Of a stretch of DNA of 64,000 nt, positions 1 to 64,000 are shown one piece after another; within the stretch, counting starts at the first letter, position 1, and every line of letters starts with the position of its first letter. A program made the position numbers and the translations under genes. Source of the DNA: Paenibacillus sp. (lineage in GTDB: Bacteria > Bacillota > Bacilli > Paenibacillales > YIM-B00363); contig NZ_JAPSKE010000004.1 in assembly GCF_031177825.1 (NCBI RefSeq), positions 248,001 through 312,000 of the forward strand, given 5' to 3'. The notes under the pieces are model-generated. The model was not told where the DNA came from and made no database searches. It worked only from the letters and a program-made list of their open reading frames with translations.

Positions 1-705
1 CAACGCCGGATCGCCTCCGCGCATCGCTAGTTCCTTGCCGAGAATGCGGCGCGCTTCCGCTACTCGTTCATCGGTCAGCTCCGTTAATAGCAGGGAAACA
101 TCGGATAACGCGCGGTACATCTTCTCCTTCCGGGCCGAACCCGATGGCAGCTGCTCGGCGGTTTCAATCAGCACCTCCGCGTCATAATACAACTGTCTAA
201 CTTGCTCCCGGCAAATCGCGATTACCGCTTCCTTCAACGTTCCGCTCCGGAACTGTCCGAATAGATCGTTGCAGCCGGCATCGGCCCATAGGTCGATCGT
301 TTCCTCCCCCGTCGACGACTCGCAAATATGTACGACGCGTTTCCCCGGAAGTCCGAGGGAGGTGTCAAACTCCGAATTAATATTCGTCAGCCCCTGTTTC
401 GGGTTGCCTTCATGATCCACGATGCACAATTCGCCGTTTACATCGATGAGCAACACGACTTTCGTGCCTGTCGCTTCCTTGGGCACTTGGCCTGTGAAAT
501 GAAACCACCCGCAGTCCCATAGGTTCCCCCATCGATCTCCAGCACGAAGTTCCGATCTTTGCCCTGAACGCCTCTCACCGTATGGAACCGGCTCGGGCGT
601 CACCCAGACGGTAACGTGTAACTCCGAAAGCGGAACATATATGGACTTCTCCAGACGCCTTAACATTGATTTCAACGATTCCGGTCTTACTTTTTCGTAG
701 GGCAT
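1..705 (-). CDS. GH38 alpha-mannosidase, N-terminal part (runs off the left edge)
   Basis: The reading frame opens at an ATG (703-705) and stays open for 235 codons to the window edge, so only the N-terminal third or less is visible. The product starts MPYEKVRPESLKSMLRRLEK and carries the W-G-x-L-W-D-C-G-W-F-H-F-T-G stretch followed by V-V-L-L-I-D-V-N-G-E and Q-G-L-T-N-I, which is the usual N-terminal beta-domain of bacterial class II (GH38) alpha-mannosidases. The catalytic domain lies outside the window. The protein has no signal peptide, so it would act in the cytosol on imported mannosides. A GGGGGAG ribosome binding site lies 11 bases upstream. A promoter and a possible regulator operator lie just upstream, and the neighbouring GntR/LacI gene (1163-2320) is the probable controller. 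Family assignment is from recognised sequence style, not from a search. Confidence 0.75.
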   Translation of the reverse strand, partial: MPYEKVRPESLKSMLRRLEKSIYVPLSELHVTVWVTPEPVPYGERRSGQRSELRAGDRWGNLWDCGWFHFTGQVPKEATGTKVVLLIDVNGELCIVDHEGNPKQGLTNINSEFDTSLGLPGKRVVHICESSTGEETIDLWADAGCNDLFGQFRSGTLKEAVIAICREQVRQLYYDAEVLIETAEQLPSGSARKEKMYRALSDVSLLLTELTDERVAEARRILGKELAMRGGDPAL

Positions 706-757
706 ATTGCGAACGACTCCCCCTTCCTCATGCAAGCGATTTCAATTCCTTGGTTAT

Positions 758-786
758 AATATATTCCTTTTAATAAATATATTCAA
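758..786 (-). promoter_or_regulatory. Predicted sigma-A promoter of the alpha-mannosidase gene
   Basis: On the minus strand a TTGAAT hexamer (781-786) and a TATATT hexamer (758-763) are separated by exactly 17 bases, about 55-80 bases upstream of the start codon. The -35 hexamer lies inside the palindromic motif at 779-789, which would allow direct repression. Confidence 0.5.
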
Positions 787-789
787 TAT
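779..789. promoter_or_regulatory. Candidate operator ATATTCAATAT, copy 1
   Basis: This is a 5-1-5 palindrome. The identical 11-mer occurs again at 966-976 and a one-mismatch copy (ATGTTCAATAT) at 2405-2415 upstream of the GntR/LacI gene. It overlaps the predicted -35 box of the mannosidase promoter. Binding by the neighbouring regulator is inferred. Confidence 0.4.
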
Positions 790-965
790 GTCGGTAGAAA
801 TTTTCTATAATTGCCTCATATAGGGAAAATGTACCCTTATGGTCGAAAAACAAGGTTCTAATGGGCATTTTTTTGGAGGGGTACATGGAGAAGATCTGCC
901 ATTGACTTATGGAGGAGTCTTGTTTCTTTATTTTGGACGTACTTATGTTTTGTTAATAATACATC

Positions 966-976
966 ATATTCAATAT
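966..976. promoter_or_regulatory. Candidate operator ATATTCAATAT, copy 2
   Basis: Exact second copy of the palindromic 11-mer at 779-789, 187 bases away. It could serve as an auxiliary operator for DNA looping, a common arrangement for LacI-type sensors. This is inference from sequence identity alone. Confidence 0.35.
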
Positions 977-1162
977 AAAGTTATTAATGATATGAAAGAT
1001 TTGAAGAGCTTGTGGTGGATTTCTATAGGATTTCGGGGACTTATTTGGAGGTTTGCATCAAGGAAGTTGTCGTTTACCTGGCAGAAGAGTCCAACTCGCC
1101 TTCGCCCCAACGTCTGGTTTGAATATAAAAGCTTGCCGGACTCATTCATTAGGGTGTTCAAA

Positions 1163-2320
1163 TCATGAAGCGGAGGAAACCCTTTTTCCCGTCGTCTCGC
1201 CAATGACCAATTCCGGCTCCACTAGCGTTTTAATGTATTTTCCATGTTCACCGTCAACACCGTTAATGACCTCATGCAGCGTATAGGCCGCACGGTAGCC
1301 CATGTCCCGTTCAAACTGTTTCACATGAGTGAAGGTGCTGTATCCCTCGATAATCGAAGTCGGATCGTCAAAACTGATAATGGAGATGTCCTGAGGCACC
1401 TTCAATCCGGCCTGACGCGCAATCTGGAGGATTTTCACTCCAAGACTTCCATTCAGTGTGATGTAAGCCGTTGCCATTCGATTATGGATGTAGCGGTACA
1501 GCGGATGCGTTTCAACCTGGTCTAGATTCCCTAATTCAAAACCGGTTACGATGTGGGCAGGGTTAATCAGCGATCCTTTTTCCTTTAGGGCATTCATATA
1601 ACCATCGATCCGCTCTTGAACGGTAACGGTTTGTATGGGCGAATCGGAGCATATGGCGATCTCGCGATGCCCCAGCTCCCACAGGTAATTTACAGCTAGA
1701 TCGACCCCGAACCTGCCGTCTGAAGCTATATAATGAGTTTCCACCCCCGGAAGGTAGCGGTCGATGAGCACGAACGGAAATCCAGCGAATTTCATGCTTA
1801 AAATTTCCTCGTTAAACAATTCCTCGTCAACCGGGAAAATCAATAATCCTTCCACTCCGATGTTCCTGCATGTTTTGATAGCTTCTTTCTCTTTATCGAT
1901 GTCGCCTTCGGAGAAATAGATCACGCATCGGTACCCGTTCTCGTTTAACGCTTGCTGAATACCTTGCACAAGTCGGATGGTAAAATAGTCGTAAATGCTG
2001 GGTAATATGAGGCCTATCAACCGTGTCCGCATTTCTCTTCTGGCTGTATCGGCACGCTTGACAGCGCTTTTAACAGTCGTCGGGATCTCATATTCAGGAT
2101 CGCTTACGAAAGTCCCTTTCCCGGGCACCCTATTGATAATTCTTTCGTTCACCAAACCGGATAGAGCATTAACGACAGTGATCTTGCTGACTCCAAACCG
2201 CTCCATCAATTCCTTCTCCGTAGGAATACGGTCTCCGACCTTCAATTGTTGCGACGTAATCAAATCGCGTATGTACTCTTGGACCATCTGATACAAAGGC
2301 GTTCTTTCCGTTGAATTCAT
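1163..2320 (-). CDS. GntR-HTH / LacI-type sugar-sensing repressor (AraR-like architecture)
   Basis: The product (about 385 residues) has a GntR-type winged helix at roughly residues 4-72 (P-L-Y-Q-M-V-Q-E-Y-I, then P-T-E-K-E-L and a G-K-G-T-F wing) followed by a LacI/periplasmic-binding-protein-like domain from about residue 98 (I-G-L-I-L-P, I-S-F-D-D near the end). This is the AraR layout: a sugar ligand releases the DNA-binding domain. An ATG at 2318-2320 was chosen because a GGTGA sequence lies 5 bases upstream; GTG at 2330-2332 is possible. It is followed by a 457-base gap and the alpha-mannosidase on the same strand, and it shares a palindromic motif with that gene's promoter, so the mannosidase and itself are the likely targets. 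The inducing sugar cannot be read from the sequence. Confidence 0.85.
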   Translation of the reverse strand: MNSTERTPLYQMVQEYIRDLITSQQLKVGDRIPTEKELMERFGVSKITVVNALSGLVNERIINRVPGKGTFVSDPEYEIPTTVKSAVKRADTARREMRTRLIGLILPSIYDYFTIRLVQGIQQALNENGYRCVIYFSEGDIDKEKEAIKTCRNIGVEGLLIFPVDEELFNEEILSMKFAGFPFVLIDRYLPGVETHYIASDGRFGVDLAVNYLWELGHREIAICSDSPIQTVTVQERIDGYMNALKEKGSLINPAHIVTGFELGNLDQVETHPLYRYIHNRMATAYITLNGSLGVKILQIARQAGLKVPQDISIISFDDPTSIIEGYSTFTHVKQFERDMGYRAAYTLHEVINGVDGEHGKYIKTLVEPELVIGETTGKRVSSAS

Positions 2321-2404
2321 CCGAGTCACCACATTTCATGCAGTTTGATTTGTAGTATTATAACATGCAATTTTATAATAATCAGATTTATCAAAAAAAT
2401 AAAT

Positions 2405-2415
2405 ATGTTCAATAT
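2405..2415. promoter_or_regulatory. Candidate auto-operator of the GntR/LacI gene
   Basis: ATGTTCAATAT differs in one base from the two mannosidase-side palindromes. It lies about 85 bases upstream of the regulator start, upstream of a TATAAT at about 2357-2362 (minus strand), which fits autoregulation. Confidence 0.35.
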
Positions 2416-2423
2416 AACGTAAA

Positions 2424-2466
2424 AAAGCAAAGAGCAGTATTGAACAACAATACTGCTCTTTGCTTT
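2424..2466 (-). terminator. Rho-independent terminator of katG
   Basis: A perfect 19-base-pair stem (2424-2442 with 2448-2466) with a 5-base loop is followed on the minus strand by a run of six T. It begins 6 bases after the katG stop codon. Confidence 0.9.
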
Positions 2467-2471
2467 ACACC

Positions 2472-4667
<2,196 letters not shown>

Positions 4668-4697
4668 TCACAAATTAAATTAAATAGTAGATAATAA

Positions 4698-4715
4698 TAA
4701 CTCTAATCTAAGTTA
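4698..4715. promoter_or_regulatory. Possible Fur-family (PerR-like) operator at katG
   Basis: The 18-base element has 5-base inverted arms (TAACT/AGTTA) and overlaps the end of the -10 box. It matches the known PerR box TTATAATNATTATAA only partly, so the assignment rests mostly on position and on katG being a classical PerR target in Bacilli. Confidence 0.25.
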
Positions 4716-4740
4716 TAAAGCTATGTAGAACAAAAATCAA
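4712..4740 (-). promoter_or_regulatory. Predicted katG promoter
   Basis: TTGATT (4735-4740) and TATAAC (4712-4717) on the minus strand are 17 bases apart, about 60 bases upstream of the katG start codon. Confidence 0.5.
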
Positions 4741-4863
4741 CTATATCTCTTTTTTTTAAATTTTTTTCACTGTTCCTAACGATCCGCAGACCCCCGTCAT
4801 GTCCCGTTTTTCTCCTATACCTAACGTATGAATGGGCAGTGCAGATTATTTCCGAAAATGAAG

Positions 4864-4894
4864 CGAGGCCGCCGTCATCGTGCCGGCAGCCTCG
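4864..4894 (-). terminator. Rho-independent terminator of the stalk-domain gene
   Basis: An 11-base-pair GC-rich stem with one mismatch (4864-4874 with 4884-4894) and a 9-base loop begins 8 bases after the stop codon. The T tract is weak (CTTCATTTT on the minus strand). Confidence 0.6.
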
Positions 4895-4901
4895 TCGTTT
4901 T

Positions 4902-7900
4902 TCAATTTTCTCGTAACGTCACGCTTGCCGCGGAGGCAGCCAACTTATTCACGGTCGCGGCCGCTCCGTCGGCGATGGACAATACGTACACCTTATACGG
5001 CGTATTGTAGGCCAGCGGCGCCCCGTTTACGTCTACGGTCGCGCCGGTCAATACGGCCGATCTCGCGGTACGGTCCACCCTCGTGTAATTGCCGGCCGAA
5101 TAGTAACCGTTCGCCGTGCTCTCGGTCAAGCCGCCGTCCGAATCTCGTACGAGCAGAATGGCGTAATGGGCGATCCCGGCTTCATTCGAATTGGTAAAGC
5201 TTACGATTACATTCATCGGGCCGACGCCTTGTTCCGCCGCGACGTTCTGCACTTCAGGCGCAGGGATCGTCCGTTGACCGATGGAGACGATATCGTCCGA
5301 CGGACTGGATAGCGCAGGGGACGCATTGCCGTTCGCCGTCGCCAGCACGAATACCCTGTATCGGTCTCCGCTTCGAATCGTTTGGCCTTCGGAATCCTTC
5401 AGCGTCGCGGTCAATCGTTGGCTAATATCTCTCCCCAGCTTTTGGATCCATACGTAATTCCCGTTCGTCACGGCCCGGTTTGCGTCCGCCAACGTGTACG
5501 TATCGGCTGCTCCTGCCGGCACCACGATCGCTCGGTAATCGTTCACGGCGTATTCCGTTTCCGACATATTGAAGCTTACTTCGATGTCGCTCGGGTCTCC
5601 GTTCGTTCCTTTTACGACGGCCTTTACGTTTTTTACCGCGGCAACGGCCCTTTGGTTAGAAAGCGTAATTTCGGGCGAAGCGGCGGACAGCGCATTGGTT
5701 CCGTTGTAACTGCCGCCTCCGACCGACAGGACGAAGACACGGTAGCTCACCCCGTTCTGGATATACGCCCCGTTCACGTCGCGCGCTTGGGAAGACAGCA
5801 CCTGACTGAGATCCCCGCCGGTTTTGTACACGGTAGTGTAATATTCAGGGTGAGCGATCGCATTCGCCGTCGAAAGCGTAAAGCTGCCGGCATTCCCCGA
5901 CCTTACGACGAAAATGCGATAATACTGCACGCGGCCCTCGTCCGCGGCTTTGGCGAACGTCACTTTCAGGTCCTGACCGGTGCCGGTATCGTTCACATCG
6001 TTCACCGTCACATTCGTCGCCGGGGACACGCTGTTGTTCGTCAGGGTGATCGCTGCGGAAGCCGAGGACAACGCATTGGTCCCCCAATAGATGCCATCCC
6101 CGACCGACATGACGAACACGCGGTATTTCACGCCGTTCTGGATCAAAGCGCCGTTCACGTCCCGAGCGCCGGTCGGCAGCTGCAAGCTGAGATCTCCTCC
6201 GGTCTTATACGCGATCGTATAGAATGCCGGGTCCGTAATCGCGTTGGCCGTTGCTAAGTGGAAGCTATTGGCATTGGCGTCCTTCACTACGAAAATACGG
6301 TAGTGATTAATATTGTTTTCTCCGGCCGCTTTCCGGAACGAGACGCGCAAATCCTGACCGTTATTGGCGTCGCCTGCGTCGCCGACGCTGATCGAAGTCA
6401 CAGCCTCGACCGTATTCGCGTTCGACAGCGTAATGCTGGATGACGGCGCGGACAACGCATTCGAATATAACGAGCTGTTCGCGACGCCCATGACGAATAC
6501 CCGGTACGATACTCCGTTCGTCACGGCATTCCCCTTGACGTCTCTCATGCCGGAAGGCAGCGTCAGGCTCATATCGCTCCCGGTTTTGGAAACTTCGTGA
6601 TATCTTCCGGAGGACACCTTCGCCGCCTCCGCCAGCGTAAAGTTGCCCGCATCCGCCGAACGCACGACGAACACCCGATAGCCGCGAACCCGGGATTCGT
6701 CAGGCGCCTTCCTAAAGCTGACCCTTAAATCCCGCCCGTCGCCGTTATTCCCGACGTCGGCCACGCTCGTAATCGCCGGAACCGAAACGACGGCCGCGAG
6801 CGTCACGGCATTGGAAGGCGCCGACAGTCGGTTCAGAGAAGCCACGGCGTTATGGCTTACAGACAGAACGAAGGCGGTATAGGTTTCTCCGTTTGTTATC
6901 AATTCCCCGGAAACGTCTCTTGCGGCGGAACCGAACATGGCGCTCAGTGTGCTGCTATTGCCCTTCGAAACCGCGATGTAATAATCGCTGGTCACCGCGT
7001 TCGCCGCCGCGAGGTTGAACTTCGAAGCGTCTTTGCTCTTGACGAGCATCACGCGGTAACCGGAAATATTCGCGTCGACCTGGGCCTTCGCGAAGCTGAC
7101 CAACACATCCCGTCCGTCCCCATAGTCGCTGACGTCGCTCATCGTCACCTGCGTAACGGCACCCGCCGCCGGACTTCCTGTAATGACGATAGGCGAGGAA
7201 GAATGGGATAGCGCATAGGACTCGCTGCCAACCGTCATGACGAACACGCGGTAGGCCTGGTTCGCCCGGATCAACTCGCCGTCCACATCTTTCGTCTGGG
7301 ACGAAAGAGCGGTGTTTCGATTCGCATTGTTGACCGACACGGTCGTATAGTTGGAGGATCTCACCTTCTTCGCCTTCGTCAAATCGAAGGACGACGCTTG
7401 CTCCGCCTTCACGACGAAAATTCGATAATGTCGGACATCGGTCTGATCCGACGGCGGCGTAAATTTGACGTTCATGTCGCGCCCGTCGGTGTATAAGTTC
7501 TCTAACGCGACGCTGACGTTAAAGACGGCCTCTACCTCCTCTGGGGAGGTGGTGATGATTACGATTTGCGCTTTCGGGTCCCACGTCACCTCTTCGCCGA
7601 GCGCTTCGCTGACGAATCGCACCGGCACAACCGTGCGGCCGTTAACGATTTGGGCCGGTGTATCCAGCTGCGTCGTCTGTTGATCGATGGTCGCCGTTCG
7701 GTCGCCGATCTTCAACGCGACAGTCGTCCCGCGCTTGAACGCGGTCACCGTCTGCGTCTTCTGATCCCACATGACGCTTGCGTTCAAGGCTTCGTAGATG
7801 CCTCGTAACGGCACTAGGGTACGTCCATTGACGATTACGGGGTTCTGATCCGTCTGAAGCAATGTCCCGTCAATATAAATCCGAATGACGGAAGCGGCTT

Positions 7901-7970
7901 GCGTCTGGTGCGGAAGGAACACAGCGAACATCGTCATGATGGCGACCAACGCGGATATCGCTTTTCTCAA
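4902..7970 (-). CDS. Secreted stalk-domain protein with seven FN3-like repeats
   Basis: The product (about 1022 residues) begins with a signal peptide (M-R-K-A-I-S-A-L-V-A, cleavage near T-Q-A/A). A copper-amine-oxidase N-terminal 'stalk' domain follows, seen as two units with the motif V-N-G-R-T-[LV]-V-P-[LV]-R (about residues 27-145). Seven tandem repeats of about 125 residues then run to the C-terminus, each with D-G-x-D-[LMV]-x-V-[ST]-F, Y-R-[IV]-F-V-V and Y-R-V-F-V motifs. There is no catalytic signature, sortase motif or S-layer domain, so a structural or binding role at the cell surface is the best guess. The TTG at 7968-7970 is preferred as start: AAGGAG lies 9 bases before it, but directly abuts the upstream ATG at 7977-7979, too close for that ATG to be used. 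It is a single gene with its own terminator. Confidence 0.85.
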   Translation of the reverse strand: MRKAISALVAIMTMFAVFLPHQTQAASVIRIYIDGTLLQTDQNPVIVNGRTLVPLRGIYEALNASVMWDQKTQTVTAFKRGTTVALKIGDRTATIDQQTTQLDTPAQIVNGRTVVPVRFVSEALGEEVTWDPKAQIVIITTSPEEVEAVFNVSVALENLYTDGRDMNVKFTPPSDQTDVRHYRIFVVKAEQASSFDLTKAKKVRSSNYTTVSVNNANRNTALSSQTKDVDGELIRANQAYRVFVMTVGSESYALSHSSSPIVITGSPAAGAVTQVTMSDVSDYGDGRDVLVSFAKAQVDANISGYRVMLVKSKDASKFNLAAANAVTSDYYIAVSKGNSSTLSAMFGSAARDVSGELITNGETYTAFVLSVSHNAVASLNRLSAPSNAVTLAAVVSVPAITSVADVGNNGDGRDLRVSFRKAPDESRVRGYRVFVVRSADAGNFTLAEAAKVSSGRYHEVSKTGSDMSLTLPSGMRDVKGNAVTNGVSYRVFVMGVANSSLYSNALSAPSSSITLSNANTVEAVTSISVGDAGDANNGQDLRVSFRKAAGENNINHYRIFVVKDANANSFHLATANAITDPAFYTIAYKTGGDLSLQLPTGARDVNGALIQNGVKYRVFVMSVGDGIYWGTNALSSASAAITLTNNSVSPATNVTVNDVNDTGTGQDLKVTFAKAADEGRVQYYRIFVVRSGNAGSFTLSTANAIAHPEYYTTVYKTGGDLSQVLSSQARDVNGAYIQNGVSYRVFVLSVGGGSYNGTNALSAASPEITLSNQRAVAAVKNVKAVVKGTNGDPSDIEVSFNMSETEYAVNDYRAIVVPAGAADTYTLADANRAVTNGNYVWIQKLGRDISQRLTATLKDSEGQTIRSGDRYRVFVLATANGNASPALSSPSDDIVSIGQRTIPAPEVQNVAAEQGVGPMNVIVSFTNSNEAGIAHYAILLVRDSDGGLTESTANGYYSAGNYTRVDRTARSAVLTGATVDVNGAPLAYNTPYKVYVLSIADGAAATVNKLAASAASVTLREN

Positions 7971-8084
7971 ATGACTCATCTCCTTGGCGTATGCATCCCC
8001 AAACTTTGCTAATTAGACGGTGCCAGGAGGTGAAATGTTTCCTCTACAATCGAGAATTGGGCTCCATATTCGAAAAAAGAAAAA

Positions 8085-8111
8085 GCACCCCGTCAGAATA
8101 TAACGGGATGC
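8085..8111 (-). terminator. Terminator of operon A
   Basis: A 9-base-pair stem (8085-8093 with 8103-8111, one G-T pair) with a 9-base loop is followed on the minus strand by TTTTTCTTTTTT. It lies about 30 bases after the last gene of the long operon. Confidence 0.85.
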
Positions 8112-8140
8112 CTTTCGGAACGGCGAAACGTTCCGCCGTG

Positions 8141-9880
8141 TCATTTTCCAAGCAGGAGGTCTTCCCTTCGCTCTTTCGGCAGCAAAAAGTCAAAGTCGCA
8201 TCCCAAATTCGCCTGAAGGACGCGTTCCTGGAACAGGTACCCGTATCCCCGATCATAGTGGGGACGCGGGGGCTGCCAAGCCCGACGACGCTCCGCCAGT
8301 TCCTCCGCCGGCACGAGCAGCGCGAGGCGCCTCTCGGCGACGTCGAGCTCGATCTCGTCACCGTCCTGCACGAGCGCGAGCGGCCCGCCGATCGCCGCTT
8401 CCGGCGCGACATGCACGACGAGCGCGCCGTACGAGGTGCCGCTGATGCGCGCGTCGGAGAGGCGCACCATGTCGCGCACGCCGCGCTTCAACAGCTTCGA
8501 CGGAATCGGAATTTGCCCGATTTCCGGCATCGCCGGCGCCCCCTTCGGACCCGCGTTCTTCAGCACGAGCACGCTGTTCTCGTCGACGTCGAGCGCCGGG
8601 TCGTCGATGCGCGCCGCCAAGTCCGCGGGGCTATTGAAGACGACCGCGCGGCCGCGATGCCGCTTCAGCCCCGGGGAGACGGCCGACTGCTTGATCAAGG
8701 CGCCGTCCGGCGCCAGATTGCCCTGCAGCACGGCGATGCCGCCCTGCGGATCGAGCGGCGCCTCGAGGCTGCGGATGACGTCGCGGTTCAGCGTACGCGC
8801 GGAAGCGATATTTTCCCGAATCGTTCGCCCCGTCACCGTCAAGCAATCCCCGTTCAGCAGCGGCTCCAGCTCCTTCATCAGCGCCGGCACGCCGCCCGCC
8901 TCGAAATACTCCTCCATCTGGTATTGCCCCGACGGTCGAAGATTGAGCAGCAGCGGCGTCTCCGCGCTCAGCTCGTCGAATCGCCGCAGCGGCAGCTTGA
9001 GGCCGAGGCGGCCGGCGATAGCGACGAGATGAATGATCGCGTTCGTCGAGCCGCCGCTCGCCATCGTGACGCGAATCGCGTTGTCGATCGCGTCCGCCGT
9101 CATGATCTCGCGCGGGCGAAGATCGCGCCGGACGAGCTCCACGATTCTCTTCCCCGTCCGCTCCGCCAGATGCTTCCGCCGGCTGTCCGGCGCCGGAATC
9201 GCGGCGCAGCCGGGCAGCGCCATGCCGATCGCCTCGGCGATCGACGCCATCGTGCTCGCCGTCCCCATGACCATGCAATGCCCGTCGCTGCGGCAGATCG
9301 CATCCTCGGCGACGGCAAGCTCTTCGTCGGTCAGATTGCCCGCCTTATGCTCCAGCGTGAAGCCGTAACAATCCGTGCACGCGCCGAGGCTGCGCCCGTT
9401 CAGCCGCCCGTTCAGCATCGGTCCTCCCGTCAGGACGATCGAGGGAAGGTTTGCGCTCGCGGCCGCCATCAGCTGCGCCGGCACCGTCTTGTCGCACCCG
9501 CCGAGCAGCACGACGCCGTCGATCGGATGCGCCTTCATCATCTCCTCGGTATCCATCGCCATCAGATTGCGCAGCAGCATCGTCGTCGGCTTCACGTACG
9601 GCTCGCCGATCGAGATCGTCGGAAATTCCATCGGCACGCCGCCGGCCTGCCAGACGCCGCGTTTCACGTATTCGACGAGCTCGTTGAAGTGCGAATGACA
9701 TTTGTTCAGCTCGCTGAACGTATTGCAGATGCCGATGACCGGCTTCTTCAAATCCTCGTCCGTGTACCCCATCGACTTCGTGAACGATCGATGAATGAAG
9801 CCCCATAATTCCTTTTCTTGAAAATACTTCTCGCTCCTCAGCCCGCCGCCGGGGCCAGACTTCTGATGCTCCTCGGACAC
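8141..9880 (-). CDS. IlvD/Edd-family sugar-acid dehydratase
   Basis: The 579-residue product belongs to the [2Fe-2S] dehydratases that remove water from aldonic acids to give 2-keto-3-deoxy acids. Three cluster-binding cysteines are visible: C52 in G-I-C-N-T, C129 in G-G-C-D-K-T and C202 in D-G-H-C. The length and the 73-residue spacing of the last two equal those of Rhizobium L-arabinonate dehydratase, as does the order of P-I-D-G, G-G-S-T-N-A and S-D-A-R-I-S-G-T, so a sugar-acid substrate is more likely than dihydroxyacid (IlvD). A GTG start was chosen because AGGGGAG lies 6 bases upstream; an ATG at 9905-9907 overlapping the previous stop is possible. As the last gene of operon A it follows a putative lactonase and dehydrogenase, fitting the third step of non-phosphorylative sugar oxidation. 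The exact sugar is unknown. Confidence 0.85.
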   Translation of the reverse strand: MSEEHQKSGPGGGLRSEKYFQEKELWGFIHRSFTKSMGYTDEDLKKPVIGICNTFSELNKCHSHFNELVEYVKRGVWQAGGVPMEFPTISIGEPYVKPTTMLLRNLMAMDTEEMMKAHPIDGVVLLGGCDKTVPAQLMAAASANLPSIVLTGGPMLNGRLNGRSLGACTDCYGFTLEHKAGNLTDEELAVAEDAICRSDGHCMVMGTASTMASIAEAIGMALPGCAAIPAPDSRRKHLAERTGKRIVELVRRDLRPREIMTADAIDNAIRVTMASGGSTNAIIHLVAIAGRLGLKLPLRRFDELSAETPLLLNLRPSGQYQMEEYFEAGGVPALMKELEPLLNGDCLTVTGRTIRENIASARTLNRDVIRSLEAPLDPQGGIAVLQGNLAPDGALIKQSAVSPGLKRHRGRAVVFNSPADLAARIDDPALDVDENSVLVLKNAGPKGAPAMPEIGQIPIPSKLLKRGVRDMVRLSDARISGTSYGALVVHVAPEAAIGGPLALVQDGDEIELDVAERRLALLVPAEELAERRRAWQPPRPHYDRGYGYLFQERVLQANLGCDFDFLLPKERREDLLLGK

Positions 9881-9903
9881 GACCGTCTCCCCTCTCGTGC
9901 GGT

Positions 9904-10743
9904 TCATGCCAGGCCGAGCAGGCCCGGCGTATCTCGATGCAAAATCGCTTCCAGCGCGCGCTCCGGCACGCGGGGCAGCCGGGTGCCTTCCGCGAGGTCG
10001 TTGACGCGCCGCAGCGCGTCGACCGTCTGCTGCGTCGTGAAGAACGGGTAATCGGAGCCGAACAAGATTTTGTCGGTCACTCCGTACTCCATCGCGGACA
10101 CCAAGGCGTTGTAATACTGCCACGGGCGGCTGGCCAGCGCCGAGAGATCCATATACAAATTCGGGTGTTTGCGAACCAGCGAGATGCATTCGTCCACCCA
10201 CGGGTGGCCCATATGCGCCACGATCATCTTCAGCCTCGGGAACGCCCGGGCGATCGGGTCGAGCATCGCCGGACGGGACGCGTCCAAGTACCCTTCCGGC
10301 ACGAACGACGTGCCCTGATGCCAGAGAATCGGCACGTTCAGCTCCTCCGCCTTGGCGTACAGCGGGTAGTGCTCCGGCCGGTCCGGATAGAAGTTCTGAT
10401 AAATCGGCCCGAGCTTGAGGCCCTTCAAGCCCAGCTCGCGAACGGCCGTCTCGAAATCCGGGACCGCGTTCGGGTCGTTCGGATCGACGCTCGCGAAGCC
10501 GAACAACCGGCTCGGCGCCTCGGCGCAATACGCGGCTACGTATTCGTTCGGCACGACGAGCCCCGTCGCGCCGGCCGCCATCGCGAGCACGATCGCGCCG
10601 TCGAACCCTTCGAGATTCGCCCGATGCTGGTCCGGCGTCGCTTCGATATGCATGTCCGGCCCCCACGCCCGCTTGATCGCGGCGTCCGTCGGCCCGCTCA
10701 CCATACCCGGACCGAACAGATGCGTATGACAATCGAAAATCAT
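9904..10743 (-). CDS. Amidohydrolase_2-family hydrolase, possible sugar lactonase
   Basis: The 279-residue protein is a metal-dependent TIM-barrel hydrolase: D-x-H-T-H at residues 4-8, a later histidine in I-L-W-H-Q-G-T, I-V-A-H-M-G-H, and a metal/catalytic aspartate in F-G-S-D-Y-P. Members of this family include fuconolactone/rhamnonolactone-type lactonases and decarboxylases. Sitting between a putative sugar dehydrogenase and a sugar-acid dehydratase, it is best read as the lactone-opening enzyme. That role is inferred from context. AGGAGGGG precedes the start by a few bases, and the gene is packed tightly between its neighbours (23 and 31 bases). Confidence 0.75.
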   Translation of the reverse strand: MIFDCHTHLFGPGMVSGPTDAAIKRAWGPDMHIEATPDQHRANLEGFDGAIVLAMAAGATGLVVPNEYVAAYCAEAPSRLFGFASVDPNDPNAVPDFETAVRELGLKGLKLGPIYQNFYPDRPEHYPLYAKAEELNVPILWHQGTSFVPEGYLDASRPAMLDPIARAFPRLKMIVAHMGHPWVDECISLVRKHPNLYMDLSALASRPWQYYNALVSAMEYGVTDKILFGSDYPFFTTQQTVDALRRVNDLAEGTRLPRVPERALEAILHRDTPGLLGLA

Positions 10744-10774
10744 CGGACCCCTCCTACGCGTGTTTTCCTTACGC

Positions 10775-11542
10775 TTACAGCTCGCTCCCGTTCGCCAAGT
10801 GGCCCCCGTCCACGCGCAGCGTCGTTCCCGTAATATAGGACGCTTCGCCGGACGCGAGAAACAGGAACGCGTTCGCCACTTCCTCGACGGTCGCGGCCCG
10901 TTTCATCGGCGTATGCGCGGAGAAGGCAGGGAGCTTCGAACGCTCCCGCAGCTCCCGGTCGAGCGGCGTATCGACGAAGCCCGGGGCGACCGCGTTCACG
11001 CGGATGCCGTACGGCGCCAGCTCCGCCGCCATCGATTCCGTGAGCAGCAGCACCGCGGCTTTAGAGGCATTGTAGTGCGCCAGCGCGCCGCTTCCCGCAA
11101 GCCCGTTCTTCGAGCTCATGTTCACGATCGCGCCGCTCCCGCCCTGCGCGATCATCCGACGCGCGGCGAGCTGTCCGAGGCGGAACGCGGCCCGGACGTT
11201 GACGTCGAACACCGCGTCCCACCTCTCCGGCGCGATGTCGAGGAACGGCTCCCGGAACGCGACGCCCGCGTTATTGACGACGATATCGATCCCGCCGAAC
11301 CGGTCGAAGGCGCGGCCCGCAGCAGCATCAAGCTGGTCGAGCTTCCGCAGGTCGCACGCCTCCGCCGCGACGCGCGCGCCGTAGTCGGCAAGCGAATCGC
11401 AGGCGCGTTCCAGCTCGGCTTCGCTCCGGTCGAGCAGCACGACGCTGGCGCCTTCCGACAGAAACTTCTCGGCGATGCCGAGGCCGATGCCGCGAGCCGC
11501 GCCGGTGACGAGCGCCCTCTTCCCTTGCAGTCTCAGTCTCAT
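10775..11542 (-). CDS. SDR-family NAD(P)-dependent oxidoreductase
   Basis: A classical 255-residue short-chain dehydrogenase: nucleotide-binding T-G-A-A-R-G-I-G near the N-terminus, N-N-A-G, catalytic serine in V-N-M-S-S, and the Y-N-A-S-K active site, with the C-terminal R-V-D-G-G-H close. An aspartate after beta-strand 2 (L-L-D-R-S) suggests a preference for NAD. In this operon it could oxidise the sugar to its lactone or act later on a keto-deoxy acid; sequence alone cannot decide. GGAGG lies 8 bases upstream of the ATG and only 20 bases separate it from the RraA-like gene. Confidence 0.85.
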   Translation of the reverse strand: MRLRLQGKRALVTGAARGIGLGIAEKFLSEGASVVLLDRSEAELERACDSLADYGARVAAEACDLRKLDQLDAAAGRAFDRFGGIDIVVNNAGVAFREPFLDIAPERWDAVFDVNVRAAFRLGQLAARRMIAQGGSGAIVNMSSKNGLAGSGALAHYNASKAAVLLLTESMAAELAPYGIRVNAVAPGFVDTPLDRELRERSKLPAFSAHTPMKRAATVEEVANAFLFLASGEASYITGTTLRVDGGHLANGSEL

Positions 11543-11562
11543 TGGAATCGCCTCCGGTCGGC

Positions 11563-12219
11563 TTAGAGCACTCCGTACTTGTCGTACACCTGACGAAGCG
11601 TGCGGCCCTCGAGCAGCTCCGTTCTCGTATGGTTTTCCCGTTGAACCTTGTCGAGCGCCCGGCGGACGACTTCGTCGACGATGCCGGCCGGAATGACGAC
11701 GATCCCGTCCCGATCGCCGAAGACGACGTCGCCCGGGTGCACGAGCACGCCGCCGCAGCGAACCGGCACGTCATAGTCGATGACGAGACCGCGGCCCTGC
11801 GAGTCGACCGGCTTCGTGCCCGTCGCGAACACGGGAAAGTCGAGTTCGAGAATTTTCTTCGTGTCGCGGATCAACCCGTCCACGACCGCCCCGCGCGCGC
11901 CGCGCATCTTCGACGCCGTCGACAGCAGCTCGCCCCATAGACCGTTCTGCCTCGACTCGTTCGTACAGCCGATGACGACCTCGTTCGGCTTCACGCTGTC
12001 GACCGCTTCGATCTCCTTGGCGTACGGATCCGCCGGCAGGTGATGCACGTCGACGGACAAGATCGTCTTCGCCCGGCCCGCCACGACCCAATTCGGGTCG
12101 ATCGGATTCAAGTTCTCCCGCATCGCCTGATCCCGGTAGCCAAGCTCGTCGAGCGTATCCGAGATGACCGCGGCGTACAGCGACTCGCACATCTGATCGA
12201 ACAGTTGTTTTTCTTCCAC
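11563..12219 (-). CDS. RraA-like / HMG-aldolase-family protein
   Basis: The 218-residue protein has the RraA fold signatures: an early D-T-L-D-E-L-G, the helix G-E-L-L-S-T-A and the D-G-L-I-R-D motif that in class II pyruvate aldolases of this family binds substrate and divalent metal. Relatives cleave 4-hydroxy-4-methyl-2-oxoglutarate type acids or decarboxylate oxaloacetate; others inhibit RNase E. In this operon of sugar-acid enzymes an aldolase that splits a 2-keto-3-deoxy acid is attractive but unproven. The start is a GTG with GGAGG 8 bases upstream. The stop of the Tat-exported protein lies 27 bases upstream. Confidence 0.75.
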   Translation of the reverse strand: MEEKQLFDQMCESLYAAVISDTLDELGYRDQAMRENLNPIDPNWVVAGRAKTILSVDVHHLPADPYAKEIEAVDSVKPNEVVIGCTNESRQNGLWGELLSTASKMRGARGAVVDGLIRDTKKILELDFPVFATGTKPVDSQGRGLVIDYDVPVRCGGVLVHPGDVVFGDRDGIVVIPAGIVDEVVRRALDKVQRENHTRTELLEGRTLRQVYDKYGVL

Positions 12220-12246
12220 GACTCAGTCCTCCATAATATCGAATCA

Positions 12247-14589
12247 TCAATGAACGATGAGATTGCCTGCACTATGCGAGATGCCGGCCCCTTCCGGCGG
12301 TAGCGCGGATCGGTCTACCCGTTCCTCGATGCAGCCATTGATAAAGAAGTAGCCGCCCGACCCGACGCCGCTTGCGGCGACGGCGAACCGACCGCCCTCG
12401 AAGCGCGCGCCGACCGCCCTCAGCGACAGACGGCCGCCTTCGACCTGGAAGTGCGACGTCGCCGCATCGCCCGCCGCGCTTTCGCAGCTTCCGTAGTGCA
12501 GCTCGAACGCGCCGGACGAAGCGTACTTAACGAATGCCTTCTCGACGTTCGATCCGCGAAGCGCGGCGCCCCCGTCCAGCGACAGCCGCTGCCGGTCTTC
12601 GCCGACGAGCGTCCGGTCCCACGCCCCGGTGAAGACGAACCCGCAGTTCTCGAGTCCGCCGCCGATGACCGCGACCTCCTTGCTGCCGACGCGAACGATC
12701 CCGCCCGCCGGGGCGGCGCCCCGGAACCAGCAATGATGCAGCGTCAATCGGCGAATGCTTCCGATATTGACGTTCTCTACGTTGCGGAATTCGCAATTCG
12801 CGAACGTCACGTCCGCCTCGACCGGCGTGAGGCCGACGTTGGCGCTGCGGATCGGCCTTGCGATCTCGTACCCGTTCAGCATGCCGAAGGAGCAGCCGTC
12901 GATCACGTTCGGTCGGCGCGTGCGCGAAGAACTCTGGGACAGCGTGATCATATTGTCGGCCGTGCACCCTCGCATCTGAAGCCCGTCGACGTTCGCCCAG
13001 ATCGAGCCGGAGTTGGCGAGCGACGCCTTCGAGATCGCATAGCAATCTTCCAACGTCAGATCGGTAAGCTTCTTGTTCGCGACGATGCGCGTCGCGATAT
13101 GCTTCTTGACCGTAATTCGCTTCGCGCTGTCTCCCCAATGCGTGCCGCTGTTCGCGAACGACAGCAGTCCGGAATTGCCGATGTAGACGAGGTCGTGCTC
13201 GAACTGGCCGTGCGTGACGAACGGGCCGTAGTCGTCTCCGTCGCCGTGGCAATTTTCGACGAGGCAATACGCGGCGCACGTGAAGTCGTTCAAGTGACGG
13301 GCGTTGCTCGTGTTGCAATTGCGGACGTTGCCGTACAACACGTTCAGCTGTTGAGTTAAATACCCGGTCCCGCCCCAATCGCGCTCCTCCGGATTGATCA
13401 ACTCGCAGCTCTCCGTCACGTAGCGGGAGTTATACCGCCGCTGCACGACCGGCCAGAACACCTTCGTCGCCCGGATGCCGGAGACGTCGCACTCCACCGC
13501 GAATTCGTAAGCGACCGGGTTCGAGCCGATCTGGTCCCACGTCTCGAACGGACGCTGGCTCGTCGACTGCGTCGGCGGCACCGGCACGCCGACGAAGTTC
13601 ATATTGCGGACGTGGCACCGGAAGACCGGGTTCATTTTCTTATAAGTAATCGTCCGACCGGCATCCAGCGTCCACCCGCACTTGTAGTTGACCCGAATAT
13701 GCGTAGCGTCGACGATCTCCGTGACCTTCACCAGATAGTCGAGCTCGCGCTGCGCCCGGCCGCCGGGAAGCGCCGAAATTTGGGCGATCCACCAGTCGTC
13801 GACGGCGAACATCGAAGCGCTCGGCACTTCGAGGATGTCGCTCCCCTCGGGAATCGCCGCGGACAGCGTGACGGCGGTCGTCGGCCCTGCGGGCGTGCCT
13901 TGGAAAAACAGCACCGCGCCGAACGGATTGTCGAGCGCATTCAGCTCGATGCCGTCCGTCGTCACGCGGCGCCCGCCGAAGTCGACCTCGAGGAAGCTTC
14001 GGCGGAACACGTGGCGGCGGACGAAGTTGAGGTCGGTATGCGCTTCGATGCGGCGGATCGAAGGATCGTTCGCCATCGCGTCGAGCGCGTCGTCCGCGTT
14101 CGTCGCCGGTCCGAAGAGGCCGAACCAGCGGAAGTCCGCGACGCCGTCGTGCAGCGTCTCCCAGGCTCCCGGCGCGTCCGCCGAAGGACGGTGCACGGTG
14201 CCGCCGTCGTCCGGCTTCATGCTGTCCGGCACCCACCGGACGAGCTTGCCTCCGCCGTCCCCGGGCATATAATACCCTGCGACGTACGTCAGGGCGTTCG
14301 GAGACAGGCGGCTCGTATTCAGCGATAACAGCGTCTGTACGTCCGGGACGGCTTCCATCCTCGCCGGGGGCGTCGCGCCATGGACGGCCGGGAACGGATC
14401 CGTCCCTTGAGGCGTCTGTTCCGCATTCCCCTCCGGATTCGGCGCATCGCCCTGCGTCGACTCGGCCAGCACCGCCCCGCCTCCCAACATACTGCCGACG
14501 ACGACCGCGCCTGCGGCTCCCAGCACCTTAAGCGCCTCGCGTCGGCTTAAGATCGACTCCGGCTTCGCATCCCGCTTTTTCTCGTTCAT
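12247..14589 (-). CDS. Tat-exported right-handed beta-helix protein
   Basis: The 780-residue product starts with a twin-arginine signal (S-R-R-E-A-L-K followed by a hydrophobic A-A-G-A-V-V-V-G core and V-L-A as probable cleavage site). After a linker it shows the repeating short beta-strand pattern of a pectate-lyase-like parallel beta-helix, with many N/C-rich turns (G-N-V-R-N-C-N, V-E-N-C-H-G-D-G, F-A-N-C-E-F-R-N). Such proteins are polysaccharide lyases, epimerases or hydrolases; no family-specific catalytic set was recognised. The ATG (14587-14589) overlaps the stop codon of tatA by four bases (ATGA), so the pair is translationally coupled. An apparent upstream extension of the frame lies inside the tatA and propeller genes and is rejected. 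It is probably the main extracellular enzyme of operon A. Confidence 0.85.
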   Translation of the reverse strand: MNEKKRDAKPESILSRREALKVLGAAGAVVVGSMLGGGAVLAESTQGDAPNPEGNAEQTPQGTDPFPAVHGATPPARMEAVPDVQTLLSLNTSRLSPNALTYVAGYYMPGDGGGKLVRWVPDSMKPDDGGTVHRPSADAPGAWETLHDGVADFRWFGLFGPATNADDALDAMANDPSIRRIEAHTDLNFVRRHVFRRSFLEVDFGGRRVTTDGIELNALDNPFGAVLFFQGTPAGPTTAVTLSAAIPEGSDILEVPSASMFAVDDWWIAQISALPGGRAQRELDYLVKVTEIVDATHIRVNYKCGWTLDAGRTITYKKMNPVFRCHVRNMNFVGVPVPPTQSTSQRPFETWDQIGSNPVAYEFAVECDVSGIRATKVFWPVVQRRYNSRYVTESCELINPEERDWGGTGYLTQQLNVLYGNVRNCNTSNARHLNDFTCAAYCLVENCHGDGDDYGPFVTHGQFEHDLVYIGNSGLLSFANSGTHWGDSAKRITVKKHIATRIVANKKLTDLTLEDCYAISKASLANSGSIWANVDGLQMRGCTADNMITLSQSSSRTRRPNVIDGCSFGMLNGYEIARPIRSANVGLTPVEADVTFANCEFRNVENVNIGSIRRLTLHHCWFRGAAPAGGIVRVGSKEVAVIGGGLENCGFVFTGAWDRTLVGEDRQRLSLDGGAALRGSNVEKAFVKYASSGAFELHYGSCESAAGDAATSHFQVEGGRLSLRAVGARFEGGRFAVAASGVGSGGYFFINGCIEERVDRSALPPEGAGISHSAGNLIVH

Positions 14590-14780
14590 TCCATGTCCTC
14601 CTTGCGCGTCGATTTCGATTCCTGCGACTCCGCGTCTTCGACAAGCTTCCTCGCCCCCGACTTGAACTCTCGGATCGTCGTCCCGACCGCCCGCCCCAGT
14701 TCGGGAAGCTTCTTCGGCCCGAACAACAGCAGCGCGATCGCGACGACGAGAACGAGTCCCGGCACTCCGATACTCGGCAT
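14586..14780 (-). CDS. tatA: TatA-type twin-arginine translocase subunit
   Basis: At 64 residues this is a full-length small TatA: an N-terminal membrane helix (V-P-G-L-V-L-V-V-A-I-A-L-L-L), the F-G-P-K-K-L-P-E-L-G hinge and amphipathic helix, and a charged tail. TatA multimers form the passage for folded Tat substrates with TatC. The AAGGAGG site overlaps the stop codon of the propeller gene, and its own stop overlaps the start of a Tat-signal protein. No tatC is in the window, so it must work with a TatC encoded elsewhere. Dedicated TatA/substrate pairing inside a carbohydrate operon is unusual. Confidence 0.93.
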   Translation of the reverse strand: MPSIGVPGLVLVVAIALLLFGPKKLPELGRAVGTTIREFKSGARKLVEDAESQESKSTRKEDME

Positions 14781-14792
14781 GCGCTCTCCTCC

Positions 14793-16670
14793 TTATCGCT
14801 TGTATAACGACGTACCGATCGAGAAGTACGTCCGCCCTTCCCGTTCCCCCGTCGACAACCATACGTCCTTCGCCTCCGCCGTCACCCGGTCGAGCGCAGG
14901 ATCGTAATGAAATAACGTTCCGACGGACGTGCCCACGATGCCGACGTTCCCCTCGAACCGCAGCGACCCGCCCCGCCAGAAGTGGCCGCGCGAGCTCCAA
15001 TCGAACGGTACGATCTCTACGGCGCGGACGAGCCGCCAGTCGTCGACGTCGAACTCGAACAGCTTCCCCGCCGTTACGCCCCATAATCGTCCGTTCGGAG
15101 CGAACGCAAGCGCGGAGATCGCCTTCTCCCCCGGGACCGGGATCGTCCTCCGAAGCTCCCGTCGCGTCGCCGGATCCCAGGCGAGCAGCAACGCCTCCGC
15201 ATCGATCGGCTTCACGCCCAACCCGCCCCAGACGCAGCCGCCGAGATACAGCGTCCCGGACCGGTACGCCAGCGAGGTGACGCTTTGCGTTCCGGCGATG
15301 CCCGGGTATCGATCGATGCGGCGCTCCGCGGGCCGAACGAGCGCCAGCGCCCCTCCGAGCCGCCCGTAGTCCGGCACCGTGCCGACGGCGAGCGCATCGC
15401 CCGCGGCGCAGAAGGCAAAGGGCCGATCTTGGCCTTCATCTTGAAGCGAGGCGAGCTTCGTCGGATTGACCCCGGGGACCCACGGCCGTTCCGGGTCGTA
15501 TTCGTACAGAACCGCCTTCGGATACACGCCGAGATAAAGCTTATCGCCGAACGCCGCCATCCCTTCGATCTGTCCGAAGGCGCGGGCGTCCGACAGCGCG
15601 TCGGTCGCCGGGTCGAAGCTCGCGAAGCCGCCGGCGAAATAGCCGCCGCAATAGATGCGGCCATCGGGCCCCGGCGCCAACGAATGAATCGTCACGGGTC
15701 CGCCGGGCAACCCCGGATCCCGTTCCTCGCGGCGTCCGGTCGTCGGATCGTACGTCCAATAGCTGCCGTCGCGCCGGATGCAAATCAATCGGCTCGCCGC
15801 GGTTGCGGCCGAAGCGCCCTCGGGCGCGATCCAGCCGAAATCGACGCAGGGACCCTCAAGAGGCACGCCGACGTCCTCGGATCGCCTCGTCGCGGCATCG
15901 TACCGATGAAGCCGTTCGTCTTTCGCGAAGTAGACGCTTCCATATGCGTCCGGCGGCGATACGGCCAGCCCCATCGCGCCGGGGATTTCGTCGATCCAAA
16001 CTTCTTCGGTAAGGTCGTACACGCGCATCGTATTCGACGGCGTCAGCCGGATATAGAGGTACGGCCAAGCGATGTCCAGGTCGTACACCATGCTGTCGTT
16101 CGCGGCGGCGACTGGCAGCGGGATTTCCTTCCGTTCCCCGCTGTCGACCCGCATCGCGACGAGCCGCGGGGCGACGGTGCCGATCCCCATATACAGCGCG
16201 CCGCCGTACGCCTTCATGCAGCGCACGTACTGCTCGCCCTCGACGATGACGCCGTAATCGCGGAACGCGCCGGTTCGAGGATCGTAGCGGAACGCTTTGC
16301 CGCCGGGGTAACAACCGCCGTAGATCGCGCCGTCGTCGTCCGCCGCCAGCCGCCACGAATAATGCTCCCCCTCGATCGCCGTCCCAAGATGCTCCAAGCC
16401 GTTCCCGGGCGGCGTCGTACGATAGCGGTACAGATGGCCGTCGGCGACCGCGTAAGCCGCATCCCCCGTCGCGACGACGCCCCAGCAATGCTTCGCTTCC
16501 GCCATCTCGAACCGATGGAGACATTCTCCCGAATCCGAGTCGATGACGAAAAACAAGCACCGCTCGCCCGAAGACACGGCATAGATGGAGTCGCGCCCGT
16601 TCGCCCGTCCGTAGGCGGCCGCCCAGACGCAGATGCCGCGGATCGGCGTCCCGATTCGAACCGCGCTCAT
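14793..16670 (-). CDS. Cytosolic beta-propeller protein of unknown function
   Basis: The 625-residue product has no signal peptide and consists of repeated blades with the pattern G-x-[LI]-Y-x-G plus Y-D-P-x-T-G or F-D-P-A-T (for example Y-R-T..., Y-D-P-R-T-G, Y-D-A-A-T-R, Y-D-P-T-T-G, F-D-P-A-T-D, Y-D-P-E-R, W-D-P-A-T-R, Y-D-P-A-L-D). This is typical of seven- or eight-bladed WD40/streptogramin-lyase-like propellers. The ATG (16668-16670) overlaps the stop of the oxidoreductase by four bases. Cytosolic propellers in carbohydrate operons may be lyases, lactonases or binding proteins. No catalytic residues were recognised, so no function is given. Confidence 0.75.
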   Translation of the reverse strand: MSAVRIGTPIRGICVWAAAYGRANGRDSIYAVSSGERCLFFVIDSDSGECLHRFEMAEAKHCWGVVATGDAAYAVADGHLYRYRTTPPGNGLEHLGTAIEGEHYSWRLAADDDGAIYGGCYPGGKAFRYDPRTGAFRDYGVIVEGEQYVRCMKAYGGALYMGIGTVAPRLVAMRVDSGERKEIPLPVAAANDSMVYDLDIAWPYLYIRLTPSNTMRVYDLTEEVWIDEIPGAMGLAVSPPDAYGSVYFAKDERLHRYDAATRRSEDVGVPLEGPCVDFGWIAPEGASAATAASRLICIRRDGSYWTYDPTTGRREERDPGLPGGPVTIHSLAPGPDGRIYCGGYFAGGFASFDPATDALSDARAFGQIEGMAAFGDKLYLGVYPKAVLYEYDPERPWVPGVNPTKLASLQDEGQDRPFAFCAAGDALAVGTVPDYGRLGGALALVRPAERRIDRYPGIAGTQSVTSLAYRSGTLYLGGCVWGGLGVKPIDAEALLLAWDPATRRELRRTIPVPGEKAISALAFAPNGRLWGVTAGKLFEFDVDDWRLVRAVEIVPFDWSSRGHFWRGGSLRFEGNVGIVGTSVGTLFHYDPALDRVTAEAKDVWLSTGEREGRTYFSIGTSLYKR

Positions 16671-17668
16671 CGGTATTCCAACACGACGCCCGTCGTGCCT
16701 TGAGGATCCTCCGTAAGCATCCGGAACGCGTCGTCCGCTTGGCGAACCGGCACGACGCGGGAGAGCAGCGGTCCGATCCGCACCTTGCCTTCCGCCGCCA
16801 AGCGCAAGTACGCCTCCATATTGCGGCCTTCCGTCCACCGCGCGAAGCCGATCGGGTAGTCGACGCCCTGCCGTTCGTACGTATCGTCGTACCGACCCGG
16901 ACCGCCGGCGCGCGAGATAAGCACCGTCGCTTCCTTGGCGAACATCAGCTCCCTCGAGAAATCCATCTTCAGGTCGCCGACCACGACGACCTTCCCGCGG
17001 TCCCGGATCCAACCGAGGCTTCGATCGATCAAATCCCCGGTTTTCGCGCTGACGCACAGCACGACGGCGTCGGCACCGAGGCCGACCGCAGCCTCGGCGA
17101 TGCAAGCCTCTACGTCGTCAGAGCTCCGGCAGACGTTCGGAATGCCGAGCGATTCGGCGAGCGCGCACCGCGCTTCCGACACGTCGCAAGCGACGACGCG
17201 GTATCCCGCGGCGAGCGCGATTTGCGCGAGCAGCTGACCGAGGATGCCGAGCCCCACGACGACCGCGGTTTCGCCGAATTGCAGTCCTGCCTGCCGCAGC
17301 CCGTGAATCGCGATGGCGCCGAGACCGACGGTCGACGCGTCCGCGGTCGTCACGTTGTCGGGAATCGGAACGGCCAGATGCCGCGGAACGCTCAACCATT
17401 CGGCATGTCTAACGTAGGGCGCGCCGTAGCAGGCGACGCGGTCCCCGACCTTCAGATGCGTCGCGAGCGGACCGACCTCTTGGACGACGCCCGCCGAGCT
17501 GTACCCAAGCGAGACCGGATGCTTATGCGCCGCGCGGCTCATCATCTGTTCCGTACCGGGGCTGATGGCGGAGTATGCGCTCTTCACCAATACGCCGTTC
17601 GCCTCGACCGTCGGCATCGGCACGTCGGCCACGCGGATTTTTCCTTCTTGCGTCACTACTGCCTTCAT
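16667..17668 (-). CDS. MDR-family (zinc-binding-dehydrogenase-like) oxidoreductase
   Basis: The 333-residue medium-chain dehydrogenase has the GroES-like N-terminal half and a Rossmann fold (G-L-G-I-L-G, then acidic residue in V-A-C-D). The usual catalytic zinc site is not visible: where Cys and G-H-E are expected there are S-P-G-T-E and G-Y-S-S-A-G. This matches the subgroup of sugar-related MDR proteins with S-P-G-T-E motifs. The ATG at 17666-17668 is preferred since AAGGAG lies just before it; a longer version starting at 17689 would place the site inside the gene. It follows the ABC importer and is a candidate for the first oxidation of the imported sugar. Confidence 0.8.
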   Translation of the reverse strand: MKAVVTQEGKIRVADVPMPTVEANGVLVKSAYSAISPGTEQMMSRAAHKHPVSLGYSSAGVVQEVGPLATHLKVGDRVACYGAPYVRHAEWLSVPRHLAVPIPDNVTTADASTVGLGAIAIHGLRQAGLQFGETAVVVGLGILGQLLAQIALAAGYRVVACDVSEARCALAESLGIPNVCRSSDDVEACIAEAAVGLGADAVVLCVSAKTGDLIDRSLGWIRDRGKVVVVGDLKMDFSRELMFAKEATVLISRAGGPGRYDDTYERQGVDYPIGFARWTEGRNMEAYLRLAAEGKVRIGPLLSRVVPVRQADDAFRMLTEDPQGTTGVVLEYR

Positions 17669-17707
17669 GGCCTCTCTCCTTGTCTGCATGCGGAATCGCG
17701 AGCGGAT

Positions 17708-18586
17708 CTACTCTTTCAAAGCGCCGATCATGACGCCGTTGACGAAATATTTCTGCAGGAACGGATAAATGACGAGAATCGGAACGGTCGCGACGACGAT
17801 CGTCGCGTACTTGATCGCCTCGCTTACCTTGGACAATTCGTCCTGCGCGATGCCGGACGCCAGGTTTTGCGCCGACGATTGGATCAAGATTTCCCGCAGG
17901 ATGAGCTGAAGCGGGAACAGCGCGCGGTCCTGCAGGAAGATCATCGCGGAAAACCAGCTGTTCCAATGGCCGACCGCATAGAACAGCGTCATCACGGCGA
18001 GCACCGGCTTCGAGAGCGGCAGCACGATCGACCACAAGACGCGGAAGTCGTTCGCCCCGTCGATCTTCGCCGATTCGACGAGTCCTTCCGGAATCGACTG
18101 GAAGAAGGTGCGCATAACGATCAGGTTGAAGGCGCTGATCGCGCCGGGCAACAGCAGCGCCCATCGCGTATCGAACAGCCCTAATTCCCGTATGTTCAAA
18201 TAACTCGGAATGAGCCCTCCGCTGAAAAACATCGTGAAGACGATGAACGCCATGACGGCGCCGCGGCCGTACAACTGGCTCCGCGATAGCGGGTAAGCGC
18301 CTAACGTCGTCATCACCAGATTGATCGCCGTGCCGACGCCGACATAGAAGAACGTGTTGAGGTAAGCGTCCCAAATCATCGAATCGGCGAACACGAATCG
18401 GTACGCCTCCAGATTGAGGCCCACCGGCCATAAGGAAACTTCGCCCGCCGCGATCGCGTGCGCGTCGCTGAACGAGGAGACGACGACGAACCAGACCGGG
18501 TATAGGAAGAGGAACGAACAGACGGTCAAAAAGATGACGTTGGCGCCGTCGAACAACCTTCCCGCCCAGCTTGCTTGCTTGTACAT
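17708..18586 (-). CDS. Carbohydrate ABC transporter permease (AraQ/YtcP type)
   Basis: The 292-residue inner-membrane protein has six hydrophobic segments and the ATPase-contact EAA loop E-S-A-K-I-D-G-A-N-D at about residues 180-190, followed by I-V-L-P-L. The end G-A-L-K-E is typical of the LplC/YtcP group that works with large lipoprotein binding proteins. It pairs with the permease encoded 16 bases upstream. No ATPase gene accompanies the two permeases, as is usual where a shared MsmX-like ATPase serves several importers. Confidence 0.93.
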   Translation of the reverse strand: MYKQASWAGRLFDGANVIFLTVCSFLFLYPVWFVVVSSFSDAHAIAAGEVSLWPVGLNLEAYRFVFADSMIWDAYLNTFFYVGVGTAINLVMTTLGAYPLSRSQLYGRGAVMAFIVFTMFFSGGLIPSYLNIRELGLFDTRWALLLPGAISAFNLIVMRTFFQSIPEGLVESAKIDGANDFRVLWSIVLPLSKPVLAVMTLFYAVGHWNSWFSAMIFLQDRALFPLQLILREILIQSSAQNLASGIAQDELSKVSEAIKYATIVVATVPILVIYPFLQKYFVNGVMIGALKE

Positions 18587-18602
18587 TAGGCGCTCTCCTC
18601 CT

Positions 18603-19568
18603 TTACCACAGACTGTTTTCGGTCGTCTTGCGGCTGATGCGGTTCGCGAGAAGCAGCAGCGCGAAGTTGATCGCGGAATTGAATAGGCCGACGGCCGCGG
18701 AGAAGCTGTAATCCGCGTTAATGATGCCCCTGCGGTAGACGAAGGTCGAGATCACGTCGGCCGTCTCGTACGTCGCCGCATTGTACAGCAGGATAATTTT
18801 GTCCCATCCCACGTTCATGAGGGACCCGATGTTTAGGATGAGCAGGATCAAAATCGTCGGGAGAATGCCGGGCAGCGTAACATGCACGAGCTGCTTCCAG
18901 CGGTCGGCGCCGTCGATGACGGCCGCCTCGTACAGACTTGGATTGATCCCCGCCAACGCGGCGAGGAAGATGATCGAGTTCCAACCGACGCTCTGCCACA
19001 ATCCGGAGCCGATATAGAGGGTACGGAACCATTCCGGCAGGATGAGGAACGAGATCGGCTCCGAAATGAAGCCCACAGCCATTAGGACGCGGTTCATGAT
19101 GCCGTCGGGCTGCGTGAAGTCGACGATCATGCCGGCGATGACGATCAACGAGATGAAATGAGGCAAGTAGGATAGCGTCTGAACGACGGATTTCAATCGC
19201 TTCAAGCGCAGCTCGTTGAGCAGCAAGGCGAAGGCGATCGAAGCCGGGAAAATGAAGACGAGCGAGTATACGCTGAGCAGCAGCGTGTTTCGAAGCAATC
19301 GAACGAAATAGTGGCTTTCGAAAAAGTGCAGGAAATGCTTGAATCCGACCCACGGGCTGTCCCATACGCCTTGGTACGGGTTGAAATTTTTAAACGCGAT
19401 CAGCGCGCCGTACATCGGCTTATATTCGAAGAGCAAAAAGTAGACGACGACCGGAAGCAGCATGAGATACAAATATTTGTTGGCGGCGATCCGCCGGAGC
19501 AGGATGCCGTATCTTCTACGATGGTCGAGCCGACGAGCCGCGCCGGTCGCCCCCATGGGCGGTGCCAT
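18603..19568 (-). CDS. Carbohydrate ABC transporter permease (LplB type)
   Basis: The 321-residue permease has six membrane segments, the LplB-like N-terminal stretch Y-K-P-M-Y-G-A-L-I-A-F-K-N-F and the EAA loop E-A-A-V-I-D-G-A-D-R-W-K. It forms the heterodimeric channel with the next gene product. AGGGGG lies 7 bases before the ATG. It is the second gene of operon A after the binding protein. Confidence 0.93.
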   Translation of the reverse strand: MAPPMGATGAARRLDHRRRYGILLRRIAANKYLYLMLLPVVVYFLLFEYKPMYGALIAFKNFNPYQGVWDSPWVGFKHFLHFFESHYFVRLLRNTLLLSVYSLVFIFPASIAFALLLNELRLKRLKSVVQTLSYLPHFISLIVIAGMIVDFTQPDGIMNRVLMAVGFISEPISFLILPEWFRTLYIGSGLWQSVGWNSIIFLAALAGINPSLYEAAVIDGADRWKQLVHVTLPGILPTILILLILNIGSLMNVGWDKIILLYNAATYETADVISTFVYRRGIINADYSFSAAVGLFNSAINFALLLLANRISRKTTENSLW

Positions 19569-19636
19569 CCCGTGTCCCCCTCTCTCGAGCGGATCCCCGT
19601 GAGCGGGGATCCGCTTCTACGCTTTAAGTAAGAGAA

Positions 19637-21295
19637 TCAATTCGCGGAGGTAAAGCGTTCGTAAGCGATTTGATATTGCGCGAGAACGTCTTCGATCCCC
19701 ATTCGCTTCAGCTCGGCGAGGAAGGCGTCGTATTCCTCGATCGCTTTACGGCCCATGACGAACGCGTTGATCGACTCGTCGACGTACGTCGCGACGTCGG
19801 CCATGATCGGCACGATGACGTCGTTCTCCTCCGGAAGGAATTGGACCGGCGGCATCTTCTTGTCGAAATCGATGAAATCGCCGTACAGTTCAAGCGGATT
19901 TTCCATCTGCCCGTTCGCCTCTCGAATTTGCTGCGGGTAGCTTGGGTCGACGACCGTCGCCCAGCTGCCGCCGCCGATCGTGTGGCTGAGCAGCTTTTCG
20001 GTGTTCGTGGTACCGTCTTCGGGATGGGTCACCTCGCGCTTGTACACCGGCTTGCCGTCCGCCAGGTCGTAGGAGACGCCGTCGACCCCGAAGTTGTTGA
20101 GGATGATGCCCTCTTCCGAATACTGGTAGTCGAGCCACTTCACGACTTCCTCCGGATGCTCCGTCCGCGCGGACACCGCGATGCCGATACCGGCGGCGGG
20201 ATAACGGAACGACACGTGCGATTGGTCGCCGTTCGGTCCGATCGGCGGCAGCATGGGCGCGATCTTGAAGGTCGGATGCTTGCCCGCCATCAATGTCGTG
20301 AAGTTGCCCATATAAGATCCCGACCAGCCGAACCAGGCGCCCGCAACGTCCGAGGTCACCTTCTCGGTGAGCGTATCGAAGGTGTTGTCGACCAGATAGT
20401 TCGGATCGAGGAGTTTCTCTTGGTACAGCTTGTTCAGGAAGGCGACGACGTCCTTAAAGCGCGGGTCGTACGGACCGTAGTCGACCTTGCCGTCTTCGAC
20501 GAAGAAGTCGTATTGCACGCCGAACGCCGGCGCGAACTGAAACATGACGTTATTGAGATGGACCGTGACGAACGGAATTTCGTCTTGCTTCCCGTTGCCG
20601 TTCGGATCGCCGTCGCGGAAGCTCTTCAGGACGTTATACCAATCGTCGGTCGTCTTCGGCGCTTCGAGGCCGAGCTTGTCGAGCCAATCCTGGCGAATTT
20701 GCGGAAACATCTGCGTCAAGTTCGTGTTGTCGAGCACGATGTTCGGCATGTAGTAAATATGCCCGTCCGGCGAGGTGATTTGGCCGCGGATCGCGGGATT
20801 ATCTTCGAGAATTCTCGAGAAGTTCGGCGCATGCTCCTTCAGCAGCTCCTCGAGCGGCAGCAGCGCGCCTTGGGTGCCGTACTTGCTTGCTTCCTTATCC
20901 CAATTCGATGTGTAGACCATGTCCGGAAGCTGGCCGGAGGACATCATGAGCGTGAACGCCTCCGCGCTCGCCGCTTCCGCGGCGTGCTGGAACGCGATAT
21001 GGATGTTCGTATTCTCCTCCATCTTCCGGAAGGAAAACTTGTCGTTGAAGTCCTTGCCTTTGAAGTTGCCGCCGCTCGGCGCCCACAGCGACAATTCCAG
21101 CTTGTCGGCCGCGATGGGAAGCGTCAGCCCTCCGACGTCGCGCCGAGCCGCGCCGGCGTCGGTCGTCGCCCCCGGCTCCGGGGAAGCGGACGGAGCGGGG
21201 GGTTCTTCGGTATTTGCGGAACATGCGGATAATACGACCGAACCCGCCATCGTCAGCGATAAACCAAGCAAAGCGTACCGTTTCGTCTTATTCAC
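19637..21295 (-). CDS. Extracellular solute-binding lipoprotein of the operon A importer
   Basis: The 552-residue product starts at a GTG with GGGAGG 7 bases upstream and has a lipoprotein signal peptide (L-L-G-L-S-L-T-M-A-G-S-V-V-L-S-A-C), with the lipobox cysteine at about residue 26 and a proline-rich linker. The mature part is a large type-1 binding protein of the LplA/YtcQ group. It would capture an oligosaccharide outside the membrane and hand it to the two permeases. It is the first gene of operon A, directly behind the TTGACA-18-TATAAT promoter. A longer frame reaching 21451 has no ribosome binding site. Confidence 0.92.
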   Translation of the reverse strand: MNKTKRYALLGLSLTMAGSVVLSACSANTEEPPAPSASPEPGATTDAGAARRDVGGLTLPIAADKLELSLWAPSGGNFKGKDFNDKFSFRKMEENTNIHIAFQHAAEAASAEAFTLMMSSGQLPDMVYTSNWDKEASKYGTQGALLPLEELLKEHAPNFSRILEDNPAIRGQITSPDGHIYYMPNIVLDNTNLTQMFPQIRQDWLDKLGLEAPKTTDDWYNVLKSFRDGDPNGNGKQDEIPFVTVHLNNVMFQFAPAFGVQYDFFVEDGKVDYGPYDPRFKDVVAFLNKLYQEKLLDPNYLVDNTFDTLTEKVTSDVAGAWFGWSGSYMGNFTTLMAGKHPTFKIAPMLPPIGPNGDQSHVSFRYPAAGIGIAVSARTEHPEEVVKWLDYQYSEEGIILNNFGVDGVSYDLADGKPVYKREVTHPEDGTTNTEKLLSHTIGGGSWATVVDPSYPQQIREANGQMENPLELYGDFIDFDKKMPPVQFLPEENDVIVPIMADVATYVDESINAFVMGRKAIEEYDAFLAELKRMGIEDVLAQYQIAYERFTSAN

Positions 21296-21352
21296 CGTAT
21301 AACCTCCCGAATATGTAGGAATATAACCTTGCGACCCTTGAACACCCATTTC

Positions 21353-21364
21353 GAAAGCGCTTCC
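21353..21364. promoter_or_regulatory. Possible CcpA cre site in the operon A leader
   Basis: GAAAGCGCTTCC contains the AAGCGCTT centre of cre sites and lies between the promoter and the first gene. Only the core matches well, so catabolite repression is a suggestion. Confidence 0.35.
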
Positions 21365-21460
21365 GAAATCCCTTCCGCGGTTCCCACCACCACCACCTAA
21401 TTCCCAATTGATTTCATTCCCCCGGGAAAAAACATGAATAAATGCTTTCATTGAGCTTTC

Positions 21461-21479
21461 TGATGTATCACTGATGTAT
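21461..21479. promoter_or_regulatory. Paired operator repeats TGATGTAT at the operon A promoter
   Basis: Two copies of TGATGTAT start 11 bases apart (21461-21468 and 21472-21479), one helical turn, just downstream of the -10 box, at the expected transcription start. The same octamer occurs, as ATACATCA on the plus strand, at 22991-22998 upstream of the GntR/SBP regulator. Together these suggest the binding site of that regulator. Confidence 0.5.
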
Positions 21480-21483
21480 TTTG

Positions 21484-21513
21484 ATTATAATGCTCCCGAG
21501 AAAATGTTGTCAA
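21484..21513 (-). promoter_or_regulatory. Strong sigma-A promoter of operon A
   Basis: On the minus strand a perfect TTGACA (21508-21513) and a perfect TATAAT (21484-21489) are 18 bases apart. It lies directly after the terminator of the upstream regulator and about 190 bases before the binding-protein start. Confidence 0.8.
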
Positions 21514-21523
21514 CACAAAAAAA

Positions 21524-21547
21524 GCCATTTACCTGACGGTAAATGGC
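21524..21547 (-). terminator. Terminator of the GntR/SBP regulator gene
   Basis: A perfect 10-base-pair stem (21524-21533 with 21538-21547) with a TGAC loop is followed on the minus strand by seven T. It separates the regulator from operon A. Confidence 0.88.
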
Positions 21548-21567
21548 AGTGACAGCGGATTCATTCG

Positions 21568-22962
21568 CTACGGATTCGATTCAATGATAAGTTCTTCTAA
21601 TCTCATGTGAAGATCTCTCTCATCGGATATGCCGGACCAATATTCTTTCAGCCGGTTGCTGATCGATTTCAAGGACGGAATGGAAAGCCCCAAATCCTTA
21701 TGATACATAAACGACGGGAACAGTTCTCGGTACATCAAATATCTTCCGGGACGGTTCAACTGATCCGTCGTCCCCTGCTCCGCCACCAGCTTTCTTGCGG
21801 GAATGCTCGTCGTCCTCTCGCGAACGACGAGCTGGGCTTCCGGCGATGCCAAGAAGTCGGCGAACGCCAGCGCCGCCTCCTTCTCCTTCGCGCGCCGGTT
21901 GACGCCCACGCCGATCGATAGCAGCAGCGTCTTCTGCTCCCCCCCGCGGCGCAGCAGCGGAACCGGCGAAATATCGTATTCGAGCGGAAGCGACTTGAAG
22001 GCGTTCAGGCTGAAATACGTCGTCAAAATCATAGACACCTTCTCCTGCATGAACAACGAAACCGAATCGTCCTCGTTCGTTCCCGAGAAATACTTGGGGA
22101 AGATGTCATGATCGTTCACGATATCGCTGAATTTACGCAAGCTGTAGGCCAGCTTGGGACCGATGCGGACGCGGCCCGCCTCGTCTCGGCTCGTCTCCAT
22201 CCCGCTTTGCAATAAAAACAAGGAATATCGATTCAGCGATGCCGGAACGAAATAGACCGAATGTCTTCCGCTGTGCGCCGTCAGCTTCTGCGCGGTGTCC
22301 ACGAGATCGTCCCACGTCCAATAGCTGTCCGGTTCCGGCAGACCCGCTTCCCGGAAGTGCCCCTTGTTGTAACAAAGCACGACCGGCGAGAAAGATACGG
22401 CTCTTGCGTACAGTCGACCGTCGCAACGGAACGCTTCGCTGGCGATCGGGTAGATGCCTTCGTCCGGCTCGAGCGGCTCAAGCAGCGAGAGTCGTTCGTC
22501 GTTTTCGACCAGCTCCTGGAATTGAGAATTACTGAAGGAGACGACGTCCAGCAAGCCGCTCGATAACATCTCGCCCGCCGAACTCACGTGTTCGAAGAAA
22601 TCTAGGGGAATGGCGCGAACGCGAATGCCGGGATGCCTGCGATGAAATTCCTCCAACAGCTCGGTCATCTGAATGTCGTCCGTCAGCGACGGGTTGCACC
22701 CGAAATTGACGGTGACGACCTGCCGATCCTTCGAGACCATGCTGCCGACGCGATCGATCTTCACGATCAGCCCTTCGGCTACCAGCTCGTCCAATCCTTT
22801 GCGGACGGACTTGTTGCTGAGGTGGAATTGTTTCGCCAGCGCGCTCTCAGCCGGCAAATACGATCCAGGCTTGCGAGTCCCGTTGATGATTTCTGAGCGG
22901 AGTGTGGAGACCATATAATCCAATTTCTCTTGAAACGACAGTCGATCTGATTGACCACTCAT
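21568..22962 (-). CDS. Regulator: GntR winged helix fused to a solute-binding-protein domain
   Basis: The 464-residue protein has a GntR-type DNA-binding domain (about residues 8-75: P-A-E-S-A-L-A-K-Q-F, S-N-K-S-V-R-K-G-L-D-E-L). A type-1 extracellular solute-binding-protein fold follows from about residue 85 to the end (L-L-E-E-F-H-R-R-H-P-G-I-R-V, Y-N-K-G-H-F-R-E-A-G, Y-W-T-W-D-D-L, A-L-A-F-A-D-F-L-A-S-P-E-A-Q). It has no signal peptide, so the binding domain works inside the cell as the ligand sensor, instead of the usual UTRA or LacI domain. The ATG at 22960-22962 has GAGG 8 bases upstream; the one at 22966-22968 is too close. It precedes operon A, whose promoter carries repeats also found at this gene's promoter. 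Confidence 0.88.
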   Translation of the reverse strand: MSGQSDRLSFQEKLDYMVSTLRSEIINGTRKPGSYLPAESALAKQFHLSNKSVRKGLDELVAEGLIVKIDRVGSMVSKDRQVVTVNFGCNPSLTDDIQMTELLEEFHRRHPGIRVRAIPLDFFEHVSSAGEMLSSGLLDVVSFSNSQFQELVENDERLSLLEPLEPDEGIYPIASEAFRCDGRLYARAVSFSPVVLCYNKGHFREAGLPEPDSYWTWDDLVDTAQKLTAHSGRHSVYFVPASLNRYSLFLLQSGMETSRDEAGRVRIGPKLAYSLRKFSDIVNDHDIFPKYFSGTNEDDSVSLFMQEKVSMILTTYFSLNAFKSLPLEYDISPVPLLRRGGEQKTLLLSIGVGVNRRAKEKEAALAFADFLASPEAQLVVRERTTSIPARKLVAEQGTTDQLNRPGRYLMYRELFPSFMYHKDLGLSIPSLKSISNRLKEYWSGISDERDLHMRLEELIIESNP

Positions 22963-22990
22963 GTACATTACCTCAATTTTTCAATTCGAT

Positions 22991-22998
22991 ATACATCA
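22991..22998. promoter_or_regulatory. Candidate auto-operator of the GntR/SBP regulator
   Basis: ATACATCA is the reverse complement of the TGATGTAT repeats at the operon A promoter and lies about 30 bases upstream of the regulator start codon. Confidence 0.4.
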
Positions 22999-23143
22999 CA
23001 TGTTACATTTTGCGGAAAACCTCCGCGAATGTCAATGTGTGTATCGTTAGCAAGTCCCGGATCTCGTCGATCATCCCCTTGCCGTACGTTCGAACCGCTC
23101 CGCCGGGACAAGGTTCGTTCAGGGCGAAACCGAACCTCGCCGA

Positions 23144-23767
23144 TTACCACCCGCCCTTCGACTTCTCCACCAACCGAATGGCTTCCGATCGGTCGGCGGC
23201 GGGCAGCTTATTCAGGACGATCGTCACGTAGTTGGATACCGTCTTGGAGGATAGCCCCATTCTTTCGCCGATCTGCGCGTTCGAGGCTCCCTCGGCGATC
23301 CAATGCAGCACTTCCTTCTCCCGTGCGGTCAGCTGCGGGAACGCGTCCAGATGCGTGAAAGGACGCGTCGCGTAATCGATCATCCGCGTCGCCACTTCGC
23401 CGCTGAAGATCGCCTCTCCCGCCGCGACGGCGCGGATCGCCCGGAGAATCTCGTCCCGGTCGGCGTCCTTCAAGATGTATCCTCGCGCGCCCGTCCGCAT
23501 CGCCGCCATGACGGACGCATCGTCCTGATGCATCGTCAAAAACAAGATCTGTACGCCCGGGTGCCGCTCCTTCATGCGCCGAGCCGCCTCGACGCCGTTC
23601 ATCTCCGGCATACGAATGTCGACGAGGGCGACGTCCGGCTTCAGCTCCTCGCAGCGTTGGACGGCCTCGGCGCCGTTCGTCGCCTCGGCGACTACGTCCA
23701 TGTCGCCCGCCGTCTCCAGAATCGTCCGAACGCCCTTGCGGTACATCGGATGATCGTCAGCGATCAT
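23144..23767 (-). CDS. NarL/FixJ-family response regulator
   Basis: The product has a receiver domain (acidic pair I-A-D-D-H, phosphoacceptor aspartate in L-V-D-I-R-M-P, T-M-H, and lysine in L-K-D-A-D) and a C-terminal LuxR-type helix-turn-helix (L-T-A-R-E-K-E-V-L, S-S-K-T-V-S-N-Y-V). It would bind DNA after phosphorylation by the kinase encoded just upstream. The first ATG gives a receiver that lacks most of beta-strand 1. An in-frame CTG at 23780-23782, overlapping the kinase stop and 9 bases after AAGGAG, would add the usual N-I-R-I and is the likelier true start. Confidence 0.93.
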   Translation of the reverse strand: MIADDHPMYRKGVRTILETAGDMDVVAEATNGAEAVQRCEELKPDVALVDIRMPEMNGVEAARRMKERHPGVQILFLTMHQDDASVMAAMRTGARGYILKDADRDEILRAIRAVAAGEAIFSGEVATRMIDYATRPFTHLDAFPQLTAREKEVLHWIAEGASNAQIGERMGLSSKTVSNYVTIVLNKLPAADRSEAIRLVEKSKGGW

Positions 23768-23778
23768 GATTCGAATGT

Positions 23779-25950
23779 TCAGTCCGTCCCTCTCCTTTCC
23801 TCGCGCGGCGTCATCGGCAGCCGGGCGGAGATCCGGGTTCCTCCGAAGCCGTCCTGCGGAGACTCGATCCGCAGCGTTCCGCCCAGCTCCTCCGCCCGCT
23901 CTCGAAGCGATGTCAGTCCGACGCCGCCGGCGCCGTCGTCCCTGAGCGGTTTCTTCTCTTCCGAGAGTCCGATCCCGTCGTCCCTTACTTCGATATGCAG
24001 CTCGCCTTCCTTAGGCGCGATCGATACGCGGCATTCCGTCGCGGACGCATGCTTCACGACGTTGGCGAGCGCCTCGGATACGATGCGGTACGCCGCCGCC
24101 TCGACGGCCGCCGGCAGCGGCGGCAGCTCCCCGTCCGATGTAACGACGATGCGCACATTGGCCCCTTCGAGCTGCGTCCAGCGCTCGGCCCGTTGGCGAA
24201 CGGCTTCCGACAAGCCGTATTGGTCCAGCGCCGGGGGACGCAGATTGTTCACGAAGGCGCGGATATCCCCGGCCGCCTCCCGGATATCCGTCTCGAGCTC
24301 CGATACGATCTTCTTGGCGCGGGACGGATCCCGTTCCATCAAGTCGCGTGCGGCGGAAGCGAGCAGCGCCAGCGAGGCTAGGCGCGGCGCGAGATCGTCG
24401 TGCAGATTGTTGCGGATCGTGCGACGCTCCTCTTCCCTGGCGTACACCAACTTCTCCCTGGATGCTTGCAGCTCTTGCATAAGTCTCCCGATATCGAGCG
24501 ACTGCTTGAGGTCGTACAAGATTCTGGCCGCTTCCCGCGCGAATAACTGCAGCAGCTTGCCGTCGGCGGAGGAGAGCGGCTCGCCCGGCGCGCGCGGCAT
24601 GGCGTACAGCCCGCCCAGTTCCTCTCCGCCGACGACGAGCGGCAGCCGAACGGCGGAAGCATCCCTCCCGCCGCCCGATGCGGCCGCTTCCGTCTCGACG
24701 CCGCGAATCTTGATCGTAATCGACGCATGCGGCAGCCGCATCGCCTCCCGGATCGTCGCCGTCACCGAATCCAATACCCGTTCGGGGGCGAACGGCTCGC
24801 GCAGCCGATCGCCGAGACGGACGAGGAACGTCACGGGATCCTCCCTTCGTCCGTAGACGATCCGATTCGACAGCTTATCCAACGCGTTCTTGATCGGCGA
24901 AAACAGCACGGCGACGACGCCCGTCGCGATCAGCCGGAACACGCCGCTCTCCGTCTGGAAGACCAATGCCAGATACGCAACGACGGCAAGATAGATCGCG
25001 AACGAAATTACGAGCAACGCGGCGTAGACGATACCGCTCCTGACGACGGGGGGCACGCCCCAAAGTCTGTGCTTCAGCAGCGCCGCGCCCAGCGACAGGG
25101 GAATCCACAGCATCGCCGATCGCGCCGCCAAATCCAGCCAGAACAAGTGCCCGCCATAGAATTCGGGCCACGCGACCAGAGGCAGGCTGACGGCGATGAG
25201 CGTCGCGAAGGCGCCGATGAACCCGACGGCCACCTTCCGAATCGCCTCTCGGCCTTGTTCCGCCGAGGCTTCCCGGTACTGCGTGAATTGACTATAGGAT
25301 AACGAACCGTAGAAGACCACCATCCAGAGCAGCGACAGCGCGAGCGGCCAACGCTCGACATGGATCGCCGGGTAGGGCAGTACATCCGGAACATTCCGAA
25401 CCAGGAACGCTGCGATCGCGACCCAGGGAAGCCACGACCTCGTCGCGCGCCCGCTCGGGAACAGAAGGGCGAATGCCATGAAGCCGGCGATAGCGGCGGT
25501 TTGCGCCGCGGGAACGAGCCACGCGGCCCCTTCCCAGCCTAGATAGGTTTGGTTGCCGAACGCGAAGCAAACTAAAGAGAAAGCCGCGATCGAGCCGAGC
25601 GAATCCTTCGGCTTCAAGAGCAAGATCAGCCCGGCGACGGCGGCGTACACCGCGTAGAAGACGGCGTCCAGTCCCAAGTGAAGCCAGGCCGTTCCGGCGA
25701 TGCCGAATAACGGCGCGCCGCCCGGTGCGGCCGCGATCGGACTCATGGTCGCCCATTCGCAGCCCGAGGTCGGACCGTAGCACGTCGATATCAGATAGTC
25801 GTAATAGAACGGCAGCGCCGCGAGGAAGCAGGCGGTCAGCCCGAGCGCTCCCGCCGTCGCAGCGACGTATAACGCGGACAGCCGCCGGATTTTCCGGCGG
25901 CGGCTTGGTTCGGTCGACGTAGCGAAGGACGCTTTCCCCTCTGCGGTCAT
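23779..25950 (-). CDS. Membrane-bound NarX/ComP-type sensor histidine kinase
   Basis: The 723-residue kinase has an N-terminal half with eight or more hydrophobic segments (to about residue 350) and a cytosolic GAF-like region (about 370-480). The HisKA_3 box is R-E-E-E-R-R-T-I-R-N-N-L-H-D-D-L-A-P near residue 510, with the histidine in L-H-D-D, and a HATPase_c domain ends the protein (D-D-G-I-G-L, G-G-V-G-L-T-S-L-R-E-R). It phosphorylates the response regulator that follows with a few bases of overlap. An extracytoplasmic loop carries a cysteine pair (C-Y-G-P-T-S-G-C), and the next gene upstream encodes a membrane protein with C-G-G-C, so they may sense together. The signal is unknown. Confidence 0.92.
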   Translation of the reverse strand: MTAEGKASFATSTEPSRRRKIRRLSALYVAATAGALGLTACFLAALPFYYDYLISTCYGPTSGCEWATMSPIAAAPGGAPLFGIAGTAWLHLGLDAVFYAVYAAVAGLILLLKPKDSLGSIAAFSLVCFAFGNQTYLGWEGAAWLVPAAQTAAIAGFMAFALLFPSGRATRSWLPWVAIAAFLVRNVPDVLPYPAIHVERWPLALSLLWMVVFYGSLSYSQFTQYREASAEQGREAIRKVAVGFIGAFATLIAVSLPLVAWPEFYGGHLFWLDLAARSAMLWIPLSLGAALLKHRLWGVPPVVRSGIVYAALLVISFAIYLAVVAYLALVFQTESGVFRLIATGVVAVLFSPIKNALDKLSNRIVYGRREDPVTFLVRLGDRLREPFAPERVLDSVTATIREAMRLPHASITIKIRGVETEAAASGGGRDASAVRLPLVVGGEELGGLYAMPRAPGEPLSSADGKLLQLFAREAARILYDLKQSLDIGRLMQELQASREKLVYAREEERRTIRNNLHDDLAPRLASLALLASAARDLMERDPSRAKKIVSELETDIREAAGDIRAFVNNLRPPALDQYGLSEAVRQRAERWTQLEGANVRIVVTSDGELPPLPAAVEAAAYRIVSEALANVVKHASATECRVSIAPKEGELHIEVRDDGIGLSEEKKPLRDDGAGGVGLTSLRERAEELGGTLRIESPQDGFGGTRISARLPMTPREERRGTD

Positions 25951-25959
25951 GAACGAAAA

Positions 25960-26763
25960 TCACCTCGAGCGTTGAGTGTAATATAACGTACCGGCGAAGG
26001 CGAGACCGAAGACGATCGATGCGGCGCCCCCCGCGAGACCCCAGCTTCCCGGATGGGTCGGCACCGCGAGCGCCGCAGCCCCCAGATAGACGTACGTGAG
26101 GCTGACGATGACGCCGAGCGCGAACGAACCGGCCCGTTTCGCGGAAGCGAGGAACCCGGCGTACAGCAGCACGAGGAGCATCGCCGCCTCTTCGCCCCAG
26201 CGGAATTGGTCCGCGGTTTCTCCCATCTGCTGCATGCCGGCGTGAATCGCCACCGGAACGAGGATCAGCGCGGCGGCGGCGGACATCGCTAGAAGCGGTC
26301 GGGCGTAACCGCCGGCCGGTTCAAGCTTGATCGCCGCCGAACGGCGATGGTAGAAGGCGAACAGCACGAGCAGCACGAGAAGGAACATTACGAAGACGAA
26401 CGCCTTCTGGAGCGCCATCTGCGGCGATGTGATCGCGAGGACGGCCAGGAACGCGAGATGACCGACGGCGTATACATGAAGCAACACCGGCTTCTCGTAA
26501 GGCTTGCGCAGCAAGGCGATGAGACAGCCTCCGAATAGGAACGCGAGCAGCGCTCCGTGCGAAGCCGCGAGCCAACGATACGAATCCGGAACGAACGTCT
26601 CGTCGTTGCAGCCTCCGCAATCGGACGGCACCCAAGGCTCCAACGCCTCCGTGGCCCCTTGCAGGAAGAAAAATCCGAATAACGCGAACAGAACGGCGAC
26701 GACGCCGAATCCGATTCGCTTCCAGCGCTTCGGCTGGTTTGTTACTGTTGTCGATGCTAGCAT
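25960..26763 (-). CDS. Multi-spanning membrane protein next to the two-component system
   Basis: The 267-residue protein has about seven hydrophobic segments and no recognised family signature. A cysteine pair D-C-G-G-C-N lies in the loop after the first membrane segment. AGGGGA lies 9 bases before the ATG. It ends 9 bases before the kinase start, so the three genes form one operon. It may be an accessory sensor subunit; this is inference from position and from the cysteine pair shared with the kinase. Confidence 0.75.
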   Translation of the reverse strand: MLASTTVTNQPKRWKRIGFGVVAVLFALFGFFFLQGATEALEPWVPSDCGGCNDETFVPDSYRWLAASHGALLAFLFGGCLIALLRKPYEKPVLLHVYAVGHLAFLAVLAITSPQMALQKAFVFVMFLLVLLVLFAFYHRRSAAIKLEPAGGYARPLLAMSAAAALILVPVAIHAGMQQMGETADQFRWGEEAAMLLVLLYAGFLASAKRAGSFALGVIVSLTYVYLGAAALAVPTHPGSWGLAGGAASIVFGLAFAGTLYYTQRSR

Positions 26764-26835
26764 ATTCCTTAATCCCCTCTCGTCGGTTACTGGTATTCAG
26801 CATATCGAATACCGCGACACGACGAATAGAGGTCC

Positions 26836-26855
26836 ATTCCCGGAAATTCGGGAAT
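26836..26855. promoter_or_regulatory. Inverted repeat upstream of the two-component operon
   Basis: Seven-base arms ATTCCCG and CGGGAAT are separated by six bases, about 75 bases before the first gene of the operon. The geometry fits a dimeric regulator site; the NarL-type regulator of the operon is a candidate binder. Confidence 0.4.
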
Positions 26856-27004
26856 ATCGGTCGGGAACGTTACGTGCGCGATCGGGCGAATAACTCCTCG
26901 ATGACGGCGATCGCCTTCGCTTTCGATAGGTCGATGTACGCGAGGATGTCGTTCAACCGGTCTGCATCCTGTTTCCCGCCTATTGATCGTTGCTTGCGCA
27001 AAAA

Positions 27005-27033
27005 GACAGCCCGCCGTTACCTCGCGGACTGCC
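27005..27033 (-). terminator. Terminator downstream of the DUF2935 gene
   Basis: A GC-rich stem of about 10 pairs with two G-T pairs (27005-27015 with 27024-27033) is followed on the minus strand by TTTTT. It lies about 130 bases after the DUF2935 stop. Confidence 0.65.
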
Positions 27034-27160
27034 CCTCGGCTTTCCATCATACCGTTCTACTCGATACCTAGTAAGTTACAATAAAAGCTACCATAGAATT
27101 GTTAATATTTCCATTCGTTTCTCGTTTTTTCGCGTGGACACGTTCGAAACTCGAATGGCA

Positions 27161-27979
27161 TTACGTTTCCACTCTCGGTTTTCCAGGGTCGCAGTCCGGA
27201 GGCTGCACCTCCGATACCCATGATAGTTTCGTTAAGTAATAGCATTCTTCCCTTGCCATATGATCGGCCATAAGCGGCATGAGAGCGCCTAGTACCTCTT
27301 TCGTCAGTCTCATCTCTTCCAGCTCTTCCAAGAACTTCGTAAACAAGAGCATCTCGAGCTCGACTTGTTTGTTGAAACGCTGCAGCGCCGGGAATTGTCG
27401 AAGCCCTGTCCGGGTATAGCCGGCCAATTCCACGGCTTTCAGGTAAAACGCTTCGAATTGTTTCGTGAAAGCTTCGCTGGCGTGCTTTAATTTCTTCTCG
27501 ACCGGATCGAGCTCCGCGCTGATCGCCGCGGAATGACCGAATGCGTCCTGCAGCCATACCAGATGATGATGGAGCGCTTCCTGTCGCGGAGGAATTTGAC
27601 TCTCCTGCAGATAATGAAAGACGGATAACGCTTCTTCGACCTCGTTCACCATATGATTAAGGAACGTGGGCGGCAGGTTGATTTTAATATTGCCCGCAAG
27701 ATGACGTTGAAGAAGATGCAGCTTGAAAAAGCGAATGTCTTGCCCGTTTCGGTACGCGCTCCGATTGAGTTCAAGGATCGTCTGCGCCGGCGGCTCGGCT
27801 CTGGCCGTCTCCAGCATCGCGTCGAAGGAACGAATGAACGACTCCGCCCTGCTTCCCTCTTCTCGCTCTTCCGGGGACAACGCGTTAAGGATGAAACGGG
27901 CATGATCCCCCAATACTTGCAGCCAAAACCGGAGTTCGAACAAGGATGCTTCTTCGTAAGTCATCGATTTCATCTCCAT
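27161..27979 (-). CDS. DUF2935 (ferritin-like helical bundle) protein
   Basis: The 272-residue product is made of two homologous alpha-helical halves rich in E and H (E-L-R-F-W-L-Q-V-L-G-D-H-A-R-F-I in the first, H-H-L-V-W-L-Q-D-A-F-G-H-S-A in the second), the layout of DUF2935 proteins of spore-forming Firmicutes. These look like ferritin-type four-helix bundles with possible metal sites; function is not established. The ATG at 27977-27979 was chosen because GGAGG lies 5 bases upstream; an upstream GTG overlaps its own ribosome site. Confidence 0.8.
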   Translation of the reverse strand: MEMKSMTYEEASLFELRFWLQVLGDHARFILNALSPEEREEGSRAESFIRSFDAMLETARAEPPAQTILELNRSAYRNGQDIRFFKLHLLQRHLAGNIKINLPPTFLNHMVNEVEEALSVFHYLQESQIPPRQEALHHHLVWLQDAFGHSAAISAELDPVEKKLKHASEAFTKQFEAFYLKAVELAGYTRTGLRQFPALQRFNKQVELEMLLFTKFLEELEEMRLTKEVLGALMPLMADHMAREECYYLTKLSWVSEVQPPDCDPGKPRVET

Positions 27980-28054
27980 ACGCGCCTCCACTCCTTACTT
28001 GCGTCATGCAAATAAGGTATGCGCATCCGCCCATGGGAATGAATTGTCCGAAAG

Positions 28055-28071
28055 GATAGGCAAGCCCTATC
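28055..28071 (-). terminator. Weak hairpin after the GH127 gene
   Basis: A 6-base-pair stem (GATAGG/CCTATC) with a 5-base loop immediately follows the stop codon; the following minus-strand sequence is only moderately T-rich (CTTTC). Confidence 0.35.
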
Positions 28072-28074
28072 ACG

Positions 28075-29955
28075 TCATTCCTTCGTTACGGGAAATTCGG
28101 CGATCCGCAGCTTCGCGGACGCGTACGGCACTAAGACGATCTCTTCTTCGGCTTCCGTCGAGGCGACCGGACTGGGCGGCAGCTCCCCGGCGGAATTCAA
28201 CTCCTCCCGCCATTGCGCGACGCGCTTCGCTCTCGCTTTCAACCGTACCGGCGCCTGTTCGGCCAAATAAGGCTGTTCCCGGACCTCCGCTTCCTCGACG
28301 GCGAAGGCGCCGCTCTTCCCGCCCGCCGTCAGTCCGTAGTTCCAAGCGGCCCCGGGAGCGGGAACGATTTCCCAGTCCGCGAACGGAAGGTTGCCCGATC
28401 GACGCGACCAGCGCTCCGGCAGCGGCAGCGCATATACAAGCGGACCCCGCGTGACGCCGACCGCGTCGTTGGCTCGCTTCTCCAACGCGACCTCCATCGG
28501 CAGCGAGACGGTTACGCGGTCGCCCGGCGCCCACTCGCGCTCGACCGTCGCGAACCCCGAGACGATGTCGAGCGCGACGTCCGCTCCGTTGACGCGAACC
28601 TGCGGCCGGCCGCACCAAGCCGGCATGCGAAGCTTCAACGGGAAGCGGCAAGCGCGGCTCGGGCGGACTTCGATCTCGACCGCGTCGCGGAACGGATATT
28701 CGGTCCGCACTTCGAACGTCGCGTCGACGCCGCCGGCCACCTCGGTGTTCACCGCGCAAGGGGCGTAAGCGATCAACGCGACGCCACCGTCGGGCGCCCC
28801 CATCCAGAGTCGGGCGGCGAACTTCGGCCACCCTTGATGCATGTTCGCCGTGCAGCAGCCGAAGTTCGGCTCCAGTCCGAACATATTCGCGTCATCTCGG
28901 TTTTCCGTCCAATTGCGGTGCTCCTTCGTGCATTTGATCTGATTGACTTGCTGCACGTATTGATGGCTGGTCCAATCGGCGGAGATCGTCGCCGGCAGCG
29001 CGTTGTAGGCGACCCGCTCCAGAATGTCCCCGTACCAGCCGTCGCCGAAGATCCGCACGAGATGCTCCAGCGTGTACATGTACTCCACGACCGCGCACAG
29101 CTCTACGCCTTGACTGGGATGCGTGCCGGCGAGCCATTCGTCGCCCGAAAACATGCCGTGCAGCTGCCCATGGTAGCGCATCAGCGCTTCGATCCCCTTA
29201 CGGGAAGCTGCGCGGTGCTCCTCCCGGTTCGACATTAAAAAATACAGCGCAGGCTCCTTCAGTCCCATCGCCACATTGACGACATGGATGCGATGATCGA
29301 ACTTCGTCTGATACCGCCAATACGGAAAATCGGTAAACAGACCGGTCCAATCCTCCGTCTGCGCGTGAATCGTCGCCGCCAGTTCCAACAGAAATCGCTC
29401 GCCGGTGCGCCGATACAACCATTGAAGCGACAGGATCGCTTCGCCGCCCCGCGCTTTGCCCCAGTCCCTTAGCGGTCTTTCTTCGATATGCGCCGACTGA
29501 TATCGGAAGTAGTTCAACAGGAACGGAACGACGCGTTCGTCCTCCGTCGCTTCCGCGTACTGAATCAACGCCTTGACCATTACCATGCGCGGCCACCAGT
29601 CTTCTTCGTCCGCCGGACCGAATTGCCCGTCCGGCTGCTGACTGCGCAACGTCCACTCGATCCACGGATGCGCTTCGGCCATCAAGGCTTCGTCCTGCAG
29701 TAAATAAGCGAGCGGCAGCAAGCCGTCGATATAATACGGACCTCGCTCCCACCTTTCCCCCGGACCGCCGAGCCAGCCGCTGTCCGGACCGAGGTGGTCC
29801 CAATGGCGGGGCAGCCTTCCCGTGAATCCTTTGGATTGAATGACAAGCTGATCCTTCAACCAACCCGAAGGCAGGATCGATCCGAGCGGCAGCTCCTCGA
29901 ATGCAGGCTCCGCCGGAAGCCGATAAGCAGGTTGTAGTCGATGCGCGATGGTCAA
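28075..29955 (-). CDS. GH127/DUF1680-type beta-L-arabinofuranosidase-like enzyme
   Basis: The 626-residue protein has the (alpha/alpha) barrel and C-terminal beta-sandwich of the DUF1680 family. Visible marks are D-G-L-L-P-L-A-Y near residue 75, the glutamates of V-E-L-C-A-V-V-E-Y-M near residue 285, and the cysteine pair G-C-C-T-A-N-M-H-Q-G-W-P-K near 365. In characterised GH127 enzymes the CC pair and nearby residues hold a zinc ion and a cysteine acts as nucleophile, so L-arabinofuranosides are likely substrates. There is no signal peptide. The start is TTG with AAGGAG 10 bases upstream. The AraC gene on the opposite strand is the likely controller. Confidence 0.85.
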   Translation of the reverse strand: MTIAHRLQPAYRLPAEPAFEELPLGSILPSGWLKDQLVIQSKGFTGRLPRHWDHLGPDSGWLGGPGERWERGPYYIDGLLPLAYLLQDEALMAEAHPWIEWTLRSQQPDGQFGPADEEDWWPRMVMVKALIQYAEATEDERVVPFLLNYFRYQSAHIEERPLRDWGKARGGEAILSLQWLYRRTGERFLLELAATIHAQTEDWTGLFTDFPYWRYQTKFDHRIHVVNVAMGLKEPALYFLMSNREEHRAASRKGIEALMRYHGQLHGMFSGDEWLAGTHPSQGVELCAVVEYMYTLEHLVRIFGDGWYGDILERVAYNALPATISADWTSHQYVQQVNQIKCTKEHRNWTENRDDANMFGLEPNFGCCTANMHQGWPKFAARLWMGAPDGGVALIAYAPCAVNTEVAGGVDATFEVRTEYPFRDAVEIEVRPSRACRFPLKLRMPAWCGRPQVRVNGADVALDIVSGFATVEREWAPGDRVTVSLPMEVALEKRANDAVGVTRGPLVYALPLPERWSRRSGNLPFADWEIVPAPGAAWNYGLTAGGKSGAFAVEEAEVREQPYLAEQAPVRLKARAKRVAQWREELNSAGELPPSPVASTEAEEEIVLVPYASAKLRIAEFPVTKE

Positions 29956-30206
29956 GGTACTCTCTCTCCTTTGCGCCGTGCGTCGGGCACGGCCTTATGA
30001 TCAGTCTCAGTATATAAAACGAAACGAGCCTTCGACAGATCGGATGTGAACCAAACAATCGTACGGAATGAACTTCGTCTGCATCCGCCCCCTCTTTATG
30101 CAATGGCTTACATATGTTATTTTACGTGTATGATCGTCTATATCTCCGACTTGCCGTCATACATTCGTCAAACTTTTGCAACCTAATGAACATAGGAGGC
30201 CCCCCC

Positions 30207-31058
30207 ATGACCGTGCTGCAATTCCTTGCGCCTCCGCTGCCGCATTTCACGATCGGCGGAGAAGATCGATATCCGTCCGGGCGCAAGCACCTTAGCCGCA
30301 GCAAGATCGGGGTATTCGACTTGCTGTTCGTGACGCAAGGCGGCCTCTACATGGCCGAGGAGGACCGAGAGTACGACGTTACGTCAGGGAAGGCGCTGAT
30401 CCTCAGGCCAGACCTCCAACACCATGCGTACAAGCCTTGTACCGCAGACACTCATTTCTACTGGCTTCACTTCCAAACGACAGGCGGCTGGCGGGAGCTT
30501 TCCGACGAGACGCCGAGCGATTATCGGCCGCCGGACGACCCTTATTTGCCGATCGCCTCGTTCATGATCGACTTGCCCCGCTTTTGCAGCTTGGCGAACC
30601 CCGCTCGCATGCAGGCGAACTTCGCCCGTTTGCTCGAGATGCAGACGGCGGCCGGCGCGCCCTGGGAACAGCAAATTTTATTTCAGGAAATCGTTCGAGA
30701 GTTGAATTCCAGGCAGAGGGAGCTGTGGAATTCGCCGGTATATCGCGTGGCCGAGCAGACGGCTTTATATTTGCGACAGCACTACCTCGCGCCGATCACG
30801 AACGCGGCGTTGAAAGAACGCCTTCATTTCCACCCGGCGTATTTGGCGCGCTGCATGAAACAAGTATACGGGTGCACGCCGTTGGCATACGTGAACGGGC
30901 TGCGGCTGCGTCAAGCGAAGTCGCTCTTGATGCGCACCGACATACCCGTACACCGCATCGCGACGGACGTCGGCTTTAACAGCTCCACGTACTTCATCCG
31001 CTGTTTCGTTCAAGCGGAAGGTATGACCCCGAAGTCGTACCGTGCCCTGCATCGATAA
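30207..31058 (+). CDS. AraC-family transcriptional regulator
   Basis: The 283-residue product has an AraC-type cupin N-terminal domain (H-L-S-R-S-K-I-G-V-F-D-L-L-F-V, L-R-P-D-L-Q-H-H-A-Y) and two C-terminal helix-turn-helix units (H-P-A-Y-L-A-R-C-M-K and I-A-T-D-V-G-F-N-S-S-T-Y-F). The ATG at 30207 is chosen since AGGAGG precedes it; an upstream ATG at 30114 has none. It is divergent from the GH127 gene with about 250 bases between them and is its probable activator, sensing an arabinose-type sugar (inference). Confidence 0.9.
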   Translation: MTVLQFLAPPLPHFTIGGEDRYPSGRKHLSRSKIGVFDLLFVTQGGLYMAEEDREYDVTSGKALILRPDLQHHAYKPCTADTHFYWLHFQTTGGWRELSDETPSDYRPPDDPYLPIASFMIDLPRFCSLANPARMQANFARLLEMQTAAGAPWEQQILFQEIVRELNSRQRELWNSPVYRVAEQTALYLRQHYLAPITNAALKERLHFHPAYLARCMKQVYGCTPLAYVNGLRLRQAKSLLMRTDIPVHRIATDVGFNSSTYFIRCFVQAEGMTPKSYRALHR

Positions 31059-31076
31059 GGCTCCGAACGAAAAGAA

Positions 31077-31111
31077 CGCCCTTGCCTCAGGATTCTCCCG
31101 GAGCAAGGGCG
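31077..31111 (-). terminator. Terminator between the convergent AraC and membrane-protein genes
   Basis: A perfect 9-base-pair stem (31077-31085 with 31103-31111) is followed on the minus strand by TTCTTTTC. It can end transcription of the minus-strand operon and may also slow plus-strand transcripts. Confidence 0.7.
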
Positions 31112-31120
31112 CCGACGACG

Positions 31121-31597
31121 CTAGATTACATTCAAGAAGCTAAACCCGTACACGGAACCGACGGCGAACACGATCGTCCACAACGCTAAGCTGACGGTCA
31201 TCCAACCGACGACGCGAATTTTGGAAGCGCCGAACGTCAAAGCCAACACCGCGGCGATATCGGTTCCGACGAAGATCGGCGCGATGAGCGCTAACCCGGG
31301 GATGCCGTACTTTTCCCATATCGCTCTCGATCGCGTTTCCTTCTTCGTCGGACCGGTGATCCCTCTCTTCGCTCTTCTCGCTTGCCTCCATTCCGAGATT
31401 TGCTTGAAGAACAATCCTAGAATCAGGATGAGCAAGAAATTCCCGACGAAAGCCACCACGCTAACCCATATCGGCGACAATCCCCACAGTACCCCAAGGG
31501 GCACGACGAGGGATACGTCCATCCAAGGCGCCGCCGCTAGCAGGAATAAAACAATATATTGCCACATCGCACTCGCTTCTTCAGCCCACTCCAACAC
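31121..31597 (-). CDS. Small-multidrug-export-like (PF06695-type) membrane protein
   Basis: The 158-residue protein has four hydrophobic segments with A-A-A-P-W-M-D-V-S-L-V-V-P-L-G near the start and G-I-P-G-L-A-L-I-A-P-I-F-V-G-T-D-I in the second half, the hallmark of the small membrane family annotated as 'small multi-drug export protein'. Transport function of that family is not well established. The first start is a GTG with a weak GGGGG site; an ATG at 31565-31567 is possible. It is the last of three tightly spaced genes with a membrane protein and an HTH regulator. Confidence 0.7.
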   Translation of the reverse strand: MLEWAEEASAMWQYIVLFLLAAAPWMDVSLVVPLGVLWGLSPIWVSVVAFVGNFLLILILGLFFKQISEWRQARRAKRGITGPTKKETRSRAIWEKYGIPGLALIAPIFVGTDIAAVLALTFGASKIRVVGWMTVSLALWTIVFAVGSVYGFSFLNVI

Positions 31598-31613
31598 CTG
31601 TCCATCCCCCGCT

Positions 31614-32051
31614 TCAATATTGATTGAGCTTGCGGATCGTCAGCCAATACACAAGGTATTGACCCAATCCTAAAGCGCCTATGCCGACTAGCGCCGTCAG
31701 CCGGTAATCCGCAAATACGAAACACGCGCCGGCCGCCGCGGGCAACGCTAACGTATAGTAGATATATACGTTCCGACATGCCTTGAAAGTAACCCATTGG
31801 TGGCCTTCATCCGTCTCGCGAAACTCTGCGGGAACGAACCCTAACGCTTTCACGCGATGCTTCGGATGTCTCCGGTTATACAAAAAAATGAGCGCGGTCC
31901 ATATCGCCGTAACCGCCGTTAGAATCAAGAGGCCAAGACGGAGCAGCGAAGGATCGACCTTCGGAGCCAATAAAGATAAGACGAGAAATCCGATAACGAT
32001 CAAAAGAAAGAACGCCGGGACAAACGGGGATCGCACGATTCGTTGAAGCAT
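31614..32051 (-). CDS. Four-helix membrane protein paired with an HTH regulator
   Basis: The 145-residue product has four hydrophobic segments (two at the N-terminus, two near the C-terminus) and a soluble loop with H-P-K-H-R-V-K-A-L-G-F. It begins 7 bases after the stop of the small HTH gene, with AAGGAG upstream. Small HTH-plus-membrane-protein pairs of this kind are frequent in Firmicutes; the membrane partner often modulates the regulator. No specific function is claimed. Confidence 0.7.
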   Translation of the reverse strand: MLQRIVRSPFVPAFFLLIVIGFLVLSLLAPKVDPSLLRLGLLILTAVTAIWTALIFLYNRRHPKHRVKALGFVPAEFRETDEGHQWVTFKACRNVYIYYTLALPAAAGACFVFADYRLTALVGIGALGLGQYLVYWLTIRKLNQY

Positions 32052-32058
32052 GTAGCCG

Positions 32059-32256
32059 CTACTCCTTTATAAAAAATATGTCTTCGACCGGTACGCGGAA
32101 CGCCTTCGAAATCTTTAATGCCAATGTCACGGACGGGGCGTAATCCCCCTTCTCGATCAGGCCGATCGTCTGCCGAGTCGCCCCGACGGCGTCGGCTAAG
32201 TCCTGCTGCGTCCACTTGTAACGCGCGCGAAGCTCGCGTACCCGGTTTTCAAGCAT
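32059..32256 (-). CDS. Small Xre/Cro-type HTH regulator (YozG-like)
   Basis: This 65-residue protein is just a Cro/CI helix-turn-helix: R-Y-K-W-T-Q-Q-D-L-A-D-A-V-G-A-T-R-Q-T-I-G-L-I-E-K-G ending in P-V-E-D-I-F-F-I. The ATG at 32254-32256 has an AGGA site 8 bases upstream. Upstream lie a 15-base direct repeat and a 7-1-7 palindrome that could be its own operators. It is the first gene of a three-gene operon with two membrane proteins. Confidence 0.88.
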   Translation of the reverse strand: MLENRVRELRARYKWTQQDLADAVGATRQTIGLIEKGDYAPSVTLALKISKAFRVPVEDIFFIKE

Positions 32257-32290
32257 GATCGCGTTCCTTCCACCATGTGATACACCCAAT

Positions 32291-32326
32291 TGTAAATGAT
32301 CTTTGGCGAAATGTAAATGATCCTTG
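32291..32326. repeat. Direct repeat TGTAAATGATCNTTG upstream of the HTH gene
   Basis: Two copies (32291-32305 and 32312-32326) differ in one base and start 21 bases apart, two helical turns. Such spacing is typical of operator pairs for a small HTH dimer. Confidence 0.5.
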
Positions 32327-32338
32327 TCATTATGACAA
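32324..32338. promoter_or_regulatory. 7-1-7 palindrome TTGTCATTATGACAA
   Basis: A perfect 7-1-7 inverted repeat, flanked further out by TGAT and ATCA, so the symmetry extends over about 27 bases. The geometry resembles Fur-family boxes, but the sequence is not the Fur, PerR or Zur consensus. It abuts the direct repeats. Confidence 0.4.
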
Positions 32339-32478
32339 TAATCATTGCCTCATAGTTCAGGGGATTCCGTGAATTCATTCGAGTTTCGTTAAGCTTCGAA
32401 GCTGTTTTACGCGGAGGATATCGAGGGTCAAGGCTTTTCGTTCAGACGCAGCCATGAGCGCAGGTTCGACATAAAAAA

Positions 32479-32511
32479 GGGACCTTACCTTACGGATGCA
32501 AGGTAGGTCCC
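32479..32511 (-). terminator. Terminator of the 84-residue membrane protein gene
   Basis: A 12-base-pair stem with one bulged T is followed on the minus strand by six T. It lies 15 bases after the stop at 32526. Confidence 0.85.
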
Positions 32512-32525
32512 GGTCGTTCGAGCGA

Positions 32526-32780
32526 CTAGACGGTCGATCGCGCCGATCTTCCGCGAGATCCGGACAAATCAGACCGGGTCGAGCGGATCATCGGCAGGAG
32601 CAGCAAGACGGCGGCGAAGAGCGAAACGGCTGCCGCAAGCGGAAGCGCGGACCACTCGAAGACCGTTCGTCCTAGCCCGGTTTGCCTACTAAGAAGCAGG
32701 ATCGAATGTAGGAACAATACGCCTACGCCGCGAAAATCGAGGATTGATCGAGCGGGCGATCCTCGATTGTACGCGTACAT
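32526..32780 (-). CDS. Small two-helix membrane protein
   Basis: The 84-residue product has two hydrophobic segments (V-G-V-L-F-L-H-S-I-L-L-L and L-A-A-A-V-S-L-F-A-A-V-L-L-L-L-P) and a basic, serine-rich tail. GGAGG lies 8 bases before the ATG, and a strong terminator follows, which supports a real gene. It starts 30 bases after the AraC/GyrI regulator stop and may be co-transcribed. No family recognised. Confidence 0.6.
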   Translation of the reverse strand: MYAYNRGSPARSILDFRGVGVLFLHSILLLSRQTGLGRTVFEWSALPLAAAVSLFAAVLLLLPMIRSTRSDLSGSRGRSARSTV

Positions 32781-32810
32781 GAACGATGCCTCCGTTATTC
32801 CAGCCTGAAC

Positions 32811-33695
32811 TTAAGACTGGGTATGGCGCTGGACTTCCATCGGCTGTTTTTTCACGACAGGCACCCATAGCTCGTTTTTGTTTTCTTCCGGCGGCAAATA
32901 GCATTCAATCGCCGGCAAATACGCCAAGTCGTATGCGGAGGTCGGGAGCCATTCGGTATATAACCTCTTCCACATCTCCCCGATCCCTTCCGGTCCTCCA
33001 TCCGCTTCGAAAACAACCCAAGTCGCAGCCGGGAACTCGCGCTTGACCATGCCTTCCGGCGGGGCTTGGACGGACGCGACGGACATGATGTAATGGAACG
33101 ATTCGTTCTTCCCGTGATCGCCGTCCGCGCATACGCCCAAGATGCCTCTCATGTTCGGATGGGATGCCCGCACTTCCCACAGCCTATCGAACAGTCCTTC
33201 CTTCATCGCGCTTGTCCACGCGCGCGGTACGGCATCGGAAGCATCCTCCGTCTTGATCCTCTCTTGCACGCCTACGACGGCGAATGCCTCTGCTTCTTCG
33301 ATCCGATATTTCATTCCCACGACCCCTTGAATCGATATTTGGAAGGAGATTCGCGGATAGGCCCGAAGAGGGGTGCCGCTATTCCGCGCGGCGGTCGGCG
33401 TCGTCCCGTGCAGGTTTAGAAAAGCGCGGGCGAACGCTTCCGGCGACTCATAGCCGTACTTCAACGCGATATCGATCACTTTCGCCTTCCCGCGCTGAAG
33501 CTCGAACGCCGCTAAGGTTAACCTTCTGCGTCTCACATATTCCGATAACGGAACGTTCGTAATAAAGGAGAACATCCGTTGGAAGTGATACACCGAGCAG
33601 CATGCGACTTTCGCAACGTCTTCGTAATCGATTTCTTCTAACATATGCTCCTCGATATAACCGATTGCTCGATTCATCCGGTCGACCCAATCCAT
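32811..33695 (-). CDS. AraC-family regulator with GyrI-like effector domain
   Basis: The 294-residue product begins with two AraC-type helix-turn-helix units (V-A-K-V-A-C-C-S-V-Y-H-F-Q-R-M-F and I-A-L-K-Y-G-Y-E-S-P-E-A-F) and ends with a GyrI/Rob-type effector-binding domain (A-T-W-V-V-F-E-A-D-G-G, Y-D-L-A-Y-L-P-A-I-E-C-Y-L-P). Such regulators bind hydrophobic or drug-like ligands. The ATG at 33693-33695 has AAGGA 8 bases upstream. Confidence 0.92.
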   Translation of the reverse strand: MDWVDRMNRAIGYIEEHMLEEIDYEDVAKVACCSVYHFQRMFSFITNVPLSEYVRRRRLTLAAFELQRGKAKVIDIALKYGYESPEAFARAFLNLHGTTPTAARNSGTPLRAYPRISFQISIQGVVGMKYRIEEAEAFAVVGVQERIKTEDASDAVPRAWTSAMKEGLFDRLWEVRASHPNMRGILGVCADGDHGKNESFHYIMSVASVQAPPEGMVKREFPAATWVVFEADGGPEGIGEMWKRLYTEWLPTSAYDLAYLPAIECYLPPEENKNELWVPVVKKQPMEVQRHTQS

Positions 33696-33880
33696 CGCGA
33701 TCATCCTTCCGACTTCACTATAGCGCATGACGAACGATGGAACCTTGCATTTCATGCACGAGATCGCAAGGGTATTCTTTCATTCGTCGTTCAATATATT
33801 TCTATCAGCGTTGCTAGGGTAAGGTATGTAATGCATTGAAACGGAAATAATACGGTTTATACCCTATCCGCGAGGTCACC

Positions 33881-34348
33881 ATGTTACTATCCTTCTCTAT
33901 CGCCGCAAGCTGGATGCTTATCGCGACGGCGGTTGTCGTTCGAAAGTCGTCGCGTCAGGAATTCGCCTTTGTTTTTCTATTGTCGAATTTCATCAATACC
34001 AATGTTTATTATTGGTCCAGCCAAACGCTTCATATCTTCGAAATCTCGAAGAATCCGGCGAGCTTCGTTTCCTTCTCGCTGCTGCAAAGCGCGATCGTTC
34101 CGCTATTCGTCGCGGTGACGGCGAACGGTTCGGCACTCGTTCGAACCGTCCCCCGCAAGGTCGCCGTACACGTCGCTTCGATCGCGTTTCTTATAGGCTT
34201 GGAGGGTCTTAGCCGCTATCTTCGCATTGTAATTTACAACGAGGTTTACGTATTTTATTGGTTGGCCGGCTATCGTACTCTCTTGTATATCCTGCCGCTC
34301 ATAGCCTTGCGATTCTTTCGAAGGATGTGCATTCATGCAAGGACCTAA
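33881..34348 (+). CDS. Small integral membrane protein, first of a coupled pair
   Basis: The 155-residue protein has about four or five hydrophobic segments with little soluble sequence. GAGG lies 5 bases before the ATG. Its last 14 bases overlap the next gene, so both are translated together. The pair recalls small Bacillaceae membrane-protein families (CBO0543-like), but no firm assignment is possible. Confidence 0.65.
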   Translation: MLLSFSIAASWMLIATAVVVRKSSRQEFAFVFLLSNFINTNVYYWSSQTLHIFEISKNPASFVSFSLLQSAIVPLFVAVTANGSALVRTVPRKVAVHVASIAFLIGLEGLSRYLRIVIYNEVYVFYWLAGYRTLLYILPLIALRFFRRMCIHART

Positions 34349-34847
34349 TTGGCTTTTCGAGAAGGCCTTCGATCTGAACGATTGGTTTGTGCTTGGCTGC
34401 ATCGTCCTTTCGTATAGTTCGATTTATTTTATGCCGAAGCGGTTATCCCAATCTACCATGCTATTAATCTTCCTTTTCAGCGCAACGTTCGCAAGTATAT
34501 TGGACAACTCCATCGGCGGACATATATTCGATCTCTACGACATTATGGACGGGCCGGCCTATACCTTCATGGATTTTACGCTTTACTTTCTTTACGCGCC
34601 GTTCGGCTATTTCTTCGTCTACTTTTACGATCTTTTCCGCGTACGCGGACTCCTGAAAATCGGCTACATCGTGCTTTGGGCCGTCTTTTCGACTGCTTTC
34701 GAGTTATTATGCTCCGTCGTCGGCGTATTCCATTACAAAGATGGATACGGGCTGCATGACTCGTTTATGATATATCTGATCGTGCAAAGCGTCACGATGA
34801 TGTTTTATCATTATATTACGGATCGCCCGCTCGGATCCCCCTCATAA
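34335..34847 (+). CDS. Small integral membrane protein, second of a coupled pair
   Basis: The 170-residue protein has five hydrophobic segments and polar motifs D-L-N-D-W-F near the N-terminus and D-L-Y-D-I-M-D-G-P in a loop. It starts inside the upstream gene. The two proteins are similar in size and style and may form one complex. A GC-rich hairpin follows the stop. Confidence 0.65.
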   Translation: MQGPNWLFEKAFDLNDWFVLGCIVLSYSSIYFMPKRLSQSTMLLIFLFSATFASILDNSIGGHIFDLYDIMDGPAYTFMDFTLYFLYAPFGYFFVYFYDLFRVRGLLKIGYIVLWAVFSTAFELLCSVVGVFHYKDGYGLHDSFMIYLIVQSVTMMFYHYITDRPLGSPS

Positions 34848-34852
34848 GGAAA

Positions 34853-34878
34853 GGCCGCTCTGCGATCGCAGGACGGCC
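34853..34878 (+). terminator. Hairpin after the membrane protein pair
   Basis: A stem of ten pairs with one mismatch (GGCCG...CGGCC outer, TCTGC/GCAGG inner) and a GATC loop lies 5 bases after the stop. A T tract is lacking, so termination strength is uncertain. Confidence 0.45.
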
Positions 34879-34907
34879 CGAATAAATTTCGAAAACGCGG
34901 GAAGTGA

Positions 34908-35081
34908 TCACGACTTCAACCAACGAAAAAATCCGATCTTGCCTTGCCCGCCGCACTTGTCGCATCCGGTCAATCCTACTCCGCTGCAAGAGGTACATTT
35001 GCTTCGGCCGTATTGGACCCCTTCTCCCGAGCACGCGGCGCATTTCACCTTCCCCGTACCTTCGCATGGTTTACACTTCAA
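34908..35081 (-). CDS. Mini zinc-ribbon protein with DnaJ-type CxxCxGxG repeats
   Basis: A 57-residue gene: TTG start with GGGAGG 8 bases upstream. The translation has cysteine pairs C-K-P-C-E-G-T-G, C-A-A-C-S-G-E-G, C-T-S-C-S-G-V-G and C-D-K-C-G-G-Q-G, that is four CxxCxGxG-type units as in the zinc-finger domain of DnaJ, followed by F-F-R-W-L-K-S. It should bind two zinc ions and could be a small chaperone-like or protein-binding module. It stands alone between a plus-strand membrane pair and the anti-sigma gene. Confidence 0.75.
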   Translation of the reverse strand: MKCKPCEGTGKVKCAACSGEGVQYGRSKCTSCSGVGLTGCDKCGGQGKIGFFRWLKS

Positions 35082-35288
35082 TCCGCATCCCTCCCTGGTC
35101 GTATCATGAACGAGGAGACAGACTATCCTTGCGTGTAATTACCGATGTAAGCGTATCACGGGATGGAAATCAATCTCAAGCGCCGATTTCGCTCGCGGGT
35201 CGCGCTGTGGCTTTGACAAGCGAAACGAACCCGCATCAATCGTCGATTCCCTTACGTTTTCTGGAACATTCTGGGTTGTCCATAACGG

Positions 35289-35972
35289 TTATTGCGCGGA
35301 CTCGGCGACCTGTAACGCTTCTTCCCCTGAAATTTGGCCGGTGACGGAATAGTGGATCCCGTTCGCGGTCCAGAACAACTCGGTGAGCCCGGGTTGTTCG
35401 AACACGAATCCGCCCGCATCGCCGACCGTCGTCTTCGAGAACATTTCTGCCGGGAACGCGGCCGGTAAACGGCTGGCGACGAACGTCAATGTCTTCTCGC
35501 CCGAAACGTACGTGAAGATCGCGTCTCGCGCCGGTTCGCCCTCCATCCCCACCGCAACGATCTCCGACAGCGCGAAACCCTTGGGCAGGGCGTTCGGAAC
35601 GAGCAGGACCGGTCCGAACGCCGCCTCCGCCTCTTCAACGGTGCCGAGCGGCGTCGTAATCAATGGAGAAAGCTCCGAGCCGACGGCGCCTCCGTTCGAC
35701 GGCGGCTCGCTAACGGCCGGATTGTCTCCCGGCGCCGGGGCGGCCGGCTGCTGCACCATCGGATAGCCGATCAGGAGCATGACCGCGGCTGCCAACGCCG
35801 CCGTCCCCATCGTCCAAGACTTCGGGAAAGCCGTTCGCCGAACCGCCTTTTCCGCCGCCGCCGCCCGCCGAACTTTCGCTTTCAAATCTTCGCTCATCTC
35901 TATATTGGTAAATAACATCTCGTCCGACTCCTCTCGAAATTGTTGACGCAGCTTACGATCCGTATCCGTCAT
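35289..35972 (-). CDS. Membrane-anchored anti-sigma-type protein (DUF4367-like)
   Basis: The 227-residue product has a charged cytosolic N-terminus (about 50 residues), one membrane helix (G-T-A-A-L-A-A-A-V-M-L-L-I-G-Y) and an extracytoplasmic domain with A-L-P-K-G-F and F-T-Y-V-S-G-E-K-T-L-T-F-V, like DUF4367 sensors. No zinc-binding H-x3-C-x2-C motif is present. The start overlaps the end of the sigma factor gene by 20 bases, with GGAGGAG inside that gene, so it should hold the sigma factor at the membrane until a signal arrives. Confidence 0.85.
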   Translation of the reverse strand: MTDTDRKLRQQFREESDEMLFTNIEMSEDLKAKVRRAAAAEKAVRRTAFPKSWTMGTAALAAAVMLLIGYPMVQQPAAPAPGDNPAVSEPPSNGGAVGSELSPLITTPLGTVEEAEAAFGPVLLVPNALPKGFALSEIVAVGMEGEPARDAIFTYVSGEKTLTFVASRLPAAFPAEMFSKTTVGDAGGFVFEQPGLTELFWTANGIHYSVTGQISGEEALQVAESAQ

Positions 35973-36516
35973 TAAACTCTCCTCCTTCTTTTATTCTCCG
36001 AGCCAACGCCTCGCGCGCCCGGTGCAATCGGTTCCGCACGGTGCCTTCGGGCGTCGACGTCGCATCCGCGATCTCCGGCGTGCTTAGATCCGAGTAATAG
36101 TATAGAAACAACGCTTCTTGGTAAGGGAGGGGCAAGCGAAGCACGTGCTGCAGCAGTTCGCTCTTCTTCATCCGCTCGAGCGCTTCCTCTTCCACGCTGA
36201 TCGTTCGAACCCGCTCCATCCGACCCGGGTCGGTCGGCTGCTCCGAGAACATCCGCACGCCCATCTTGTCTCTGCACGCGTTGACCGCGATCGTCGTCAA
36301 CCACGTCTTCACCGCGCTCTCCCCGCGGAACGACGTCCATGACCGATAAGCTCGCAGGAATACTTCCTGACTGATATCCTCGGCGAGATGCCGATCCCCG
36401 GTATAAAAATAAGCGGTCCGCATGACGGTCGCGCCGTAATGCTCCATGAGCTGCTCGAGCGCTCCCGCGGGATCCTTCGAAAAATCCTCTTTCCTCTTCA
36501 AGCCGGCCGGCTTCAC
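35953..36516 (-). CDS. ECF-type RNA polymerase sigma factor
   Basis: The 187-residue protein has region 2 (H-L-A-E-D-I-S-Q-E-V-F-L-R-A-Y-R-S-W) and region 4 (L-P-Y-Q-E-A-L-F-L-Y-Y-Y-S-D, T-P-E-G-T-V-R-N-R-L-H-R-A-R) of extracytoplasmic-function sigma factors. It begins with GTG, GGAGG 10 bases upstream. It is co-transcribed with its membrane anti-sigma protein. Confidence 0.95.
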   Translation of the reverse strand: MKPAGLKRKEDFSKDPAGALEQLMEHYGATVMRTAYFYTGDRHLAEDISQEVFLRAYRSWTSFRGESAVKTWLTTIAVNACRDKMGVRMFSEQPTDPGRMERVRTISVEEEALERMKKSELLQHVLRLPLPYQEALFLYYYSDLSTPEIADATSTPEGTVRNRLHRAREALARRIKEGGEFNDGYGS

Positions 36517-36593
36517 TGGATCACCACCTCCAACCTATTAGACGGCCCGAGGAAGAAATCCGCTTCATCGCGCGACGCCCGGATGAAAAAAAA

Positions 36594-36627
36594 GCTGCAT
36601 CGACTCCGGTTCGGAAATCGATACAGC
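36594..36627 (-). terminator. Terminator of the 71-residue membrane protein gene
   Basis: A 10-base-pair stem with one G-T pair (36594-36603 with 36618-36627) is followed on the minus strand by eight T, 8 bases after the stop. Confidence 0.88.
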
Positions 36628-36635
36628 CGTTTTCC

Positions 36636-36851
36636 CTAAGATTGGAATTGGATAAACGCGATCAGCCCGACAACCCCCGCGACCGCGGAAACGACGTAGT
36701 AGAGCGTTAGACGCGTCCAGTTCCCTTTCGTCTTTCGTTCATATTCGGGATTGCCTTCCCGGTTTTCCTTGGAAACCCCAACCGCGATCGTGCCGACGAT
36801 GCCGACGAGCAAGAAAAAACAAACCAATATGATATAAATATACTGCGGCAT
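36636..36851 (-). CDS. Small two-helix membrane protein
   Basis: The 71-residue product has an N-terminal helix (I-Y-I-I-L-V-C-F-F-L-L-V-G-I-V-G) and a C-terminal helix (Y-Y-V-V-S-A-V-A-G-V-V-G-L-I-A-F) joined by a charged loop. AAGGTGGGG precedes the ATG and a strong terminator follows. No known family was recognised. Confidence 0.7.
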   Translation of the reverse strand: MPQYIYIILVCFFLLVGIVGTIAVGVSKENREGNPEYERKTKGNWTRLTLYYVVSAVAGVVGLIAFIQFQS

Positions 36852-37018
36852 TGCGTTTCCCCACCTTTTTTCTTATCATAGGCCGAGCTCGGCGAGTTGA
36901 AACCATCCAATCGGACGGCATTTGACCCATCCACTTGTCATTCTTCCCGTGGTTGGTACACTAAGAACAGGTCGTCTTGCGCTTGATTCCGTATATCTTC
37001 GCGAAGAGGTGTCGTCTA

Positions 37019-37941
37019 TTGTGGAAGCCGGATCGTAACAGCCCCAAGCCGTTGTACCGGCAAATTGCCGAGCATATCGAGCGGCGGATCGCCTTCGGGG
37101 AATTGCCGCCGGCCAGCGCGCTCCCCTCCGAACGCAAATTCGCCGAGCAGCTCGGCGTGAATCGAAGCACGGTCGTTCAAGCGTACGAGGAACTGCGCGC
37201 CTCCGGCGTCATCGAGAGCGTAACTGGCAGCGGGACTCGCGTCAGTTCGTATCAGTGGGGGATGGCACTCGCCCGCACGCCGAATTGGAACCGTTACGTC
37301 GGAGGCGGCACGTTCCTGCCGAACCTTCCGCTCATGCGCAAAATCCGCGAAGGCATCCGAAGGGAAGAAGCGTACATCAACTTCGCAAGCGGCGAGTTGG
37401 CTCCGGAACTGTCGCCTAACGAGGCGATTCGGCAAGCGATGGGGAATCGTTCTTTCCAAGAACCGCTGGGGTATGGAGACCCGCAAGGGTATGTCCCCCT
37501 GCGCGCGGCGTTGTCCTCCTTCCTATCCGAATACCGAAGCATTCAAGCGACGGACGAGTCCGTCTTCATTACGTCGGGTTCGCAGCAGTCCTTGTACTTG
37601 ATCGCCCAATGTTTGTTGAGTCCCGGTCACGCGATCGCCATCGAGAATCCTTCGTACGGCTATTCGCTGCCGATGTTTCAATCCGGGAGCTGCCCGGGGA
37701 ACTCTCCTTCGAGATCCCCAGAGGCGGCTTGAATGTATGGTGTCGCATTCATCGACCGATCCAAGACAACGCGTTGTTGGAAAACGGGTTCAAGCAAGGG
37801 GTTCTCTTCGTTCCAGGGACCGTTTTCGGCTCCGACGCAGGGTATGTTCGTTTCACGTACGCACGGCCTCCTATGGAGCAGATCGTACCCGGCGTCGCGA
37901 GGTTCGCGGCCGCGTTGCGCGCGACGCGAACCGTTCCGTAG
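37019..37941 (+). pseudogene. Decayed MocR-family (GntR/aminotransferase) regulator
   Basis: A TTG start with AGAGG upstream opens L-L-W-K-P-D-R-N-S-P-K-P-L-Y-R-Q, a GntR winged helix (P-S-E-R-K-F-A-E-Q-L-G-V-N-R-S-T-V-V-Q), a linker and the beginning of the PLP-dependent aminotransferase domain (Y-G-D-P-Q-G-Y, I-T-S-G-S-Q-Q-S-L-Y-L) to about 37680. The frame then shifts, and from about 37690 a different frame encodes the domain's last part (F-E-I-P-R-G-G-L-N-V-W-C-R, F-V-P-G-T-V-F). About 150 residues between them, including the PLP lysine region, are missing. The remnant is about 310 codons instead of the usual 460-480. An internal deletion with frame change has most likely inactivated it. 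Confidence 0.8.
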
Positions 37942-37981
37942 AAGACCGCCGACGAAGGTCTCTCTTTTTCCGGAAAAAAGG

Positions 37982-38010
37982 TTGACGTCTCCGCGAATAA
38001 TCGTAATAAT
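37982..38010 (+). promoter_or_regulatory. Predicted promoter of the ycgR/ycgQ-like operon
   Basis: TTGACG (37982-37987) and AATAAT (38005-38010) are 17 bases apart. The -10 hexamer lies within the Zur box at 38001-38015. Confidence 0.4.
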
Positions 38011-38015
38011 TACGA
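38001..38015. promoter_or_regulatory. Perfect Zur box
   Basis: TCGTAATAATTACGA matches the Bacillus Zur core TCGTAATNATTACGA at every defined position and lies 57 bases before the permease start. Zur with bound zinc should repress the operon here. Confidence 0.85.
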
Positions 38016-38071
38016 ATAATATGAGATAGCTTGACTGATTCGCAAACGGAATATTTCTGGAGGTTTATGCA

Positions 38072-39085
38072 ATGATCGCTCCTGCCGTTCGGCTTGGTTT
38101 GTCGCTTGCGTTGCTCGTGTTCGCAAGTTTCCTTATCGTCTTATTTATGAATCCGGAGGTTATCCGCAACCTGCCCGAGTTGCAAACCTCCAGTATCCAA
38201 ACGTTCAAAACGATGTTCGTCAGCATCGTCCTGGAGGCTTTCCCCTTTATTTTGCTTGGCGTCGTGCTGTCGTCGATCCTGCAAGTATTCGTACCCGACC
38301 GCGTCGTCCAGCGATTGATCCCGAAAAACCCTGTGCTTGGCGTCCTAGTATCCTGTTTGTTGGGCGTCATCTTCCCGATCTGCGAGTGCGGAATGATCCC
38401 TGTCGCCAGAAGGCTCGTGAAGAAGGGGCTACCGCTCTACTCCGCGGTTGTTTTCCTGCTCGCGGGACCGATTCTCAACCCCGTCGTATTCGCCTCGACC
38501 TATATGGCGTTCCGATCGAGACCTGAGATCGTCTATTCGCGGATGGGGTTAGCGTTTGCCGTCGCCGCGGTCGTAGGGCTATTGGTTTACGCCTTCGTAA
38601 AGAAGGATCCGTTGAAGCCCGTTCCGAGTCACGCGCATCACCATGATCATCACCATCGCGACAACCCCTCGGCCGGTACCGGAAATAAGCTGTTTACGAC
38701 CTTCGAGCACGCGTCCGGCGAATTTATCGACATGGGCAAATATCTAGTGTTCGGCGCCCTCCTTACGGCAGGCGTTCAAACCTTTTTAGACCGAAGCAGT
38801 CTGCTCGCCATCGCGAATTCCGAATGGCTTTCCAACTGGTTCATGATGGGATTCGCTTATATTCTATCGATCTGCTCTACTTCCGATGCGTTCGTCGCCT
38901 CCTCGTTCGCGTCTACCTTTTCCGCGTCGTCTCTGGTCGCCTTCCTTGTCTTCGGACCGATGTTGGACGTGAAGAGTACGTTGATGATGTTGGCGGTGTT
39001 CCGACGCAGGTTCGTATTGTTCGTCGCCTTCTTTACGTTCGTTGCGGTCTCCGCCGGCGTATTTTTACTTGGGAGATTCATCTAA
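38072..39085 (+). CDS. YcgR-type permease (DUF318/UPF0718 family) under Zur control
   Basis: The 337-residue membrane protein has two blocks of about four hydrophobic segments. The first contains the family mark P-I-C-E-C-G-M-I-P-V-A-R-R, the second S-I-C-S-T-S-D-A-F-V-A. Between them is a cytosolic or external loop very rich in histidine (S-H-A-H-H-H-D-H-H-H-R), consistent with metal binding. GGAGG lies upstream of the ATG. With the next gene it forms the pair known as YcgR/YcgQ in Bacillus. The perfect Zur box points to a job in zinc starvation, perhaps moving zinc or a zinc carrier; the substrate is not known. Confidence 0.82.
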   Translation: MIAPAVRLGLSLALLVFASFLIVLFMNPEVIRNLPELQTSSIQTFKTMFVSIVLEAFPFILLGVVLSSILQVFVPDRVVQRLIPKNPVLGVLVSCLLGVIFPICECGMIPVARRLVKKGLPLYSAVVFLLAGPILNPVVFASTYMAFRSRPEIVYSRMGLAFAVAAVVGLLVYAFVKKDPLKPVPSHAHHHDHHHRDNPSAGTGNKLFTTFEHASGEFIDMGKYLVFGALLTAGVQTFLDRSSLLAIANSEWLSNWFMMGFAYILSICSTSDAFVASSFASTFSASSLVAFLVFGPMLDVKSTLMMLAVFRRRFVLFVAFFTFVAVSAGVFLLGRFI

Positions 39086-39109
39086 AAAACTAGTAAGGAG
39101 AGGAACCGC

Positions 39110-40018
39110 ATGGCGATCCACCAATTATTTCGAGCGCTCGTGTCGGCAGGGTTTTCTACATACATTATTTACTTGGTAAAGATCGATGCCCTGCAATATT
39201 ATATCGCGCCGAGAATGGAAATTTACGTAAAACTATCGGCCATCGTCTTGATGATGTTCGCCGTCGTTCAAGTGTTCGCGATGTTCGCGGGCGCGAGAGG
39301 ACGTCGCGTCGATTGCGGTTGCGAGCATCCCCCCTCCTCGTCGGCGTGGCGCAATGCGATAACGTACGTATTATTGTTCTCCCCGCTCGCGTTCGGCTAT
39401 TTCCTTCCCGACCTTGCGCTCGGAAGCGATCTGGTCGACAAGAAGGGCATCGTTCTCAGCCGCAGCGAACCGGTGACGCCTGCCGCTCCTCGGGAAGCGA
39501 CGCCCGCGCGAACGCCCGTTTCGGAGCCGGAGCCGCTGCAGGACGAACAATTGTTGCAGACGTTCCTGACCGGCGATCTGTACGAAGACCAATATGCAAG
39601 CATGGCGGTACGATTAATAAAACAAGATCCCATGATCGTTCGGGAGGATGCTTACTTAGAGATGATCACGGCGATCGACCTCTTTATGAATCGATTCGTC
39701 GGGAAGCGCGTGCAAATCGAAGGGTTCGTATATCGAACGGAAGAGATGGCCGCGGATGAATTCGTCGTGGCGAGGATGGCCATGGATTGTTGTTCCGCCG
39801 ATGCGACGCCCTATGGATTTCTAGTTCAATCCCAAGGAGCGTCGCGGTTCGCGGAGGATACTTGGATCCGGGTGACGGGGACGATCGGGACCGCCGATTG
39901 GGGCGGCGTGGAGATCGTAAAGATCGAGGCGGCGGAAGTCGCCGACATCGATTCGCCGGAAACCCCGTACGTGTATCCGAATTACGAAGCGCTGGACGAA
40001 CCCCCGACTCAAGAGTAA
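39110..40018 (+). CDS. YcgQ-type membrane protein (TIGR03943 family)
   Basis: The 302-residue product has three N-terminal hydrophobic segments and a long soluble C-terminal domain with an OB-like pattern (V-Q-I-E-G-F-V-Y-R, W-I-R-V-T-G-T-I). Cysteine motifs D-C-G-C-E-H in a loop and M-A-M-D-C-C-S-A-D-A-T in the soluble part are likely metal ligands. It starts 24 bases after the permease with a good ribosome site, so both form one Zur-controlled operon. Its stop codon overlaps the stop of the opposite-strand permease gene by ten bases. Confidence 0.82.
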   Translation: MAIHQLFRALVSAGFSTYIIYLVKIDALQYYIAPRMEIYVKLSAIVLMMFAVVQVFAMFAGARGRRVDCGCEHPPSSSAWRNAITYVLLFSPLAFGYFLPDLALGSDLVDKKGIVLSRSEPVTPAAPREATPARTPVSEPEPLQDEQLLQTFLTGDLYEDQYASMAVRLIKQDPMIVREDAYLEMITAIDLFMNRFVGKRVQIEGFVYRTEEMAADEFVVARMAMDCCSADATPYGFLVQSQGASRFAEDTWIRVTGTIGTADWGGVEIVKIEAAEVADIDSPETPYVYPNYEALDEPPTQE

Positions 40019-41064
40019 GGTTTTTCCTTCGAACGGCGGAGCAAATATAAAAAGAACGGCGCCCCCAACAGCGTAGTAACTGCGCCGACGGGCAAACTTG
40101 CGACGTGGTGTTCCATCCCCGGCAGGGGCAATCGGATCGCCGCGCTTTGGCCGACCCAGTCCGATGCGAGGAGCAACAAGGCCGAGAAGAGCGCGCTCGT
40201 CGGAAACAACGCCGTCGGGCGCCTCCCAACGAACCACCCCGCGACATGGGGACCGATCAATCCGATGAAGCCGATCGATCCGACGACGGAGACGGAGGCG
40301 GCGGTCAGCGCGGAAGCGATCGCGAGCAGCAGGAAACGGGTACGATTCACGGCGAGGCCCAGCCCGGCGGCCGAGTCGTCTCCGAGCTGTAAAATTTCTG
40401 CCTTCCGCGCGTACGCCAGCGCCAGGCCGATCCCGAACAACGCCCATGGCCAGAGCGCCGACCAACTGCTCCAGCCTCTCCCGTTAAGCGAACCGAACAG
40501 CCATAGAAAGATCGAGGACAGTCCCTGCTGTCTATGGAGCAGCAGGAGCGACGTCGCGGACTGCAAGATCGACGCGGTCACGACGCCGATGAAGGCGAAT
40601 CGCGCGCGGTCGGCGCTCTGACGCGAGTTCAACGCCAGGACGAGCAGCGTAGCGCCGACGCCTCCGAAGAGCGCAACGAGCTGCAGCGGAACGTTGTCCC
40701 CGAACGAGCCCGCCGCGAACGTCAGCCACAGGACCGCGAACAGGACGGCGCCGGCCGAGGAGCCCATCAGACCCGGCTCGACGAGCGGATTCCGCAAGAT
40801 CGATTGCAGCATCGCCCCCGCCGTACCCAGCATGGCGCCCGCCGCAACGGCGATGAGCGCTCTCGGAAGGCGCAAATTCCAGATGACGTGCCGCGTCCCG
40901 GCATCCGTTTCGACGCGAAACAAAGCCCGTATGACTTCCGCGAAGGAATAAGGCGTCTTTCCGAAGCCGATGTAGAGCACGAAACAACCCAAGAGTGCGA
41001 ACGCCATCGTCAGCAGGACCATCCTCGTTTTATTACCCGCATACGTTCCATTCCCTTCACCCAT
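40009..41064 (-). CDS. FecCD/BtuC-family ABC permease (2)
   Basis: The 351-residue permease has about ten hydrophobic segments and the family marks W-N-L-R-L-P-R-A-L-I-A, A-G-A-M-L-G-T-A-G-A-M-L-Q and G-F-I-G-L-I-G-P-H. It begins within the last 8 bases of the other permease gene and pairs with it in a siderophore- or cobalamin-type importer. The operon lacks an ATPase. The Zur box upstream of the first gene suggests uptake of a zinc complex instead of iron. Confidence 0.9.
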   Translation of the reverse strand: MGEGNGTYAGNKTRMVLLTMAFALLGCFVLYIGFGKTPYSFAEVIRALFRVETDAGTRHVIWNLRLPRALIAVAAGAMLGTAGAMLQSILRNPLVEPGLMGSSAGAVLFAVLWLTFAAGSFGDNVPLQLVALFGGVGATLLVLALNSRQSADRARFAFIGVVTASILQSATSLLLLHRQQGLSSIFLWLFGSLNGRGWSSWSALWPWALFGIGLALAYARKAEILQLGDDSAAGLGLAVNRTRFLLLAIASALTAASVSVVGSIGFIGLIGPHVAGWFVGRRPTALFPTSALFSALLLLASDWVGQSAAIRLPLPGMEHHVASLPVGAVTTLLGAPFFLYLLRRSKEKPYS

Positions 41065-42064
41065 TCGCGACTCCTCCTTGCCGTCTGACCATGAGAATCA
41101 AGAAACAGCTCCCGCCGAGCAGCGTCGTCCAGACCCCGACCGGAATTTCCGCCGGGTACAGCAGCAGCCGCGCAACCGCGTCCGCGGAGACGAGCAACGC
41201 GCCGCCGCACAGCATCGAAAACGGCAGCGTTAACCGGGCGTCGTTGGTTCCGAGCATCGATCTTGCGAGATGCGGGGCGAGCAGCGAGATAAACCCGATC
41301 GGACCGCACTGAGCCACGGTCACCCCTACGAATCCGGTACACAGCGCTAAGATCGCGCGACGCGACCGCTCGACGTTCACGCCGAGACCCGCGGCCACAT
41401 CGTCGCCAAGCTGCATGACATTCAAAGTTCGGAGGTAGAGGAACGCCATCGGCGCCATCGCTGCGAACCATGGCAGGGTGCGCTCGACATGCTCCCAGCT
41501 TCGATTGGCAAGCGAGCCGAGCAAGTATAAATAAAGCTGATTCACGTCGTTGCTCGTACCGAGCGCGATCAAGAGAATGAGCGTGCCGTTCAGGATGGCG
41601 GATACAGTCATGCCGATGAGAAGCATGCCCACCGCGCCGCGGCTGCCTCTTGCGGCCAGCAATACGCACACTCCCCCCGCCATTCCTCCCAGCAACGCGA
41701 ACAACGGCTGCGCATGCCAGGATACCGGAAGCTGCAGCACAGCGATCGCCCCCATCGCGAGGGACGCCCCGGACGATACGCCTAGCAGCTCAGGTCCCGC
41801 CAAGCGGTTGTTCATCGCGCCTTGCACTAGCGTACCTGACGCTCCGAGCATCGCGCCGATTAAGACGCCAAGCGCGGCCCGAGGCAGACGCATCTCCAAG
41901 ACGATCGTACGCGCGAGCGGTTCCCCCTCGTTCCGGAAGACGATGCCGAACAGCTCGCCCCACGTCAAGTTGGGGGTTCCTAAGGCAGCCTGCGCCGCCG
42001 ACGAAGCGAGAACGACGAGTATCAGCAAAATCGGCAGCAGTACGGATCGAACGCGAGGTCTCAT
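41057..42064 (-). CDS. FecCD/BtuC-family ABC permease (1)
   Basis: The 335-residue permease shows L-E-M-R-L-P-R-A-A-L-G-V, A-M-L-G-A-S-G-T-L-V-Q-G and G-F-I-S-L-L-A-P-H-L-A-R, the FecCD signatures, with about ten hydrophobic segments. It lies 10 bases after the binding-protein gene and overlaps the next permease gene. It would form a heterodimer with that protein. Confidence 0.9.
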   Translation of the reverse strand: MRPRVRSVLLPILLILVVLASSAAQAALGTPNLTWGELFGIVFRNEGEPLARTIVLEMRLPRAALGVLIGAMLGASGTLVQGAMNNRLAGPELLGVSSGASLAMGAIAVLQLPVSWHAQPLFALLGGMAGGVCVLLAARGSRGAVGMLLIGMTVSAILNGTLILLIALGTSNDVNQLYLYLLGSLANRSWEHVERTLPWFAAMAPMAFLYLRTLNVMQLGDDVAAGLGVNVERSRRAILALCTGFVGVTVAQCGPIGFISLLAPHLARSMLGTNDARLTLPFSMLCGGALLVSADAVARLLLYPAEIPVGVWTTLLGGSCFLILMVRRQGGVANG

Positions 42065-42074
42065 GTCAATTCCG

Positions 42075-43046
42075 TTAGGGAAGCTCAGGATACAGGAACG
42101 CCATCGCTTCGTCGACCATGATGCCGAGCGAACGCGTGCCGCGCCCGTCTCCCCAAATCGGGGACCGAACTTCCGCGACCTTCCCTTCCTGGACCGCTTT
42201 CAGTTCGCTCCATAGCGGAAGCTGCGACAATTGCTCCGACAGCTGTTTCGCCCCGGGTTGGAACGAATAACTTTCAACGAAGATCGCGTCCGGGTTTTCC
42301 GCCAACAGCTTTTCCAGCGAATACGGAATCGCGCCTTCCCCGAATGGATCTTCGGAAGGATCGTTCACCTTCCATGGGTACGCCGCGATTTCCCGTAACA
42401 CCGTGCCCCCGAGACCGCTGTCGGTCACGATCGCGAAATTCACGTCGCTGCCGTACATAATGAGCGCCTTCCGATCTTTCGGCGACTTGCGTTTCGCTTC
42501 TTCGAGCTTGGCGAGGAACGCGTCGGCGGACGCCTGCGCTTCTTTCGTCCGCCCGGTAACGCCGCCGACCGCCATAAGCAGCTCGACCGACTCGGAATAG
42601 CTGACGGGATTGACGAGCAGGACCGGGGCGATTCCGGATAAGCCCTCCCTTAGAGCGTCGTGCACGCCCTCCAATCCGATCACGAGATCCGGCTTCGCCG
42701 CGACGAGGTCCTCTACGTTCGGCTCGAAGAAGCTGCCGCCGATCGAAGCGAAGCTTCGTCCCTTCTCGCCGTAAAACTCCGGCTGCATGGCGATCGTCCG
42801 GACGCCGCTTTCCCCGATCGCGATCGGCTCCATGCCGAGCTCCGCAGTCAAATCGATGCAGAGCGAGACGACGCAGGCGATTCGCTCGACCGGCTTCGCG
42901 AACGTCAGCGCCTCTCCTGTATCGTCGACGATGGACAAGCTCCCGCGCGGCGGCTCGCTCTGTACGGCGACGCCGTTCCCGCAAGCGGAAAGAACAGCCG
43001 CCAGCACGGCGATGGTCACTCCGCTTAGAACCGTAAATCTCATCAT
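42075..43046 (-). CDS. Metal-chelate binding lipoprotein (FepB/BtuF-type)
   Basis: The 323-residue product has a lipoprotein signal (A-V-L-A-A-V-L-S-A-C, cysteine at about residue 22) and the two-lobed fold of class III binding proteins (V-E-R-I-A-C-V-V, V-E-D-L-V-A-A-K-P-D-L-V-I-G, L-A-E-N-P-D-A-I-F-V). GGAGG lies 7 bases before the ATG. It would capture the ligand for the two FecCD permeases. Zur control suggests a zinc chelate, but the ligand cannot be read from the sequence. Confidence 0.88.
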   Translation of the reverse strand: MMRFTVLSGVTIAVLAAVLSACGNGVAVQSEPPRGSLSIVDDTGEALTFAKPVERIACVVSLCIDLTAELGMEPIAIGESGVRTIAMQPEFYGEKGRSFASIGGSFFEPNVEDLVAAKPDLVIGLEGVHDALREGLSGIAPVLLVNPVSYSESVELLMAVGGVTGRTKEAQASADAFLAKLEEAKRKSPKDRKALIMYGSDVNFAIVTDSGLGGTVLREIAAYPWKVNDPSEDPFGEGAIPYSLEKLLAENPDAIFVESYSFQPGAKQLSEQLSQLPLWSELKAVQEGKVAEVRSPIWGDGRGTRSLGIMVDEAMAFLYPELP

Positions 43047-43086
43047 GGATCTACCTCCGTATGTATGGATTCAAATTCGATTTCCG

Positions 43087-44292
43087 TCATTCGACGACGG
43101 CCCACGCGGGCAGCGGGTCGGACAACGCGCTCCAGTCGGGCAGCGCCATCTCTTCGTCCGTCAGCAGGCAGTCGTCCAATCCGGCTTCGATCGCTTCTCG
43201 AACCATGTCGATGCCGATGAGTACGAGCTCGGTCTGTCGGTCGCCGTGAACGTCGTCCCAAGTCTCGAACAGTTCCGGTTGTTCCGAGCGGAGCGCAATC
43301 TGTTCTTCCGTAGGCAAGGAGGCGATCCAATGTCCGGACGGACCGAACTGAATGGACGGTCCCGCTTGACTGATCATCCCGGCGATGCCGTTGCGGCTGG
43401 CGAGCCAGACGATTCCCTTGGCCCGGACGACGTCTTCAGGCCATTCTTCCAACCATTGCAGCAATCGCTCCGGATGGAACGGCCTGCGTCTTCGATAGAC
43501 GATGGAGCCGATCCCGTACTCCTCCGTCTCCGGCGTATGCGCCGGTCGCTGAAGCTCCCGGATCCAACCTGCGGACCGACTGGCTTCTTCGAAGTCGAAC
43601 AGGCCCGTGTTCAGGATCGCCGACGGCGAAATTCGGCCTTTGACGGCTCGGATGACGCGGGCGGCGGGCTGCAGCGTACGGAGTACCTTCTCCAGTTGAT
43701 TCAGTTCCTCGTCTCCGACCAAATCGCACTTGTTCAAAATGAGCACGTCGCAAAATTCGATCTGATCGATCAACAAGTCTACGACCGATCGCGTGTCGTC
43801 TTCCCCCGCGGCTTGATTACGCTCCAATAAGCTGTCGCCCGAGGCGAAGTCGTGCCAGAATCGGTATGCGTCTACGACCGTTACCATGCAGTCGAGCTTG
43901 GCGAAGCGGGCTAGGTCGATGCCGGACTCTTCGTCCGCGTAGGAAAATGTCTGCGCGACCGGAACCGGCTCGCCGATCCCGGTCGATTCGATCAAAATAT
44001 AATCGAACCTGCCTTCCGTCGCGAGACGCTCGACCTCCCGGAGCAGATCGTCCCGCAAGGTGCAGCAGATGCAGCCGTTCGACATCTCGACCAGCTTCTC
44101 TTCGGTTCGCGACAACTGCGTCTCCCGGCCGACGAGAGCCGCGTCGATATTGACCTCGCTCATGTCGTTGACGATGACCGCCACCTTCAACCCCTCGCGG
44201 TTGTTCAATACATGATTTAGCAGCGTCGTCTTGCCCGAGCCCAAATAACCGCTTAACACGGTGACGGGAATGCGTTGTTCCTTCGGATTCAT
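43087..44292 (-). CDS. G3E (CobW-family) GTPase, YciC/ZagA-like zinc metallochaperone
   Basis: The 401-residue protein has a Walker A motif [10 protein letters not shown] (about residues 14-23), the C-x-C-C metal motif in G-C-I-C-C-T-L (C74, C76, C77), the guanine-specificity motif N-K-C-D, and a C-terminal CobW domain. Size and motifs match Bacillus YciC (ZagA), a GTPase that delivers zinc to client enzymes in starvation. It is the first gene of the minus-strand operon, directly behind a near-perfect Zur box. Between the GGGAGG site and the ATG lies TCGGGTATCCGA, which can fold into a small hairpin and shorten the 13-base spacing. Confidence 0.9.
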
Positions 44293-44314
44293 GTCGGATA
44301 CCCGACCTCCCTAT

Positions 44315-44329
44315 TAGTAATCATTACGA
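44315..44329. promoter_or_regulatory. Zur box (one mismatch) of the minus-strand zinc operon
   Basis: Read on the plus strand TAGTAATCATTACGA differs from TCGTAATNATTACGA only at the second base. It lies about 25 bases upstream of the GTPase start and just downstream of the predicted -10 box. Confidence 0.75.
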
Positions 44330-44344
44330 TTAATTACGAGGTCG

Positions 44345-44373
44345 ATTGTAACGCGTTATACCTTTCGTGTAAA
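44345..44373 (-). promoter_or_regulatory. Predicted promoter of the minus-strand zinc operon
   Basis: TTTACA (44368-44373) and TACAAT (44345-44350) on the minus strand are 17 bases apart, directly upstream of the Zur box. Confidence 0.5.
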
Positions 44374-44637
44374 TAGTAACATTAACGATTTACAGAATTG
44401 ACCTCGCTATTTTAGCTGCGCCTCGAATCGTTGCTTCCACCAAGGCGAAACTCGTGTGGTGCGGCCAGTTGGGGAGGAGTTCCACGATTTTCGGGGTGCC
44501 ATGCCCTAATGAATGCGGAGCAGCGCCCCAATGAATTGAGTCCTGATTGCTGTTCGCGGTGCGCAGCGCACCGCCGGCTTTTCGACTGCGCCCTTTAATT
44601 CATATACGAACAATGCGAAGATAATATCGACGAAAAC

Positions 44638-44671
44638 CGAAACAGACGACCCCTCAGGATCGTCTGTTTCG
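44638..44671 (-). terminator. Terminator of operon B
   Basis: A perfect 12-base-pair stem (44638-44649 with 44660-44671) with a 10-base loop is followed on the minus strand by GTTTTC. It lies 9 bases after the DUF5722 gene stop. Confidence 0.88.
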
Positions 44672-44680
44672 AGCGGATTT

Positions 44681-47600
44681 TTATTTTTCGAAGCCGATGT
44701 AGTCGTATTGGATTTCAGGATTCCATGCCATATCGTTGCCGACGGCGCGGTAGCCGATCTCGATCGACGTCACGGCGCTTCGACCGGCCCAACCGCTGAC
44801 GTCCGTCGCGATGCGATTCCAGCGATCCGCCTGCATCGCCTGCGTATGCATATGCGTCGTGCCGTCGGCGCCCGTTAAGACGACACGCGTCTCATACGTG
44901 GCGTTCGGAACGCCGCCGTACGAATCGATATGGTAAAAGAACGTATGCGCTTCGCTCATATCGATCGCCGTCTCCGGCGCAACCTTCGCCGTCTTCCATG
45001 AGGTCGCCGGGGCGACCGCGGATCTGGCGTTCAGCGCGTAGCTGCCGAGGATCGGCTTCGTCGGGCCGTTCGGGAACGTCTCCACGGTCCGGAGCCCGGC
45101 CAGATTGTCGACTGCCTCCCAGCCTTGCAAGCCGGTTTCGAAGTTGTGCAGCAGCTCGACGTTGCTCGGCACTTGGTCTTCCCCGTTCGGCTTCACTGCG
45201 CCGATCGTCTTCGTTACCGCCGTCTCCCGATATGTGAACGTCATCGTCACGTTCCCGCCGGCGGGCGGCGGCGCGTAGTCGACGACCGACACAAGGAACG
45301 TCTTCGATTCTCCGGGCAACACGCGGTTCACGTCCAAGGCCGATGTCGAGAAGGTCGCATGCTCGGACGTCACCGCGATTTCCCCCGACAGCTTCTTATC
45401 GTCGTAATTCGTAACGGTCACTTCGAGGTTCGAGCCGACCCCGAGCGGGTCTGCCAAGAGCCGCGCGGAGACGTCGAGGTTCGCGACGGATTCCCGCGTC
45501 TCGCCCTTCCGCTCGAACGACACGTCGTCGATGAGGAACGAGCCGTTCCAGTTCGTCGTCGCCGGCGAAGACATCCATACCTTGATTCGATCCACCGCGC
45601 CGATGCCGTCGAAGCCGCGGAAGTCGGCGGCGATCGATTGCCATTCGCCCGGGTTCGGCAAAGCTACGACCGCTTCCGCGCTCGTGGAACCGCTGTACAC
45701 TTTCACCTTCGCGTAGTGCGTCCGATCCGGCAGCGTTCCCGGCACCTTAAGCGCCAGCTTAAGCACCGGCGTATTCGAGAGATCGACCGGCGACGACAGT
45801 TGCAAGTCGGCGCCGCGCCACATTTTGGACAGCGCGCTGAACGTTACCCGCAAGGCGGACGCCCCTTCGTACGCGTCGCCCGCCGCGCTGGATACGCCGT
45901 TGCTGTTGTCGGCGAACGTCCAGCCGTCGGTGCCGTTCTCGAATGTAGAGATCCGAACCGCCTTCGGGTCATGGCCTTGCGACGGGCCGTTCAACTCGGC
46001 CGGCGCGTACGCCGGGGCGACGCGGTCGTTCAGCTTCGCCGGATCGAAGCCCGGAATCGCGGCTTCCCACGAGTCGATGCCGATCACGTCGAGCGCGAAG
46101 CTCGTCGCCTCGAGCGACTTCGCCGTATCGATATCGCGGAACACGTGATAGGCCAATTTCTTCCGATCGGGCGTCGCCGTCTCGCCCGGCAAATTCGTCC
46201 AGAGGCCCAGATTCAGACCGCCTTCGAAGGCATGGTCGACGTGACGGTGCAGAATGAACGAATCGATGCCGTCAAGAAATTCGACGATGTAGTAGGCGTA
46301 CGCGTAAGCGGCCGCTTGAATGTTCTGCGCCTGCTCGGAATTATCGAGGCTGTGAAAGCCCTGCTCCGACAAGATGATACGCCGCATCTCGCCTTCGTAT
46401 AAGTACTCCGGCTGCCGCAGGTAATCCACAAGGACGGACAAGTTCTTGAACGTTATGCGCTGCGTATTGAAATCGAAAGTCGCCGTGGCGTCCTCCCAGA
46501 ACTTCGGATTGAACAAGTTTTCCGGATACGGATGGAACGCCATGTTCCACGGAATGTCGCCGTTCGTCTTCAGGTGCTCGGTCAGCAGGTCGACGATGTT
46601 CTTGTTGTCGTACTTCCAGAGCGAATCCGAAGGCAGATTTTCGTCCCAGAAGTGATCCAGGGAGACGTATGCGCGCGCCTTGTCGTAATGGCTTCGGATG
46701 ATCGTATCGGTCAGCCGCAGCGTACGCGCGTAGTCCTCTACGTATTCGTGAATGAGCTTCGGTCCCATGTTGTTCCAAACCTTGTTTTGGCCGATCTCGT
46801 TGCCGACGATATAGTTCACCGCGCGTCCGTACGCTTCGTCCTCGCGGGTATAACGCTCCGCCAAGAAGCTCGTGATCGCGCCGTAATACCCGATGCCCTC
46901 CGCCGTCTTCGTATTGACGGCGTAGACGGTGCCGCCCGGCTCCGAATCCGGATGGATCAGAATATGGTTCGGCGTATTCGGATCGAGATTCCGGTACATG
47001 ATCAAGATGAGCGAAACGATATTGTCGTTGTCGGACAAGCTCTTGATTTGCAGATCGAGATTTTCGACGACGTTTTTCTTGAAGTAATACGTCTTGCCTT
47101 GGAATTCGTACGGAATCGTATTGGCCGGCTGACTATCGGTTAAGTACAGCATCTGATCGTAAGCGACGTTCAGGGCGGCGTGGCTGATGCCGAGCTCCTC
47201 GGCGTCGTCCGTATACTGCACCTGCAGCCCCTTCTTGCTCTTCGCCTCCGGGAACGGATACGTATTCTCGGCGAGTGTCTGCGGATTCGCGATGTACTGG
47301 GGCGCATCGACCCAGAGCGTCGCGTCGTCCGTCTCCAGCGCGACGGCGAATTTCGAGTACAGGCGGCTGCGGCTATCGTCCAGCAGCGGAAACGCGAAGG
47401 AGAAACTCGCCGCCGCCGGTTGTTCGCCCAGCTTCACGCGCTCCGACGCCGGATCGAACGGGTCCGAATAGGTAGGCAGCTCGTAGAGCGTTAGTCGAGC
47501 TTCTGGATCGATCTCGACCGAGGCGGACGTGATCGAACCCGCGACGACGACGCTGCCGTCTCCGCCGATGACCGGCCGCGCCAGCTCGCCGATCGTCTCC

Positions 47601-48688
47601 GGCGGCAACGGCGGCAAAATCTTGAACTCCGCTTCGTCCAATTGAATGACGCCCCCCTCTCCTTCCTCCAGCACCGGTTGGATGCGGAACGCCTGCAGCG
47701 TGCCGCTCCAGTTCAGCTTATCGGACAGATTGAAGTCGTACGCCTTCATCCCGGACGACGGATCCACATCGAACGTCTTCGACTTCTCGTCGTCCCAGAC
47801 CGGATCCTCCTCGGTCGTCCACGACACCTTCAACCGTTCCGCGGGCGTTCCGTTCGCGAGCGTCAACGAGATCGCGTTGCGCTCCGCGATCGACAGCGCG
47901 AACGATCCCGACGTCAGGGCATCGCCCGCCCCGGCGACCGTCCACTGCAGCGCCCCCGCGTCGACCGCCACCGCGCCTTGCGCCGCCGTGAACCCTTCGG
48001 GATCGCCCGGCTTCGAGAATCGCATATCGAGCACGTTCGTCGCCGAGATCTGGTCGATCTGGAACCGGCCGTCCCAATAATCGTATCCGGGCGCTCCCGG
48101 CGGCACTCCTTCGAGATCGAAGTTTTGCATGAACGAAATTTCCATCTTGGAGATCGCTCCGCGGCCCGACCAATTCGAGACGTCCACGAATACCGTTCTC
48201 CAGCTGTCCGGCTTAATATGAGCGATCGACTCGTTCACGCCGTCCGCGCCGTGAAGCCGGATGCGCAGCACGTATTCTACCGGCTGCCAGCCCCAGCTGT
48301 TGGCCGCGAATGCCAAGTATCGGGAGTCGGACAGGTCGAGCGGCGTCGCGAAGTCGCGGTAAATCGTGCGCCACGCGTACACCTTCACTCGCTCCGGCTG
48401 CTGCTCGAGCGCGCCGGCCCCTTCGTAGACGCTGCCGGGACCGTTCAAGATACCTGTCACGAAGTTCACGCTCTTCGTATTTTCGCCGGCGGACCAGGTC
48501 GCCACGTCGGCGGCCGTATTGAAGTCGTTAATGATTTTCGCGGGATACACCGCCGTGCCGTTCGACACGTTCGGAGAGGGCGTAAGCCCCGGATCGTAGG
48601 GCGCCGCGACGGCGAAGGACGCTAAGAAGGCATGGCAAACCAACAGCCAGGCGATACACCCGGCCGTCCACTTTGCAGTTCGGTTCAT
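44681..48688 (-). CDS. Secreted multidomain glycan enzyme with DUF5722 (GH-A-like barrel)
   Basis: The product (about 1335 residues) has a signal peptide (C-I-A-W-L-L-V-C-H-A-F-L-A-S-F-A-V-A-A) and a galactose-binding-like module (about 50-230). A DUF5722 domain at about 475-880 and two further beta-sandwich modules (about 915-1060 and 1180-1335) follow. In the DUF5722 part the pair N-E-I-G-Q and S-E-Q-G-F-H-S at the ends of predicted strands resembles the acid/base and nucleophile glutamates of clan GH-A hydrolases. It would cut a polysaccharide outside the cell and feed the operon B importer. GGGAGG precedes both a TTG (48689-48691) and the ATG used here. It is the last gene of operon B. 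Confidence 0.8.
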   Translation of the reverse strand: MNRTAKWTAGCIAWLLVCHAFLASFAVAAPYDPGLTPSPNVSNGTAVYPAKIINDFNTAADVATWSAGENTKSVNFVTGILNGPGSVYEGAGALEQQPERVKVYAWRTIYRDFATPLDLSDSRYLAFAANSWGWQPVEYVLRIRLHGADGVNESIAHIKPDSWRTVFVDVSNWSGRGAISKMEISFMQNFDLEGVPPGAPGYDYWDGRFQIDQISATNVLDMRFSKPGDPEGFTAAQGAVAVDAGALQWTVAGAGDALTSGSFALSIAERNAISLTLANGTPAERLKVSWTTEEDPVWDDEKSKTFDVDPSSGMKAYDFNLSDKLNWSGTLQAFRIQPVLEEGEGGVIQLDEAEFKILPPLPPETIGELARPVIGGDGSVVVAGSITSASVEIDPEARLTLYELPTYSDPFDPASERVKLGEQPAAASFSFAFPLLDDSRSRLYSKFAVALETDDATLWVDAPQYIANPQTLAENTYPFPEAKSKKGLQVQYTDDAEELGISHAALNVAYDQMLYLTDSQPANTIPYEFQGKTYYFKKNVVENLDLQIKSLSDNDNIVSLILIMYRNLDPNTPNHILIHPDSEPGGTVYAVNTKTAEGIGYYGAITSFLAERYTREDEAYGRAVNYIVGNEIGQNKVWNNMGPKLIHEYVEDYARTLRLTDTIIRSHYDKARAYVSLDHFWDENLPSDSLWKYDNKNIVDLLTEHLKTNGDIPWNMAFHPYPENLFNPKFWEDATATFDFNTQRITFKNLSVLVDYLRQPEYLYEGEMRRIILSEQGFHSLDNSEQAQNIQAAAYAYAYYIVEFLDGIDSFILHRHVDHAFEGGLNLGLWTNLPGETATPDRKKLAYHVFRDIDTAKSLEATSFALDVIGIDSWEAAIPGFDPAKLNDRVAPAYAPAELNGPSQGHDPKAVRISTFENGTDGWTFADNSNGVSSAAGDAYEGASALRVTFSALSKMWRGADLQLSSPVDLSNTPVLKLALKVPGTLPDRTHYAKVKVYSGSTSAEAVVALPNPGEWQSIAADFRGFDGIGAVDRIKVWMSSPATTNWNGSFLIDDVSFERKGETRESVANLDVSARLLADPLGVGSNLEVTVTNYDDKKLSGEIAVTSEHATFSTSALDVNRVLPGESKTFLVSVVDYAPPPAGGNVTMTFTYRETAVTKTIGAVKPNGEDQVPSNVELLHNFETGLQGWEAVDNLAGLRTVETFPNGPTKPILGSYALNARSAVAPATSWKTAKVAPETAIDMSEAHTFFYHIDSYGGVPNATYETRVVLTGADGTTHMHTQAMQADRWNRIATDVSGWAGRSAVTSIEIGYRAVGNDMAWNPEIQYDYIGFEK

Positions 48689-48715
48689 CAATTACGAATC
48701 CTCCCTTGGGTTCAT

Positions 48716-49591
48716 CTACATTTTCAAAGCGCCTTGGGTCATCCCTTGGATGTAATATTTCATGCCGAAGGCGAAAATGAGCACCAACGGCACCGACGAC
48801 AACGCGTAAGCCGCGAACTGCACCCCCATATTCGTAATGCCGAATTGATTTTCGAATACGGTCAGCCCGACGCCGATCACTTGGATGCTGCTGTCTCGAA
48901 TCGTTAGCAGCGGCCAAATGTAGTCGTTATAGACGCCGACCGATTGCATGATGAACAACGTAGCCAAGATCGGCACCGACAACGGCAGGACGATTCTCGT
49001 AAACACGGTGACTTCATGCGCCCCGTCGATTCTCGCCGCTTCGAACAGCTCGTTCGGCACGCCGGACATGAAGCTTCGGCACAGGAACGTTCCGAAAATT
49101 TGCCCGCCTGCGGCGGCCGCGACGATGATGACCCACGGCGTGTTCGTTAAGCCGAGGCTGTTGTACAGCACGTAGGACGGAATTAACGTGAGCACGCCGG
49201 GAATCATCATCATGGCGAGCATCATTATGAACAACGTCTCCTTGCCGGGGAACGTCTTCTTGGCGAAGATGTACCCCGACACGGAGGAGAGCAAACAGAC
49301 GAGCGTACTGCCCGCGACCGCGTAGACGACCGTGTTGACGACGTAACGCCAGATCGCTCCGAACGCTTCGCCGTAGTTGCCCCATTGCGGCGGCGCGGGC
49401 AGCGCCCAGAAGTTGCCCAAGATTTGCGCGTTGCTCTTCAGCGAGCTGAACAGCATGAAGAAAATCGGAACGAGCGTTAAGAAAACTAACAACGACAAGA
49501 TCGTATAGGATGCGATCTGCGCCGCGGACAGGTCGGAAGACCGGCTCCGCTGAACGATCGTCGACAGCTTGGCGGTTTTCACGGAATGCAT
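48716..49591 (-). CDS. Carbohydrate ABC permease (MalG type)
   Basis: The 291-residue permease has six hydrophobic segments and the EAA loop E-A-A-R-I-D-G-A-H-E near residue 190, followed by I-V-L-P-L, and ends in G-A-L-K-M. It pairs with the propeller-permease fusion encoded 15 bases upstream. GGGAGG lies before the ATG. No ATPase is present in the operon. Confidence 0.93.
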   Translation of the reverse strand: MHSVKTAKLSTIVQRSRSSDLSAAQIASYTILSLLVFLTLVPIFFMLFSSLKSNAQILGNFWALPAPPQWGNYGEAFGAIWRYVVNTVVYAVAGSTLVCLLSSVSGYIFAKKTFPGKETLFIMMLAMMMIPGVLTLIPSYVLYNSLGLTNTPWVIIVAAAAGGQIFGTFLCRSFMSGVPNELFEAARIDGAHEVTVFTRIVLPLSVPILATLFIMQSVGVYNDYIWPLLTIRDSSIQVIGVGLTVFENQFGITNMGVQFAAYALSSVPLVLIFAFGMKYYIQGMTQGALKM

Positions 49592-49606
49592 GAGCGGTCT
49601 CCTCCC

Positions 49607-51529
49607 TTAATCGTTCGCGGTTTTGATCAGCTTCATATTGACGATCGTGATCGCCAGAATGACGGCGAACATGGCGACGCCGAGCGCGGACGCGTACCCG
49701 AGATCGTTGAAGATCGTCGCGGCGTAATACATCTGAAGCGCCGGGACGTACGTCGAATCCATCGGTCCGCCGCCGGTGACGATCAAGATGCCGCCGAAAT
49801 CTTGAATGATGCCGATCAGCGCCAGAATGACGAGCAGCTTGAATTGCCCGGACAAGAGCGGCAGATGGATCGAGCGGATGATGCGCCAGAGGCTGGCGCC
49901 GTCGATCTTCGCGGACTCTACGAGCTCCTCCGGAATCGCTAGCAGTCCCGCGTAAAACACGAGCAGCTGGAGGATGCCGATGAACGGGAAGCCGATGAAG
50001 ATGACCGCCCAGAGCGCCGTGTTCGGGTCGCCCAACCATGCGTGTCCCGGCAGGCCGACCGCCTCCAACACGTTGTTGATGAGGCCGACGTTAGGGTCGT
50101 ACAGGTTTTGCCAGATCAGCAGTCCGGCGACCGCCGGTATGACCATGGACGCGACGAACGCGGTGCGGTACCAGTACTGGGCCTTCTTGCTGCGCAGATG
50201 ATAGATGAGCTCCGCCGCGATCAAGGGAGGCAGCAGCGACTTGACGATGCCCGTGACGATCAAGAGCGCCAGGTTGCCGAGCCCCTTCGTGACGTACGGA
50301 TCGTTCGCCATACGCTCGAAGTTGTCGAGACCGACGAATACCGTCCGGCCGCCCGGATTCCAGTCGTACAAGGAGTGGAACAATCCGGAAAACGCCGGAT
50401 AATACAAGAAGGCGAACACAAGCGCGAAGCTCGGCGCAAGCGCGAGATAGATATACTTGGAACGCCACATCTCGACGAAAACGCCGAGCTTCTGCCGACG
50501 CTTCATCCACAGCAGCCCGAAGGCGACGATCGCAGCGCCGGCCGCGGCGGCCGCGATCCACGAGAACAGCCGGATCGTCGCGCCGCTCTTCGCCGAGGCG
50601 ACGATCTCCCCGACGTCGTAAGCGAACAGCGCGCCGTTGCCCGTCCCCGCGTACAGCATCGTCGCGTCCGAATTGAACTTCACTTGCCGGCCCGCGCCGT
50701 CGACCCGAGCCGTCCAGAGCGGTTTCCCGTCGGCCGCGAAGACGTAGAAGTTGCCCAAGAAGTCCGAAGCCGCGACATATCCGCCGTCCGCCGACACGTC
50801 CACGTCCGTGACGACGTCCTTCACGGAATAGACCGTCGTCTGATTCCCCTCCCCGTCGAAGGCGACGGCCTCGCTCCGGGACGTGCCGACGACGACGGCG
50901 CCGTCGTTCGAAACGCCGATCGCTTCGATCGTCCCGGATACCCCGACCTTGCGCAATAACGCGCCTTCCGCGTCCAGCACATACGCGTACTGGTCCGGCG
51001 CGCCGACCGCCACGAACCGCCCGTCCGGCGACACCTGCACATGCGACGGCGTAATGCCGATGTCCGCCTCGCGAACCGTCTCGCCCGAGGCGACGTCGAA
51101 GAACGCCACCGTCGATCGCCCTTGCGCGATATAGACGGCGACCGCGCCGTCCTTCGACGCGGCGACGCTCTTCACCTGCCGCTTCACGTCCAGCTCCCAG
51201 ATCGGGTTACCCTCTGCGTCAACCTTGTAGAGACGCCGGTCGTCGGACGAGACGAGCAAGCTGCCGTCCGTCAAGAACGCCACGCCGGTCACGACGTTGC
51301 GCGTCTCGAACGCGAACTGCTCGGCGCCGTCGGCTTGGAAGGAATACGCTTTCGCGCCGTAGCTGCCGACCGCGATTCTCGTTCCGTCCTCGGATAACGA
51401 CAAAGATGTAATATTCTCCGGTTCCGCCAGCGACCACCCCCCGTTCCCGTGCGCCGCTCCCGTAAACAAGAACGAAGCGCAGATCGCGAGGCAGCCCGCC
51501 AACGCTGCGATTTTGCCGCGTACCGACAT
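49607..51529 (-). CDS. Fusion of an extracytoplasmic beta-propeller with a MalF-type ABC permease
   Basis: One uninterrupted 640-residue frame contains a signal peptide (A-L-A-G-C-L-A-I-C-A-S-F-L-F), then a WD40/PQQ-like beta-propeller (about residues 30-315). Its blades carry D-G-T-R-I-A-V-G, L-T-D-G-S-L-L-V-S, S-P-D-G-R-F-V-A-V-G and S-A-D-G-G-Y-V-A-A. A membrane helix (about 318-342) and a short basic linker lead to a complete MalF-like permease (about 355-640) with the EAA loop E-S-A-K-I-D-G-A-S-L. The propeller would sit outside the membrane on top of the channel. GGGGGAG lies 5 bases before the ATG. Both halves are in one frame with no internal start of good quality, so this is a true fusion. 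It follows the binding protein and precedes the partner permease. Confidence 0.88.
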   Translation of the reverse strand: MSVRGKIAALAGCLAICASFLFTGAAHGNGGWSLAEPENITSLSLSEDGTRIAVGSYGAKAYSFQADGAEQFAFETRNVVTGVAFLTDGSLLVSSDDRRLYKVDAEGNPIWELDVKRQVKSVAASKDGAVAVYIAQGRSTVAFFDVASGETVREADIGITPSHVQVSPDGRFVAVGAPDQYAYVLDAEGALLRKVGVSGTIEAIGVSNDGAVVVGTSRSEAVAFDGEGNQTTVYSVKDVVTDVDVSADGGYVAASDFLGNFYVFAADGKPLWTARVDGAGRQVKFNSDATMLYAGTGNGALFAYDVGEIVASAKSGATIRLFSWIAAAAAGAAIVAFGLLWMKRRQKLGVFVEMWRSKYIYLALAPSFALVFAFLYYPAFSGLFHSLYDWNPGGRTVFVGLDNFERMANDPYVTKGLGNLALLIVTGIVKSLLPPLIAAELIYHLRSKKAQYWYRTAFVASMVIPAVAGLLIWQNLYDPNVGLINNVLEAVGLPGHAWLGDPNTALWAVIFIGFPFIGILQLLVFYAGLLAIPEELVESAKIDGASLWRIIRSIHLPLLSGQFKLLVILALIGIIQDFGGILIVTGGGPMDSTYVPALQMYYAATIFNDLGYASALGVAMFAVILAITIVNMKLIKTAND

Positions 51530-51615
51530 CTCTACTCCCCCTCAGCGAGTTCTCTAGGCAACGAACCGCGCGGCTAGATCGGCGCGCACGGTTCGTCTCC
51601 GTCTGTTCTTTGGTT

Positions 51616-53292
51616 CTAGCTGCGCTCCGGCGGCCTGCGTTCCGGATGCTCCAGATCGCTCCGCTCGAGCTTCTTCTCCTTCAGCGCCGGCTCCAAATAT
51701 TTGTCGACGATGCCTTGATATTCGTTCAAGTATTGCTCGGTCGTCACTTGGCCGCCGAAATACCGCTGCACGAGACCGACCCAGTCCTGCACCGACGGCT
51801 GGTGATCCCACACGCCGCGAGCCAAGGAGTTCGACGCGCTCGGGAACCCTTCCGTGTTGCCGATCGGCTCGAAGTTGGCGAACGCCGCCGCCATTTCGTC
51901 CGGCAGCACGATGTCCTTCAGCGCCGGGGAGCCCGAGAGCGCCGCGTCGTCGCTGTTTTGGATCGCGGTCAAGTACACCTTATACCCTTCCGGGCTCGTC
52001 AGGTACATCATGAAATCCATGTCCAGTTCCGTCTGCTTCGCATCCTTCGCGACGAAGCTGTAGAAGCCGATCGGAATGTGGATCGTCCGCGCGGGCGCCA
52101 TAACCTCGGGACCTTCCATGGACGGCATGTTGAAGAATCCGTACTCGAACGGCTTCACGCCGCCTTGCGCGCCGGTCTTCTCTTCGCTCGCGAAGTCCTT
52201 CGGCAGCTGCCAGAACGAACCCGGCGTGCTCATCATCGTCGCCGCCTTGCCGGTCAGGAACAAGCTGTAAGCCTGCTCGGCGTTGACGCCGAAAAATCCG
52301 TCCGGCGTATACTGGAACAATGCCTTTAAGTTTTCCATGAACGCCGACCACTTCGGATTGTCCGCCACCTTGAACGGACCTTCCTTGTCCTGAATCGCTT
52401 TCCATACGCGAAGATCGTTCTTCGTGACCTTGCTGTTGGAATCGTTATACGGATCGTTCGGATCGAACGTCCAGCTGTCGTCCACTTCCGGCAGATAGGT
52501 GTAATCGTCAGGCTGCGAGCGGACGATGTTGATCGAATCCCGCATGTACTGGTCCGCATAGATTCGAACGAGCCAGCCGGCTTCGCCGCTCCACATCGAA
52601 TTGGAGTTGCCGGCGAGCGCGAGCGGCGTGTACCCCGCCGCCTTAATTTTCTCGAACGCCGCGATCAGCTCGTTGAACGTCTTCGGCGCTTCGGATATGC
52701 CCACCGCGTTAAAGATTTCTTTGTTGTACAGCCACACGATCTGGACGGACTCGAAGTTCAACATGTAGAGATGATCGTCCGCGCCGATCCCGGAATAATT
52801 GATGCCCATCGCGTCTAAATCCAGACTCTCTTTCCACTTCTTGCCCGTATACGGATTATCCTTCTCGAAGAACGGGTACATGTCGACGAATTTCTGGCTC
52901 TCGTGAAGAGAGGCGACTTCGTTGGAGACGACGAAGTCGACGTCCGGCGTGCCGGCCGCGAATTGCGCCGTCAGCCATTCCCGATAGCCCTCTAGCGGTT
53001 TATTGTCGACGACGACGTTCACCTTCGGGTGCTTCGCCATATAGCCTTGCGCGACGGCGTTCCAGACGGCCGCGGACGCGTTCGGAAGCGAGATGCGAAT
53101 CGTCCCTTCCAATTCCGGAGCCGACGCGTCCGGCGCCGGCGTCTCCGTCGTCGGCTTCGGCTCGGTTTGTTGCGCGGGCTGCTCCGCAGGCGGTTCCTCG
53201 GCTGCGTCCCCGCCGGATTTCGTGCAGGCCGCGAGGAGCGAGCCAGACAACATCAGGGTCAGAAGCAACGAGATTGATTTCTTTAGCCGCAT
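51616..53292 (-). CDS. Extracellular solute-binding lipoprotein of the operon B importer
   Basis: The 558-residue product has a lipoprotein signal (L-L-L-T-L-M-L-S-G-S-L-L-A-A-C), a long P/E/A-rich linker (to about residue 60) and a type-1 sugar-binding protein fold (A-Q-G-Y-M-A-K-H-P-K-V-N-V, Y-N-K-E-I-F-N-A-V-G, L-T-G-K-A-A-T-M-M). The ATG at 53290-53292 follows AAGGAGAGG with 7 bases spacing. It is the first gene of operon B, behind a promoter bracketed by GntR-type operators and with a cre site in its leader. The ligand should be the glycan released by the DUF5722 enzyme. Confidence 0.92.
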   Translation of the reverse strand: MRLKKSISLLLTLMLSGSLLAACTKSGGDAAEEPPAEQPAQQTEPKPTTETPAPDASAPELEGTIRISLPNASAAVWNAVAQGYMAKHPKVNVVVDNKPLEGYREWLTAQFAAGTPDVDFVVSNEVASLHESQKFVDMYPFFEKDNPYTGKKWKESLDLDAMGINYSGIGADDHLYMLNFESVQIVWLYNKEIFNAVGISEAPKTFNELIAAFEKIKAAGYTPLALAGNSNSMWSGEAGWLVRIYADQYMRDSINIVRSQPDDYTYLPEVDDSWTFDPNDPYNDSNSKVTKNDLRVWKAIQDKEGPFKVADNPKWSAFMENLKALFQYTPDGFFGVNAEQAYSLFLTGKAATMMSTPGSFWQLPKDFASEEKTGAQGGVKPFEYGFFNMPSMEGPEVMAPARTIHIPIGFYSFVAKDAKQTELDMDFMMYLTSPEGYKVYLTAIQNSDDAALSGSPALKDIVLPDEMAAAFANFEPIGNTEGFPSASNSLARGVWDHQPSVQDWVGLVQRYFGGQVTTEQYLNEYQGIVDKYLEPALKEKKLERSDLEHPERRPPERS

Positions 53293-53343
53293 GTAACGAC
53301 CTCTCCTTTTCAACGATAGGATCCATCCGAGAATGAATGCTCA

Positions 53344-53357
53344 TCAAAGCGCTTACA
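53344..53357. promoter_or_regulatory. CcpA cre site in the operon B leader
   Basis: Read on the minus strand TGTAAGCGCTTTGA matches the cre pattern TGWAANCGNTNNCA closely. It lies between the promoter and the first gene, a position where CcpA acts as a roadblock. Confidence 0.6.
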
Positions 53358-53407
53358 TAATGCCGCCGAAAATTTCGTACACCTCCGTTTCCACTCGAGG
53401 ATATAAA

Positions 53408-53417
53408 ACGTATACTT
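53408..53417. promoter_or_regulatory. GntR/LacI operator downstream of the operon B promoter
   Basis: ACGTATACTT matches the palindrome AAGTATACTT (found upstream of the regulator at 54677-54686) in nine of ten bases. It lies near the expected transcription start. Confidence 0.5.
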
Positions 53418-53426
53418 ATTAATTTC

Positions 53427-53455
53427 ATTATATACACAAAGTAAATGATTATCAA
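53427..53455 (-). promoter_or_regulatory. Sigma-A promoter of operon B
   Basis: On the minus strand TTGATA (53450-53455) and a perfect TATAAT (53427-53432) are 17 bases apart. Operator-like sites lie on both sides (53408-53417 and 53457-53466). Confidence 0.75.
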
Positions 53456-53456
53456 T

Positions 53457-53466
53457 AAGTATATTC
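53457..53466. promoter_or_regulatory. GntR/LacI operator upstream of the operon B -35 box
   Basis: AAGTATATTC matches AAGTATACTT in eight of ten bases and abuts the -35 hexamer. Confidence 0.4.
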
Positions 53467-53532
53467 TAATTTTAATCAGAATACTTTGTTGATTGGTGTC
53501 GAAAAAAATAACGCCTTACGGCGTCAGGATGT

Positions 53533-54654
53533 TCATGCGTATGCATCTAGCTCCGTCGTGCTGTCGCGCACGATCAGCCTCGGGACGATCTCTTCCTTCA
53601 GCAGCCGCCCCTCCTCGTGCTGCTTCCATTCGAAAATGAGCATCTCCGCGGCTCTGCGTCCGACGGACAGCGTATTTTGATTGATCGTCGTCAAACTCGG
53701 CTCCAAATAAGCGCTGATCAACGTATCGTCGTATCCGATCACGCTGATGTCCTCGGGAATGCGAAGTCCGCCGTCCTTGATCGCCTGCAGCGCGCCGAAC
53801 GCCTTGAAGTCGCTCGTCACGAACATCGCCGTCGGCGGCTCCGGCAGCGAGAGCAGCTTCCTCGCTCCTGCGTAGCCCATTTCCGCCGATTCCTCGTCCA
53901 TCTCGATGACGGAGACGAGATCCGGGTCGAAGTCGACGTTATATTGCGACAGCGCCAGCCGATAGCCCTGCAGCCGCAGCGAAAACTCCTGATTCATCTC
54001 GAGCGCCGACTTCCCCGTCAGCACGATGCCGATGCGGCGATGACCGAGAGACAGCAGATGCTGCGTCGCCAAGAAGCCGCCCGTCAAGTTATCGACGATG
54101 ACGTACGGAATTTGGAGCTGCGGGTAATAGAAATGGACGGTGACGAGCTTGCGCACCTCTTCCTTCCAGCGGCGCAGCAAATCCGGATTCGTGTTCGCGT
54201 TCGGCAGCAGAACGAAGCCCGTCTTCTCGTCTTTCGCGGGAAGCGCGTTCTTACTGCCGACGTCCAAGAGATGAAACCGGATGCCGTGTTCCTCGCACAC
54301 CTCTTGGATGCCGGCGGCGAGATCCCCGTAGAATCGATGGCTGAACGTCCCGAGCGGAATCGAGGAATGCGCGAGATAGATGCGCTCAAGCGCGATCGTC
54401 TTGTCCTTCGGCTTCCCGTCCGATTCCAGGCGAATGAACGTGCCCCTTCCGCGCACGCGATAAATATATCCTTCGTTCGCAAGCTCCGTCAGCGCCCGGC
54501 GCGTCGTAATTTCGCTGGTATTGTATAATTTTGCGAATTCGACCTGCGTCGGCAGCGGTTCGTTCAGATCGAACGCCCCCGCCGTGATCTTTCGCTTCAA
54601 ATCGTCGACGATCGTTTGATACATCGGGGTTTTCTCAAGTTTCAATGATAGCAC
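53533..54654 (-). CDS. GntR-HTH / LacI-type sugar-sensing repressor of operon B
   Basis: The 373-residue product has a GntR winged helix (about residues 5-75: [28 protein letters not shown]) and a LacI-type ligand domain from about 90 ([28 protein letters not shown]). It starts with GTG, AAGGAG 6 bases upstream. A perfect AAGTATACTT palindrome lies before it and two related sites bracket the operon B promoter, so it likely represses itself and operon B until a sugar is present. Confidence 0.9.
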
Positions 54655-54676
54655 GCTCCGCTCCTTGTCATGACTT

Positions 54677-54686
54677 AAGTATACTT
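54677..54686. promoter_or_regulatory. Auto-operator AAGTATACTT
   Basis: A perfect 10-base palindrome 23 bases upstream of the GntR/LacI start codon, with related sites at 53408-53417 and 53457-53466. Confidence 0.5.
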
Positions 54687-54724
54687 TATGTGTTTATCCC
54701 ATTTCAAGGCGCATTCGGAAAAAG

Positions 54725-54757
54725 GACCGGCCTCCCGTCGCAGACGAAAGGCCGGTC
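54725..54757 (-). terminator. Terminator of operon C
   Basis: A 9-base-pair GC-rich stem (54725-54733 with 54749-54757) is followed on the minus strand by CTTTTTCC. It lies 15 bases after the rhamnosidase stop. Confidence 0.85.
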
Positions 54758-54771
54758 ATCGTTCTATAGGA

Positions 54772-56454
54772 TCATGCGTATACGATCTCGACGCCGTCCG
54801 GGGCTTCGACCTTCGTCTCCACCGCGCCGTCCGCGCGCCGCCGGTGGGCGACGCGCACGGGACCGAACGGCGTCGGGAAGCTGCCTTCCGCCCATTCCAA
54901 ATCCCCCAGCTGCGGCCGAATCGCAAGCTTGCGGCAGCCATGCTCGGCGATGCGGACGCCGAGCACGTACTCGGACAGCCAGGCCGTCGGGCCGGACGCC
55001 CAGCCGTGGCATAGGCTGTGCCGATAGCCTTCATAACAGTAATCTCCATACGTTCCATGGACATCGACCTTCCCGGGCGACGGCAGCTCGTCGATGCGCG
55101 AACCGTTTTCCATCCAAGACAGGTCGAAATCTTCCCAGAACGTCGTCGCCCCGAGCTCCAGCATGCCGCCCCAATATCGTCGGATGACGTCGAGCGCTCC
55201 CGCGATATCGCCCGCTTCGCCCCGCGCCTTCAGCACGTAGTACCCAAGGAACGTCGAGATGCCTCGGGGGCCGTCTACCGCCAGGACCCGCTCGTTCGCT
55301 TCGACGGGATCGACCAGCCCGGAGAGCGCCATCAGAGCGGCCGCCTGCTTGCTGCCGCCGTGCTCCGGTACGCGCCGGCGCAGCGTTCGCTCCGCCTGCC
55401 GGCAATCGCGCTCCGCCTCCGGCGCCCCCAACAAGCCGCACAGCTCCGCGCCGGCCTGCAGCGCCAAGACGAACAGCGCATGGACGCCCGCTTCCACGCC
55501 CGCTCGGTTGGGGGACGTCGGCCAATCCAGGAACGGGCTCGGCGCGTCGTGCGTGCCGTCTTCCCGCACATGGCCGATGAGCGCCGCCAATAAGCCGAGC
55601 AGGTACGGCTTCTGCTCCATCAAATAATTCAGGTCGCCGGATTGACGGTACCAATCGCGGTGAATCAGGATCCACCACATCGAATAACTGGGGAATCCGT
55701 TCATCCACCCGGGCAGCGGGGTTTCGTCGCGGCTGAAGTCCAGGCTGCGCGGCACGACCTCGGGATTGCCGAACACCGCTTGGATCGTCGACGCCTCCGG
55801 ATGCATATCTCCGACCCATACCAAGCGGTCCCGCTTCACGCCGTCCCATAAATATTCCTGCATATTCAAGTGCACGGTGTACGCCCCAACCTCCCAGATT
55901 CGCGTCAGCAGCGCGTCGCTGCAGCGGAAGCTCCCCGGCTGCTCGAGCTCCCGAATCAACAGGAACGCCCGCACGCTCTTGATCCGCACGCTCTCGTCGG
56001 GGTCCGCCAGATCGATCCGCACGAAGCGGAAGCCGGTATTGCCGATTTCCGTCGTGCCGAGGAAGCTCGACACTTCGACGACGGAATCGCGGACCGCATG
56101 ATCGTTCGTCGCGGTGGAGGACGGGCCGCGCTCGCTCATCGCTTCCGCCGCCGATTCGCCGAACCGCACGCGCAGTTTCGTCGTCTTCGCGCCGGTGCCG
56201 GCCGTCCAGAGCGTAATCTGCACGCCGCCCTGCAGCTCCGTGCCGAAATCGAGCAGCAGACCGGCCTGCCCGCCCCGGTTGCTCAGGATGCAGGCTTCGC
56301 CGCCGCCGAGCGTCGCCTGTCCGTCGCGGTTCCGAAGCAGCGCTTCGGCCGCTAGAACCTCGACCCCTTCGCCCTCCGCTTCCCACAAGACGCGGGTCGG
56401 CGTAACGTAATACCGCGTTCTGGGATCTTTCGTCTTCGCGATGCGTTCCAACAT
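54772..56454 (-). CDS. GH78-like alpha-L-rhamnosidase
   Basis: The 560-residue cytosolic protein has a beta-sandwich N-terminus (to about residue 190) and a six-hairpin (alpha/alpha) barrel with the GH78 motifs D-G-V-K-R-D-R-L-V-W-V-G-D-M-H-P-E and T-T-F-W-E-D-F-D, which hold the catalytic acid and base residues. A C-terminal beta-domain with C-H-G-W-A-S-G-P follows. At 560 residues it is shorter than most GH78 enzymes, which usually carry extra N-terminal modules. GGGAGG lies 7 bases before the ATG. It is the last gene of operon C and should release L-rhamnose for the oxidative enzymes encoded upstream. Confidence 0.85.
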   Translation of the reverse strand: MLERIAKTKDPRTRYYVTPTRVLWEAEGEGVEVLAAEALLRNRDGQATLGGGEACILSNRGGQAGLLLDFGTELQGGVQITLWTAGTGAKTTKLRVRFGESAAEAMSERGPSSTATNDHAVRDSVVEVSSFLGTTEIGNTGFRFVRIDLADPDESVRIKSVRAFLLIRELEQPGSFRCSDALLTRIWEVGAYTVHLNMQEYLWDGVKRDRLVWVGDMHPEASTIQAVFGNPEVVPRSLDFSRDETPLPGWMNGFPSYSMWWILIHRDWYRQSGDLNYLMEQKPYLLGLLAALIGHVREDGTHDAPSPFLDWPTSPNRAGVEAGVHALFVLALQAGAELCGLLGAPEAERDCRQAERTLRRRVPEHGGSKQAAALMALSGLVDPVEANERVLAVDGPRGISTFLGYYVLKARGEAGDIAGALDVIRRYWGGMLELGATTFWEDFDLSWMENGSRIDELPSPGKVDVHGTYGDYCYEGYRHSLCHGWASGPTAWLSEYVLGVRIAEHGCRKLAIRPQLGDLEWAEGSFPTPFGPVRVAHRRRADGAVETKVEAPDGVEIVYA

Positions 56455-56475
56455 GACTGTACCTCCCGTTTCGAT

Positions 56476-57231
56476 TTACATGACGAGCGCGCCGCCGTCG
56501 ACGGCGAGCGCCGCGCCGGTCACCCACTCGCTGTCCCCGGAGGCGAGAAAGACGACCGCCTTCCCGATATCCTCCGGGCTTCCGATTCTGCCCGCGGGCA
56601 CTCCGCCGCTCTTCGCCCTCGGCGGCGGGACGCCGTTCGCGAACTGGTGGCGGTTCATGTCCGTCGGGACGCCGCCGCACAAAATGGCGTTCGTTCGAAT
56701 GCCGTAAGGGCCGAGCGCGACCGCCATGGACGACGTCAGCGAATTCAAACCGCCCTTGCTCGCCGCATAGTGCACTTGCTCCGGACCGCCGCGGAAAGCG
56801 GTTACCGTGCTGATGTGAATGATGGAGCCGCCGCCCTGACGCCGCATATGGCGACCGGCCGCCTGGGAGCAGAAGAACGCGCCGGCGAGATTGACGTCGA
56901 TCGTCCGCCGCCACGTCGCCTCGTCGATCGCGAAGAAATCGGAGAAGGGACAGATCCCGGCGTTATTCACCAGGATGTCGATCCTCCCGAACGCTTCCGC
57001 CACCGCGTCCATCATGCCGTCGACCTCGCCCTTCTTCGAGACGTCGGCCCGGAACGCCCGCGCCGGAACGCCCGCCCCGCGCAGTCGTTCGACGACGGCG
57101 TTCGCCTCTTGCTCTTGATCCGTATAATTGACCGCGACGGCCGCCCCCGCCGCGGCCAGCTCTTCGCAGATGCCGGCGCCGATGCCTCGGCTTCCTCCGG
57201 TAACGACGGCGACCTTGCCCTCAAGCTTCAT
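56476..57231 (-). CDS. SDR-family dehydrogenase, likely sugar (L-rhamnose) 1-dehydrogenase
   Basis: The 251-residue classical SDR has T-G-G-S-R-G-I-G, an N-Y-T-D after strand 2, N-N-A-G, a catalytic serine region I-H-I-S-T-V and the Y-A-A-S-K motif. The overall sequence style, beginning V-A-V-V-T-G-G-S-R-G-I-G and A-V-N-Y, resembles bacterial L-rhamnose 1-dehydrogenases. With a rhamnosidase on one side and a rhamnonate-dehydratase-like gene upstream, it is the candidate first enzyme of non-phosphorylative rhamnose oxidation. Family is certain, substrate inferred. Confidence 0.85.
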   Translation of the reverse strand: MKLEGKVAVVTGGSRGIGAGICEELAAAGAAVAVNYTDQEQEANAVVERLRGAGVPARAFRADVSKKGEVDGMMDAVAEAFGRIDILVNNAGICPFSDFFAIDEATWRRTIDVNLAGAFFCSQAAGRHMRRQGGGSIIHISTVTAFRGGPEQVHYAASKGGLNSLTSSMAVALGPYGIRTNAILCGGVPTDMNRHQFANGVPPPRAKSGGVPAGRIGSPEDIGKAVVFLASGDSEWVTGAALAVDGGALVM

Positions 57232-57252
57232 CTGGTCCGCCCCCTCGCTCGC

Positions 57253-57456
57253 TTACGTCTGTAGCAATATTTTCCCCGGCGGACAACGTCCGGAGACGAG
57301 CTCCCGGAAAGCTTCCGCCCCGGCCGACAACGGCCGAAGCTCGGTCCACTCGCGCTCGCTGACGTTCGAGTCGGCCAGCAGCTGGAGCGCGTCTCGGAAA
57401 TCCGCATCCGCGTAACCGAACGAACCCTTCGCGTCCACTTCGGAGCGGGCCCTCAC
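57253..57456 (-). pseudogene. C-terminal remnant of an MDR alcohol dehydrogenase
   Basis: A 67-codon frame starts with a GTG that overlaps the MBL-gene stop by four bases. It reads V-D-A-K-G-S-F-G-Y-A-D-A-D-F-R-D-A-L-Q-L-L ... A-E-A-F-R-E-L-V-S-G ... G-K-I-L-L-Q-T, the usual last 60-65 residues of zinc-type alcohol dehydrogenases. The catalytic and Rossmann parts are missing and the MBL gene occupies their place, so it is a leftover of a deletion or insertion. It may still be translated by coupling. Confidence 0.7.
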
Positions 57457-58232
57457 GCGATAATCCCGTCCGGATAGCGATCTAAGATTCGCTTGTCGTG
57501 GCCGGGGAGCAGCACGTCCCCTTCCCGCTTCAAACGCCGAAGCGCCTCGACCGACTCGTACAAGCTGACGCCGAGGCCGACCGGATGCTCCGTCTCCAGG
57601 TTGTCGTACAAATACGCGACGTCTCCGGTCAAGACGACGGCACCCTTCGCGGTTCGAATCTTCACGGCTTGCGAGCAGCGCGTATGCCCTCCGGTCCAGA
57701 GGACGTCGATGCCCGGCGCGATCGTCTCCTCGTCCGCCGCCAGCCGGAGCTGCGCTTTCATCCGCGTCGCCATATGCGCGAGCACGTCCTTCGGGAAGAC
57801 GTCGAACACGGGATGGGTCGGAGACAAGGCCGCCTCCCACCCCTTTCGATTGACGACGATGTCGGCGTTCTCGAACAGCTGTACGTTCGCGATATGATCG
57901 TAATGCAGATGCGTCAGGATCACGAGGTCGATGTCTCCCGGCCGCAATCCGTGCTTGCGAAGCTGCGACAGCGTATCCTCGCCGTCGCCGACGGGGAAGC
58001 CCGCTTCGCTCTTGCGAGCGCTCTCCGTCAGCCGCCCCGGGTAGTCGCCGCCCATGCCGGTATCGACGAGCGCGTTCCGTCCGCCGCCTTGCACGAGCCA
58101 GAAGTAGCAGTTGACGTCCACCGTGCGGCCGAAGCCCTTCATGTAGAGGAAGACCGGCTCGGGCGCCGTATGGGTGGCCGTCCGCAAGCATCTCACGCGG
58201 TACTCGGGCGTCTTCGCCGCGTCGTTGTTCAT
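57453..58232 (-). CDS. MBL-fold hydrolase, possible sugar lactonase
   Basis: The 259-residue protein has the metallo-beta-lactamase metal motif T-H-L-H-Y-D-H, a later G-G-H-T, T-G-D-V-A-Y and a final P-G-H-D, in the layout of AiiA/AttM-type lactonases. It would bind two metal ions and open a lactone ring. Placed between a sugar dehydrogenase and a sugar-acid dehydratase, opening of an aldonolactone is a better guess than quorum quenching. Its start has AGAGGGGGG upstream, 16 bases after the dehydratase stop. Confidence 0.82.
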   Translation of the reverse strand: MNNDAAKTPEYRVRCLRTATHTAPEPVFLYMKGFGRTVDVNCYFWLVQGGGRNALVDTGMGGDYPGRLTESARKSEAGFPVGDGEDTLSQLRKHGLRPGDIDLVILTHLHYDHIANVQLFENADIVVNRKGWEAALSPTHPVFDVFPKDVLAHMATRMKAQLRLAADEETIAPGIDVLWTGGHTRCSQAVKIRTAKGAVVLTGDVAYLYDNLETEHPVGLGVSLYESVEALRRLKREGDVLLPGHDKRILDRYPDGIIA

Positions 58233-58248
58233 CGTTCGCGCCCCCCTC

Positions 58249-59448
58249 TTACCCCTCGAGCTCGATCAGGTGATCGCGCGCGTCCGGGCGGAATTCGATG
58301 CCGGCGCCCATGCCTTGCGGCAGCTCGAACCCCCCGTCCTTCGGCGCCGGAATGCCCGCCAACACAGGGTCTTGATTCGGCAGATCGGCCCCGTTGATAT
58401 AAGCGAACTCCGCCATCGGCATATTCGGATCCGCGAAAATGAGATGGAGCGCCCAAGGCTGCAGTCCGCCCGCGTGCGGAATGACGGGAATGTGCTTCGC
58501 GGACGCCATCGCGCTAATTTTTCGCGCCTCCGTGATGCCGCCGCACCAACAGACGTCCGGCTGCAAAATGTCCGCGGCCCGGGCGTCCAGCAGCTGTTGG
58601 AACCCGTACCGGGTATATTCGTGCTCGCCCGTGGCGATCGCGGACGAATTCACCTTGCGATGGACGATTCCGTAGCCTTCGTAGTCGTCGGGCGGCAACG
58701 ATTCTTCGATCCACTTCACGCGGTACGGCGCGACGAGCTCCGTCATGCGCACCGTGTAGTCGACGTTCCATGCCATGTAACAGTCCAACATGATTTCCTT
58801 CTCCGGGCCGAGCGCCTCCCTCGCGCGCGCGACCAGCTCGGCGTTTTTGCGCATTCCCTCGAAGCCGGAGGCGGGACCGTACGGCATCGCCAGCTTCTGC
58901 CCGAGGAAGCCGCGATCCTTCGTCTTCTCGAACTCGTTCCCGGTGCAATAGGCCGGCACTCGATCCTTGACCGGCCCGCCGAGCGTTCGATACAGCGGCT
59001 CTTGCCGCGCCTTCGCGATCAAGTCCCAGAGCGCTAGATCGACCGCGGAGATCGCCATGATCGGAGCGCCCTTCCGTCCGTACGGCAGCGTCGCTTTAAA
59101 CATAATGTCCCACAATCGTTCGACTTGGAATGGGCTCTGCCCGAGCAAAAACCGGCTTAGATGCTGCTTGATGATCGGAGCCGTCGCCATGCCCGACGCC
59201 GTCTCGCCGATCCCGACGAGCCCTTCGTCGGTCTCGAGCGCAACGATCGTGCGGCCGCCCATGCCGGTCCAAGACGATCGCCGGTCGAAATATTCCGGGT
59301 ACATGGACATCGGGTTGGCGATGACCGTCTCGGACAGCCACGAGCCCTTCTTCGCGGCGGCGGGGCATCCTGCGCCCGCGGCGGCTTCCGGAGCGTTCGC
59401 CGCGGGCTTCCTGCCCGTGACGTACACCTTCACGTCGGTGATTTTCAT
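58249..59448 (-). CDS. Enolase-superfamily dehydratase, L-rhamnonate dehydratase-like
   Basis: The 399-residue protein shares with E. coli L-rhamnonate dehydratase (RhmD) the stretches A-N-P-M-S-M-Y, K-W-I-E-E-S-L-P-P-D-D-Y-E-G-Y, D-I-L-Q-P-D-V-C-W-C-G-G-I-T and I-P-H-A-G-G. Metal-binding acids are in M-L-D-C-Y, W-I-E-E and T-G-E-H-E, and the general base histidine in P-H-A. The N-terminal loop that in RhmD has a substrate-binding histidine reads S-W-L-S-E-T-V here, so the exact substrate may differ. The ATG overlaps the previous stop by four bases. It would make a 2-keto-3-deoxy acid. Confidence 0.85.
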   Translation of the reverse strand: MKITDVKVYVTGRKPAANAPEAAAGAGCPAAAKKGSWLSETVIANPMSMYPEYFDRRSSWTGMGGRTIVALETDEGLVGIGETASGMATAPIIKQHLSRFLLGQSPFQVERLWDIMFKATLPYGRKGAPIMAISAVDLALWDLIAKARQEPLYRTLGGPVKDRVPAYCTGNEFEKTKDRGFLGQKLAMPYGPASGFEGMRKNAELVARAREALGPEKEIMLDCYMAWNVDYTVRMTELVAPYRVKWIEESLPPDDYEGYGIVHRKVNSSAIATGEHEYTRYGFQQLLDARAADILQPDVCWCGGITEARKISAMASAKHIPVIPHAGGLQPWALHLIFADPNMPMAEFAYINGADLPNQDPVLAGIPAPKDGGFELPQGMGAGIEFRPDARDHLIELEG

Positions 59449-61520
59449 GTCCGGCACCTCTCTTCCGCGGTATTGTTCCGTTCCAGAACGGCGATCAGAT
59501 TGATCGCGATCGGATCGGGCGGAATGACCATTCCGCCGTAATGGCCCGTGACGGCGTTGTGGGTATCGGCGTAGCAATCGTCGAGCGCCCCTTGGCGATA
59601 GAGCTCCAGCGTCCAAGGGAGATTGTGCGGCTGCCAGGCGTTGTCCCGATGATCGACCATCCAGCGAAGCGCCGCGACCGTAATGCCCTCCTGATACCGA
59701 TGCCAGTCGATCTCCGGATCGAGCGCGCCCCAGTCGAAGCCCATCTCCGACGCGGCCGCGAACGTGACGAGCGCCTCCCATTGCACGTGATCCCGCACCC
59801 AGTTGGCGAAATACCAATCGCTCGAGCAGAGGCATGGCTTCGTATTGTACATCATCGGCAGACGGTCCGGATGCCACAGATGCGTGAACGGCAGCAGAGC
59901 GCGCAGCCAATAGACCGCCTTCTCCCGATACCGCGGCTCGCCGAACGCCCGGTAGGCGTACGTATAGGCCAGAGCCGCGTGTCCCGCGGCGAGCAGATTC
60001 GGACTGCGCAGCGGCGTCTCCCAGAAGTCCCCGCCCTCGGGACGCTTCATCGGCATGCAGAACTCCAATGCCAGCGCCGCGGCGTCCCGATACTTCGTCT
60101 CGCCCGTCGCTTCCCATAGTGCGATCAACTCCGCGGCGGGCACGATGCAAATATCCAGCGCCGTATCGCCGGCGCGACCCATCGGCTCCAGGTATTCCCT
60201 CGCGACGACGAAGTCGTCCTTCATGTAGTGCCTCCCGTCGGGGTCGAACGGGAACGCTCCGTCTTCCCGTTGATACGAGAGAAGCTCCTCGCCGTACGCC
60301 GCGAGCCGCTCGGGAGACATGTCCCGGATCCGCGAGACGGCGCCGAACCGCAGCTGCGGCTTGGCATATTCCGGCTGGGCGCGGCACCACGCGAGTTTCT
60401 CCCGCAGCCCGGGCGCGGCCGCTCCGTCCGGAAGCAGTCGAAGATACCCTTCGGCGAAGCCGGGCTCATGCGGCCCTTCCGCCCCGGGATGCTGCGCGAA
60501 GCCGAAGCCCTTGCCTTCGTGCCAATACCGGGTATCGTACGCCGTCGCGATTCGCTCCAGCGCTTGCTCGAGCGGCCATCTCGGCGGCGGCGGCGCCGGC
60601 AGCCCGTATCGCTTCACCCAATCGACGACGGCCTCCAGGCTGTCCCCCGCGCCGATACGAATCGCAGCATCGAAGCGTACTTCCTGATCCTTGTGCAGCT
60701 CGAGCGGGGGATCCGCGTACACGCGATTCTCCGCGCCTTCCCCTTGCGCGTCGGGAACCATGACCCCCATTAATTGATTGTTCATCCGGTCGATGAAGTT
60801 CGGCACGGCGAACACGGGCTGCGGACGATGGATGCGATCGTTGAACCATCGCGTCGCGTCCTGCCGCGGATCCCACGATAGCGAAGCGAAGACGCCTCCG
60901 CGGCTGATCGCCATTAACGGGCTGGCGACCTTGTTCGGATGCGGCGCGAACCGCTGCGCCCACGGATCTTTGAACCAGTCGGTGCCGCTGGACCATTCGT
61001 CGCCCTGGAGCCATTCCACGCCGGGAAAGATCGCGTCCGTCTTCGCCGTTCCGAAGTCGCCTTCCCCGAACTTGAACCACGGCCCGCGTACGTAACGAGC
61101 GAATAGATTGCTTCGCGACCGCAGCCGGAACGAGAGCAGGAGCGCCGCCTCGTCCGCCGGAACGGTCAGCGTCACCTCGCCTTCCATGACGGGCTCCGCG
61201 AACGGATAATGAATCCACTGCTCGAAGGACGTGCCCTTCAGCTTCTGCTGCACGACGAGCGACGCGACCGCGAACGTCAGCCGCTCGCCGAAGTCGCCGC
61301 TCGAACGAACGGCGTCCGCCGCCTCGAGCCGCATCGGCATCTCCTGATCCCGGAGCATCACCTCGCCGAGATGTTCGAGCACACCGATGTAAGCGCCGTT
61401 CCCGGCATGGATTTCCGCCCATCCCCATCCGGTCAGCCGCTTATGGACGTCCACGCGGATCTTCCCGTTGTCCAACCGAATCGTTTCATTAGCGTAGCTT
61501 GCATGCTTATACTTCGGCAT
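59445..61520 (-). CDS. Unassigned (alpha/alpha)-barrel-like carbohydrate-active protein
   Basis: The 691-residue cytosolic protein has a beta-rich N-terminal half (to about residue 310) and an alpha-helical C-terminal half with many tryptophans and repeated helix pairs (E-L-L-S-Y-Q-R-E-D-G-A-F-P-F, L-L-A-A-G-H-A-A-L-A-Y-T-Y-A-Y-R, N-W-V-R-D-H-V-Q-W-E-A). This two-part plan is that of glycoside hydrolases or polysaccharide lyases with a toroid fold, but I do not recognise a family. A GGGGAG site precedes the ATG. It lies between the GH71/99-like gene and the dehydratase and is likely part of the same glycan pathway. Confidence 0.65.
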   Translation of the reverse strand: MPKYKHASYANETIRLDNGKIRVDVHKRLTGWGWAEIHAGNGAYIGVLEHLGEVMLRDQEMPMRLEAADAVRSSGDFGERLTFAVASLVVQQKLKGTSFEQWIHYPFAEPVMEGEVTLTVPADEAALLLSFRLRSRSNLFARYVRGPWFKFGEGDFGTAKTDAIFPGVEWLQGDEWSSGTDWFKDPWAQRFAPHPNKVASPLMAISRGGVFASLSWDPRQDATRWFNDRIHRPQPVFAVPNFIDRMNNQLMGVMVPDAQGEGAENRVYADPPLELHKDQEVRFDAAIRIGAGDSLEAVVDWVKRYGLPAPPPPRWPLEQALERIATAYDTRYWHEGKGFGFAQHPGAEGPHEPGFAEGYLRLLPDGAAAPGLREKLAWCRAQPEYAKPQLRFGAVSRIRDMSPERLAAYGEELLSYQREDGAFPFDPDGRHYMKDDFVVAREYLEPMGRAGDTALDICIVPAAELIALWEATGETKYRDAAALALEFCMPMKRPEGGDFWETPLRSPNLLAAGHAALAYTYAYRAFGEPRYREKAVYWLRALLPFTHLWHPDRLPMMYNTKPCLCSSDWYFANWVRDHVQWEALVTFAAASEMGFDWGALDPEIDWHRYQEGITVAALRWMVDHRDNAWQPHNLPWTLELYRQGALDDCYADTHNAVTGHYGGMVIPPDPIAINLIAVLERNNTAEERCRT

Positions 61521-61554
61521 GTCCGCATCTCCCCTTATGGGATTCTTACTCCCC

Positions 61555-61570
61555 TGGTAAGCGCTGTCAA
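61555..61570. promoter_or_regulatory. Possible cre site inside operon C
   Basis: TTGACAGCGCTTACCA (minus strand) resembles the cre consensus with two mismatches and overlaps the stop codon of the GH71/99-like gene. Confidence 0.3.
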
Positions 61571-63204
61571 CCCTTGTCTGATCCGGCTTCCCGATAAATA
61601 AAATTCAGCCTGCCTTCCGGCGCGACGTCGCCGTGCCGGTAGAAGTCCATGAAATCCCCTTCGCTCTGCATATGGTCGACCCACTTGAACTCGAAGCGCA
61701 GCGGCTCCCCCGGACGGTTCAAGCCGAGCGCCGCCCTCGGCACGGCGAGCTGAAGCTCGTTCCCCTGGACGACGTACCGGACGTCGCAGACCGCTTCCCA
61801 CCGCCATCCCCCGACGCTGCGCTCCAGCGCCGACCGCGAGGCGTCCTTCACCGTCCGGTTCACGATGTAATCGTACCCGTGCCAGCCTTCGTCCGGCGAT
61901 CCGCCCGTGTCGATCAGCAGCATCATCCAGTGTCGGTCGGTATGCGGCGTGACGGCCTCTCGCGTGCGCGCGTAAAAGTATACGTACGCCTCGTCGTGCG
62001 TCGCCTTCATCGTCACGAAGTCGTTCCGTCCGGTATCGTCGGAATACAGGAGGCTTCCGTACCCGCGATGTCGCCTCGGAACGGTGTCGCCCGCGAAGTC
62101 GCGGTATTCCGGAAGGACATCGTCCCATCCTCGGAAATTCCGCTCCATCGGAATCGTTCGCCCGGGACCGGCCGCCGGCGTCGGCGGCGTTCTCTTATAC
62201 CGCCGAATGTATTCGACCATCTGAAGGTAATAATTGTCGTTATATCCCCCCTTCATCGGTTCGATGTCTCGGCTGAAGTTCAACGTCGCTTGATCGACGA
62301 ACAAGATCGGACGTTCGGGCGGTCCCTTAAGCCGCATCGCGATCCATTCGTTCCAGCCCGTCACGAACACGATGTCGGGGTCCTCGGCGAGCGCGAACTC
62401 CCATTGCTCCGCGATGTTATAGCCCGCGTATGCGGCGCCGGGAGCGTCGTCGTTGGCGCCGTTATGAAAGCTTCTTCCCCAATTGACGCCGTGATTGTAG
62501 AAGGGGGTGTCGCTCATAGCGACGGTCGGATGCTGCGCCACCGATACGCTGACGATTTCCTTCTCGCCTTCGTCGTTGAAATAGACCCGCTGCGGCCGGC
62601 AAAACTCGATCCAAGGAAACCCGTTCGTCTTGCGCTCGTCGAACGGCCATTGGTTCAGCCGGAACGTGAAGAACGTCCGAATGTCCTCGCCGCATTCCCC
62701 GGGATCTCCGATCATCAGCGGCTTCCCTTTCCAGTGAAACCAGAGCTCCGCGTACCGTCCGGGCTTGTAGATGTCCTCGTACAGCTTCGCGATCGTCTCG
62801 CCGGAGCGCGTATTCGTGTAGAAGACGATCCGGGGCACGTCGAAGCCTTGACGCCGGACGTCTTCCAGTATCTCGAACAAGACGTCGTAGACGTTCTTAT
62901 ACGTAACCGCGTTGGTCGTATCGAACACGAGGAAATCGACGCCGGCGGCCGTCAGCAGCTGCACGTGCTTCCGGAGCACCCACGCGTCGTCGTTCAAATA
63001 GTACCCGTACAGCGGCTCCCCCCAGAAGTGGAACGCATCTTGCGGTCCCCATAACGGATGATCGGGATCGAACACCGCATCGGGGGCCGCCTGCAAAATG
63101 TTCGTATTGTCGAACGGCCCCTCCGTCCCGTGTTGGCCGAGCCACAGGAAATAAAACAGGCCGACGTAACGTTCGCGGTTTTCCCGGTTCGTCCGCTCCG
63201 TCAT
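61567..63204 (-). CDS. GH71/GH99-like glycoside hydrolase with C-terminal CBM9-like domain
   Basis: The 545-residue protein begins V-G-L-F-Y-F-L-W-L-G-Q-H-G, has G-V-D-F-L-V-F-D-T-T-N near residue 90 and V-T-G-W-N-E-W-I-A near residue 265, the marks of GH71/GH99-type (beta/alpha)8 enzymes acting on alpha-glycosidic (mannan or glucan) links. The last 170 residues (Y-V-Y-F-Y-A-R-T ... V-P-R-A-A-L-G) look like a CBM9-type beta-sandwich. There is no signal peptide. The ATG overlaps the stop of the upstream gene by four bases with AAGGGGG before it. Exact specificity is unknown. Confidence 0.75.
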   Translation of the reverse strand: MTERTNRENRERYVGLFYFLWLGQHGTEGPFDNTNILQAAPDAVFDPDHPLWGPQDAFHFWGEPLYGYYLNDDAWVLRKHVQLLTAAGVDFLVFDTTNAVTYKNVYDVLFEILEDVRRQGFDVPRIVFYTNTRSGETIAKLYEDIYKPGRYAELWFHWKGKPLMIGDPGECGEDIRTFFTFRLNQWPFDERKTNGFPWIEFCRPQRVYFNDEGEKEIVSVSVAQHPTVAMSDTPFYNHGVNWGRSFHNGANDDAPGAAYAGYNIAEQWEFALAEDPDIVFVTGWNEWIAMRLKGPPERPILFVDQATLNFSRDIEPMKGGYNDNYYLQMVEYIRRYKRTPPTPAAGPGRTIPMERNFRGWDDVLPEYRDFAGDTVPRRHRGYGSLLYSDDTGRNDFVTMKATHDEAYVYFYARTREAVTPHTDRHWMMLLIDTGGSPDEGWHGYDYIVNRTVKDASRSALERSVGGWRWEAVCDVRYVVQGNELQLAVPRAALGLNRPGEPLRFEFKWVDHMQSEGDFMDFYRHGDVAPEGRLNFIYREAGSDKG

Positions 63205-64000
63205 GCGATCGACCCCCTTCCCGCATTCTCGATCCGTTCGACGACGCCCATACCGTCGGCGCGATCGGCGCGGTCGACCCATCGGCCTCGGACGAGAACG
63301 CTTTCGCCCCGCCGCTCGCATGCGAGAGGTTCCAACGCCGGCGAACGAAGCTGTAACCGTTCCGGATGCTCCAACGCGACGGATACGCTCCCGTCGGCCT
63401 CTCGCACGCATGACGCGCGGATCGGTCCGAAGGCGGTCGGCACCGTTCCCTTCGCCCAGTCGAGATCGCCGAGCGCCGGCCGGAATTCGAACGCGCCCGA
63501 CGCGATCTCGCGCACGTCGATGCCGAGCGTGCGTTCCGTCAGCACGTACGTCGGTGACGCGCCCCAGCCGTGGCAATGACTGACCGGGATATAGTCGGAC
63601 AAATACGTCGGCGTGTTGCCCTGATAAGGGCTCGGCACGGTACAGCGCGGGGACGACGGATCGAACGTCTCCCACCACGTCGTGGCGCCTCTCGCCACCA
63701 TCTCGCCCCAGTAAGCGCGAATAATGTCCAGCGCCGCGTCCGCGTACCCTCGTTCGAACAGCACCTCGAGCACGATATGATAGAAGAAAGCTCCCTTGAG
63801 CTCGGGACACGCCCCGCGCAGAAACCCTTCCGTTAGAAAATGCTCCGCTTCCTCGTCCGTCATAATGCCGGACCATACCGCGATGAAGTTCGTCTGGAAC
63901 GTGACGTTGTCGGATAAGCCGTCGTCCGTCAAACAATCCGCGAACATGCGCTTCTCCGGAATCCACAGCAGCGAACGGATCGAATCGCGCAGCCGATCGG
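63201..64000 (-). CDS. GH78-like rhamnosidase, C-terminal part (runs off the right edge)
   Basis: About 266 residues are visible from the window edge to the stop at 63201, without the N-terminus. The frame at the edge reads D-R-L-R-D-S-I-R-S-L-L-W-I-P-E-K-R. It contains A-T-T-W-W-E-T-F-D-P-S, matching the T-T-x-W-E segment with the catalytic base of GH78, then V-S-H-C-H-G-W-G-A-S-P and the C-terminal beta-domain (P-A-L-G-D-L-D-W-A-K-G). It is the same type as the gene at 54772-56454 but clearly a different protein. It is the first visible gene of operon C. Confidence 0.8.
   Translation of the reverse strand, partial: DRLRDSIRSLLWIPEKRMFADCLTDDGLSDNVTFQTNFIAVWSGIMTDEEAEHFLTEGFLRGACPELKGAFFYHIVLEVLFERGYADAALDIIRAYWGEMVARGATTWWETFDPSSPRCTVPSPYQGNTPTYLSDYIPVSHCHGWGASPTYVLTERTLGIDVREIASGAFEFRPALGDLDWAKGTVPTAFGPIRASCVREADGSVSVALEHPERLQLRSPALEPLACERRGESVLVRGRWVDRADRADGMGVVERIENAGRGSIA

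Follow-up and report, generated by a model that had tools for sequence, protein, structure and literature searches.

A GntR-type regulator with an importer-type solute-binding domain as its sensor and a predicted tandem operator in Paenibacillus

Regulators of the GntR family are divided by their C-terminal domain into six subfamilies, i.e., FadR, HutC, MocR, YtrA, AraR and PlmA, in which an N-terminal winged helix is followed by a C-terminal effector domain, the same order as in the regulator described here; none of the six, as given in the excerpted text, carries a solute-binding protein (SBP) domain of the ABC type, and their operators are usually palindromic (PMC4494728). Direct-repeat operators are known as exceptions for FarR, NagQ and NanR (PMC4494728, excerpt), while 27% of the MocR regulons have direct repeats in twos or threes, and for these proteins a head-to-tail arrangement has been proposed (PMC5320631, excerpt).

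The AraR-type GntR-LacI regulators, of which two are encoded in the window (the whole stretch of 64,000 nucleotides of Paenibacillus sp. DNA analysed here), likewise join a GntR winged helix-turn-helix to a sugar-binding domain resembling periplasmic proteins, but this is a Peripla_BP_3 domain, whereas the regulator of the current study has SBP_bac_1/8. There is precedent for SBP domains as cytosolic sensors, both in Btr/YbbB of Bacillus and in SgrR of E. coli. In SgrR a helix-turn-helix of a different type is joined to an SBP-like domain of the SBP_bac_5 type, and Btr/YbbB acts as an activator. As in our case, Btr/YbbB has an importer-type SBP domain and its gene adjoins an importer, upstream of feuA, but it combines a FeuA-like, siderophore-type SBP with an AraC DNA-binding domain instead of a GntR one (PMC3896406, excerpt). 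Oligosaccharide SBPs of the MsmE/AbnE type (5f7v, 6rjy) share the fold over the whole sensor, but these proteins serve importers and lack a DNA-binding domain. In the searched, largely open-access literature we found no account of a GntR-SBP fusion; it may be listed in domain-architecture databases. Two things appear to be new, namely a large subfamily of single origin with GntR as the DNA-binding part, and its predicted tandem operator with a conserved position.

The regulator is encoded on the minus strand by an open reading frame of 466 aa (21568-22968), in which the spacing of a GAGG motif, as read by eye, fits the second ATG, at 22962, where the original prediction starts the gene, better than the one at 22968. 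The bases ahead of this probable start are conserved among the orthologs. Membership of the GntR family follows from PF00392 at residues 22-78 (E 1.3e-12, above the cut-off), and in the C-terminal part Pfam found SBP_bac families only, namely SBP_bac_8 at residues 104-398 (E 3.1e-22) and SBP_bac_1 at residues 93-379 (E 7e-19), with none of the FadR, HutC (UTRA), MocR (aminotransferase), YtrA, AraR or PlmA domains. These profiles and the two-lobed fold assign the sensor to the MBP-like (Family 1) proteins. The export signal and lipobox of importer SBPs are absent, the N-terminus being the winged helix and the sensor starting at residue 84. The original prediction of a GntR winged helix joined to a complete SBP fold without a signal peptide is borne out by Pfam, the structural model and the fold match, and its reading of this domain as a cytosolic sensor is supported; an export signal would find no room in the protein. 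The contrast it drew with other GntR proteins of the window also holds, those at 1163-2332 and 53533-54654 being GntR plus Peripla_BP_3 (LacI-type). As full-length orthologs exist at 96%, 58% and 55% identity, and as both domains are encoded at all 60 further loci (picked on purpose from full-length matches) besides the window, the fusion is neither due to chance nor a frameshift artefact. The coordinates of the regulator, its target operon and the predicted control elements are compiled in the table.

Another fusion lies in the window at 49607-51529 on the minus strand, where a 640-aa protein has a beta-propeller at approximately residues 36-280 and an ABC permease domain at residues 439-630. 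This odd fusion is real, as a search of 40 genomes gave near full-length matches of 53-100% identity in 5 of them, counting the present one.

Table. Features of the GntR-SBP regulator locus and of the importer operon (operon A), in window coordinates
Feature	Position	Strand	Basis or remark
Protein with twin-arginine-like leader	12247..14700	-	Beta-helix by eye; no Pfam match; related proteins in 7 more ortholog loci
Beta-propeller-like operon protein	14793..16700	-	Weak Pfam match
Zinc-type dehydrogenase	16667..17689	-	Pfam; in 12 of 15 ortholog loci
Importer permease, YtcP-type	17708..18586	-	Pfam
Importer permease, LplB-type	18603..19568	-	Pfam
Lipoprotein SBP of the controlled importer, LplO-type	19637..21295	-	SBP_bac_1; orthologs of 63-96% in 7 further ortholog loci
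Tandem operator (predicted), ATACATCAGTGATACATCA	21461..21479	-	Direct repeat of two units with a period of 11 bp
Sigma-A promoter of the importer operon	21484..21513	-	TTGACA-18-TATAAT, 12 of 12 matches
Intrinsic terminator at the regulator/importer operon boundary	21524..21547	-	10-pair stem and T tail directly past the stop codon
GntR-SBP regulator gene	21568..22962	-	Frame opens at 22968; ribosome-binding site better spaced for the ATG at 22962
MBP-like solute-binding sensor, cytosolic	21571..22719	-	Residues 84-466; Pfam and fold match
GntR winged helix, DNA-binding	22735..22905	-	Residues 22-78 of the 466-aa reading; PF00392; helices and wing in the model
Single operator unit (predicted), ATACATCA; TGATGTAT on the coding strand	22991..22998	+	Past the -10 of the regulator's promoter
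Regulator gene promoter	23007..23035	-	TTGACA-17-CAAAAT

The AlphaFold2 model of the regulator (16-sequence input) had a mean pLDDT of 84.1 and a pTM of 0.80, and the superposition of its residues 83-466 on Listeria Lmo0181 (5f7v) takes in that entire protein, with Z 35.2, an rmsd of 3.0, 362 aligned residues and 22% identity; Foldseek gave E 1.5e-24 for the sensor against the same structure. Lmo0181 and the arabino-oligosaccharide-binding AbnE are also the PDB sequences nearest to the regulator, and the closest solved relatives of the sensor bind oligosaccharides (cycloalternan in 5f7v, arabinobiose in 6rjy), which points to a saccharide as the ligand class. Since many sensor positions are conserved throughout the family for no evident reason, it is conceivable that the domain has lost the binding of small ligands and instead serves oligomerisation or is read by a partner such as the permease. 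We regard this as unlikely, as the complete two-lobe fold and the residues that are near-invariant in the GntR-SBP family (Y200, N201, W219, N246, R247, Q254 and Y318) suggest that the cleft has been maintained.

Sensors of the SBP type are common rather than exceptional in this order. A match at 1e-10 was present in 45 of 60 related genomes, many of these matches being bare SBPs, and among the picked loci this genome accounts for 9 copies of the fusion and its relative G042 for at least 13. Across 299 genomes of the phylum, searched through at most the best five candidates per genome so that fusions outside the order may be missed, the fusion occurred in three, all of them from this order and one of them the present genome, and three other matches spanned the SBP part only. 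In a tree of 118 proteins (quick method, no bootstrap), the 58 sensor representatives form one clade (support 99) and 41 importer-type (LplO) SBPs a separate group (support 97), and most of the smaller lipoprotein SBPs are nearest to the sensors (grouping support 86). The simplest reading of the single sensor clade is one old fusion with duplication afterwards; the family thus apparently goes back to a single fusion event, with a small, MsmE/AbnE-like SBP as the probable ancestor and wide duplication thereafter.

The hairpin past the stop codon may end the regulator transcript, the terminator search having found one against 2.2 expected in shuffles, a count that is weak alone. Direct repeats (TACATCAGTGATACATCA) start five bases past the -10 of the importer operon, and the double pattern, allowing at most three mismatches, was found once in the window against 0.07 expected. 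In each of four whole genomes a relaxed pattern occurred exactly once, always a short way downstream of the ortholog of the regulator, and the reversed control gave none. The tandem repeat follows TATAAT by 3-5 bp, with a -35 of TTGACN, at each of the 15 distinct ortholog loci (the window, L031, L032, L095-L105 and L107; L033 and L099 denote one place and enter the count as one). Its period is 11 bp in 14 of the 15 and 10 bp in L095, and the elements of L103 and L098 have one mismatch each. The element is absent from all 57 paralog loci and from three relatives of 41-43% identity (L106, L108, L109). We infer that this conserved element is the operator; the predicted site falls within 21440-21520, to which control of operon A by this regulator had been ascribed in advance, and thereby supports that assignment. 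One repeat unit, TGATGT, also lies 20-56 bases ahead of the regulator gene in 15/15 ortholog loci, and the single unit of the window is, from its sequence and position, a likely autorepression site. The region around the regulator start (approximately 22940-22966, TACATGA..AATCA) resembles a degenerate tandem operator as well, with at most two mismatches in 7 of 12 ortholog loci scanned, and is a possible third site. Up to three tandem-like sites occur in one region of L098 (approximately 8565-8860).

Within the stretches examined, the operon next to the orthologous regulator retains an ortholog of the window SBP (63-96% identity) at 8 of the 15 loci and the twin-arginine protein likewise at 8 of 15, the window included in both counts. 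Five loci (L100, L101, L104, L105 and L107) have the same regulator and operator in front of an importer whose SBP is only 27-29% identical over approximately 220 residues, which is a clean case of importer swapping, i.e., non-orthologous replacement. None of the four query genes was found within the stretch of L103, and no importer within that of L095. In L095 a small ORF that by eye resembles TatA (approximately 8660-8840) comes first after the operator, where the other loci have the importer or the dehydrogenase, and the twin-arginine, beta-helix-like gene adjoins it on the far side.

The original prediction suggested that the sensor was recruited from the family to which the binding protein of the importer belongs and may recognise the same oligosaccharide once imported. 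Descent from that binding protein itself, the two co-evolving, would agree with the SBP_bac_1 match of both proteins. This derivation is not borne out, and we consider it extremely improbable: the sensor and the operon A binding protein (19637-21295) align in BLASTP with an E of 0.066 and 21% identity over 175 residues, sensors and importer-type SBPs fall in separate groups of the tree, and at 5 of 15 loci the importer has been exchanged while regulator and operator remained unchanged. The same regulator and operator in front of exchanged importers indicates that the regulator follows the pathway and not the importer. A saccharide that the controlled pathways share, or a product thereof, is the more likely ligand, and one fixed by the importer SBP the less likely.

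Based on these data, we think it probable that the protein is a dedicated, autoregulated, ligand-released one-component repressor of a GntR subfamily outside the six listed. In the scheme we propose, the winged helix would bind the two repeats, 11 bp apart, from just past the -10 into the start region, in a putative head-to-tail arrangement, and the bound regulator would block transcription of the importer-dehydrogenase operon from its strong promoter; binding to the single unit in its own promoter would lead to autorepression. The Venus-flytrap domain, of oligosaccharide-SBP ancestry, would bind the imported saccharide or its product in the cytosol and close, which would lower the affinity for DNA and thus induce the operon. 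Repression and autorepression are suggested by a consensus promoter with a site just past its -10. Direct repeats spaced by one helical turn look like the operators of winged-helix activators, PhoB among them, and this likeness would fit a ligand-closed protein that recruits or remodels RNA polymerase at the tandem site. We judge such activation very unlikely, since a site downstream of the -10 in all 15 orthologs, at a near-consensus promoter, is positioned for a block and not for activation.

The usual GntR site, NyGTNxACNy, is palindromic, whereas the conserved element here is a direct repeat with a weak dyad in each unit. By eye, the unit can also be read as the imperfect palindrome GATRTAYATC, and ordinary symmetric GntR dimers, one on each palindrome, would turn the 11-bp repeat into two adjacent dimer sites. 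The half-conserved dyad, which is perfect in the second unit of L032, agrees with this reading; nevertheless, a pair of dimers placed on one face at a distance of 11 bp would be expected to crowd, paralog units such as TGACTCA and TGTATCA repeat directly without the GATRTAYATC dyad, and inverted repeats at 44 paralogs gave no sharp spacing peak, only a mild rise at 3-5 nt. On balance we find paired symmetric dimers rather doubtful.

Direct repeats were also searched for at these 44 paralog representatives (mutual identity below 70%), using as a strict test a 10-mer repeated with one mismatch within 250 bp upstream, at periods from 5 to 60. Period 11 was found in 7 of 44 and any other period in at most 2, compared with period 11 in 5 of 241 for the 250 bp before other genes of the same loci (Fisher p 0.0006); this figure is exploratory, since the 250-bp length was picked once the result for approximately 140 bp was known, where period 11 did not stand out (6/57 against 3.5 expected, largest 8). 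The remaining 37 of 44 had no 11-bp direct repeat upstream in the strict test, so that this operator form may not be general. In the 300 bp downstream of the gene, period 11 was raised (13/57 against 5.0 expected, largest 8), and so was period 12 (14/57). A new set of 12 paralogs, with 1 upstream case in the strict test and 3 at a looser setting, at which another period also reached 3, neither confirms nor refutes the 11-bp period; of the nine loci with upstream repeats at the looser setting, two (L053 and L086) look by eye like coding sequence. Single cases are more convincing than these counts: TGTATCATATC-TRTATCA repeats occur in L041, L065, L069 and the 53% relative L116, TGACTCAnnnnTGACTCA in L059, L062 and L128 and, with one change, in L058, and in L089, which is only distantly related, one and the same 20-bp tandem repeat is present both at the promoter of the regulator and immediately past the -10 of a lipoprotein SBP gene. 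There is no operator sequence common to the whole family; the 11-bp spacing alone recurs. A broader reading could hold, although we advance it tentatively and at slightly less than even chance, namely that the GntR-SBP proteins are a distinct subfamily in which a Venus-flytrap, imposing no symmetric dimer, would have taken the place of the customary dimer-forming effector domain and would lead to head-to-tail binding at 11 bp, and which would have multiplied in the Paenibacillus/Cohnella order into dedicated cytosolic saccharide sensors with a repeat sequence of its own for each member.

The paralogs, too, have genes for carbohydrate use and transport nearby. An importer gene of the LplO/LplB/YtcP type lies within the stretch at 27 of 57 paralog loci, and the 74 scored immediate neighbours of 44 paralogs (86 called, 12 under 200 aa omitted; L055 gave none) include 10 with CBM_4_9 carbohydrate-binding domains, 6 with S-layer domains and 5 zinc dehydrogenases. 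The family offers a ready set of natural sensors, in which sugar-binding domains of the importer type work in the cytosol and operators are predicted, and it does so in bacteria with many genes for polysaccharide use. With about ten members in one genome, the ligands of unassigned polysaccharide operons become testable through operator and sensor together. Besides, one could test on this family how far the symmetry of the effector domain sets that of the operator in a large family of regulators.

Follow-up and report, generated by a model that had tools for sequence, protein, structure and literature searches.

The stretch of DNA analysed here, referred to as the window, comprises 64,000 nucleotides from a Paenibacillus-like soil bacterium. 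On its reverse strand, at 49607..51529, lies the gene of a fusion protein that forms one MalF-type half of an importer's membrane channel. It reads as a single open reading frame of 640 amino acids (51529..49607, reverse strand), encoding in order a signal helix, a predicted seven-bladed propeller, an extra membrane helix (TM0) and a MalF-type (CUT1) permease. The ATG is preceded by the Shine-Dalgarno-like sequence GAGGGGGAG, and no such site was seen upstream of the internal Met342, at the propeller/permease junction.

The signal peptide (residues 1–29; 51443..51529) was assigned by alignment and hydropathy. It carries an A-x-G|N pattern that resembles a cleavage site and is kept across the genus in the alignment, and it is presumably cleaved. 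The WD40/PQQ-type propeller occupies residues 30–306 (50612..51442) according to AF2, Foldseek and Pfam, followed by a linker helix and TM0 at residues 307–350 (50480..50611; AF2 and hydropathy), with a K/R-rich cytoplasmic side. The hydropathy profile places the signal helix at 7–25 and TM0 at 321–339, followed by four K/R residues and then by the six permease helices. The permease itself (residues 351–640; 49610..50479) matches PF00528 in Pfam, and MalF (2r6g) and SugA (8ja7) by phmmer. Within this one protein, Pfam recognizes PQQ_2, WD40 and other propeller families at 28–306 and BPD_transp_1 (PF00528) at 439–630 (E 2.3e-15). Sequence matches in the PDB divide in the same way, the N-terminal part pointing to designed and natural propellers and the C-terminal part to MalF, SugA and AlgM1. 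An EAA-like loop, ELVESAKIDGA...HLPLL, is found at 535–559 and is mostly invariant among relatives. With its BPD_transp_1 domain, six core helices and EAA-like loop, the C-terminal half is a CUT1/MalF-type ABC importer permease.

A sequence-only reading of the window had proposed a signal peptide, a propeller, a membrane helix and a complete MalF-type permease in one frame, and this is borne out by the open reading frame, Pfam, hydropathy and AF2. The layout of signal peptide, propeller and TM0 would place the propeller outside the cell, which supports the extracytoplasmic location suggested in that reading.

Operon and probable cargo

A strong Shine-Dalgarno sequence just after the fusion gene introduces the second, MalG-type permease (48716..49591, reverse strand; PF00528), which shares the operon with the fusion and with a lipoprotein solute-binding protein (SBP; SBP_bac_1) at 51616..53292 (reverse strand). 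The start of the latter was taken as the ATG at 53292, after AAAAGGAGAGG. A GntR-headed regulator with a LacI-type sugar-binding domain (53533..54654, reverse strand) is a conserved neighbour. In lineage A, to which the window belongs, the genes usually follow one another as regulator, SBP, fusion, second permease and then glycosidases, which are GH78-like, GH106 or DUF5722 proteins. In the window, a secreted DUF5722 protein of 1336 amino acids with CBM-like domains, a probable glycoside hydrolase by Pfam, is encoded at 44681..48691 (reverse strand). No MalK-type ATPase gene was seen beside the operon, and five OB_MalK matches are located elsewhere in the genome.

On the other side of the regulator, also on the reverse strand, are genes for a GH78-like alpha-L-rhamnosidase-type protein (54772..56454), a short-chain dehydrogenase/reductase (SDR; 56476..57231) whose best NCBIfam match, below the cut-off, is L-rhamnose 1-dehydrogenase, a metallo-beta-lactamase-fold protein (57453..58232) that may act as a lactonase of a rhamnose pathway, and an enolase-superfamily protein (58249..59430, approximate start). 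The best match of the last is L-rhamnonate dehydratase, at 332 bits against a cut-off of 393. A second GH78-like protein is encoded among the further genes of the window. The cargo in this lineage is probably an L-rhamnose-containing oligosaccharide, given the rhamnosidases and the best matches to rhamnose dehydrogenase and rhamnonate dehydratase.

Several other observations concern these neighbours. The SDR, metallo-beta-lactamase-fold and enolase-superfamily dehydratase genes are consecutive (56476-59430, reverse strand) and resemble a non-phosphorylating L-rhamnose pathway. In related species, the DUF5722 protein recurrently adjoins rhamnosidase genes and the fusion; it probably represents an undescribed glycoside hydrolase family, and no mention of DUF5722 was found in the open-access literature searched. 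A family of 550–590 amino acids ('RYVGLFYFLWLGQHGTEGPFDNT'), which may be a new type of glycosidase, also adjoins rhamnosidases (61567-63200 on the reverse strand of the window, L042:1274-3049 and L014:1969-3663), and a Pfam search with its L042 member gave no match. A 691-aa protein in the rhamnose gene group (59445-61520, reverse strand) has no Pfam or NCBIfam match. Downstream of the operon, at 41057-44292 (reverse strand), a FecCD-type permease, an iron-siderophore-type binding protein and a CobW-type GTPase form an unrelated metal-uptake group.

Distribution of the fusion and of the binding-protein tail

At least 28 copies of the fusion were found, in 26 species and five deep lineages, one of them outside the order. 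Among 395 Paenibacillales genomes, 20 have clear orthologues, with frames of 641–690 amino acids except in genome G207, where the copy (L056) is broken by frameshifts and several adjacent genes are likewise split. Identity over the fusion is 97, 87 and 74% within the genus and 72% in Paenibacillus arenilitoris, while the propeller retains 36–61% in further genera. The binding proteins led to another seven divergent copies in five genomes, and one copy is present in G714, a genome from outside the order. Two genomes carry two fused importers each (L082 and L083 in G202; L086 and L087 in G225). Beyond the phylum, coverage consisted of a plasmid collection, none of whose records spans 80% of the fusion, and a narrow pattern scan of genome contigs.

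In a maximum-likelihood tree of the permease halves, all 24 fused rows fall on one side of a branch with weak support (52/53). The unfused L085, L090 and L091 form a separate deep branch adjoining the fused rows, and six other unfused permeases lie outside. A single gain of the fusion is the simplest reading of this tree, on a weak supporting branch. A profile search found no separate propeller gene adjoining six unfused permeases (L059 and L061–L065). Other candidate fusions were rejected. Of four long open frames close to permeases of this genome (C20, C37, C17 and C4), three proved to be unrelated or non-coding read-through and one an ordinary long MalF, and the weak propeller matches L092–L101 are not accompanied by a permease match in their frame.

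The sequence-only reading had described the binding protein as a normal one, not replaced by the propeller. A separate SBP gene is indeed still present, but its product is long and ends in a Pro/Arg-rich C-terminal tail, ...DLEHPERRPPER, as is characteristic of the fused systems. In the window this tail reads ERSDLEHPERRPPERS, its last 16 residues being encoded at 51619..51666 (reverse strand). The tail is found in the SBPs of all 28 fused systems and in none of the 16 other SBPs in the loci compared, which include those of the nine closest unfused permeases and generic ones from the same genome. Beside the fusions it generally takes the form [L/I][E/D][H/T/N]P[E/D][R/K]xP, with a looser version in the L084/L060 lineage (ALDTVSKNPAK, ALDDPSRDPTM). 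Four fused tails (TPESRPPERK twice, TPEKKSPERK and TPEKKQPERK) were added to the tally by eye, because the strict text pattern missed the TPESRPPERK and TPEKKxPERK groups. In genome G189, a tailed fused pair coexists with a tailless unfused one.

In the alignment, the SBPs that accompany the nearest unfused permeases end just short of the tail. The tail lies beyond the folded end of the solved SBP 4g68, which stops about 28 positions short of the end of the family profile. The idea that the tail is better conserved than the SBP body was rejected, its conservation across lineages (0.28–0.30) being about the body median (0.31). A structure model of the SBP, built from few sequences, has a pLDDT of 37. 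Fusion and binding protein also travel together: the 20 genomes with a clear fusion are exactly those, among the 395 Paenibacillales genomes, that carry this SBP at >957 bits, and five additional genomes have divergent fusions next to SBPs that are themselves divergent members of the family. A single origin of both fusion and tail, on one weakly supported branch, is possible, and the 28 cases are therefore not independent.

The enzymes beside the fusion vary by lineage: other fused lineages have a sulfatase (L084), GHL6 proteins (L088, L089) or a DUF4838 surface protein (L086) as neighbours, so the propeller does not appear to be tied to one glycan. Two proteins without a Pfam match, L060:11654-14575 (973 aa) and L084:12743-14965 (740 aa), adjoin divergent fusions and are candidate enzymes for other glycans.

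Predicted fold and conservation of the propeller

AF2 predicts 28 strands arranged as seven four-stranded blades at residues 30–306, with strand 30–33 closing blade 7. In this run, which used three sequences only, pLDDT is about 80–93 across most of residues 40–310 (about 90 for the propeller) and below 50 in the permease half. The nearest folds found by Foldseek are seven-bladed WD40 scaffolds, for example TLE1 (1gxr) and WDR61 (3ow8), which bind proteins or peptides; TM-scores by target are mostly 0.75–0.89 against solved seven-bladed WD40-type propellers. By its seven four-stranded blades and N-terminal strand closure, the modelled domain is a seven-bladed WD40-type propeller. This agrees with the seven-blade-like domain first suspected, and the contrary outcome, an N-terminal part that does not fold as a propeller, did not materialize. 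A PQQ-dependent quinoprotein enzyme was ruled out: the domain has seven blades, against the eight required, and has no invariant catalytic acid.

Most of the propeller positions best kept between lineages are glycines in turns. The lineages have no aromatic or polar cluster in common apart from D97/R98/Y101 of blade 2, and since D97 is replaced by Ser in L089, not even this acid is invariant. No overall conservation bias was detected on the top face (p = 0.46). Values of dN/dS are 0.08–0.32 for the propeller and 0.02–0.11 for the permease, indicating purifying selection on the propeller and on both sides of the junction. The strand order in the AF2 model has the signal helix and TM0 both leaving from the bottom rim, so the top face would be expected to point away from the membrane.

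No description of a propeller–permease fusion was found in the open-access literature searched, although subscription papers or annotation under generic names could still cover it, and no NCBIfam model covers the fusion. The system put forward as undescribed thus keeps that status within the literature searched: each part is of a known kind, and the combination is apparently undescribed yet conserved.

Possible roles of the propeller and related systems

The earlier proposals for the propeller were binding or trimming a glycan, docking the binding protein and sensing transport. Docking is now the best supported, because the tail and the propeller occur together, both persist while the enzymes change (GH78/DUF5722, sulfatase, GHL6, DUF4838) and no catalytic constellation is kept. 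With roughly even chances, judging from these sequence comparisons, the propeller is an extracytoplasmic docking platform for the importer's own SBP, which it would hold by the tail. In such a CUT1-type ABC sugar importer, the MalF-type subunit would have gained an N-terminal seven-bladed propeller, the chain running from the signal helix through a propeller folded outside the cell to TM0 and the six-helix permease. The propeller would capture the lipid-anchored SBP by its Pro/Arg-rich tail and keep the cognate SBP beside its own channel, among many look-alike importers sharing few ATPases; in the window's lineage an L-rhamnose-containing oligosaccharide would be imported. The architecture, its conservation, the predicted fold, the co-occurrence of tail and propeller and the operon context are observed, while tail binding, propeller orientation, benefit and cargo are proposed components of the model. 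Most interactions of WD40 propellers take place on the top face, and that of TLE1 binds WRPW and FxIxxIL motifs (PMC3419727), which makes docking plausible by analogy. The WD40-type fold and the precedent of E. coli MalF, whose P2 domain touches the binding protein (PMC3150292), also speak for it. A co-occurrence that may go back to one evolutionary event, the absence of conservation bias on the top face and a tail no better conserved than the SBP median count against it as weak points.

Among the other explanations, the propeller could be a non-catalytic glycan-binding module that gathers the ends of oligosaccharides or polysaccharides at the channel entrance and helps to load the SBP. Propeller folds in other proteins bind sugars, and this one is probably extracellular and encoded in a glycan-utilisation operon. 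However, the propeller stays while the enzymes of the operon, and with them probably the cargo, vary between lineages; together with the lack of a common aromatic/polar cluster beyond D97/R98/Y101 and a tail left unexplained, this makes such a module rather unlikely. A trimming enzyme for the incoming glycan fares far worse and is very unlikely: some glycosidases and lyases are propellers, but here turn glycines dominate the best-kept positions, no catalytic set is invariant across the fusions (D97 being Ser in L089) and the best structural matches are WD40 scaffolds.

The presence of DUF5722 and other enzymes directly downstream at many loci, and the general use of WD40-type propellers as scaffolds, would fit the docking of a different extracellular partner, such as secreted glycosidases or a cell-wall component, coupling cutting to uptake. 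This is improbable, as no one enzyme family accompanies every fusion and only the genes of the permeases and of the tailed SBP stay constant as partners from lineage to lineage. Still less probable is a sensor or gating domain signalling the extracellular state to the permease. The continuous helix predicted from the propeller into TM0 (H306–344) could pass on movement, but most of it falls where the model has low confidence, neither a signalling domain nor a partner was seen, and the tail would again go unexplained. An error of sequencing or assembly joining two genes, raised beforehand as the outcome that would undo the finding, can be practically dismissed: no supporting point was found, single fused frames of 634–690 amino acids occur in independent genomes of several genera, and low dN/dS marks purifying selection on both flanks of the junction.

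For docking of the SBP by its tail, the wider implication would be a new mode of recruitment in ABC importers, in which a permease-borne propeller acts as receptor for a C-terminal address tag on the cognate SBP and gives pairing fidelity among many similar sugar importers. Based on the same comparisons, this is conceivable, at somewhat less than even chances. Paenibacillus-like bacteria possess many look-alike sugar importers and few shared ATPases, and how each SBP is matched to its channel is not obvious. With 138 permease matches against five MalK-type ATPase matches in this genome, pairing fidelity could be worth its cost. If true, a receptor domain on the permease and an address tail on the SBP would be a simple answer, and also a portable tag system for transport engineering. 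More generally, core permeases of ABC importers can acquire large extracellular domains and retain them across deep lineages.

Groucho/TLE1-type WD40 proteins (1gxr) have a similar seven-bladed fold, and the top face of TLE1 binds short peptide motifs (PMC3419727); their biology is unrelated, and peptide binding, known for TLE1, is only proposed for this propeller. E. coli MalFGK2-E is similar in that its MalF, too, bears an additional extracytoplasmic domain, P2, which contacts the binding protein (PMC3150292). Unlike P2, a loop insertion (residues 91–271) of another fold, the domain described here lies at the N-terminus, is predicted to fold as a seven-bladed propeller and has a signal helix and TM0 of its own. 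A P2-type insertion was ruled out, since the extra domain precedes TM0 and does not lie between core helices. As in Gram-positive CUT1 importers with shared MsmX-type ATPases, the SBP, two permeases, a regulator and glycosidases are encoded side by side, with no ATPase gene between regulator and enzymes. However, the MalF-type subunits of those importers have about 300 amino acids and lack a propeller, and among the systems compared here the unfused ones have SBPs with no tail. Finally, importers of the GlnPQ and OpuA type have binding domains fused to the permease, which holds the binding protein by the channel. In the present system, in contrast, the SBP is a separate lipoprotein with its own gene (51616-53292), and the domain fused to the permease is a propeller.
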